Made by a program: the position numbers and the translations under genes. A stretch of 32,286 nt of DNA from Campylobacteraceae bacterium. GTDB taxonomy: Bacteria; Campylobacterota; Campylobacteria; Campylobacterales; Sulfurovaceae. Where the stretch lies: contig JALWMP010000177.1 in NCBI GenBank assembly GCA_026996165.1, positions 1-32,286 on the forward strand, given 5' to 3'. The notes under the pieces were generated by a model. That model was not told the DNA's origin. It worked only from the letters and a program-made list of their open reading frames with translations, and made no database searches. The stretch's first letter is position 1. Each line of letters starts with the position of its first letter. Positions 1 through 32,286 of this stretch are shown here, in pieces.

Positions 1-1510
1 GTATTATCTTCATAAATAACTCTTTTGTAAATTTAATCTCTAAACAAAGTGCTTTTTTATAAATATTAAACTCAGGAGAGTATTTATATGATTTAATCAA
101 AAATGATTTACTATTAAATTTTACTTTTTCCAATATTTCACTTTTTGATACAGATGGATGAAAATGTAATCTAGCAATAGCATTTTGCTCATTGGTTAAA
201 TAGTCATCAATACAAATCACTTCATCTGAAAAAGTCCACTTTCTAGTATGTAAAATTGGTTTATATCCATTATGTGTAGCTTCTATAAAACTTTTATTCT
301 CTTTAATATCTATAATATTGGCTCTATCTCCTACTCTAAAAGCACCCCAAACTTCACTTTGATTTTGAGAATTAATATCTACTGTATTGTGAGCTAAAGT
401 AGAGCGTTCAATAGCTCGTCTATTGTTAGCCTCATAAGTACTTAGTCCCATATCTACAATAAAAGGTTTACCATTTATTCTAAGTTCAAAATTAAAGGTA
501 TCAGCATGTGCATGACCTGGAATATAACTCGCTCCTATCTCTCCCGCATCAACTATACACTCATAATTCTCTTTAGAAATTTTTCTATATCCACTCTCTT
601 TAAGTTCTACCTCTTTTCTCTCAATATTTAAACGTTTAGCATAATCAAATAGTTGGTTTGTTGTTGGAGCAATTTTATTGGTACTGTCATTAAAAAGAGG
701 AATATCACCATTTTTATAGCTAATACTCTCTAACCAACCTAACATTATTTGAGCTTTTGAAATAAGAAAGTTTAATAGGTCTTCCTCTTTCCAACTATTA
801 TTCTGAAGTAGATTAATAGAATCTAAAAGCCTAAAAAGCATAATCTGATGGTACATTGGACTAAGTTCAAAGTGTCCACCATCATTTAAAATCTGCTCCC
901 TTAACTCTTGTTCTAGGATTTTCTTAGCATTTTTATAGAGTACCTCATCTTGAAAATAGTAAGCTCCAAAGAGCAAAGAGAAACCATTCTCTAAAAGATG
1001 ATTTCCCAAAAGATGATACTCTAAATTGTCTAGTAAAATGTAGTATTGAGCATATAGTGAGTCATCTATCTTTTTATCTCTTATATTATAAAAAGAGAGA
1101 TACTTAATCCAATTAACTCCTCTTAAACTAATAGGAAAAGGCTCTAACCCATCTTTTATGGTATCTATTTTGTCTATAAAATCATATATTAAAGATATAT
1201 CATCTCTTGTAGATAAAAAATCAAAATATGTAAGGTTATATGTCCATAGTTTGCCATACTCGCTATAGTTCCAATCTATATCTTTAAATCTCTTAGATAG
1301 ATTTAAAAATCTAAACTCTCCATTAGAATAGGTAGAGTCAACTCTAATAGAGTTTTGTAATTTTAATATATTTGAGTTTGAATTTTTAAAGTAGATATAC
1401 TCTATTTTAAATTTTTTTCTAGCTCTATTTCTAATAAAATAGTAAAGCCTATAATAGATTTGAGTTGGCTTCAAAAATTTAACTGTATTGAAAAGTCTAA
1501 TGTAGTTCAT
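1..1510 (-). CDS. Heparinase II/III-family polysaccharide lyase, 3' end cut by window edge
   Basis: An open frame of 503 codons runs from an ATG at 1510 to base 1 with no stop, so the C-terminus lies outside. The N-terminus (TVKFLKPTQIYYRLYY, residues 9-24) resembles that of lyase-like proteins found in polysaccharide clusters. A helical domain follows, including NHLLENGFSLLFGAY (about 170-184) and ELSPMYHQ (215-222). A beta-sandwich domain begins near 310 with GHAHADTFNFEL (332-343) and AHNTV (373-377), the conserved histidine-rich motifs of the heparinase II/III C-terminal domain. The family cleaves uronic-acid-containing polysaccharides by beta-elimination. No signal peptide is evident, unlike the upstream gene. 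The start overlaps the end of the GH123-like gene by 14 bases, so the two are probably translationally coupled. Family assignment is firm; substrate is unknown. Confidence 0.88.
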   Translation of the reverse strand, partial: MNYIRLFNTVKFLKPTQIYYRLYYFIRNRARKKFKIEYIYFKNSNSNILKLQNSIRVDSTYSNGEFRFLNLSKRFKDIDWNYSEYGKLWTYNLTYFDFLSTRDDISLIYDFIDKIDTIKDGLEPFPISLRGVNWIKYLSFYNIRDKKIDDSLYAQYYILLDNLEYHLLGNHLLENGFSLLFGAYYFQDEVLYKNAKKILEQELREQILNDGGHFELSPMYHQIMLFRLLDSINLLQNNSWKEEDLLNFLISKAQIMLGWLESISYKNGDIPLFNDSTNKIAPTTNQLFDYAKRLNIERKEVELKESGYRKISKENYECIVDAGEIGASYIPGHAHADTFNFELRINGKPFIVDMGLSTYEANNRRAIERSTLAHNTVDINSQNQSEVWGAFRVGDRANIIDIKENKSFIEATHNGYKPILHTRKWTFSDEVICIDDYLTNEQNAIARLHFHPSVSKSEILEKVKFNSKSFLIKSYKYSPEFNIYKKALCLEIKFTKELFMKII

Positions 1511-4025
1511 CAATGCTCATCTCTCTATACTCTAATATTTTATTAATTATATCTTCTCTTAATTTATCTAAATCTCCATTGCAATCTATACTTTTTATCC
1601 AACTATCTAATTTAGAGGTATCTTTTCCTTTAGATTTTAATCTATCTCTTAGATTTTCTAATGTTGAAATATACCTTACATCAGTTATTGCCTCTCTAAA
1701 CCCTTCCCATTGAATAGTACCAATAATACCATCTGTAGTAGGATAGGTAAATGCCTCTTCTCTATAAGGTGATGGATACTTTACAAACTGGTCAAAATCA
1801 TTCCAAAAAGCTCCTCTATGTGCTTGATATGCCCAATTCATTGCACCATCAAAACCTTTTTTCCATAGTTTACAGCCAAAGTTTCTTCTATATATTTCAG
1901 GGTTTTCCACTCCTGCTTGTGGTGAAGCATAGACAAAAATCTCCTTACCTTGTTTATGCCAATTTTTAATTTGCTCTTGAGTATCTTTTTTTGTAATACC
2001 TTCAGCATAATTAAAAACATCTAAAGTGTTTCCTAAATATTTGTAGGTATATCCATATCCAGCAACAAATGTTTTTGCATGATTTTTATGTACTTTTTGC
2101 ATAAAAATTTTCTCTTTTTTTAACTCTTCAGCTGGGGCTTCATCTATTCCATAAACAAATAATGAATTTTTATCATAACCATATTTTGCTAATATCTTTT
2201 GATAGGCATTTATTTTTTTAGCTAAATCTGAAGCCATAACATTAAAGCCTAAAGTATAAAATCTATCTTTAGGTAATCCAACCTTTTCTCTTAAAATTAA
2301 AGTTTTTTCTAACTGTTCCAATTTTTCATAACTTGTAGGGTACATTACCCCATGAGCTTTCATATCTTTTAACTCTAACTCTTGCTGTTTTTCACTTTTA
2401 CTATAGGAGTCAAGAGGTTTTACTTTGCTATTTGTTAATTTTCCTGTATAGTATAAAGAGTAGCTCACTTTTGGGGCATCTAAAGTAAATGGTAAAACAT
2501 CTACTCTAATAGGAAAAGATAGAACAACCTCTTCTTTACTATTTTTAATTGTAAATTGTGATGTATAGACTCCCTCTTTTGTCCCTTTAGGTACATGAAC
2601 AATTCCCCATAACAATTTATGCCTCATTGCATCTAAAACAAATGGTTGTAGAGTTTTACTGTCGTTAAAAGTAATACTATCTTCTGGAGGAAATTTATCT
2701 AACGCATCAGATATTTTAATATACTTTATTGCATTATCTTTATTTTGTTTGACTCGTAAATAGTTACTCTTACTTTTATAGTCAACCTTTACAAGTGTTT
2801 CATCTTTTAGTAGTAGCTCTTGAGTTAAGTATTTTCCTGTTTTTAATGTACTGTTACGACCACTTTGATACCAAATTTTTGCAATATATACATCTAAATT
2901 ATCTTTGGAAAAACTGCCTTGCTCTCCTTTAAAATCAGAAAAGTCAACATGATATTTACCATACTTACTTCCTGCCTCTAACAAAACAGCTATTGATTTA
3001 TATTCATTCTCTGTCATTTTTAGATTAAAAGATTTAACTCTATCTAAAAGAGGTGTATTGTATCCATTTAATCTATAGTATTTCATAGCAGGTATCTTAT
3101 AGGCATTTATCTCTACAGAGGTATAGAGACTTTTTAATCGCCTTAAATAGAAGTCTAACTGTTCTACTTTTGATATTTTTAAAATTTTATTTTTAGCTAA
3201 AATATTATCAATCTCATTAAATATTGTCTCAATCTTTTTTTGATACTCTATCTTCTCTGTTGAGTTACTTTTGATATTACTCTTTTTAAGTAACTTTGAA
3301 TAGAGTATTTTCTTCTCTTTAATATCTCTTCTGACATTAGTAATATATTTTAACCAACTCTTTTTGGATTGAGTATTAAAATCAACTATTGGCATTATTT
3401 TTCCCTCAAGTCTTAAATTATCTAAATTGATTTCGTACTTTTGTTTTCCTCGCCCTTTAATCAATATAAGTACATTAGAGATAGTTCGTCCAAAACTATC
3501 TAGTTTTGCTTTATAGATATTTGATATAAAATAGTTAGCATGTTTAGTTGTAAGTAGTTTTCCTAAATCATCACTTTTAATAGTTGTCCATCTATTATAA
3601 TCTTTATAATTTAATTTATCAAAAGCATAAATTCCTGTACTAAGAGGACGATATTGTAGATTAAAACCAACCTGTATATTATTTGCACTATGTTTATCCA
3701 TTTTTACATCTATAGAAAAGCTTAATTTATTTTTAAGATTAGGTATTGGTTTTAAAGGAATTTCTAAATAGTAATACCACTCTTTTGTTGTATCAGAAAA
3801 GCCTTTAGAGTTAATAGTAAGTTTTAAGGAACTCTTACCTTCACTAAAACTTTTTTTATTAATACTATAAACAATATCAATATCTCTACTTCTATTTAAA
3901 TCTGTTGCCCAAAATTTAATAGGTATTGAGTTTTCATTTTCAAACATTTCAGTAAATAGATATTTATCACTATTTTCCATTGCATTTAAAGTCATAGTTA
4001 AAAAAACAATAAGAAACAAAATCAT
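1497..4025 (-). CDS. Secreted GH123-like (DUF4091) protein
   Basis: 842 residues. Residues 1-15 form a hydrophobic signal peptide with likely cleavage after LNA. Residues about 20-210 look like a carbohydrate-binding beta domain. Residues 215-310 are helical and lysine-rich, and 350-510 form another beta region. The C-terminal part (about 520-800) carries hallmarks of the DUF4091/glycoside hydrolase 123 catalytic domain: FVYGIDEAP with an adjacent Asp-Glu at 628-629, as in the GH123 catalytic pair, a GFDGAMNWAY segment (724-733), and TDGIIGTIQWEGFREAITD (764-782). GH123 enzymes are beta-N-acetylgalactosaminidases that use the substrate acetamido group; the actual substrate here is not established. 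The start has GGAG seven bases upstream of ATG. It lies between a glycosyltransferase and the lyase-like gene, which suggests turnover or trimming of the polymer made by the locus. Confidence 0.8.
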   Translation of the reverse strand: MILFLIVFLTMTLNAMENSDKYLFTEMFENENSIPIKFWATDLNRSRDIDIVYSINKKSFSEGKSSLKLTINSKGFSDTTKEWYYYLEIPLKPIPNLKNKLSFSIDVKMDKHSANNIQVGFNLQYRPLSTGIYAFDKLNYKDYNRWTTIKSDDLGKLLTTKHANYFISNIYKAKLDSFGRTISNVLILIKGRGKQKYEINLDNLRLEGKIMPIVDFNTQSKKSWLKYITNVRRDIKEKKILYSKLLKKSNIKSNSTEKIEYQKKIETIFNEIDNILAKNKILKISKVEQLDFYLRRLKSLYTSVEINAYKIPAMKYYRLNGYNTPLLDRVKSFNLKMTENEYKSIAVLLEAGSKYGKYHVDFSDFKGEQGSFSKDNLDVYIAKIWYQSGRNSTLKTGKYLTQELLLKDETLVKVDYKSKSNYLRVKQNKDNAIKYIKISDALDKFPPEDSITFNDSKTLQPFVLDAMRHKLLWGIVHVPKGTKEGVYTSQFTIKNSKEEVVLSFPIRVDVLPFTLDAPKVSYSLYYTGKLTNSKVKPLDSYSKSEKQQELELKDMKAHGVMYPTSYEKLEQLEKTLILREKVGLPKDRFYTLGFNVMASDLAKKINAYQKILAKYGYDKNSLFVYGIDEAPAEELKKEKIFMQKVHKNHAKTFVAGYGYTYKYLGNTLDVFNYAEGITKKDTQEQIKNWHKQGKEIFVYASPQAGVENPEIYRRNFGCKLWKKGFDGAMNWAYQAHRGAFWNDFDQFVKYPSPYREEAFTYPTTDGIIGTIQWEGFREAITDVRYISTLENLRDRLKSKGKDTSKLDSWIKSIDCNGDLDKLREDIINKILEYREMSIDELH

Positions 4026-4029
4026 ATCT

Positions 4030-5076
4030 TTACTCCCTTTTATTATCTATTTGCAGAGTCTCCAAAAACTTAATAGTCTGCCTATCTGAATCAAAAAGTG
4101 AAAACTTCTCTTTAGCTCTTTTTGACATCTCCTTATAATTATCTTTATTGATAGAGAGTACAGCATTTAAAAGTTGCTCTACATTTTTAGGTTCTACTAT
4201 AACTCCTGTCTTGCCATTATCTACAATCTCACTTAATCCAGTTAAGTTAGTAACAATAACAGGTATACCTACAGAGTAACTCTCAATAACAATTCCTGGG
4301 TATCCCTCTCCTTTATAATAGGTTGGTAGTAACAGTACATCATACTTTTGTAAAGTGCTTAACACTTGATTAGAAGTTAATGCGCCACAGTAGTTTACAG
4401 AAGAGTTTTGAAAATAGTCTTCTGTGTATCTCTCATCTTTAATAGGACCATATAAATCTATAGTATATCCATCAGGCAAATCTCTTGCCATCTCTATAAT
4501 TTCATCAACTCCCTTCTCTTTAAATATTTGACTAATAAAGACAAACCTTTTTCTAAAAAGTTTAGGATAATATCTCTCTTTTGGTACTCTTCTTACATTT
4601 GGAAACCAGTGAGTATTTGAGTTTATAGATTTAAAACTATTGACTATATTTTTCATTTCAAAAAATAGAAAATCAATATGTTTAAAGATATATAGACGAA
4701 TTCTCTTCTCTAAACCTGTTGAAGAGGAGTAGACTCTCCAAGCCTCACCACCAAACTTTCTTAAACTAGTATTAATATTTAATATCTTAGCCATTACAAT
4801 AATAAAAGGTGCAAAAAATATATAGTCTCTTGAACTGTGCAAAGAGATATGTTTTACTTGAAAACTTTTAAAAAAAATAGATACAAAAATAGCTAAATAG
4901 GCAATAAGAGTATTACTATAGTTTTTTTTATTGCTATCAATAAGTATATAGTCAACTCTCTTTTCGTTAAACTCCTCTAAGAGATTATTAAACAGAACAA
5001 TAGCCCCACCTGTTTTAGTAGAGTCTTTTCTATTTACACATGGTCCAATTAACAATATATCATGTCTACTTTTCAT
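4030..5076 (-). CDS. Glycosyltransferase family 4 protein
   Basis: 348 residues with a GT-B two-domain layout. The acceptor-binding half has a short Gly-Gly segment (TKTGGAIVLF, 21-30). In the nucleotide-sugar half, ISQIFKEKGVDEII (181-194) and KGEGYPGIVIESY (255-267) contain the E-x7-E motif (Glu257, Glu265) typical of retaining GT4 enzymes. It probably adds one sugar to the lipid-linked repeat unit at the cytoplasmic face of the inner membrane. AAGGA precedes the ATG. The gap to the previous gene in the operon is 15 bases and to the next one only 4. Donor and acceptor sugars cannot be read from sequence. Confidence 0.88.
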   Translation of the reverse strand: MKSRHDILLIGPCVNRKDSTKTGGAIVLFNNLLEEFNEKRVDYILIDSNKKNYSNTLIAYLAIFVSIFFKSFQVKHISLHSSRDYIFFAPFIIVMAKILNINTSLRKFGGEAWRVYSSSTGLEKRIRLYIFKHIDFLFFEMKNIVNSFKSINSNTHWFPNVRRVPKERYYPKLFRKRFVFISQIFKEKGVDEIIEMARDLPDGYTIDLYGPIKDERYTEDYFQNSSVNYCGALTSNQVLSTLQKYDVLLLPTYYKGEGYPGIVIESYSVGIPVIVTNLTGLSEIVDNGKTGVIVEPKNVEQLLNAVLSINKDNYKEMSKRAKEKFSLFDSDRQTIKFLETLQIDNKRE

Positions 5077-5091
5077 AACTATTTTCCTTTT

Positions 5092-6156
5092 TTATATTGC
5101 AAATATATCTCTATTTAGTAAAATACTCTCATTAATAAACCCTCTACTTCCAGATAAATTTTTAAAATTTAAAATTGCATTTGCCAACTGTTCAATATTT
5201 TCAACATCAACCAAAAATCCATTTTCACCATCTTTAATAAGCTCTTCCATAAAAGGTATACATCTTGTTGCTACTACTGGTTTTTTTAAATAGAGATTCT
5301 CTAAAACTGTATTTGGTAACCCCTCTCTTCTTGATGATAGAACAAATAGGTCACAATGCTTATAAAAACTATATGGATTCTCTTGAAAACCTAAAAACTT
5401 AACTACATCATACAAACTATGCTCTTTTATAATCTCTTGATACTTATCCATCTCATTTGCATTGTCTGCACCAATAATATAGAGTCTATATTTTGAATCT
5501 TTTTGATAGACTTTAGAAAAAGCCTTTAATAAAATATCATACCCTTTCTCATGACTTAGTCGACCTGAAGCAACAATATTAATATAGTTTTTATCAAATA
5601 GACTCACAGTTGAACTACTCTTTTTATCAATCATTTTTGTATCTAATGGATTAATAAATACCTCTATTTTATTTTTATTGATACCATGATATTTGCAAAT
5701 CTCATCTCTCATCTCTGGTGTTTGAGCAATTATCAAATCTGCTTTTTTTAAAGCCATATCTAACAATATCTTAAAAGGTCTACTCATCTCATTGTATTTA
5801 AAAACTAACTTAGGTGAACTTGGCATTCTAAGTATTGTTTTAGGTTTTTTAATAAGGGTTTTTAAACTAAAATATAGGGCAATATGAGTTCTATAGAGTG
5901 AAGAAAAAACAATATCTGGAGCAATCTCTTTAATCTTTTTTCTCAATTTAAACAAAGAGTAGATTGTTCGTGCAGAATCTAAATTATGCACATAAATATC
6001 TTGAGGTAAAAGATGTAATGCCTCTCCCTCCATAATACCCAACACCAAATGAAGCTCATATTTTTCTCGATTTAATCGGTTTAAAATATTTATACTTACT
6101 CTCTCAGCACCACCTCCACATAGATTAGGGAGATAAAACATAATTTTTCTCTTCAT
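5092..6156 (-). CDS. Glycosyltransferase family 4 protein
   Basis: 354 residues, GT-B fold. The N-terminal loop NLCGGGAERV (11-20) is the usual GT4 acceptor-side glycine loop. ASGRLSHEKGYDILLKAF (196-213) contains the conserved Arg and Lys that bind the donor phosphates, and EGLPNTVLE (278-286) is the E-x7-E motif. It ends soon after the final helix region (residue 354), slightly short at the C-terminus but without sign of a break. It begins 3 bases after the stop of the membrane-protein gene, so it is certainly co-transcribed. Role: a cytoplasmic-face sugar transferase of the repeat unit; linkage unknown. Confidence 0.88.
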   Translation of the reverse strand: MKRKIMFYLPNLCGGGAERVSINILNRLNREKYELHLVLGIMEGEALHLLPQDIYVHNLDSARTIYSLFKLRKKIKEIAPDIVFSSLYRTHIALYFSLKTLIKKPKTILRMPSSPKLVFKYNEMSRPFKILLDMALKKADLIIAQTPEMRDEICKYHGINKNKIEVFINPLDTKMIDKKSSSTVSLFDKNYINIVASGRLSHEKGYDILLKAFSKVYQKDSKYRLYIIGADNANEMDKYQEIIKEHSLYDVVKFLGFQENPYSFYKHCDLFVLSSRREGLPNTVLENLYLKKPVVATRCIPFMEELIKDGENGFLVDVENIEQLANAILNFKNLSGSRGFINESILLNRDIFAI

Positions 6157-6159
6157 AGC

Positions 6160-7557
6160 TTAAATCTTCATATAATTAAAAATTAATACAAGAGCAACAT
6201 AAAGCATTAACATCGTCACCCAAACTTTTGTTCGTTCAGAAACTGTCATTTTTAAATAACTAAAGACCATAATTAAATATAAAATAGGATAAACAACAGC
6301 TTGTCTTCTTTGATTAAACTCAATAACAGATACTAGAACTAAATAAACAATAGAGAATATAAACATTATATTAATTTTTAAATCTAAATCATATAAAATT
6401 TTCTTAACAAATATTCCATATAGTAAGAAACCCCACCCAAAAAACCATGCAATACCTGCTAAAAGATAGGTAAAACTAAAAAATCCATTTTTTGAAGTAA
6501 AGATAAGAGATGGAGGAAAAGGCTGTATCTGCCCAAAACCTAAAAGAGCAATATAGTTTAACCCAAATGGCAATTTAGCTACTTTTGCTCCCATAGAACC
6601 TGCTGGTGCTGACTCTGCTATTCTCTCTGATGAACTCTGAAAAATCATATTAAACATATTGATTAATTCATTAGAACTTAAGACAACTATTGTACCTAAT
6701 ATTAGCAAACCAAATACAAATAAAATTTTTAAATATCTATTTTTAATAAAAGTATCTACAAAATGGAAAAAATAGACTGAGGTAAATCCAATCATAAACA
6801 CACCTGTCTCTAAACGTAAAGTATATGAGAAGAAAGAGACAAAGATTAAAATTAGTAAATTTTTAAATGATAGTTTCTCTAAAATAATATAAAATGTAAT
6901 AATAAACATTAATCCGACATGAACATCACGTAGTAAGAGACCAGACAGATAAGGAACAAAAGAGAAAAACCCATAAATAATTGCTACCATAAAAGAGATT
7001 TTTTCAGAAAAGTATAGTCTACTTATAGAGTACATAACAGAAGGAATCAATGCAGCAATCATAACTACACCTATTTTTTGAACCAACATAGTTACCTCTC
7101 CTCCCAACATATCTGAGAGTAGTTCTAAATAGACATAAAAGTTAATAGCTCCATAAACCTCTTGATATATAAAAATATTTTTAGTATCAAAAAGACTGAA
7201 ACCATTCTCTTTAAATTTATGGAAAATATCTTGTGTAGCTAAAAAAAATACCTCATCATCTCCTTCTATATAAGGATTTTGCACATTATAAACCTCTATA
7301 TACAAAAAATGTATTATAAAGGCATAAGCTAAATAGACAATAAAAAATATTAAAAATATATCAATAGCATTTTTAATATTTTCAACTCTATTTAACAAAG
7401 TAATAACCACAATACCAAAAAGCATACAGATTAAAGATAATGGTGCAATAGACTCATTATGGTCTAATACCCCTCCTATAAAACCTACAATAACTGTAAA
7501 AAATATAATCCAAGCGATATTATAGTTATCTAGTATCTTTTTAGACTCTTCTATCAT
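6160..7557 (-). CDS. Polytopic membrane protein, candidate polysaccharide polymerase or GT-C transferase
   Basis: 465 residues with about 10-12 hydrophobic segments spread over the whole length. An early non-membrane loop carries an acidic cluster (EGDDEVFF, 98-105), and basic/acidic residues sit at a membrane boundary (LLLRDVHVG, about 207-215). Wzy-type polymerases are poorly conserved in sequence and are usually recognised by topology and position. Acidic loops of this kind are also seen in GT-C (lipid-donor) glycosyltransferases. No other gene in the locus could be the polymerase, so Wzy is a reasonable inference rather than an observation. It lies 5 bases after asnB and 3 bases before a GT4 gene. 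Confidence 0.55.
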   Translation of the reverse strand: MIEESKKILDNYNIAWIIFFTVIVGFIGGVLDHNESIAPLSLICMLFGIVVITLLNRVENIKNAIDIFLIFFIVYLAYAFIIHFLYIEVYNVQNPYIEGDDEVFFLATQDIFHKFKENGFSLFDTKNIFIYQEVYGAINFYVYLELLSDMLGGEVTMLVQKIGVVMIAALIPSVMYSISRLYFSEKISFMVAIIYGFFSFVPYLSGLLLRDVHVGLMFIITFYIILEKLSFKNLLILIFVSFFSYTLRLETGVFMIGFTSVYFFHFVDTFIKNRYLKILFVFGLLILGTIVVLSSNELINMFNMIFQSSSERIAESAPAGSMGAKVAKLPFGLNYIALLGFGQIQPFPPSLIFTSKNGFFSFTYLLAGIAWFFGWGFLLYGIFVKKILYDLDLKINIMFIFSIVYLVLVSVIEFNQRRQAVVYPILYLIMVFSYLKMTVSERTKVWVTMLMLYVALVLIFNYMKI

Positions 7558-7562
7558 CTCTT

Positions 7563-9431
7563 TTACCCTATTGTATGGTTGTTTATATACTTTTTATACC
7601 ACATTTGAAAAACCAAAACAAACCAAAGTGTATTTACATTTTTACTGCTTAATCTATTGTACTCTTCTATAACATGCTCTGTATTTAATAAGCAATGCCT
7701 ATTGAGTTCCTCTTTATTTAAGTTTTTCTTGAATAAATCTTTCAACTCTGAGTTAAACCACTCAAATATAGGTATTCCAAACCCCTGTTTTGGACGCTCT
7801 ATCATCTCTCTTGGAATATATCTTTCCAAAACTTTTTTTAAAAGATATTTGCTATCGCCATTTTTATATTTTAACTCAAATGGAACTTGTGCCATAAACT
7901 CTGCAATTTTATGGTCAAGTAGTGGTTCTCGTCCCTCTATTGAGAGATTCATTGTAGCTCTGTCAACTTTAGTTAAAATATCATCTACCATATAACGATG
8001 GTAGTCCCAAAGCATCATACCTTGCATAGGATTCTCTTTTAATCCAATATCAAAACTCTTCTGAGATACCTTTTTTTGATAACTTAAAAGATTATCTACT
8101 TCAAAACTTGTTAAAGAGCAATATACCTCTTGCCAAGTATTATTTTTTACAATTTTATGAACTAATTTAATTTTAAAAGCTAAATTACTGTTTTTAATTA
8201 CTTTGTCAATATTTTTATCACCAATCAAATCTAAAATTAAATTTAAACTTTTTCTTAAAATCTTGGGAATTTTAAAGAGCTTACTACCAATATTCTCTAT
8301 AGTCCAATAGCGACTATAACCACAAAAAATTTCATCTCCTCCATCAGCACTTAAAACAACTTTAACACCTGAAGCTTTAGCTATTTGGGAGACTAATGTT
8401 GTTGGAATTCCACTACTATCTCCAAATGGTTCATCATAAATATCAACAAATCTATCTAAAATAACTTTAGCCTCATCAGCACTTAAATATTTTTCTATAT
8501 GTTTTGTTCCAATATAGTTTGCCACCTCTTTAGCATACTGGGCTTCATTATATTTTGCTTCATTAAATCCAATAGTAAATGTATGAATATTTCCATAATG
8601 TTTTTGAAGTATAGCAGCTACAATAGAGCTATCTACCCCTCCACTCAAAAAGACCCCTACAGGCACATCTGATACCATTCTATATTTAAAAGCCTCTATT
8701 AAAATAGCCTCTAACTCATCAACAAGCTCCTCTTCACTCTTTTGAAACTTTGGTAGTTTGAAAAATGGTAAAATAGACCAATACTCCTCTATTTTTAAGG
8801 AGTTTGTTTTAGTATTAAATGTCAAATAGTTTCCAGCAGGTACTCTATTGCAATTTTCAAAAATTGACAAGTTAGAAGAGATATATCCAAATTTAAAATA
8901 CTCATAGAGTGCTTCTTTATTGATTATTAGATTTTTATCCTCTTTAAAGTACTCCATAATTGGTCGAAGTTCACTACCAAATACAAACTCTTCTCCATCA
9001 AAATAGTAGTAGAGTGGTTTAACCCCTACTCTATCTCGAATTAATGTTAGCTCAGATGTCTGTTTATTGTAAATAACAATAGCAAACATTCCTCTAAACT
9101 TATCAACTGATTTAATACCCCACTTATGATACGCTTTTAAGATAACCTCACTATCTGTATTTGAATCAAAAGTATAGTTATAGGTAATTAACTCATCTCT
9201 AATCTCTTTATAGTTATAAACCTCACCATTATAGACCATAATAAAATCTTCATAATCCATTGGCTGATGTCCATGACTACTTAAATCAAGAATAGATAAT
9301 CTTAGATGTCCCAAAGAGAGTGCTTCGCTCTCATATTGCCCATTATCATCTGGACCTCTATGATTGATTGAAGCCATCATACGCTCTAACTTTTTACTAT
9401 TTTTCCCTGAAAAACCTACTACACCACACAT
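7563..9431 (-). CDS. asnB: Glutamine-hydrolysing asparagine synthase-type amidotransferase
   Basis: 622 residues, full length for the AsnB family. The N-terminal Ntn glutaminase domain begins with Met-Cys (Cys2 nucleophile after Met removal), followed by HRGPDDNG (24-31), RLSILDL (44-50) and NGEVYN (68-73). The synthetase domain has the ATP pyrophosphatase loop SGGVDSS (263-269) and SADGGDE (361-367). All expected catalytic motifs are present. Free-standing AsnB makes asparagine. Homologues inside surface-polysaccharide clusters are proposed to convert a hexuronic acid carboxylate to an amide, for example WbtH-type proteins of Francisella O-antigen. Its position among glycosyltransferases in a locus that also encodes WecB/WecC favours the second role. 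The start shares one base with the preceding gene's stop (TAATG). Confidence 0.9.
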   Translation of the reverse strand: MCGVVGFSGKNSKKLERMMASINHRGPDDNGQYESEALSLGHLRLSILDLSSHGHQPMDYEDFIMVYNGEVYNYKEIRDELITYNYTFDSNTDSEVILKAYHKWGIKSVDKFRGMFAIVIYNKQTSELTLIRDRVGVKPLYYYFDGEEFVFGSELRPIMEYFKEDKNLIINKEALYEYFKFGYISSNLSIFENCNRVPAGNYLTFNTKTNSLKIEEYWSILPFFKLPKFQKSEEELVDELEAILIEAFKYRMVSDVPVGVFLSGGVDSSIVAAILQKHYGNIHTFTIGFNEAKYNEAQYAKEVANYIGTKHIEKYLSADEAKVILDRFVDIYDEPFGDSSGIPTTLVSQIAKASGVKVVLSADGGDEIFCGYSRYWTIENIGSKLFKIPKILRKSLNLILDLIGDKNIDKVIKNSNLAFKIKLVHKIVKNNTWQEVYCSLTSFEVDNLLSYQKKVSQKSFDIGLKENPMQGMMLWDYHRYMVDDILTKVDRATMNLSIEGREPLLDHKIAEFMAQVPFELKYKNGDSKYLLKKVLERYIPREMIERPKQGFGIPIFEWFNSELKDLFKKNLNKEELNRHCLLNTEHVIEEYNRLSSKNVNTLWFVLVFQMWYKKYINNHTIG

Positions 9432-10504
9432 TATACACTCTCTCTTATATTCTCAATAACATCTAACCACTTATTTGCAATCTTATCTATATCTAAACGC
9501 TCTACTATCTTTTGTCCATTTTTTCCCAAACGCAAACGTTTAGAGGAGTCAATCATTAAAGAGTCCATACTCTTAGTTAAAGCTTTAACATTCTTGGCCT
9601 CTATTAAAATACCATCTTTCTCATGAGATATAATCTCTCTTGGAGCATAGGGAGAATCAAAAGCAATTACAGCACAACCATACCCCATAGCTTCACACAA
9701 CACCCCTGGAAAACCTTCTGTTCTTGAAGATAGAACAAAGATAGATGCCTTTTTATAAAAGTATTCGACATCTTCTTTTTGTCCAACAAGTTCTACTCTA
9801 TCTTCTAAATTAAGTTTTTTAATAAGCTCTTCAAGGTTTTGTCGCTCTTTACCCTCTCCGACTATTTTTAATCTCCACTCTTTTTGTCTTGTTTTGGCAA
9901 ATGCTTCTATTAACATGTCAAAACCTTTAACATAATTTAACCTTCCAACACTTAATATAACATTTTCTCGCTGTAAGTTAGTATATTTTTCTTGTAAAAT
10001 TAATGGATTTTCAATCTTATATCTATTTTTGACAAAGGAGTATCGCTCCTTATCGGCATCTGTTAAAACAACTAAACCATTTGCAAATGGATAGACAATC
10101 CGTCGCAGTTTTTTCCAAAATGGTTTAATATCTAAAAAATCATAAGCACTTCTCTCCGATACCAATATCGGTTTTTTTGATAATTTTGAAGCAACAATAG
10201 AGAGTATATTCATCTCAGACATAAAACTAATAACTATATCTGGATTTTCAAATAGTATATTTTTTCTTATTGCATTAATTAGCTTAGGTATATAGGTGAC
10301 TCTACTTAACAGTTTAGAAGAGTTTTTAGGTATATCAATACCTATTAAATTAATAGTGCTACTAAGTGGAAAAAATGGTTTATCTTTTGAGATAATCAAA
10401 ATAGATACACTGTGACCAAGAGTTTCAAAATGGTTAGCAAGGGTAGTTAAGATTTTCTCAGCACCTCCTGTATTTAAGGAACTGATTGTAAATAAAATTT
10501 TCAT
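9431..10504 (-). CDS. Glycosyltransferase family 4 protein
   Basis: 357 residues, GT-B fold. SLNTGGAEKIL (9-19) is the N-terminal glycine loop. SVGRLNYVKGFDMLIEAF (185-202) contains the donor-phosphate-binding Arg/Lys, and EGFPGVLCE (263-271) is the E-x7-E motif. It overlaps the preceding gene by 4 bases (ATGA) and shares one base with asnB, so translation is probably coupled through all three. It is likely one of four glycosyltransferases that assemble the repeat unit. Specificity is not predictable. Confidence 0.9.
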   Translation of the reverse strand: MKILFTISSLNTGGAEKILTTLANHFETLGHSVSILIISKDKPFFPLSSTINLIGIDIPKNSSKLLSRVTYIPKLINAIRKNILFENPDIVISFMSEMNILSIVASKLSKKPILVSERSAYDFLDIKPFWKKLRRIVYPFANGLVVLTDADKERYSFVKNRYKIENPLILQEKYTNLQRENVILSVGRLNYVKGFDMLIEAFAKTRQKEWRLKIVGEGKERQNLEELIKKLNLEDRVELVGQKEDVEYFYKKASIFVLSSRTEGFPGVLCEAMGYGCAVIAFDSPYAPREIISHEKDGILIEAKNVKALTKSMDSLMIDSSKRLRLGKNGQKIVERLDIDKIANKWLDVIENIRESV

Positions 10505-11739
10505 CTATTTTCTCTTTTTGCTCTATCTATCTCTAAGATTGCAGATTTATATTTTTGATATATAGCTTCACTATCTACATGTTTTTTTACAAACTCATGT
10601 GAGGCTCTACCCACTTCTGCTCTGTATTCACGGCTACTACAGTTATGTAAATGCTCTAAAATCTCATCAACTGTTGTAGCATTTAATGTTGCTACATCAT
10701 CTCCCCAAATCTTTTTAAAAACATCTAATCTTGCATTTGCAATTACTGGTTTACCCATATATTGAGCATAAAGACCAATAGCACCTGACCAGTGGTTTCC
10801 TACTTGGTCAAACATAATATCTCCTCTTTTATATAGGTTTAGTAACTCCTCTAAACTCATCTCTTTATGCCAGACAACTACCTCTTCTATTCCTAAATCT
10901 CTACAGAGTTGTTTTGCAATTTTAATATTTTCATCAGAGCCTTTTTCAACAAAATGCACTTCAATATTTTTATTACTCTTATAGTATTTGGCAATAGCTT
11001 TAATAATTAAATCATTGCCTTTATATTCAAACTCATTCTCTTTTGTTGTCTTAATTAAAAATCGTACTGCTGAAACAATAACTAACTTATCATTGTCTGT
11101 TGCACCTACATACTCTAAACCAATCTCTTTAAAATTAATATCATAGCGTCGAATATCAATATATTCTCTATCTCCCATTATCTCCTTTTGAAGTCTATCT
11201 CCAACAGGGTTCATACCAATAGGAAAATATGATAATATATGTGAAGATTTAATATTGTCTCTATATCTTCTAATAAAAAACTTTAATAAAACTCTTTTTA
11301 CCTTTTTAATCCACCACTTTTCATCTGCACCTATTAAGTTGTCAATATTGTCATAGTTACAAGTAACATCTAAATCTGCTCCACTAAAAAGTGCTACTTT
11401 TATAAACTTTTTTCTACTAAAATAGCCAGAGATATGATGACCATAATGGTTAAAAAAGATAACATCTCTATCTGCCATCTCTTTACGAACTTCTCTTGTA
11501 AAGTATCTATTAAATAGAAGATGTAGTAACTTACTAGAGAAAGGAATCTCTTTAATCCACTCAGGATAAGGATAATCAATACTTTTATAGTGTATCTCTG
11601 GCCGCATCAACATCTCAGATGGGTCACTCTCAACAATATATTTAACATCACAACCATCTTCTCTAAATTTTAACGCATACTGCATTGGCATAGTATTCAT
11701 ATTACCTATAAAGCCTATTTTTAATTTTTCTATACCCAC
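10501..11739 (-). CDS. Divergent GT-B-like glycosyltransferase
   Basis: 412 residues starting at a GTG with AGGA seven bases upstream. IGFIGNMNTMPMQYALKF (8-25) looks like the opening Rossmann strand and helix of a GT-B enzyme. The C-terminal half has the order VSAVRF, a KGNDLIIKAIAKY helix, a VHFVEKG strand, MSLEELLNLYKRGDIMFDQ and SGAIGLYAQYMGKPVIA, which parallels a GT4 donor domain. The usual E-x7-E motif is replaced by GNHWSGAIGLYAQ. It is therefore a distant GT4-like member rather than a standard one. A transferase role is supported by position between glycosyltransferase and acyltransferase genes. Confidence 0.7.
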   Translation of the reverse strand: MGIEKLKIGFIGNMNTMPMQYALKFREDGCDVKYIVESDPSEMLMRPEIHYKSIDYPYPEWIKEIPFSSKLLHLLFNRYFTREVRKEMADRDVIFFNHYGHHISGYFSRKKFIKVALFSGADLDVTCNYDNIDNLIGADEKWWIKKVKRVLLKFFIRRYRDNIKSSHILSYFPIGMNPVGDRLQKEIMGDREYIDIRRYDINFKEIGLEYVGATDNDKLVIVSAVRFLIKTTKENEFEYKGNDLIIKAIAKYYKSNKNIEVHFVEKGSDENIKIAKQLCRDLGIEEVVVWHKEMSLEELLNLYKRGDIMFDQVGNHWSGAIGLYAQYMGKPVIANARLDVFKKIWGDDVATLNATTVDEILEHLHNCSSREYRAEVGRASHEFVKKHVDSEAIYQKYKSAILEIDRAKRENR

Positions 11740-11748
11740 TGTTTTATC

Positions 11749-12819
11749 CTAATTTTTTAATTTTTGATGAGAATAATATTTCACATCATTTTCAAATTTT
11801 TCTAAAAAAGTATCAATATTATTTTTGGTTAATAGTATTCCAAAGTCTTTTGGTATATTTGGATCTTTTTTTCCTGACAATTTATGAGCAATAAGTGTTC
11901 CAATATAAGGATAAAAGTGGTCATCATCACAATAATTATTAAGATTTAAAGTAATACTATTAATAGTCATAAAATGATGAACTTCTCCAAAAACATCAAT
12001 AGTCTCTTTTAACCATCGTCTATATGCTTTTAATTTCTCTTGACTATCTAAGAGTGAGGTCAACAGTGCTGCTGTAATAGGTGATGTAAAAATAATAAAT
12101 TGACTCTTTGGATTCTCTTTTTTTATCTCTTTTAATCTATTGATATAATTATTATCATAATGATATTTTTTTGTTGACATCGCTTCTAAATGCCGTTTCA
12201 ATCCCTCTTTAAATGCTTTTTTTCGCTCCTCTTCAGAGACTCTAGAGTTATATTTAATATTATTTCTACTAAAGGTATGTTTTTTATATTCAGATAAACT
12301 ATATTGAATATTTATAAACGATTTTACTAAAGTATCTTTAAGAAACATCATTTTATAACGATAAAAAAGAGAAGTACTTTTATTGAAATAGTAACTTGGA
12401 TAATGAATATTTAACTTTTTCATATTAGCTATACCTGAACCATAGAAATCTAAACCAATAATAATATATTTTAAATTATCTAAACCATTTTTTTTAGCAA
12501 AATTAATATACCCTTTGTATTCAAAAGGATACATACTATTAGAAGCATAATTATAAATTTTCATACCCTCAAAATCATATTGATTAATAAAAGTTGTTCG
12601 ACTACTTCCTAAGAGTATTCCATTAAACTGCTTTAATTTATTAAAATAAACAGCATTACTTTTTTGCTGTCGTTCATTAAATCCTTCTTGAAACTTATTA
12701 AATTGGTTGCTATGTCCAAATGTCCAAAGAGGGTCGACTACATAATTAATAGCTCCAACTAGAGTTAAAAAGAAAAAAAATAATAGGAAAAATTTTGTTA
12801 TCCATTGTTTTGCATTCAT
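11749..12819 (-). CDS. SGNH/AlgJ-X-like partner of the membrane O-acyltransferase
   Basis: 356 residues with a single N-terminal membrane anchor (about 7-25) and a periplasmic domain. ILLGSSRTTF (68-77) fits the nucleophile block of SGNH-like acyltransferases (Ser72 or Ser73), and DDDHFYP (298-304) fits the Asp-x-x-His of the same triad. AlgJ/AlgX-type and DltD-type proteins work with an MBOAT channel protein to pass an acyl group, normally acetyl, to a polysaccharide in the periplasm. The MBOAT gene ends 11 bases before this one starts, which strongly supports the pairing. AGGAG lies eight bases before the ATG. It is among the most AT-rich genes in the window. Confidence 0.75.
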   Translation of the reverse strand: MNAKQWITKFFLLFFFFLTLVGAINYVVDPLWTFGHSNQFNKFQEGFNERQQKSNAVYFNKLKQFNGILLGSSRTTFINQYDFEGMKIYNYASNSMYPFEYKGYINFAKKNGLDNLKYIIIGLDFYGSGIANMKKLNIHYPSYYFNKSTSLFYRYKMMFLKDTLVKSFINIQYSLSEYKKHTFSRNNIKYNSRVSEEERKKAFKEGLKRHLEAMSTKKYHYDNNYINRLKEIKKENPKSQFIIFTSPITAALLTSLLDSQEKLKAYRRWLKETIDVFGEVHHFMTINSITLNLNNYCDDDHFYPYIGTLIAHKLSGKKDPNIPKDFGILLTKNNIDTFLEKFENDVKYYSHQKLKN

Positions 12820-12830
12820 TATACTTTCTC

Positions 12831-14279
12831 CTAGAAATTAAAATATAAAAATTCACTAACTTTATTAAAAGCAATAATTGAGATAAAAAAAGTAATAAAT
12901 GCCATAAATAGAGTTTTATAATTTAAGGTAAAGTTATTTAATTGTTCAATAGAATTTTTTGTAAAAAGAATAATCAATAAAATTATCAATAATTTAACAA
13001 TAGTCTTTTCTGAGCCATTAATATCGACCAAATAATCTCCAAATTCAATATTATAATTATGTAAAAAGTTTAATTGAGATGCCCATGAACTAGGTAGCAT
13101 AAAACCACTTTGTCCAAACATACCCAATAAAATTTTTTTAGCATCTTCCCACTCCTTAGCTCTAAAAAAAATCCAACTAATATTAATAAAATTAAAAGTA
13201 ATAAACCAACTAAACCATGTATGAAGGTTAATACCAAACTGCTTCCATAGACGATGAATAGTTAAAGCTAATCCATGTAAAAATCCCCAAAAAATAAAAG
13301 TCCATCCTGCTCCATGCCAAATACCTGCAATAAGAAAAGTAATCATTAAATTGAAATATGTTCTAAATTTATTAATACGATTTCCACCCAAAGGAATATA
13401 AATATAATCTTTTAAAAAACGGCTCAAAGTTATATGCCATCGTCTCCAAAAATCTTGAATATTAATAGATTTATAAGGACTAAAAAAGTTAATTGGTAAT
13501 TTGATGTTAAAAAGTAAAGCAATTCCTATAGCCATATCAGTATAACCACTAAAATCAAAATAGAGTTGAAATGTATAAGAGAGTGATGTTGCCCAAGCTT
13601 CAATAAAGTTTAGATTATTTGCTACATCAAACCCTTGTGTTGCCCAAATAGCAAAAGTATCAGCAATAATTACTTTCTTAAAAAGTCCCATAGAAAAGAT
13701 AAAAATCCCCATGGCAATATGTTGGTAATTTATAATTTTATTTTTACTTTTTAAAAACTGAGGTATCATCTCTTTATGATGCACAATAGGCCCTGCTATT
13801 AATTGAGGAAAAAAGGTTACAAAAAGAGTATAGTTTAAAAAATTATACTCCATGGTCTCTTCCTTATAACTATCAACCAAGTAGGCAATCTGTTGAAAAG
13901 TAAAAAAAGAAATAGCTAAAGGTAATGCTAAATGTAATAAAGCTATATGAGTACCACTCATTAAATTAATATTTTCAATAAGAAAGTCTGAATATTTAAA
14001 ATATCCCAATAAAACAATATTTATAATAATACCAATAGATAAAATTATTTTTTTATACTTTTTGCAAGAAAATAAAATCTTCCCTACAAAATAGTTTATA
14101 AAAATAGATGATATTATTAGTGGTAAATAGACAATATTCCACCAACTATAAAAAAAGAGACTACTTAACACCAACCAAACCTTACTAACTTCAATCAATT
14201 TTCTTTTATTAAGATAAAAATAAATAAAAAAAGTTAAGGGTAGAAAAATACATATAAACTCATAACTATTAAATAACAT
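12831..14279 (-). CDS. MBOAT-family membrane O-acyltransferase (AlgI-like)
   Basis: 482 residues, about ten membrane segments. Diagnostic blocks for the AlgI branch of the MBOAT family are present: the N-terminal MLFNSYEFI, FFPQLIAGPIVHH (156-168), YFDFSGYTDMAIG (240-252), FWRRWHITLSRFLKDYIYIP (277-296, with His282) and GIWHGAGWTFIFWG (319-332), which contains the invariant catalytic-site His322. The protein moves acyl groups from a cytoplasmic donor to the periplasmic SGNH partner encoded next. It overlaps the flippase gene by 11 bases. The acylated substrate is presumably the locus polysaccharide. Confidence 0.93.
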   Translation of the reverse strand: MLFNSYEFICIFLPLTFFIYFYLNKRKLIEVSKVWLVLSSLFFYSWWNIVYLPLIISSIFINYFVGKILFSCKKYKKIILSIGIIINIVLLGYFKYSDFLIENINLMSGTHIALLHLALPLAISFFTFQQIAYLVDSYKEETMEYNFLNYTLFVTFFPQLIAGPIVHHKEMIPQFLKSKNKIINYQHIAMGIFIFSMGLFKKVIIADTFAIWATQGFDVANNLNFIEAWATSLSYTFQLYFDFSGYTDMAIGIALLFNIKLPINFFSPYKSINIQDFWRRWHITLSRFLKDYIYIPLGGNRINKFRTYFNLMITFLIAGIWHGAGWTFIFWGFLHGLALTIHRLWKQFGINLHTWFSWFITFNFINISWIFFRAKEWEDAKKILLGMFGQSGFMLPSSWASQLNFLHNYNIEFGDYLVDINGSEKTIVKLLIILLIILFTKNSIEQLNNFTLNYKTLFMAFITFFISIIAFNKVSEFLYFNF

Positions 14280-15777
14280 TTATACTCCTTCTAAACACAA
14301 TGCTAATTTTTTCTCTTACTTTTGAAAGAGTTAAAGCATTTAATAGTAATAAAACACTACCTAAAATAAGTAAAACAACAAAGGTCTCAACTTGATTAAA
14401 GCTTGTAAAGTCAATAGAAATATAGTCAATTATTTTAAAATAGATAATGGTCATCAACAGTGGAGGTAAGATGTCTTTTAATACCCAATCAAAATGTATT
14501 CCTTTGGCAAATTTTTGATGTATAAAAGGAGGCCAAATTAAAAAGGTAATCATCTGTATTGCAAACCATGCAACTCCAGCTCCAAAAGCACCATAGTTTA
14601 CAACAGCATAAAAAACAATAGGTAGAGCAACTAGAGGAAAATATGTATTGAATCTAATATGATATTTTAAATTTCCATAAGCAAACTGTAGATAATATTG
14701 AAATGCAGCAAGAGCTAAAATAGCATTTCCCATTGCATACCAAGATAGTATAGGACTTGCCCATAAAGAGGCTTCCTTATCTCCTGTCCACGAATAGAGG
14801 AGTTCATAAGAAAATTTAACAACAATACCAACAACAGAAAATATAATAACAGATATAAACTGTGTTCCTTTATGATATAGTCTTAACATCTCTTTCTCTT
14901 TACCATTAGATAAAAGAGAGGTCATTCTAGGTAAAATTGCTTGACTTAAAGGAGATGAAAACTGCATAATAGCACTTGAAACAAGAACAACCAATGTAAA
15001 ATAACCATAATTTTCAAGAGCTATATAGTGAGAGAGCAATAGTTTATCTAATTGAGTATAAACAATCCATACACTAGATGTATATGCTACTCCAAAAGCA
15101 AATGGTGCTATTTTTTTTATAGAGGAGATAGAGGGTAAAAGAAATTGAGTGTTTTTTGGTAGATTACCATAAACTTTTCTATTAAGAGTAGTAAACTCAA
15201 TAACTGCAATTATTGCTTGATAGAGAAAGTAGTATAAGATGTTATTGGTAATATAGATTACCAATATTAAGCCTCCTACAAATCTAATAGTAGACATAAC
15301 TATTTTATAAATATTTAACCATACTTGCTCTTCAAATCCTAAAATAAGGCTATCATATAGGCTAACATACCATTTTAAAATAAACATGAAACCCATTAGT
15401 TCAATACATTGCTTAACAGTTGAAAATGATAACTCTTTTACCTGTAACCAGTGAGAAGCTATCCATTCACTAGATAAAAGAACTAAAATAAAAACAAAGA
15501 TAGAGACAAAAAATATCATACTCTCTACACTTCTTAAAGTTAATTTTAACTCTATAAGTCCATTTAGTTTATCTTTTAATATAGCTGTTTCTCGTGAAAG
15601 TACCTGACTAAATCCCATATCTAAAAGCATCATCCATGAGATAAACATGGTAAAAAAACCAACTAAACCATAGGCTTCTGCTCCTAGATATTTAAGATAT
15701 ATAGGTAAAACTACAACCCCAATAATCATACTATAAAATCGCCCAATATAGTTGGCAATAACATTTCTTTTTAACAT
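14269..15777 (-). CDS. wzx: Wzx-type polysaccharide flippase (MOP superfamily)
   Basis: 502 residues with 12-14 predicted membrane segments and the typical opening NVIANYIGRFYSMIIGVVVL (5-24) followed by YLKYLGAEAYGLVGFF. This is the signature start of polysaccharide-export MOP flippases. It would move undecaprenyl-diphosphate-linked repeat units across the inner membrane. It overlaps the upstream thiamine-enzyme gene by 7 bases and the downstream MBOAT gene by 11. Presence of a Wzx without ABC-export genes in the window points to a Wzx/Wzy-dependent pathway. Confidence 0.88.
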   Translation of the reverse strand: MLKRNVIANYIGRFYSMIIGVVVLPIYLKYLGAEAYGLVGFFTMFISWMMLLDMGFSQVLSRETAILKDKLNGLIELKLTLRSVESMIFFVSIFVFILVLLSSEWIASHWLQVKELSFSTVKQCIELMGFMFILKWYVSLYDSLILGFEEQVWLNIYKIVMSTIRFVGGLILVIYITNNILYYFLYQAIIAVIEFTTLNRKVYGNLPKNTQFLLPSISSIKKIAPFAFGVAYTSSVWIVYTQLDKLLLSHYIALENYGYFTLVVLVSSAIMQFSSPLSQAILPRMTSLLSNGKEKEMLRLYHKGTQFISVIIFSVVGIVVKFSYELLYSWTGDKEASLWASPILSWYAMGNAILALAAFQYYLQFAYGNLKYHIRFNTYFPLVALPIVFYAVVNYGAFGAGVAWFAIQMITFLIWPPFIHQKFAKGIHFDWVLKDILPPLLMTIIYFKIIDYISIDFTSFNQVETFVVLLILGSVLLLLNALTLSKVREKISIVFRRSINVI

Positions 15778-17525
15778 TTATGATTCATCTCTTTATCTAG
15801 GGTTTCTCTTGATAAATAGGGCATCATATCTTCATAGGGTCGTGCATAATCTAAAAGTGGAGAGACAGTCATATCTTTACCTGAAATTAAAATCTCTACT
15901 AGTTCTGGCTCATCATTTGACAAACTCTTTTTAATGACAGATTTAATATCATTAAAAGTAGAGACTTGATAAGCCTTTATATTATATGCCTCTGCAACTG
16001 CTTTAAAATTTGGAGAGCTATAGTCTTTTTTTGTTCCAACATAGTTTCCATTAAGAAAAATATCTTGCATTCCTGTAACCATATATAGAGATGAGTTATT
16101 TAAAATAAAAACTTTGATAGGTAACCCTTGGCTACGTATAACTTCTAACTCCTGAATATTCATCTGCATTCCACCATCACCACAAATAACAATGGTTCTC
16201 TCTTTTGCTCCTAAGGTTGCTCCAATAGCAGCAGGTAGAGAAAATCCCATTGAGCCTAATCCACCTGTAAAAAGAACACGTTGTTTTGGTTTTAGAGCAA
16301 GTGCTTGTGCTGATAACATCTGATGCTCTCCAACATCTATAGTAAAAATATCACCATCTCTTGAACATTCTGAAATATATGATAAAATCTGATTACCTAT
16401 TTTATCTTGGTTTTCAAGTGTATACGTATGAGGGTAGTGTTCTTTATATGATAGTACCTTTTTGTTCCATGGTGTTATCTCTTTTGACTTTACCTCTTGA
16501 TTTAATAGTTTTAAAAAATCTTTAACATCTCCTAAAATCTCTAAATCAACTGGAACTCTTTTCCCTAATTCACTAGGGTCAATATCAACTTGAATAATAA
16601 TTGCATTTTTAGCAAACTCTTTAACATTTCGACCTGTCTGTAGGGTATCTATTCTTGAACCAAGCACTAAAATACAGTCACTATTGGCTAGTGTCAAATT
16701 ACCATATCTATTGCCCCATCTACCTATAAATCCCAAATTATAGAGATATTCTTCATCAATTATGTCTTTTCCCATTAATGAGTGAACTAAGGGTATTTTT
16801 GTTTTATTAAGAAAGTTAGCTAACTCTTTATTTGCATTGGCTAGAGTAACACCATGTCCAGCTAAAACTACAGGACGTTTTGCTATTTCTAAATAGTTAA
16901 TTACTTTTGTAATATCTTTTTTACTAATATTTATATTATCTCTACTCTCTATTATAGAATAATACTCTTGACTCTTAAAAAAAGAGGACTCCTGTTTGGG
17001 TTCATATTGCTCTTGATATTGAAAGTTAACAGGTAAAGAGATAAGTACAGGTCCCTTTCTTCCCTCTTGTGTTAAAAAGTATGCTTTTTCTAATTCATAC
17101 CTAAGATTTTTAAGATTATCAATAAAAACAGCATATTTAGTAATAGGCTTTACAATAGAGACAATATCTATATCTTGAAATCCAATTTGTCTCATTCTTT
17201 TTGATGAATCTCTCTCAAAAGAGTTAATGTCTCCTACTATAAAAAGTGCTGGTATAGAGTCTAAAAAACAACTAGCAATAGGGGTTACTAAATTGGTAGC
17301 CCCTGGTCCACTAGTTACTGTAGAGATACCTGTTTTTAGAGTTGCTCTTGCATACCCTTCTGCTTCAAATCCTGAAGCTTGTTCATGACGAGAGTTCACC
17401 AATTCAATGGCTTCATATTTATCTATTGAATCAAAAAGATGAGCATTATTTCCCCCAATATATCCAAACACCTTATCTATTTTTTTTTGAATTAGAAACT
17501 CAACTATATAGTCTGATACTTTCAT
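15771..17525 (-). CDS. Thiamine-diphosphate enzyme, acetolactate synthase family, in polysaccharide locus
   Basis: 584 residues from the ATG at 17525. A TTG four codons upstream is possible but inside the previous gene, and MKVSDYIVEFL is the normal family N-terminus. It has the three-domain layout of the family. The N-terminal domain carries RHEQ with the activating Glu48, then SGPGATNL. A central nucleotide-binding-like domain follows. The C-terminal domain has GDGGMQMNIQEL with the downstream Asn-Asn (LNNSSLY) of the GDG-x-NN metal/cofactor motif. The family decarboxylates 2-oxo acids, often pyruvate, and transfers the resulting unit. In sugar pathways a homologue (YerE) adds a two-carbon branch to a 4-keto sugar nucleotide. 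With no small regulatory subunit nearby and a place between ATP-grasp and flippase genes, a branched-chain amino-acid role is unlikely. Exact reaction unknown. Confidence 0.85.
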   Translation of the reverse strand: MKVSDYIVEFLIQKKIDKVFGYIGGNNAHLFDSIDKYEAIELVNSRHEQASGFEAEGYARATLKTGISTVTSGPGATNLVTPIASCFLDSIPALFIVGDINSFERDSSKRMRQIGFQDIDIVSIVKPITKYAVFIDNLKNLRYELEKAYFLTQEGRKGPVLISLPVNFQYQEQYEPKQESSFFKSQEYYSIIESRDNINISKKDITKVINYLEIAKRPVVLAGHGVTLANANKELANFLNKTKIPLVHSLMGKDIIDEEYLYNLGFIGRWGNRYGNLTLANSDCILVLGSRIDTLQTGRNVKEFAKNAIIIQVDIDPSELGKRVPVDLEILGDVKDFLKLLNQEVKSKEITPWNKKVLSYKEHYPHTYTLENQDKIGNQILSYISECSRDGDIFTIDVGEHQMLSAQALALKPKQRVLFTGGLGSMGFSLPAAIGATLGAKERTIVICGDGGMQMNIQELEVIRSQGLPIKVFILNNSSLYMVTGMQDIFLNGNYVGTKKDYSSPNFKAVAEAYNIKAYQVSTFNDIKSVIKKSLSNDEPELVEILISGKDMTVSPLLDYARPYEDMMPYLSRETLDKEMNHKC

Positions 17526-17526
17526 T

Positions 17527-18723
17527 TCACTTAACAATAACCCTCAAATATTTTTCCATATTATCCATCTTTTCAAGCATCTCTTCATTTGATTCAAACT
17601 TCATAATCATTGTTCCTAAAGTTTCATGAGAACCATCAAATTTTTTTACCTTATCTCCAACTTTAACAAAGATATTCTCTTCTATAATATTCTTCTTAAT
17701 CTCATCACTATACCAAATATCTTGAACTATACCATCTTCTATGGCATGTAACATATATGAGGAGTAGAATCCCTTAGTAGATTTCATAGTTAGTTCACTA
17801 CAATCCAATCCTAATGCTGAGTCGACAGTATATTTAACTAAATCTACACCTGTTGCATACTTAATAACCTCTGGAATTAGGTTTCCTCCATTACGAGGTC
17901 CAAGCTCTAAAAAAGAGAAATCACCCTTGCTGTTGTAATGAAAATCAAAGTTTAAAGCACCCTGTTTCATACCTAATAAATCTAAAAGTCTTTGTGTCTC
18001 AGATTGTGCTTGTTTAAGAGTATATTCGCTCATAATGGAGGGAAAACTCTCTCCAATAGGCACATAAGGATTACAGAGTTTATCAAAGTGTTCATTTGCC
18101 CAACATCTAAAAACTAACTTACCATCAACAACAAAACCATCACCTGCTACTTGATAACCATCTCTAACAAAAAACTCCTCTAAAACAACCTTTTTCTCTC
18201 TTGAGAACTCTAAAGCATATGAAAATGCTTTGGCTAACTCCTCTTTGGTCTCTATTTTCGTTACTCCTTTACTTCCAGAAGAATCAACAGGTTTTACAAT
18301 AATTGGTTTTTCAAGCTCATCAAACCAACCATACGCATCTTCTAAGTTATAAAAACTTTTTGATTTAGGAACTAAAAAGTTATGTTTAGTTAAAAAGTCC
18401 CGAAAATAATCTTTTCGTGCTAAAATTTTTACAGATTCATAAGGATTTGATGGTAGACCCAACTTATTGGCAACATAAGCTTGAGTTGGAGCAGCTGGGT
18501 CAGAAGCATAAGCTACAATACCATCTACTTTTAACTCTTTTGCTAATTTCAATACAGCTTCTTCATCTGTTGTGCTTACATTGTGATATTCATCAGCATA
18601 AGCATGTCCAGGATTATCAGGAAGATAATCACAAGTAATAACATAATGCCCTTGCTCTTTAGCATATTGAATAGGTGGAATTTGAAATTTTGAACCACCT
18701 AAAAACAATACTCTTTTTTGCAT
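17527..18723 (-). CDS. ATP-grasp carboxylate-amine ligase-like protein
   Basis: 398 residues. The N-terminal Rossmann-like preATP-grasp domain starts RVLFLGGSKFQIPPIQYA. The ATP-grasp core contains IVKPVDSSGSKGVTKI (about 147-162, glycine-rich ATP loop), VVLEEFF, and FLELGPRNGGNLIPEVI (Mg-binding Glu and Asn near 270-285). The family activates a carboxylate as an acyl phosphate and joins it to an amine or thiol. The dedicated partner here is likely the amino sugar made by the adjacent aminotransferase, or a precursor of its acyl group. AAGGAG lies seven bases before the ATG; the gap to the aminotransferase gene is 2 bases and to the thiamine-enzyme gene 1 base. Specificity cannot be read. Confidence 0.83.
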   Translation of the reverse strand: MQKRVLFLGGSKFQIPPIQYAKEQGHYVITCDYLPDNPGHAYADEYHNVSTTDEEAVLKLAKELKVDGIVAYASDPAAPTQAYVANKLGLPSNPYESVKILARKDYFRDFLTKHNFLVPKSKSFYNLEDAYGWFDELEKPIIVKPVDSSGSKGVTKIETKEELAKAFSYALEFSREKKVVLEEFFVRDGYQVAGDGFVVDGKLVFRCWANEHFDKLCNPYVPIGESFPSIMSEYTLKQAQSETQRLLDLLGMKQGALNFDFHYNSKGDFSFLELGPRNGGNLIPEVIKYATGVDLVKYTVDSALGLDCSELTMKSTKGFYSSYMLHAIEDGIVQDIWYSDEIKKNIIEENIFVKVGDKVKKFDGSHETLGTMIMKFESNEEMLEKMDNMEKYLRVIVK

Positions 18724-18725
18724 AA

Positions 18726-19799
18726 CTACACTCCTTTAATTGTATCAATAATAATTTTACTTACAAGTGGTTCAACTCCTGAGTGCATAGGAATTACTAA
18801 AATTCTACTAGCAATATCTCTTGATTTTACCATCACTTCATTACACTTAACATAAGGTAGAGTATCTAAAGAGGGTTTAAAATATTGCCTAGCTGCAATA
18901 TCATGCTCCAACAGAGCTGCTCTAACAGCACTCATCTCCTCTTCATTTTTAAAGACTACAGGAAAGTAACTATAACTCTGTGTTGCATGTTCATTTTTTT
19001 TCTGTAACTGCACATAATCTTTTAACTGACTTGTATAAAACTCATGACTTTTTTTTCTATCTTCAAAAATAGTATCTTCCTCTTCTAACATACATAGTCC
19101 CATAGCAGCTTCTACTTCATTTATTTTTGCATTAACACCTAACATAGCTACAGAGTCAGGTCCATCAATTCCATAATTTCTTACAATTTTTGCTTTTTCA
19201 TACAGAGCATCATCTTTAATTACTAAAGCTCCTCCCTCAATAGTATGAAACATTTTTGTTGCATGAAAACTGATAACAGACATATCTCCATAGTTTAAAA
19301 TGTGTTTACCTTTGTACTTTACATCAAAGGCATGTGACGCATCATAAATCACTTTTAAATCATGCTCTTTTGCTATCTTATCAATCTTATCAATATCACA
19401 AGCATTTCCAAATACATGACAAGGAGCAATAGCACATGTATCTTTAGTAATCAATCTTTCAATATTATCAGGGTTAATATTATAGGTTTGACTATCAATA
19501 TCGGCATAAACGGGCTTTAACCTTTCAGCAACAATAGCACTTGTTGTTGAAACAAAACTAAAAGGAGTGGTAATTACCTCTTTACCATCTTGCTCCAAAA
19601 TACGGTAAGCTAGTTGTAGTGCATCTGTACCACTAGAGATACAAAGTAGGTTTTTAACTCCTAAAAACTCTTCTAGTTTTTTTTCTAATTTTTGAACAAG
19701 TGGTCCATTATTAGTAAGCCAACCACTCTCATATATTCCATCAATATATGCTTTAAATTTTTCTCTATCTGGCATATATATCTTTGTTACATAAGTCAT
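18726..19799 (-). CDS. DegT/DnrJ/EryC1-family sugar aminotransferase, VioA-like
   Basis: 357 residues, a PLP fold-type I sugar aminotransferase. Key features are WLTNNGPLVQKLE (27-39), SSGTDALQ (55-62, phosphate contact), IYDASHAF with Asp153 that pairs with the pyridine nitrogen, and SFHATKMFHTIEGGA (177-191) with Lys182 as Schiff-base lysine. The ATK-x-F-x-T-x-EGG form, together with GNACD, resembles VioA (dTDP-4-amino-4,6-dideoxyglucose transaminase) more than WecE, which reads ETKNYTAGGEGG from memory. It should act on dTDP-4-keto-6-deoxyglucose from RmlB. C3-specific activity or a galacto product cannot be excluded. Preceded by AAGGG, and 11 bases after rmlA. Confidence 0.87.
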   Translation of the reverse strand: MTYVTKIYMPDREKFKAYIDGIYESGWLTNNGPLVQKLEKKLEEFLGVKNLLCISSGTDALQLAYRILEQDGKEVITTPFSFVSTTSAIVAERLKPVYADIDSQTYNINPDNIERLITKDTCAIAPCHVFGNACDIDKIDKIAKEHDLKVIYDASHAFDVKYKGKHILNYGDMSVISFHATKMFHTIEGGALVIKDDALYEKAKIVRNYGIDGPDSVAMLGVNAKINEVEAAMGLCMLEEEDTIFEDRKKSHEFYTSQLKDYVQLQKKNEHATQSYSYFPVVFKNEEEMSAVRAALLEHDIAARQYFKPSLDTLPYVKCNEVMVKSRDIASRILVIPMHSGVEPLVSKIIIDTIKGV

Positions 19800-19810
19800 T
19801 TTTTCCCTTT

Positions 19811-20674
19811 TTATTTTATTAACTCTTTTAAATATTTACCATATTGATTTTTATCTAGCTTTTTAGCTATCTCCAAGACTTGTTCTTTGCTAATCCACCC
19901 ATTTCCAAAAGCAATCTCTTCTAAACAAGCTATCTTATACCCTTGCCTCTCTTCAATAGTCTGAACAAATTGACCAGCAGATAACAGACTCTCATGTGTT
20001 CCTGTATCTAACCATGCAAAACCTCTTCCTAAGAGTTCAACTTTTAACTTCCCTTGCTTTAAATATACTTCATTAATAGAGGTAATCTCCAGCTCTCCTC
20101 TGTCAGAGAGTTGGACATTTTTAGCAATATCAACAACACTATTATCATAAAAATATAAACCAGTAACAGCAAAATTAGACTTAGGATTTAGTGGTTTTTC
20201 TTCGATACTAATAGCATTTCTCTCATCATCAAACTCAACTACTCCAAAACGCTCAGGGTCTTTAACTTGATAACCAAAAACAACAGCTCCCTCTTCTAAA
20301 CTAGAAGCATGTTTAACCATAGGAATCAACCCTGGACCATAAAAGATATTGTCTCCTAAAATAAGACAAACATTATCATCTCCAATAAACTCTTCCCCTA
20401 AAATAAAAGCTTGTGCTAATCCATCAGGTGAAGGTTGAACTTTATACTCAATTTCTATTCCCCACTGCTTACCATATCCTAAAAGTCTTTTATAGTTATC
20501 AATATCTAAAGGAGTTGAAATAATCAGAATCTCTTTAATCTCAGCCAACATTAAAACTGATAGAGGATAATATATCATTGGCTTATCATAAATAGGTAAA
20601 AGTTGTTTTGAAATACCCTGCGTAATAGGATAAAGTCTTGTTCCACTTCCTCCTGCTAAAATAATACCTTTCAT
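19811..20674 (-). CDS. rmlA: Glucose-1-phosphate thymidylyltransferase RmlA
   Basis: 287 residues, normal length. The nucleotide-binding signature [13 protein letters not shown] (6-18) is followed by [17 protein letters not shown], the metal-binding [24 protein letters not shown], and [14 protein letters not shown] near the C-terminus, all standard for short RmlA enzymes. It makes dTDP-glucose from glucose-1-phosphate and dTTP, the entry to dTDP-deoxysugars. AAGGA lies about eight bases before the ATG. It is the only gene in the locus preceded by an appreciable gap (81 bases), which carries a TATAAT, so it may have its own promoter. Confidence 0.96.
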
Positions 20675-20698
20675 TCTTTTAATCCTTTAATTTTAAAT

Positions 20699-20704
20699 AT
20701 TATA
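20699..20704 (-). promoter_or_regulatory. Putative internal -10 box upstream of rmlA
   Basis: TATAAT on the minus strand, 24 bases before the rmlA ATG, in the only sizeable gap (81 bases, 20675-20755) of the locus. The gap is almost pure A/T, so chance occurrence is likely enough to keep confidence low. No terminator-like hairpin is seen after rmlB. Confidence 0.33.
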
Positions 20705-20755
20705 TTATTTTTTATGTTAATTTATTATTATTTATTAAAGGGAATATCAATTTAT

Positions 20756-21763
20756 TTAAGTATACTTATCAATATAATAATCAACTGTTTTTATAATACC
20801 AGTATCAAAATTTTCATCAGCTTTCCATAAAAGAGTTGTCTCTAGTTTTGTAGCATCTATTGCATAACGTTTGTCATGTCCTGCTCTATCTTCTACAAAA
20901 GTAATTAAATCTTTATAGCTTCTATTAGTAGGGATTTTTTTATCTAAAATTGAACAGATGGTATTGGCTATCTCTATATTTGTTCTCTCATTTCGTCCAC
21001 CAATATTATATGTTTCACCACTTTTTCCATTATGATAAACCAAATCAATACCTTTACAGTGGTCTAAAACGTAAAGCCAATCACGAATATTTTTACCATC
21101 ACCATAAATAGGAATAGGTTCACCAGCAAGTGCTTTGCGTATAATTGTTGGAATTAACTTTTCATCATGTTGTTTAGGTCCATAATTATTTGAACAGTTA
21201 CTAATAACTGTATCTAGTCCATAAGTATGATTATAACTTCTAACTAACATATCACTTGATGCTTTAGATGCACTATATGGTGAGTTAGGAGCATAAGGTG
21301 TCTCTTCTGTAAAGAGGTCAACTTCATTTAAAGAACCATAAACTTCATCTGTTGAAATATGATGGAAACGACAATCTTTATACTCATTTTTATAAATAAA
21401 AGGTTTCTCTAACCAATATTTATAACTTACATCTAACAGAGTAAAAGTACCATTAATATTAGTTTCTATAAAAACATTAGGGTTCTTAATAGAGTTATCT
21501 ACATGAGATTCAGCAGCAAAATGAATAATACCTCTTATATCATACTCATGAAAAATAAACTCTACTAACTCTCTATTACATATATTGCCCTGTATAAATT
21601 TATATCTTGGATTTTGTTCAACCTCTTTTAGATTATTTAAATCTCCTGCATAAGTTAATAAATCTAAATTTACTAAACTATACTCAGGATATTTCTCCAA
21701 AAAATAGGGTACAAAATTACTTCCAATAAATCCTGCACAGCCTGTTACTAATATATGATTCAC
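20756..21763 (-). CDS. rmlB: dTDP-glucose 4,6-dehydratase RmlB
   Basis: 335 residues from a GTG at 21763. An in-frame ATG 15 bases upstream exists, but the GTG has GGAG seven bases before it and forms a 4-base GTGA overlap with the wecC stop, and HILVTGCAGFIGSNF is then placed like the family N-terminus. Short-chain dehydrogenase/reductase features are the Gly-rich NAD loop, AAESHVDNSI, STDEVYGSL (Thr-Asp-Glu catalytic triad segment), YSASKASSD with the Tyr/Lys pair, and NCSNNYGP. It converts dTDP-glucose to dTDP-4-keto-6-deoxyglucose. No rmlC or rmlD is nearby, so the product feeds the aminotransferase rather than rhamnose. Confidence 0.95.
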   Translation of the reverse strand: MNHILVTGCAGFIGSNFVPYFLEKYPEYSLVNLDLLTYAGDLNNLKEVEQNPRYKFIQGNICNRELVEFIFHEYDIRGIIHFAAESHVDNSIKNPNVFIETNINGTFTLLDVSYKYWLEKPFIYKNEYKDCRFHHISTDEVYGSLNEVDLFTEETPYAPNSPYSASKASSDMLVRSYNHTYGLDTVISNCSNNYGPKQHDEKLIPTIIRKALAGEPIPIYGDGKNIRDWLYVLDHCKGIDLVYHNGKSGETYNIGGRNERTNIEIANTICSILDKKIPTNRSYKDLITFVEDRAGHDKRYAIDATKLETTLLWKADENFDTGIIKTVDYYIDKYT

Positions 21764-22947
21764 TTTAAAACTCCACAAAAGTCCAAATTAGTATCAGTAT
21801 CTAATCCCATAAATTCTCTATGTCCTACTAAAAAAGCAACTATATCAGCCTCTTTAAGTGCTTTTTTATAGTCAACAATATCAAATTCAGAAAAAGTTTT
21901 AATATTTGGTTCAACTGCCAAGATATCTAATCCATCTGCTATTAAACGTCTTGTAATATAAAGTGCTGGAGACTCTCTTAAATCATCAATATTTGGTTTA
22001 AATGCCAATCCCATACAAGCAACTTTTGCTTTTTGACCATGCTCTTGTTCAAATTTTAAAGCTTCATTTTTTATCTTCTCTATTACCCATTCTGTTTTAT
22101 AGGTATTTACCTCTCTTGCTGTACGAATCATCTTAGCATCTTCTCCTCCTGCATGGACAATAAACCATGGGTCAACAGCAATACAATGCCCACCAACCCC
22201 TGCTCCAGGGTTTAGAACATTTACTCTAGGATGTCTATTGGTCAAAGAGATTAACTCCCATACATCAATACCAAACTTATCACATAAAATAGAGAGTTCA
22301 TTAGCAAAAGCTATATTTGTATCTCTAAAAGAGTTCTCTGTTAATTTTGCCATCTCTGCTGTTTTTGCATCTGTTGAAAGAACTTCGCCATCAACAAAAG
22401 TTTTATAAAACTCTACTGTCTTTTGAGTAGCTTTTGGAGTTGTTCCCCCTACAATTCTGTCATTCTCTACCAACTCACGCATTATCTGTCCTGGTAGAAC
22501 TCGTTCAGGACAATGAGCAATATAGAGTTTAGAAGTATCAACTCCTTCATCTTGCAATACCTCTTCCACTTTTTCTGTTGTTCCTACAGGAGAAGTAGAC
22601 TCTAAGATTACAATATTTTCTTCTTTAAGATAAGGAGCAATAGCCTTAGTAGCTGATACCACATAATCAATATTTGGAACAAATCCCTCATGAAAAGGAG
22701 TAGGTACAGCAATGATAAAAACATCAGCCTCTACAGGTTTAGTATTTGCTTTCAGCTTTTCACTCTTAACTGCTGCTTGAACAAATGTATCAAGTTCAGG
22801 TTCTACAATATGAATTTCACCTCTATTAATTGTATCTACTGTTGTTTGAACAACATCTACACCATAAACATCATATCCTTTATTTGCTAACAATGCTGCT
22901 GTTGGCAATCCAATATAACCTAAACCCATAACACATATTCTTTTCAT
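21760..22947 (-). CDS. wecC: UDP-N-acetyl-D-mannosamine dehydrogenase WecC
   Basis: 395 residues of the UDP-glucose/GDP-mannose dehydrogenase family. N-terminal NAD domain VMGLGYIGLPTAALLA (6-21), a central domain with AEMAKLTEN (198-206, Lys201), and the nucleophile Cys255 in GAGVGGHCIAVDPWF (248-262). The C-terminal UDP-sugar domain contains LAFKPNIDDLRESPA. It oxidises UDP-ManNAc at C6 to UDP-ManNAcA using two NAD+. Pairing with an adjacent WecB makes this specificity likely over UDP-GlcNAc 6-dehydrogenase (WbpA-type). AAGGAG precedes the ATG, which directly follows the wecB stop with no gap. Confidence 0.92.
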   Translation of the reverse strand: MKRICVMGLGYIGLPTAALLANKGYDVYGVDVVQTTVDTINRGEIHIVEPELDTFVQAAVKSEKLKANTKPVEADVFIIAVPTPFHEGFVPNIDYVVSATKAIAPYLKEENIVILESTSPVGTTEKVEEVLQDEGVDTSKLYIAHCPERVLPGQIMRELVENDRIVGGTTPKATQKTVEFYKTFVDGEVLSTDAKTAEMAKLTENSFRDTNIAFANELSILCDKFGIDVWELISLTNRHPRVNVLNPGAGVGGHCIAVDPWFIVHAGGEDAKMIRTAREVNTYKTEWVIEKIKNEALKFEQEHGQKAKVACMGLAFKPNIDDLRESPALYITRRLIADGLDILAVEPNIKTFSEFDIVDYKKALKEADIVAFLVGHREFMGLDTDTNLDFCGVLK

Positions 22948-24102
22948 CTACTCTCCTTGATTTTTAAAAAAATTAACTATCTGCTCACAAGCTGTTCCAT
23001 CTCCATAAGGGTTATGAGCTTTTGACATTGACACATAAGCTTCTTCACTATTTAAAAGTTTTTCAGCCTCTTGGATAATTAAATTGGTATCTGTTCCAAC
23101 TAACTTAACTGTACCTGCTTCTAAGGCTTCTGGTCTCTCTGTTGTATCTCTCATGACCAATACAGGTTTTCCTAAAGATGGTGCTTCCTCTTGTACTCCA
23201 CCACTATCTGTAATAATAAAGTAAGATTTATCCATCATATAGATAAATGCCTCATACTGCATCGGTTTAATTAAGTAGATATTTTTAACATCTGAAAGTA
23301 GTTCATTTACTGGTTTTTGAACATTTGGATTTAAATGTACAGGGTAGATTATGGATATATTAGGATTATTTAAAGCGATAGTTTTTAAACCTTTACAGAT
23401 ATTAATAAAACCTTGCCCATGGTTTTCACGTCTATGTCCTGTTACTAAAATAAATTTTGACGACTCTAAACTAAACTCTTCATCTGCAATCTCATCTTCA
23501 ATAGAGTTAATAATACTCTCTTTTAAATCTCTATTGTTCTTAATTTTATCTAATGCTAAATAGAGTGCATCAATAACTGTATTTCCTGTTACTAAAATAG
23601 ATTTTGGGTCCTTGTTTTCTCTTAGTAGATTCTCTTTGCTTGTTGTAGTTGGTGCGAAATGGTAGTTAGACAAAACACCTGTAATCTGTCTATTAGCCTC
23701 TTCTGGCCAAGGTGAATAGATGTCACCTGTTCTAAGCCCTGCTTCAACATGAGCTACTTTAATCTGTTGATAAAAAGCAGCCAATGCAGTAGACGAAGTT
23801 GTAGAGGTATCACCATGAACAAAGACAATATCTGGTTTAAATTCAGATAAAACATCTCTCATGCCAAGAAGAACATTAGAGGTTACATCATACAAGTCCT
23901 GTCCTGATTTCATAATATTTAAGTCATAATCAGGTTCTATCTCAAAAAGCTCTAAAACTTGGTCTAACATCTCACGATGTTGTGCAGTAACACATACTTT
24001 TAAATCAAATGTTTCAGGTTCTTCTTGAAATTTTTTAACTAATGGTGCCATTTTAATTGCTTCAGGTCTAGTTCCAAATACTATTAGAATTTTTTGTTTC
24101 AT
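22948..24102 (-). CDS. wecB: UDP-N-acetylglucosamine 2-epimerase WecB
   Basis: 384 residues, full length. [13 protein letters not shown] (9-21) is the family start signature. [43 protein letters not shown] and [11 protein letters not shown] follow in the usual order and include the catalytic acid and His positions. It interconverts UDP-GlcNAc and UDP-ManNAc in the cytoplasm and supplies WecC. It is the first gene of the polysaccharide locus; a 136-base gap with a promoter-like TATAAT separates it from pcm. The gene order wecB-wecC-rmlB-rmlA-aminotransferase parallels the enterobacterial common antigen operon. Confidence 0.95.
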
Positions 24103-24143
24103 TTCATATACTCTTTTATTATCTTATTGTTAAAAAATATGAT

Positions 24144-24149
24144 ATTATA
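24144..24149 (-). promoter_or_regulatory. Putative -10 box for the polysaccharide operon (upstream of wecB)
   Basis: A perfect TATAAT on the minus strand, about 42 bases before the wecB ATG, in a 136-base AT-rich gap. A TTGACA lies at 24159-24164 but only 9 bases away, too near to be its -35; with a 17-base spacer that TTGACA would pair with CATATT. Either arrangement starts transcription 25-40 bases before wecB. Confidence 0.42.
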
Positions 24150-24238
24150 TTTTTTATTTGTCAAAGTTTAATTTAGTAAAGAAAATATTTAGTTTTAAAG
24201 TAATAATAGATAATTTTAAGAAAATATGAAGTTTTTAT

Positions 24239-24871
24239 CTATTTAACACATCCATCTACAATAGGAACAAATAGACAAGGTTCAATAGTTTCAGAAGTTA
24301 TTTTTCCATTTTTTTTATAGTAACGAGTAATAATCTGAAGACCATTTTTCTCAATAGGAGCTAGAAGTATACCACCTTCTGCTAACTGAGAAAAAAGTAC
24401 AGGAGGAATAGTTTTAGCTGTTGCAGAGAATAAAATACGCTCAAAAGGAGCATACTCTCTCCAACCACGTTGACCATCATCAAAACGAGTAAAAATATTG
24501 TTAATTTTTTCAGAGCGAAAACGCTCTTTTGCCTCTTTTAACAATGAATCTATACGCTCTATTGTAAAGACACGACGGCAAAGTTTAGAGAGTATTGCTG
24601 CTTGATAACCACTACCACACCCTATCTCTAAAACAGAGTCAACACCTTTTAGTTCAAGATGTTGAGTCATCTTTGCAACAGTTAGAGGTGATGAAATCCA
24701 TTGATTTTGTTGCATAGGCAGAGCATCTAAGGTAAATGCCATCTGTCCAAAACCTTTTGGAACAAATAGTTCTCTATTGACCTCTAAAAATGCTTTTTTT
24801 ATATGAGGATATAGAGTAAACCTCTTCTCTATCTCCTCTACCATAAGCACTTGCTTTACATCTTTTGTCAA
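24239..24871 (-). CDS. pcm: Protein-L-isoaspartate O-methyltransferase
   Basis: 210 residues if the TTG at 24871 is used; an ATG at 24844 (MVEEIEKRF) gives 201 residues. Neither has a convincing ribosome binding site, so the start is open. The family motif NRELFVPKGF is followed by QWISSPLTVAKM (substrate region, with the Ser typical of Pcm) and the SAM-binding VLEIGCGSGYQAAIL. It methylates isoaspartyl residues in damaged proteins to start their repair, using S-adenosylmethionine. It is unrelated to the polysaccharide locus and marks its boundary. It is divergent from the TPR lipoprotein gene. Confidence 0.9.
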   Translation of the reverse strand: MTKDVKQVLMVEEIEKRFTLYPHIKKAFLEVNRELFVPKGFGQMAFTLDALPMQQNQWISSPLTVAKMTQHLELKGVDSVLEIGCGSGYQAAILSKLCRRVFTIERIDSLLKEAKERFRSEKINNIFTRFDDGQRGWREYAPFERILFSATAKTIPPVLFSQLAEGGILLAPIEKNGLQIITRYYKKNGKITSETIEPCLFVPIVDGCVK

Positions 24872-25014
24872 TTTCTGTCACCATTCTCCCATTTTATTTC
24901 CAAGAGATTTTATCTAAAATGTGATTAAAAAATGTTATTTGATAGAAACTTATTCAAATCAATAAACTCTTACTATAAAAAGGAACATAAATAGCTACTT
25001 TCAAATTCCTATTG

Positions 25015-25020
25015 TATAAT
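25015..25020 (+). promoter_or_regulatory. Putative -10 box for the TPR lipoprotein gene
   Basis: TATAAT preceded by TG (TTGTATAAT), 27 bases before the chosen ATG at 25048, giving a leader of about 20 bases that contains the AGGA ribosome site. No clear -35. This supports the shorter start. Confidence 0.5.
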
Positions 25021-25047
25021 TTCAAAAACTACAATAGGATTCTACCA

Positions 25048-25803
25048 ATGCACAAATTTTTGTTTTTGATTATTCTCTTCTTTACTGCATGTTCTCCTCT
25101 TTTACCTCCTAAAAACCATCAAAACTATAACTCTCAACAAAAACGCCAAGCACTAAAGAGAGCAAATATATTAAACAACCAAGGTGTTATGGCATATAAG
25201 AGAGGCGATTACAAAAATGCTATTAAGTTTTATAAAAAATCTATTGCTATAAAAGAGAAGTTTTTAGGAACAGAAGATTTAAGTACAGCAACCTCTTATA
25301 ACAATCTTGGACTTATATACAAAAGAACAAGAGAGTATAAAAAAGCATTAGCCTATTTGACTAAAGCACTAAAGATAAGAAAAAGAGCATTAGGCAATAG
25401 AGATAGTCGTACAGCTGAAAGCTATAATAATTTAGGAACACTCTATGCAAGTATGGGAGAGACTTCTAAAGCTCTAAATTTAACTAGACAGACTATTAAT
25501 ATTAAAAGAGATATTATTAGAAAAGAGAAAATAGATATGGCAATATCTTATACTAACTTAGCTGTACTAGAAGAGATTCAAGGAAATACCTCTTTAGCAA
25601 TAGAATACTATAAAAAAGCATTAGAGATTAACAAAGAGGTTTTTGGAGAAGAACATATGGCTACTCAAAATAGTTATAAAAATATTGCTCAACTCTACTT
25701 TGCAACACAGCAGTATCAAAAAGCAAAGGAGTATGCTTCACATATTGTAAAAGATGAAACTCAACTAGAAGATATTGACGTTACACAAAATAGTAAACAC
25801 TAA
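25048..25803 (+). CDS. TPR-repeat lipoprotein
   Basis: 251 residues from the ATG at 25048, which has AGGA eight bases upstream. A longer TTG start at 25012 would fall on the promoter -10 and is rejected. A lipoprotein signal (hydrophobic 4-13, FTAC with Cys14) predicts membrane anchoring. Five kinesin-light-chain-like TPR units of about 42 residues follow, each with a pattern such as YNNLGLIY-x-ALAYLTKALKI. These form a helical superhelix used for protein binding; partner unknown. Its stop overlaps the stop of the convergent nitrilase gene by 3 shared bases. Confidence 0.85.
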   Translation: MHKFLFLIILFFTACSPLLPPKNHQNYNSQQKRQALKRANILNNQGVMAYKRGDYKNAIKFYKKSIAIKEKFLGTEDLSTATSYNNLGLIYKRTREYKKALAYLTKALKIRKRALGNRDSRTAESYNNLGTLYASMGETSKALNLTRQTINIKRDIIRKEKIDMAISYTNLAVLEEIQGNTSLAIEYYKKALEINKEVFGEEHMATQNSYKNIAQLYFATQQYQKAKEYASHIVKDETQLEDIDVTQNSKH

Positions 25804-26567
25804 TCCATTCTAATTAAACGCCTAACACGTTTAAGCTCTTTTAGTTCTATTTTTTTCTCAATAATTTCAAGGTTGTCATTAGCAAAAAATTCTCCCCAAG
25901 GGTAGATAATTGCTGAGGAACTCGCCATATCTTCATCAGCAGAGTTAGATACAATAACAAAAGATTGATTCATAATTGCTAATGCCCTAGATAGAATCTC
26001 TAAATGCTCTTTTCTACTTAGCCCCCAACGTGCAGGTATTAGAACTATATCTGCTCCTTCTATCTGCTTCCAAAGCTCCTTAAAGCGTAACTCAAAACAG
26101 ATTAAAATGGCATACTTAACTCCCTCTATCTCAAAAGGAACAATAGAGTTTTTATCTCCTGCTTTAAAATACTTCTCTTCATTACCTAACTTAAAAAGTT
26201 TGTACTTTGCTTGTCGATGTATAACTTGATGATTATAAATAACAACAGCCTCATTGAAAAAGTTATTATCACTCTTTTTTGTCATTGTCAAGACTAAAAT
26301 CTTCCTCTCTACCACCTCTAAAAGTCTCTTTAAAGCAAGTGAATAGAACTTAGCTACCTCTTCAAAGTGTTCATAGTCAAAACTAGTTAAACAGAGTTCT
26401 GGAGCAACAATAATCTCCGAAGAACTATTTTCAATATAGCTAACTAAACTCTCAAGATTCTCTTTATATGAGGGCAGTGTTTTAGGTTGTAGAGTAGCAA
26501 CTAAAAGATTACCATTTTGAAAGCTTCTCTCTTGCAACTTAAAATTATATATCTCTTTTCTTTTCAT
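25800..26567 (-). CDS. Carbon-nitrogen hydrolase (nitrilase superfamily)
   Basis: 255 residues. The catalytic triad is visible: Glu57 in APELCLTSFDY, Lys123 in KYKLFKLG, and Cys157 in ILICFELRF. AEDMASSSAIIYPWGE-like C-terminal order (DEDMASSSAIIYPWGEFF) matches the family. The superfamily hydrolyses amides or nitriles through a thioester with Cys. Specific substrate is unclear; omega-amidase or N-carbamoyl-type activity are both possible. Convergent to the TPR gene with overlapping stops, and 21 bases downstream of the duplicated-domain lipoprotein gene, so it may be co-transcribed with it. Confidence 0.85.
   Translation of the reverse strand: MKRKEIYNFKLQERSFQNGNLLVATLQPKTLPSYKENLESLVSYIENSSSEIIVAPELCLTSFDYEHFEEVAKFYSLALKRLLEVVERKILVLTMTKKSDNNFFNEAVVIYNHQVIHRQAKYKLFKLGNEEKYFKAGDKNSIVPFEIEGVKYAILICFELRFKELWKQIEGADIVLIPARWGLSRKEHLEILSRALAIMNQSFVIVSNSADEDMASSSAIIYPWGEFFANDNLEIIEKKIELKELKRVRRLIRMD
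25814..25834 (+). terminator. Possible weak terminator of the TPR gene, inside the convergent gene
   Basis: Perfect 7-base inverted repeat TTAAACG / CGTTTAA with a 7-base loop, starting 11 bases after the TPR stop and lying within the last codons of the nitrilase gene. Downstream on the plus strand is GCTCTTTTAGTTCTATTTTTTTC, U-rich but not immediate. The stem has only two G-C pairs. Confidence 0.3.
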
Positions 26568-26588
26568 ATTTTATTATATTTAACAATA

Positions 26589-27107
26589 CTATTTTAGTAC
26601 AGATTTCATCTTTTCACAATCTTCTTTGGTACTAGTTCTATTTGCATCTAATACTTTTTTAATTACAAAAAGAGGAATTTTAGAGATATGCTCTTTAACT
26701 GCTCCTTCATCTAAATCTACACCTAAAGCTTTACACTCATTTACTGTTTTAGCTACAGCTATTTTTACTTTTTTCTCTTTCTCTAAAGATGTCTCATCAG
26801 CAAAAAGTTTACAGTTAGGCTTTGGAATTCTCTTTTTAATAGTTACAATTTTATTAATATCTGCTGGTGAAAATTTACTTACAAACTTCTTGGTTCTCTC
26901 TCTATTTAATTCAATACCATTCTCTTTACAGTCATTGATAGTCTTATCAACAACTTGTTCATACTTTTTCTCTTGTTCAGTAAGCTCTTTTTTAACTTTT
27001 GTAACACCTTTTTTAGATTTAGAAGAAGGAACTGGTTTCTCTCCTACACACCCTAAAAAAAGAAATCCACTTACTCCAATAATTAATATTTTTTTTGTAT
27101 AGTTCAT
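26589..27107 (-). CDS. Lipoprotein with duplicated two-cysteine domain, function unknown
   Basis: 172 residues. Residues 1-20 form a lipoprotein signal with LGC and lipid-anchor Cys20. After a lysine-rich linker, two segments align without gaps at an offset of 65 residues: 46-102 and 111-167. By hand alignment 18 of 57 positions are identical. Each copy has a Lys-Thr-x-Asn-(D/E)-Cys-Lys motif (Cys60, Cys125) and a second Cys 39 residues later (Cys99, Cys164), consistent with one disulfide per copy in the periplasm. I do not recognise the family. AAGGA lies six bases before the ATG, and an extended -10 promoter is present 29 bases upstream. Confidence 0.8.
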   Translation of the reverse strand: MNYTKKILIIGVSGFLFLGCVGEKPVPSSKSKKGVTKVKKELTEQEKKYEQVVDKTINDCKENGIELNRERTKKFVSKFSPADINKIVTIKKRIPKPNCKLFADETSLEKEKKVKIAVAKTVNECKALGVDLDEGAVKEHISKIPLFVIKKVLDANRTSTKEDCEKMKSVLK

Positions 27108-27135
27108 TATAGTTCCTTAAATAAATTTTAGTGCA

Positions 27136-27141
27136 ATTATA
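27136..27141 (-). promoter_or_regulatory. Putative extended -10 box for the duplicated-domain lipoprotein gene
   Basis: Minus-strand TGGTATAAT (TG-n-TATAAT) in the 40-base gap between the ABC exporter stop and the lipoprotein ATG, about 29 bases before that ATG. It would make the lipoprotein and nitrilase genes independent of the exporter transcript. Confidence 0.48.
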
Positions 27142-27147
27142 CCATAA

Positions 27148-28833
27148 TTACAGTTTGTTTAAATCTATTACTCTATTGGCTCTTGCTATACTACTTGCTC
27201 TATGTGCAATAGTAATAACTGTTTTGTCTCTAATATATTTATCGAGTGCATCTAAAAGCTTTATCTCTGTCTGGGTATCTAAAGAGGAGGTTGATTCATC
27301 AAAAATAATTACTTTAGGATTATCTAACAGTACCCTAGCGATTGAGAGCCGTTGCCGTTGTCCTCCAGAAAGCTTAGTTCCATTTTTTCCAACTACAGTA
27401 TCAAGACCATGACTAAGGCTATTGACAAAGTTCTCAAGTTGAACTATCTTTAAAGCTTCATAAATCTCATTATCTTTATAATCTTTACCTAATGTTAAAT
27501 TAAATCTTAATGTATTGTTAAACATTAGTGGAGATTGTAAAACAAAACCAACATTTTCACGAATAGTCTCATAACCAATCTCTCGAACCTCATATCCATT
27601 ATAAAACATCTCTCCCTTTGAGATAGGGTACAAACCAATCAATATTTGAGCTAATGTACTCTTACCACTTCCTGTCTCTCCTACTATGGCTACTTTTTCT
27701 CCTGCATCAATAAATAGATTTATATTACTCAACACCTCAACTTCTCCATCATAAGAGAAAGAGACATTTTTAAGTTCAATAGAAGCAGTCACACTATTTT
27801 TAAATGGATTAACTTTAGGTGGATATTTTGGTTCAACATCTAGTGCTAAAATTTCATTAAGTCTATCAACTGAACTTTTAGCATTAAAATATAAATGGAC
27901 AAAGTTCATTAATTTATCAACAGGTCTCATAATAATCCACGCATATCCAAAAATTGCTAACATCTTTCCTAAACTAAGAGAACCTATTAAGACCATAAAA
28001 ATTCCAACTGCTCTAAAAATATCATGAGAATAGGTAATAAACATTCGAGAAATCTCTAATGCCATTTCACTCTTTAAAGAGAAGTTATAACCTCTATCTC
28101 TAATCTCTCTTGCTTTTTTATCTATCTCTTGAAAAAAGAACTTTTCACGATTTTGTACACGAATTTGATTGTAAAGTTCTAAGCTTTCTGTTAAAAAATC
28201 TTGAAAAACTTCTATTGCTTTATTCTCTTTTCTCTTTATCTTTGCAACAGCCTTAAATATATACATATAGAAAGAGAGGGCAAGAGGATTAAGTAGTAAT
28301 ATTAGCAGTGCTAATTGCCAATTTAATGTTAAAATAACTATAGAAATTCCAACCAAAGTTAAAAACTCTACAACAATCTCTCCAACTGCTGAAGTAACAA
28401 ACTTATCAACTGTCTCTACATCAGTTATAAGTTTAGCAGAAACAGCTCCTGAACCTAACATATCATACTCTTTCATAGAGACAATCTGAAGATGATTTAA
28501 TAATTTTTTACGAATAGTATAGATTACTTCTTTTGATATTTTAGTATAAAGCCGAATATGCAAAAGATTAAGCAACATGCTAACTGCTTTAGCAACTAAA
28601 GTAACAATTAAAACAATTAATATGTAATATGCAGTTGACTCTACTGTGAAAAAATGGTCAATTATCTCAGTTACCTTTCCACTCTTTCCTAAAATAATTT
28701 CATCAATCAATATAGGAATAAGTAGAGGAACAGGCAAAATAATAAGTGTTGATATTATTGCTACAACATTAGCAATAATCAAAATGCGTTTATGTTTATA
28801 TATCTCTTTAAAAATTGAATTTATTGTTATCAT
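27148..28833 (-). CDS. ABC exporter, fused membrane and ATPase domains (MsbA/LmrA-like)
   Basis: 561 residues. An N-terminal membrane domain with about six segments (residues 17-310) is followed by an ATPase domain: Walker A GETGSGKST (385-393), Q-loop Gln433, signature LSGGQ (488-492), Walker B VIIFDE (508-513) and H-loop His544 (TIAHR). It is a half-transporter that works as a dimer and expels lipid, peptide or small-molecule substrates. It ends very soon after the H-loop region. The ATG has no visible Shine-Dalgarno sequence, and a TATATT lies directly in front. It is divergent from a thioredoxin-like lipoprotein gene across a palindrome. Confidence 0.9.
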   Translation of the reverse strand: MITINSIFKEIYKHKRILIIANVVAIISTLIILPVPLLIPILIDEIILGKSGKVTEIIDHFFTVESTAYYILIVLIVTLVAKAVSMLLNLLHIRLYTKISKEVIYTIRKKLLNHLQIVSMKEYDMLGSGAVSAKLITDVETVDKFVTSAVGEIVVEFLTLVGISIVILTLNWQLALLILLLNPLALSFYMYIFKAVAKIKRKENKAIEVFQDFLTESLELYNQIRVQNREKFFFQEIDKKAREIRDRGYNFSLKSEMALEISRMFITYSHDIFRAVGIFMVLIGSLSLGKMLAIFGYAWIIMRPVDKLMNFVHLYFNAKSSVDRLNEILALDVEPKYPPKVNPFKNSVTASIELKNVSFSYDGEVEVLSNINLFIDAGEKVAIVGETGSGKSTLAQILIGLYPISKGEMFYNGYEVREIGYETIRENVGFVLQSPLMFNNTLRFNLTLGKDYKDNEIYEALKIVQLENFVNSLSHGLDTVVGKNGTKLSGGQRQRLSIARVLLDNPKVIIFDESTSSLDTQTEIKLLDALDKYIRDKTVITIAHRASSIARANRVIDLNKL

Positions 28834-28872
28834 ACAGAAGAATATATCTAAATTCTCTTTAACTTACTTCTA

Positions 28873-28893
28873 GTTAACAGACAAACTGTTAAC
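28873..28893. promoter_or_regulatory. Perfect palindrome, candidate operator between divergent genes
   Basis: Left arm GTTAACAG (28873-28880), spacer ACAAA, right arm CTGTTAAC (28886-28893): perfect 8-base arms with a 5-base spacer. It lies between the ABC exporter and the thioredoxin-like lipoprotein and covers the -35 position of the latter. There is no T-run after it, so a terminator is unlikely; its symmetry suits a dimeric regulator. No regulator gene is adjacent. Confidence 0.5.
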
Positions 28894-28903
28894 AATAATT
28901 TGA

Positions 28904-28909
28904 TATAAT
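28904..28909 (+). promoter_or_regulatory. Putative -10 box for the thioredoxin-like lipoprotein gene
   Basis: TATAAT in TTTGATATAATC, 31 bases before the ATG at 28941. The expected -35 position falls within the palindrome at 28873-28893. Confidence 0.5.
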
Positions 28910-28940
28910 CAAGAAAAAATTAAATAAAGAGAGATTAAAG

Positions 28941-29609
28941 ATGATTAAAATTTTAAGTACAATTTTACTTGCACTACTATTAACAGCTTGTGGCTCAGAT
29001 GATAAAGCTGAAACAAAGTCTACTAAAGTAGAGAAACATGCAGATACAACAACACCCGAAAAGCTTGAAGAAATTGCAAAAAAAACAACAATACCTCCTG
29101 TTGCAACTAAACAAGAGAAGCCTACTAAAGATAGTTCTGAGAAGCTAGTAAAAAATCTTTTTAAACTAACTACTATTGATGGAAAGATATTGCATGTTGA
29201 TGAAGCTAAAGATGGAATTATTTTTCAAGAACATAAAGGAAAAGTTGTATTTTTACTCTTCTTTGGGTATCGTTGTCCACCTTGTTTAGGAGAGATTCCT
29301 GTACTTAAAGCATTAAGTGATGAGAAACATAAAGATTTAGCAATTATTGCAATGGAAGTACAACGTCTCCCTATAGAACAACTTAAATTATTTAAAAAAG
29401 AGAAAGGTATTAACTACACTCTACTTTCTGGAGAAGAGGCTACAAATTCTCAATTTATCTCATATGTTGGTCAAAGAGCTCAATGGGGTGGTTCAATTCC
29501 TTTCTTAGTAGCTATTAATCCACATGGTGAAGTAAAAGTTGTTCATGTTGGAGGTCTAGGTTCTCATGAATTTAAAACTATTTATGAAAAGTTAGCTAAA
29601 GAAAAATAG
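28941..29609 (+). CDS. Thioredoxin-like lipoprotein (TlpA/ResA-type)
   Basis: 222 residues. The lipoprotein signal ends LTAC (Cys17). A polar, Lys/Glu/Thr-rich linker of about 50 residues precedes a thioredoxin-fold domain. The redox motif is Cys112-Pro-Pro-Cys115 in FFGYRCPPC, and the cis-proline loop is GSIPFLV. Such proteins act in the periplasm as membrane-tethered thiol-disulfide reductases, for example in cytochrome c maturation, but no cytochrome genes are nearby. AGAG precedes the ATG, and a TATAAT is found 32 bases upstream. A hairpin follows 14 bases after the stop. Confidence 0.88.
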   Translation: MIKILSTILLALLLTACGSDDKAETKSTKVEKHADTTTPEKLEEIAKKTTIPPVATKQEKPTKDSSEKLVKNLFKLTTIDGKILHVDEAKDGIIFQEHKGKVVFLLFFGYRCPPCLGEIPVLKALSDEKHKDLAIIAMEVQRLPIEQLKLFKKEKGINYTLLSGEEATNSQFISYVGQRAQWGGSIPFLVAINPHGEVKVVHVGGLGSHEFKTIYEKLAKEK

Positions 29610-29623
29610 TTTAAAAAATAAGA

Positions 29624-29648
29624 AGAGCTAAGAGTTATTCTTAGCTCT
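29624..29648 (-). terminator. Intrinsic terminator of the 261-residue membrane protein gene, possibly bidirectional
   Basis: Perfect 10-base stem AGAGCTAAGA / TCTTAGCTCT around a 5-base loop (GTTAT). On the minus strand it is followed by TCTTATTTTTT, a good U-run. On the plus strand it follows the thioredoxin-like gene by 14 bases but the trailing sequence is not U-rich, so action there is weaker. The TAA of the minus gene (29641-29643) is part of the stem. Confidence 0.75.
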
Positions 29649-30426
29649 CTACAATTCTTCTTCCCATCATTGCAACTACAGAGTTAAAAATTATATAAAC
29701 ATACATTACAACTATAAAGATAAATCCTGCAATCATATTGATAATTGGTAAACTCATAAAAATACCTAAAAGCAATGCTCCTAAAAAAGTCAATCCCATA
29801 ATCATAATAATATATTTTGGGTAACCATTTTTAAAAGAGGCTCTCCATAAAGCTGGAGAGAAAATAGTAAAAGGAGCTAAAAATCCCTCTTTAAAATCTT
29901 CTGCTAAAGCAATATTAGATAGAACCAAAGGGTGAATATAGCTTACAAATAGAGCCAAAATAATTATTGGTAAAAAAAGTATTTGGGCTACAGGCATAAG
30001 CTCCTCAACTGTTTTAACACTCTCTAAATGAACTCCAGAGTTTTTTACGATTAAACCTAAAATAAATAGAAGTGCTATAAAAAGTATAATCCAAGCAAAA
30101 TAAGCCCCTATAGCTACAAAAGCATTTTTAGATACTGCTTCTTCTACCTTTGAGGCTTTAGTATACTCGATAAACTCTTCAATATCTTGTGCATTATATA
30201 GCAACCTAGAAAAATATATCTGAATTATTAAAGAAAATACACCAGAAGGTACTATAGCTAAAATACCTAAATATGGTGTCAATATATTTAAAATAAAAAA
30301 TAGAGTCATAGTTATTAATGTAAATTTTTTATTTAAAACTATAAACTCCCAAGTTAATCGTAGTGTATTTTTCACAGGTTCAACTGCTCTTGCTTCATCC
30401 AATAAAAATCGTTTCTGCTTTTGCAT
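29641..30426 (-). CDS. Multi-pass membrane protein of unknown function
   Basis: 261 residues with about six hydrophobic segments (roughly 34-52, 58-72, 103-127, 147-170, 205-225, 228-252) and a charged N-terminus. No motif I can tie to a function; general layout resembles uncharacterised inner-membrane families. AAGGA lies six bases before the ATG, with a TATAAT upstream, so it probably has its own promoter after the VanZ-like gene. Its stop codon lies inside a strong hairpin. Confidence 0.72.
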   Translation of the reverse strand: MQKQKRFLLDEARAVEPVKNTLRLTWEFIVLNKKFTLITMTLFFILNILTPYLGILAIVPSGVFSLIIQIYFSRLLYNAQDIEEFIEYTKASKVEEAVSKNAFVAIGAYFAWIILFIALLFILGLIVKNSGVHLESVKTVEELMPVAQILFLPIIILALFVSYIHPLVLSNIALAEDFKEGFLAPFTIFSPALWRASFKNGYPKYIIMIMGLTFLGALLLGIFMSLPIINMIAGFIFIVVMYVYIIFNSVVAMMGRRIVES

Positions 30427-30448
30427 TACATATCCTTTTTTTAAAGAG

Positions 30449-30454
30449 ATTATA
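30449..30454 (-). promoter_or_regulatory. Putative -10 box for the 261-residue membrane protein gene
   Basis: Minus-strand TATAAT (GCTATAATCTC) 22 bases before the ATG at 30426, in the 30-base gap after the VanZ-like gene. Leader would be about 15 bases and includes AAGGA. Confidence 0.4.
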
Positions 30455-30456
30455 GC

Positions 30457-30822
30457 TTAAATTTTAAAAAACGAAAACAAAACAACCCCAACCACATCAG
30501 CAACAAAATCAAAAACATCACAAGTCCGACTAGGTAACCAATATTGGGTTATCTCCTCTAATCCTGCAAAGGTTAGAACAACTATTGCCCCTATTTGCAT
30601 ATTGAAGCCAAAAATCTTTTTGCTTTTAAAGTTTAGCCCATAGTTAAGAAGCAGTGCCATAACTCCATAGAGTAGACCGTGCATAAACTTGTCTCCATAG
30701 GGAATGTGACCAACTACTCTAAAAGCAAAGTTATAATCTGCTGTGTCGGCTAGATAGATAATGAAGATTATAAAGAGAAAAAAGCTTAGGGGTAGAATAA
30801 TTCGTAGGTTTAATAGTTTCAT
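30457..30822 (-). CDS. VanZ-like family membrane protein
   Basis: 121 residues with about four membrane segments. GDKFMHGLLYGVMALLLN (43-60) and EEITQYWLPSRTCDVFDFVA (88-107) carry the conserved Asp-Lys-x-x-His and Glu-x-x-Gln...Arg-x-x-Asp-x-x-Asp pattern of the VanZ-like family. The family is named after a teicoplanin-resistance protein but most members have no known role. It starts 2 bases after the ABC1 gene and is probably translated from the same transcript. Confidence 0.82.
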   Translation of the reverse strand: MKLLNLRIILPLSFFLFIIFIIYLADTADYNFAFRVVGHIPYGDKFMHGLLYGVMALLLNYGLNFKSKKIFGFNMQIGAIVVLTFAGLEEITQYWLPSRTCDVFDFVADVVGVVLFSFFKI

Positions 30823-30824
30823 AG

Positions 30825-32153
30825 TTAACCCCTCTCTCGTATCAAACTCTGTGCAAACCTAGTATCAATAGTCGCTTCCATCTTCTCAAACATATTGTAG
30901 TACCCAAGCAGAGTTCGGTCAATAAAGATGTAGTCTGCATTCATCTTATGCACAGCGTGACGCTGTTTTTTTTGTACCTCCATAATTGTCTTAAACCCAC
31001 GCTCTGAAAAGTCATTGTTCTCTTTAAAGTCATACTTCTCTTGGGCAAAGATTTCTATGTAGATTCTATCTAGTGGCTTAATAGCAGAGCGATAGAAATT
31101 TAACATCTCTTCCATATCTCCATAGTCCACCATATCTAACTCGGCGTACTGTTTGGTTACTACTTCATCACTTGCATTGTCCATAAGCAGTATATGTAGT
31201 TTTGAGAAACCATCTAAAAACTCACTGTCAACCCTTTTGACACATCCAAAGTCAATCATACCTAACCTATTGTCATCCATAAATATAAAATTCCCTGGGT
31301 TAGGGTCGGCATGAAGCATCTTTAGTCTGTAAAGCCCTATGAAAAAACTGTCAAAGATAAGTTGAGCGTAGTGGTTGCGTACCTCTTGGCTTGGATTGCT
31401 ATTTAAAAAGGCTTCAAAGCTCTTACCCTCTAAAAAGGTAGAGGTTAAAACTGTTTTGGTTGACAACTCTTCGACAATAGTTGGGACAACTATCAACTCA
31501 TGGTTTAGATTCTTCTCATAATACTTTGTATTTTGTGCCTCTAGCTCATAGTCAACCTCCTCTGTTAACCTTTCTGTCACCTCCTCCATAAGGTGGTCAA
31601 TATCTTGCCCCTTAGCAAAACGGCTCAATGCAAACTTAAGTACAGACAAATCGGACTCTATGCTTTTTGAGATTCCAGGGTATTGAACTTTTATTGCCAA
31701 CTCCTTTTTGGCTTTTGTTGCACGGTGAACTTGACCTAAACTTGCAGCTCCAAAGGCTTGGTTGTCAAAGCTATCAAATATATTTTCTGGGTAGTCACCC
31801 AACTCCTGCTTAATAATCTTTCGTATTAACGCTCTATTAATAGGAGGAATAGCATTAAATGACTTTGAAATCTCATCTAAATACTCTTGTGGCAAAAAAG
31901 GCAAACCTAAAGCTATCTGTTGAGCAATCTTTACCGAAACCCCTTTGAGTGTACCTAATGAGTCAATAATCACTTTTGCAATCTCGGCATGAGTCTCTGA
32001 TTTGGAAGCCTCTTTGTTCTCTTTTGACATAAAGGCTCGTTTTACAGCCCCTTTTCCTGAACTCATGCCTATCTTTAACATCGCCTTTGTTACAACTGCA
32101 CCTCGTGAGACTCTGCTTGTTGGTATCTTTTTTTGTCCTTGATTATTTCTCAT
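30825..32153 (-). CDS. ABC1/AarF/UbiB-family atypical kinase-like protein
   Basis: 442 residues. Family motifs occur in order: the KxGQ-related LKGVSVKIAQQ (69-79), FGAASLGQVHRA (134-145, the Ala-rich loop replacing the kinase glycine loop), AIKVQYPG (153-160, Lys155), HADPNPGN (281-288) and DFG (301-303). UbiB-type proteins have ATPase activity and support quinone biosynthesis or lipid handling. No other ubi or men gene is in the window, so the process is unknown. KxGQ is degenerate (KIAQ). The start overlaps the upstream partial gene by 11 bases. Confidence 0.9.
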   Translation of the reverse strand: MRNNQGQKKIPTSRVSRGAVVTKAMLKIGMSSGKGAVKRAFMSKENKEASKSETHAEIAKVIIDSLGTLKGVSVKIAQQIALGLPFLPQEYLDEISKSFNAIPPINRALIRKIIKQELGDYPENIFDSFDNQAFGAASLGQVHRATKAKKELAIKVQYPGISKSIESDLSVLKFALSRFAKGQDIDHLMEEVTERLTEEVDYELEAQNTKYYEKNLNHELIVVPTIVEELSTKTVLTSTFLEGKSFEAFLNSNPSQEVRNHYAQLIFDSFFIGLYRLKMLHADPNPGNFIFMDDNRLGMIDFGCVKRVDSEFLDGFSKLHILLMDNASDEVVTKQYAELDMVDYGDMEEMLNFYRSAIKPLDRIYIEIFAQEKYDFKENNDFSERGFKTIMEVQKKQRHAVHKMNADYIFIDRTLLGYYNMFEKMEATIDTRFAQSLIRERG

Positions 32154-32286
32154 TTAGCACCTCCCCAAACTTTCGTTTTATCTTACTAAAGCCTCTCTTT
32201 TTTACACTAAATCTCTCTAGGGCAGAGAGAAAGTGTGTTTTAAAGAGAAACATTCCCAAATCATTAGCCTTATTTAAGATATTTGA
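32143..32286 (-). CDS. Partial CDS, 3' end only, function not recognised
   Basis: An open frame of 47 codons enters from the right edge and stops at TAA 32145-32143, overlapping the ABC1 gene start by 11 bases. The other two minus frames close within five codons of the window edge. The protein tail is basic and helical (ANDLGMFLFKTHF, VKKRGFSKIKRKFGEVLNEK). Too little remains for family assignment. The overlap makes it a likely operon partner of the ABC1 and VanZ-like genes. Confidence 0.6.
   Translation of the reverse strand, partial: SNILNKANDLGMFLFKTHFLSALERFSVKKRGFSKIKRKFGEVLNEK

Follow-up and report, generated by a model that had tools for sequence, protein, structure and literature searches.

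A predicted exported GH123-type hydrolase and a HepP-type heparinase-fold protein in a surface-polysaccharide synthesis locus of a Sulfurovum-like bacterium

The locus and its genes

The window analyzed here is a whole contig of 32,286 bp and holds a Wzx-type surface-polysaccharide synthesis locus of a Sulfurovum-like bacterium. The host is a marine, sulfur-oxidising type of bacterium. All genes described below are on the minus strand. Read along that strand, the UDP-GlcNAc 2-epimerase WecB (22948–24102; TIGR00236 above cut-off) is followed by the UDP-ManNAc dehydrogenase WecC (21760–22947; NF008286 541 bits, cut-off 459), the dTDP-glucose 4,6-dehydratase RmlB (20756–21778; TIGR01181 above cut-off), an RmlA-type nucleotidyltransferase (19811–20674; PF00483) and a DegT-type sugar aminotransferase (18726–19799; PF01041 1e-90). 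Then come an ATP-grasp ligase resembling L-amino-acid ligases (17527–18723) and an acetolactate-synthase-like TPP enzyme (15771–17537), both recognized by profile searches, the Wzx-type flippase (14269–15777; PF01943 1e-19), an MBOAT O-acyltransferase (12831–14279; PF03062 3e-37) and its 356-aa partner (11749–12819), which has no significant Pfam match and was assigned from its neighborhood. The next genes encode a GT4-like glycosyltransferase (10501–11739; PF00534 3.8e-6), a GT4 glycosyltransferase (9431–10504; PF00534 1.7e-45), an asparagine-synthase-like amidotransferase (7563–9431; PF00733 6e-96, with TIGR03108 below cut-off), a 465-aa protein (6160–7557) and two further GT4 glycosyltransferases (5092–6156, PF00534 7.5e-37; and GT4a, 4030–5076, PF00534 8e-23). 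The 465-aa protein has no Pfam or NCBIfam match and is a possible Wzy judging from its position; homologs of it occur in several lyase loci, those of G017 and G018 included. These profile searches bear out the biosynthetic nature of the locus claimed in the earlier note.

The last two genes are the subject of this study. The first encodes an 842-aa glycoside hydrolase (GH; 1497–4025), close to which the 356-aa MBOAT-partner gene is also found in L057 and L059. The second encodes a heparinase II/III-fold protein, hereafter the lyase, whose open reading frame spans positions 2–1513 and gives 504 aa if read from a TTG, or 503 aa if translation starts with the ATG at 1510, the C-terminus being beyond the contig end. 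As described earlier, the two large ORFs overlap by 14 bp, the GH stop and the lyase ATG sharing positions 1497–1510. The pair had also been placed at the 3' end of the locus. That end proved to be the end of the assembly: the contig stops within the lyase gene, so the end of the operon is not demonstrable from the window, and of the relatives that carry both genes, the three closest, all of them Campylobacterota, have additional synthesis genes downstream of the GH and the lyase. A WbuB-like GT4 of the same genome (C108) was rejected as a continuation of the window, as it is flanked by ORFs of the other strand. A promoter scan was uninformative (41 sites vs. 38.1 expected), and likewise a terminator scan.

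Features of the two proteins

The AlphaFold model of the GH has a pLDDT of 92.9. In Foldseek searches it matched NgaCa at 3e-22, and the 22 best rows, 8k2l (NgaP2) among them, were GH123/DUF4091 enzymes, followed by a drop to 5e-8. VIA gave Z scores of 21.6–25.8 for GH123/DUF4091 structures, the highest being that of NgaCa, vs. 16 for the next family, and both methods placed residues 304–836 closest to the GH123 enzymes. The catalytic Asp-Glu pair, D628-E629, is invariant in 47/47 aligned sequences and aligns with the pair of BvGH123, but within a weak-scoring stretch. In the Pfam profile search PF13320 had no match in the GH or anywhere in the genome, and the GH123 N-terminal model reached only a sub-threshold 0.02. 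The GH was therefore filed as a relative within the GH123/DUF4091 superfamily and not as a PF13320 member; the earlier description as GH123-like stands for the fold and falls for Pfam. The GH resembles NgaCa and the Groups 1–4 GH123/DUF4091 beta-N-acetylgalactosaminidases (Sumida et al., 2024; PMC11087588) in its fold, its Asp-Glu pair and a C-terminal DUF4091-like stretch. According to that study, the 2-acetamido group that GH123 enzymes use is the one on beta-GalNAc or beta-GlcNAc. It differs from NgaCa in having approximately 19% identity, no PF13320 match and approximately 300 extra N-terminal residues. At its N-terminus there is a hydrophobic export-type segment (2.88), which the lyase lacks, as judged from hydrophobicity alone. 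The GH is thus a predicted exported hydrolase of the GH123/DUF4091 fold. A phage origin was rejected, as tblastn against the phages collection gave no match.

The lyase matches PF07940 (8e-42) and PF16889 (8e-11), both above cut-off, which confirms its assignment to the heparinase type. By alignment, N170, Y220 and H333 correspond to the Asn/Tyr/His triad of heparinase III and are invariant in the relatives, in whose alignment the triad is numbered one higher. No signal-like N-terminal segment was detected by hydrophobicity in 33 near-full-length sequences of this type. The best PDB matches of the lyase model are PL12 heparinase III structures. However, the model was built on five sequences and has a pLDDT of 71.6, with active-site loops below 50, and owing to this low confidence it was not used for the question of lyase versus epimerase. 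Dermatan sulfate epimerase 1 (DS-epi1) is a C5-epimerase with the heparinase II/III fold and active-site residues, albeit a eukaryotic Golgi enzyme unlike the window lyase (PMC8006597); it is absent among the best 50 PDB fold matches listed for the lyase model. Lyase and C5-epimerase are not separable by sequence and fold. The archaeal C5-epimerase Agl32 has a different fold (PMC13308652).

Distribution, neighborhoods and known systems

The lyase is commoner than the GH, being present in 33/175 genomes vs. 6/175. Its neighborhood is conserved: a GT4 or a bi-domain oxidoreductase, then the lyase, then a WbuB-like GT4. The gene after the lyase is a WbuB-like GT4 in 21/32 loci, and the gene before it encodes a GT4, a bi-domain oxidoreductase, an amidotransferase or a 460-aa protein in 27/30. 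GT4a is the commonest direct upstream neighbor in the relatives (11/30 loci), and the bi-domain oxidoreductase takes that place in 10/30, where the window has the GH instead. Whatever the same-strand upstream gene encodes, it overlaps the lyase ORF in 22/30 loci; short overlaps are thus usual at the lyase start, and the overlap was rejected as a sign of a functional GH-lyase pair.

WecC is present in 27 of the 33 lyase genomes vs. 18/142 others (OR 31; strict count 23/33), compared to 22/33 vs. 66/142 (OR 2.3) for the control RmlB; these genomes are related, and the significance of the co-occurrence overstates their independence. In 15 of the 27 genomes with both, WecC is on the lyase contig at a distance of 2.4–25.1 kb. 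The lyase is likewise among synthesis genes in 6/6 loci from other families of the order, with WecB and WecC in four of them. Lyase loci in which wecB is accompanied by a dehydrogenase gene are also found in Parabacteroides, on an E. coli plasmid and chromosome, in Citrobacter and in Sulfitobacter. WecB/WecC are not near the lyase in two of the six loci of the other families, and six of the 33 lyase genomes have no WecC.

The GH is rare across the phylum (only 2/397 genomes). In the genome_contigs collection, classified by hand, 9 of 80 GH loci are synthesis loci, and no HepP-type lyase was found in the examined flanks of the other 71. In the GH tree, 9 of the 10 synthesis-locus sequences fall within one 17-row clade, and it is this clade, mostly in synthesis loci, that sets the GH apart from the NgaCa groups. 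GH relatives of Planctomycetota and Armatimonadota are mostly outside synthesis loci. Synthesis loci that contain both the GH and the lyase are found in three phyla, their carriers being Campylobacterota, an ignavibacterium and a deltaproteobacterium; the two genes directly adjoin one another, among the loci examined, in the window only. L084, L089 and L115, three genomes with a synthesis-locus GH, have no PF07940 match. The neighborhood survey suggested in the earlier note thus found the pair, among related genomes, in synthesis loci and in none that is catabolic.

Judging from published descriptions, the lyase is of the same type as HepP of Pseudomonas aeruginosa PA14 and VV0358 of Vibrio vulnificus. 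HepP has the heparinase II/III fold and no export signal, and it is preceded by the bi-domain oxidoreductase ZbdP, as in many relatives of the window lyase; the window itself differs in having the GH, and no bi-domain oxidoreductase, directly upstream. In a plate assay, heparin was cleared by recombinant HepP (rHepP), which is lyase behavior (PMC5732420); among the proteins compared here, it is only for rHepP that beta-elimination is reported. The hepP mutant is reported to have reduced pellicle and biofilm, and the PA14 O-antigen to contain alpha-L-GalNAcA. In V. vulnificus, VV0357 and VV0358 are, as in the window, a dehydrogenase and a heparinase-like protein tied to capsule genes; deletion of either leads to capsule loss, so both are required, and no GH is mentioned in the available part of that account (PMC6037467). 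The occurrence of HepP-type genes in O-antigen and capsule loci is already known. GH123-like genes have also been noted near O-antigen and capsule genes, with roles in exopolysaccharide, O-antigen or capsule suggested (Sumida et al., 2024; PMC11087588). The earlier note did not recognize the pairing; indeed, a GH123-like enzyme combined with a HepP-type lyase in a synthesis locus was not found in the literature searched, although each part is known near such genes. No link of the HepP type to epimerization was found in that literature either, subscription journals being mostly outside its scope.

Possible roles in polymer synthesis

The reading we favor, with a probability of roughly 55%, gives an exported GH the task of trimming or clearing the polymer, and the lyase-fold protein a cytoplasmic role in its synthesis, perhaps that of a C5-epimerase. 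As only the GH has an export-type segment, the two probably work with the membrane between them. The GH would probably cut the polymer of its own locus at beta-N-acetylhexosamine, as oligosaccharide-releasing GH123 relatives do. The heparinase-fold protein would reside in the cytoplasm, probably at the inner face of the membrane, and act on a uronic-acid residue whose precursor would be the UDP-ManNAcA supplied by WecB/WecC. Its conserved Tyr/His set may abstract the C5 proton, the likeliest outcome being modification, e.g., C5 epimerization of ManNAcA to L-GulNAcA, over chain cleavage. The role proposed for the lyase is based on its fold and triad, the lack of a signal-like segment, its gene context and its co-occurrence with WecC, together with published work: the requirement of VV0358 for capsule, the hepP mutant phenotype, the alpha-L-GalNAcA of the PA14 O-antigen and the heparinase II/III fold of the C5-epimerase DS-epi1. 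The plate-assay behavior of rHepP, the lyases heading the model's PDB matches, with DS-epi1 absent from the 50 listed, and the lyase loci with no WecB/WecC nearby speak against the favored reading.

A more specific and tentative proposal is that the HepP-type "heparinases" encoded in loci for O-antigen, capsule or exopolysaccharide are cytoplasmic C5-epimerases converting lipid-linked ManNAcA to L-GulNAcA, with the bi-domain oxidoreductase, in loci that have it, also inverting C3 to give L-GalNAcA, the sugar of the PA14 O-antigen. WecB, WecC, the oxidoreductase and the "lyase" would then form a single L-hexosaminuronic acid pathway, the product of which would in some loci be policed by a GH123-type hydrolase that is exported.

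AlgL (alginate) and PslG (Psl) are built-in depolymerases inside synthesis loci, and the earlier note saw in both proteins of the window possible enzymes of this kind, matched to the locus polymer. The intact active sites of both, their overlapping genes in one operon, the shared synthesis loci in three phyla, the heparinase activity of rHepP and the clean-up lyase proposed by the V. vulnificus authors agree with that explanation. The exported GH does fit the AlgL/PslG pattern of a degradative enzyme in a synthesis locus. The lyase, however, departs from it in having no export-type segment, most lyase genomes have no GH, synthesis-locus GHs occur without a PF07940 protein, and the two genes are neighbors in the window alone. 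In addition, the capsule is lost without VV0358 and equally without its oxidoreductase partner, which suggests that proteins of this type are needed to make the polymer; AlgL-type lyases can be required for polymer output too, so the capsule loss is not decisive. We consider a matched depolymerase pair unlikely. The accompanying suggestion that one WecB/WecC sugar serves both enzymes holds in so far as lyases of this type go with a supply of ManNAcA. For the GH it is chemically awkward, because GH123 enzymes use the 2-acetamido group, which in beta-ManNAcA is cis to the linkage.

Slightly less probable still is an editing role for the lyase, which would then remain in the cytoplasm and cleave lipid-linked repeat units that are wrong or in surplus before they are flipped. 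The lack of a signal-like segment, the position of the gene among glycosyltransferase genes, the intact triad and heparinase III as the closest solved relative are all compatible with such an enzyme, but the bi-domain oxidoreductase partner and the equal null phenotypes better suit a sugar-making step. A role of the pair in polysaccharide catabolism is very improbable and was rejected on gene context: both folds are frequent in degradation loci and the planctomycete and armatimonadete GH relatives mostly lie outside synthesis loci, but the window locus is biosynthetic and the 71 other GH loci have no HepP-type lyase in the flanks examined.

"Heparinase" and "alginate lyase" annotations are common inside the O-antigen and capsule clusters of many genomes. 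If such proteins are synthesis enzymes, these annotations and the polymer chemistry predicted from them would be wrong. The epimerase proposal, if true, would provide a testable candidate for the missing step to L-GulNAcA and L-GalNAcA. The GH, in turn, adds a clade of GH123-type enzymes that are predicted to be exported and are associated with polymer synthesis, for which the obvious substrate to try would be the polymer made by their own locus.

Composition of the locus and a test of the lyase's link to uronic acids

The window is a complete contig (32,286 bp) from a genome of 1.86 Mb in 192 contigs. A minus-strand gene run from 24102 to 2 encodes WecB, WecC, RmlB, RmlA, DegT, an ATP-grasp protein, a TPP enzyme and Wzx, and further an MBOAT protein, a 356-aa partner, four GT4 proteins, an amidotransferase, a 465-aa unknown, the hydrolase (GH; 1497-4025) and the lyase (2-1510). 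The gene set is that of a Wzx-type polysaccharide locus. Within it, the genes of the TPP enzyme, which resembles acetolactate synthase, and of the ATP-grasp protein, which resembles amino-acid ligases, overlap (15771-18723); together the two perhaps make an unusual acyl group and attach it to the DegT amino sugar. The amidotransferase (7563-9431) is related to the XrtA-associated TIGR03108 family and could amidate the uronic acid; such a change would bear on lyase and epimerase reactions alike. The 465-aa protein (6160-7557) has no Pfam or NCBIfam matches, has homologues in many lyase loci and may be the Wzy polymerase.

Among the 175 genomes of the family, the lyase is present in 33 and WecC (E <= 1e-60) in 45. 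WecC was found in 27 of the 33 lyase genomes versus 18 of the 142 without lyase (OR 31; p 2e-14, a value too small because the genomes are related), and in 23/33 once four lyase genomes with WecC of just 61-62% identity were left out. The corresponding figures for the control RmlB (E <= 1e-100) were 22/33 and 66/142 (OR 2.3, p 0.05). Lyase and WecC share a contig in 15 of the 27 genomes, spaced 2.4-25.1 kb, and lie on separate contigs in the other 12.

The hydrolase and its association with the lyase

The earlier note described a GH123-like hydrolase and a heparinase-type lyase at the end of a biosynthetic operon. This observation holds in part: the GH123-type fold, the lyase assignment (clear PF07940 and PF16889 matches) and the biosynthetic locus were confirmed, but PF13320 gave no match to the window GH. 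Phmmer recovered GH123 enzymes weakly (8k2l, 2.4e-4), and a profile built from GH relatives also matched nine distinct GH123 chain sequences. In the AlphaFold model (pLDDT 92.9, pTM 0.88; input of 46 relatives out of 77 usable stretches listed) the top 22 Foldseek rows were all GH123/DUF4091 enzymes, the best being Group 1 NgaCa (3e-22), and for residues 305-836 VIA gave Z 25.8 across 444 residues (next family, 16). D628-E629 is invariant in 47/47 alignment rows and the N-terminus is strongly hydrophobic (2.88 on the 12-residue scale). The protein is thus likely an exported GH123-type hydrolase.

Counting the window's own genome, GH was found in 6/175 family genomes and in 2/397 of the phylum sample; in G016, a genome labelled as same-genus, the match lies on a 7,435-bp contig. 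When 80 GH loci (genome_contigs) were labelled by hand from marker matches and Pfam, nine were of synthesis type (L057, L058, L059, L065, L076, L084, L089, L093 and L115); L085 and L110, with markers nearby but partly on the opposite strand, were left out of this count. In the GH tree 9/10 synthesis-locus sequences, window included, fall inside one 17-row clade, and the label still needs 5 changes versus a shuffled mean of 9.4. The nearest GH relatives outside Campylobacterota include those of Phycisphaerae (L060, L061, L126), which are versions of 1,423-1,460 aa, L061 having a second copy alongside. Directly upstream of GH, all three campylobacterotan relatives encode a GINT1_N-domain protein (L058:1520-3193, L059:8225-9898, L057:9270-9968), which is absent there in the window.

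The lyase query matched four of the 80 GH loci (L057, L058, L059, L093), and in L076 the lyase lies on the same contig just past the fetched flank. Therefore, a HepP-type lyase is carried by 5/9 synthesis-locus GH contigs, from Campylobacterota, an ignavibacterium and a deltaproteobacterium; the remaining 71 GH loci have none within the fetched flanks. The genes in between number one in L057 and L058, two in L093, seven in L059 and eight in L076. The two are thus adjacent in none of the relatives. What argues against a fixed pairing is that the genomes of L084, L089 and L115 have no PF07940 match anywhere despite a synthesis-locus GH. Two further GH genomes, L065 and L070, encode a lyase of this type on a different short contig (L154, L155), and G016 and G065, the other two family genomes with GH, are absent from the list of lyase-match genomes.

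Neighbourhood and sequence of the lyase

Besides the window, 36 lyase loci were compared, 32 of the family and four from GH-bearing genomes of other phyla. The downstream gene encodes a WbuB-like GT4 in 21 of the 32 loci having a next gene. The same-strand upstream gene (n=30) is a homologue of the window's GT4 gene at 4030-5076 in 11 loci, a bi-domain oxidoreductase in 10, a 460-aa protein in three, an amidotransferase in two, another GT4 in one and unlabelled in three; it overlaps the lyase ORF in 22/30, with start codons picked mechanically. In six genomes from other families of the order the lyase is flanked by GT or oxidoreductase genes (6/6), with WecB and WecC within about 20 kb in 4/6. 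A Parabacteroides record has the order GT4, bi-domain oxidoreductase, lyase, wecC, wecB, GT4, and an E. coli plasmid record wecB, wecC ... heparinase, WbuB; other annotated homologues occur in the E. coli AR_0077 O-antigen region, Sulfitobacter and Citrobacter. The O-antigen-like E. coli cluster resides on pC06114_2 (L138; typed IncC conjugative), and copies of its heparinase gene at least 99% identical occur on plasmids of 5/5,426 E. coli genomes. On a Haloarcula marismortui plasmid (L177) the homologue lies behind and overlaps a GT4 gene, a neighbour type as in bacteria, but sulfatase and PTS genes are nearby, so the lyase context is not uniform.

The heparinase III triad N240/Y294/H424 aligns to window lyase N170/Y220/H333. 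N170 is conserved in 37/37 sequences, Y220 in 37/37 and H333 in 36/36 (numbering in the conservation table is +1 because the TTG start was used there). Y294 follows the numbering of PMC11848413. Among 33 lyase sequences (>490 aa, window included) the peak 12-residue hydrophobicity of the first 45 residues was 0.02-2.02, and below 1.2 in 29.

Possible role of HepP-type proteins

C5 inversion of D-ManNAcA yields L-GulNAcA, and inversion at both C3 and C5 yields L-GalNAcA. The former step was proposed as the origin of L-GulNAcA in V. cholerae VPS (PMC3901696), and alpha-L-GalNAcA is a constituent of the P. aeruginosa PA14 O-antigen (PMC2997053), under whose biosynthesis zbdP and hepP are filed (PMC4198096). 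V. vulnificus YJ016 lost its capsule when either VV0358, coding for a heparinase-like protein, or VV0357, coding for a zinc-binding dehydrogenase, was deleted in frame, and complementation restored it (PMC6037467). The proposal that GH and lyase form a depolymerase pair matched to the locus's own polymer is not favoured, as the lyase shows no evident signal-like segment by hydrophobicity, an absence also reported for HepP (PMC5732420), and VV0358 is needed for capsule. In PA14, zbdP-hepP form an operon and pellicle and biofilm are weaker without hepP; the zbdP mutant does not share the biofilm defect (PMC5732420), which argues against a strictly joint role there.

HepP-type proteins could instead be lyases rather than epimerases. 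This reading draws on the clearing of heparin on plates by rHepP (PMC5732420) and on PL12-like folds among the matches listed for the window lyase model. Human DS-epi1 adopts the heparinase II/III fold; small changes, as proposed by the authors of that work, turn a lyase into an epimerase (PMC8006597; also PMC11848413). Capsule genetics, L-GalNAcA/L-GulNAcA chemistry and the DS-epi1 fold fit a cytoplasmic epimerase, though they do not prove it. The HepP-type protein is likely a synthesis enzyme and possibly an epimerase; it would act in the cytoplasm, and the oxidoreductase, where present, would handle C3.
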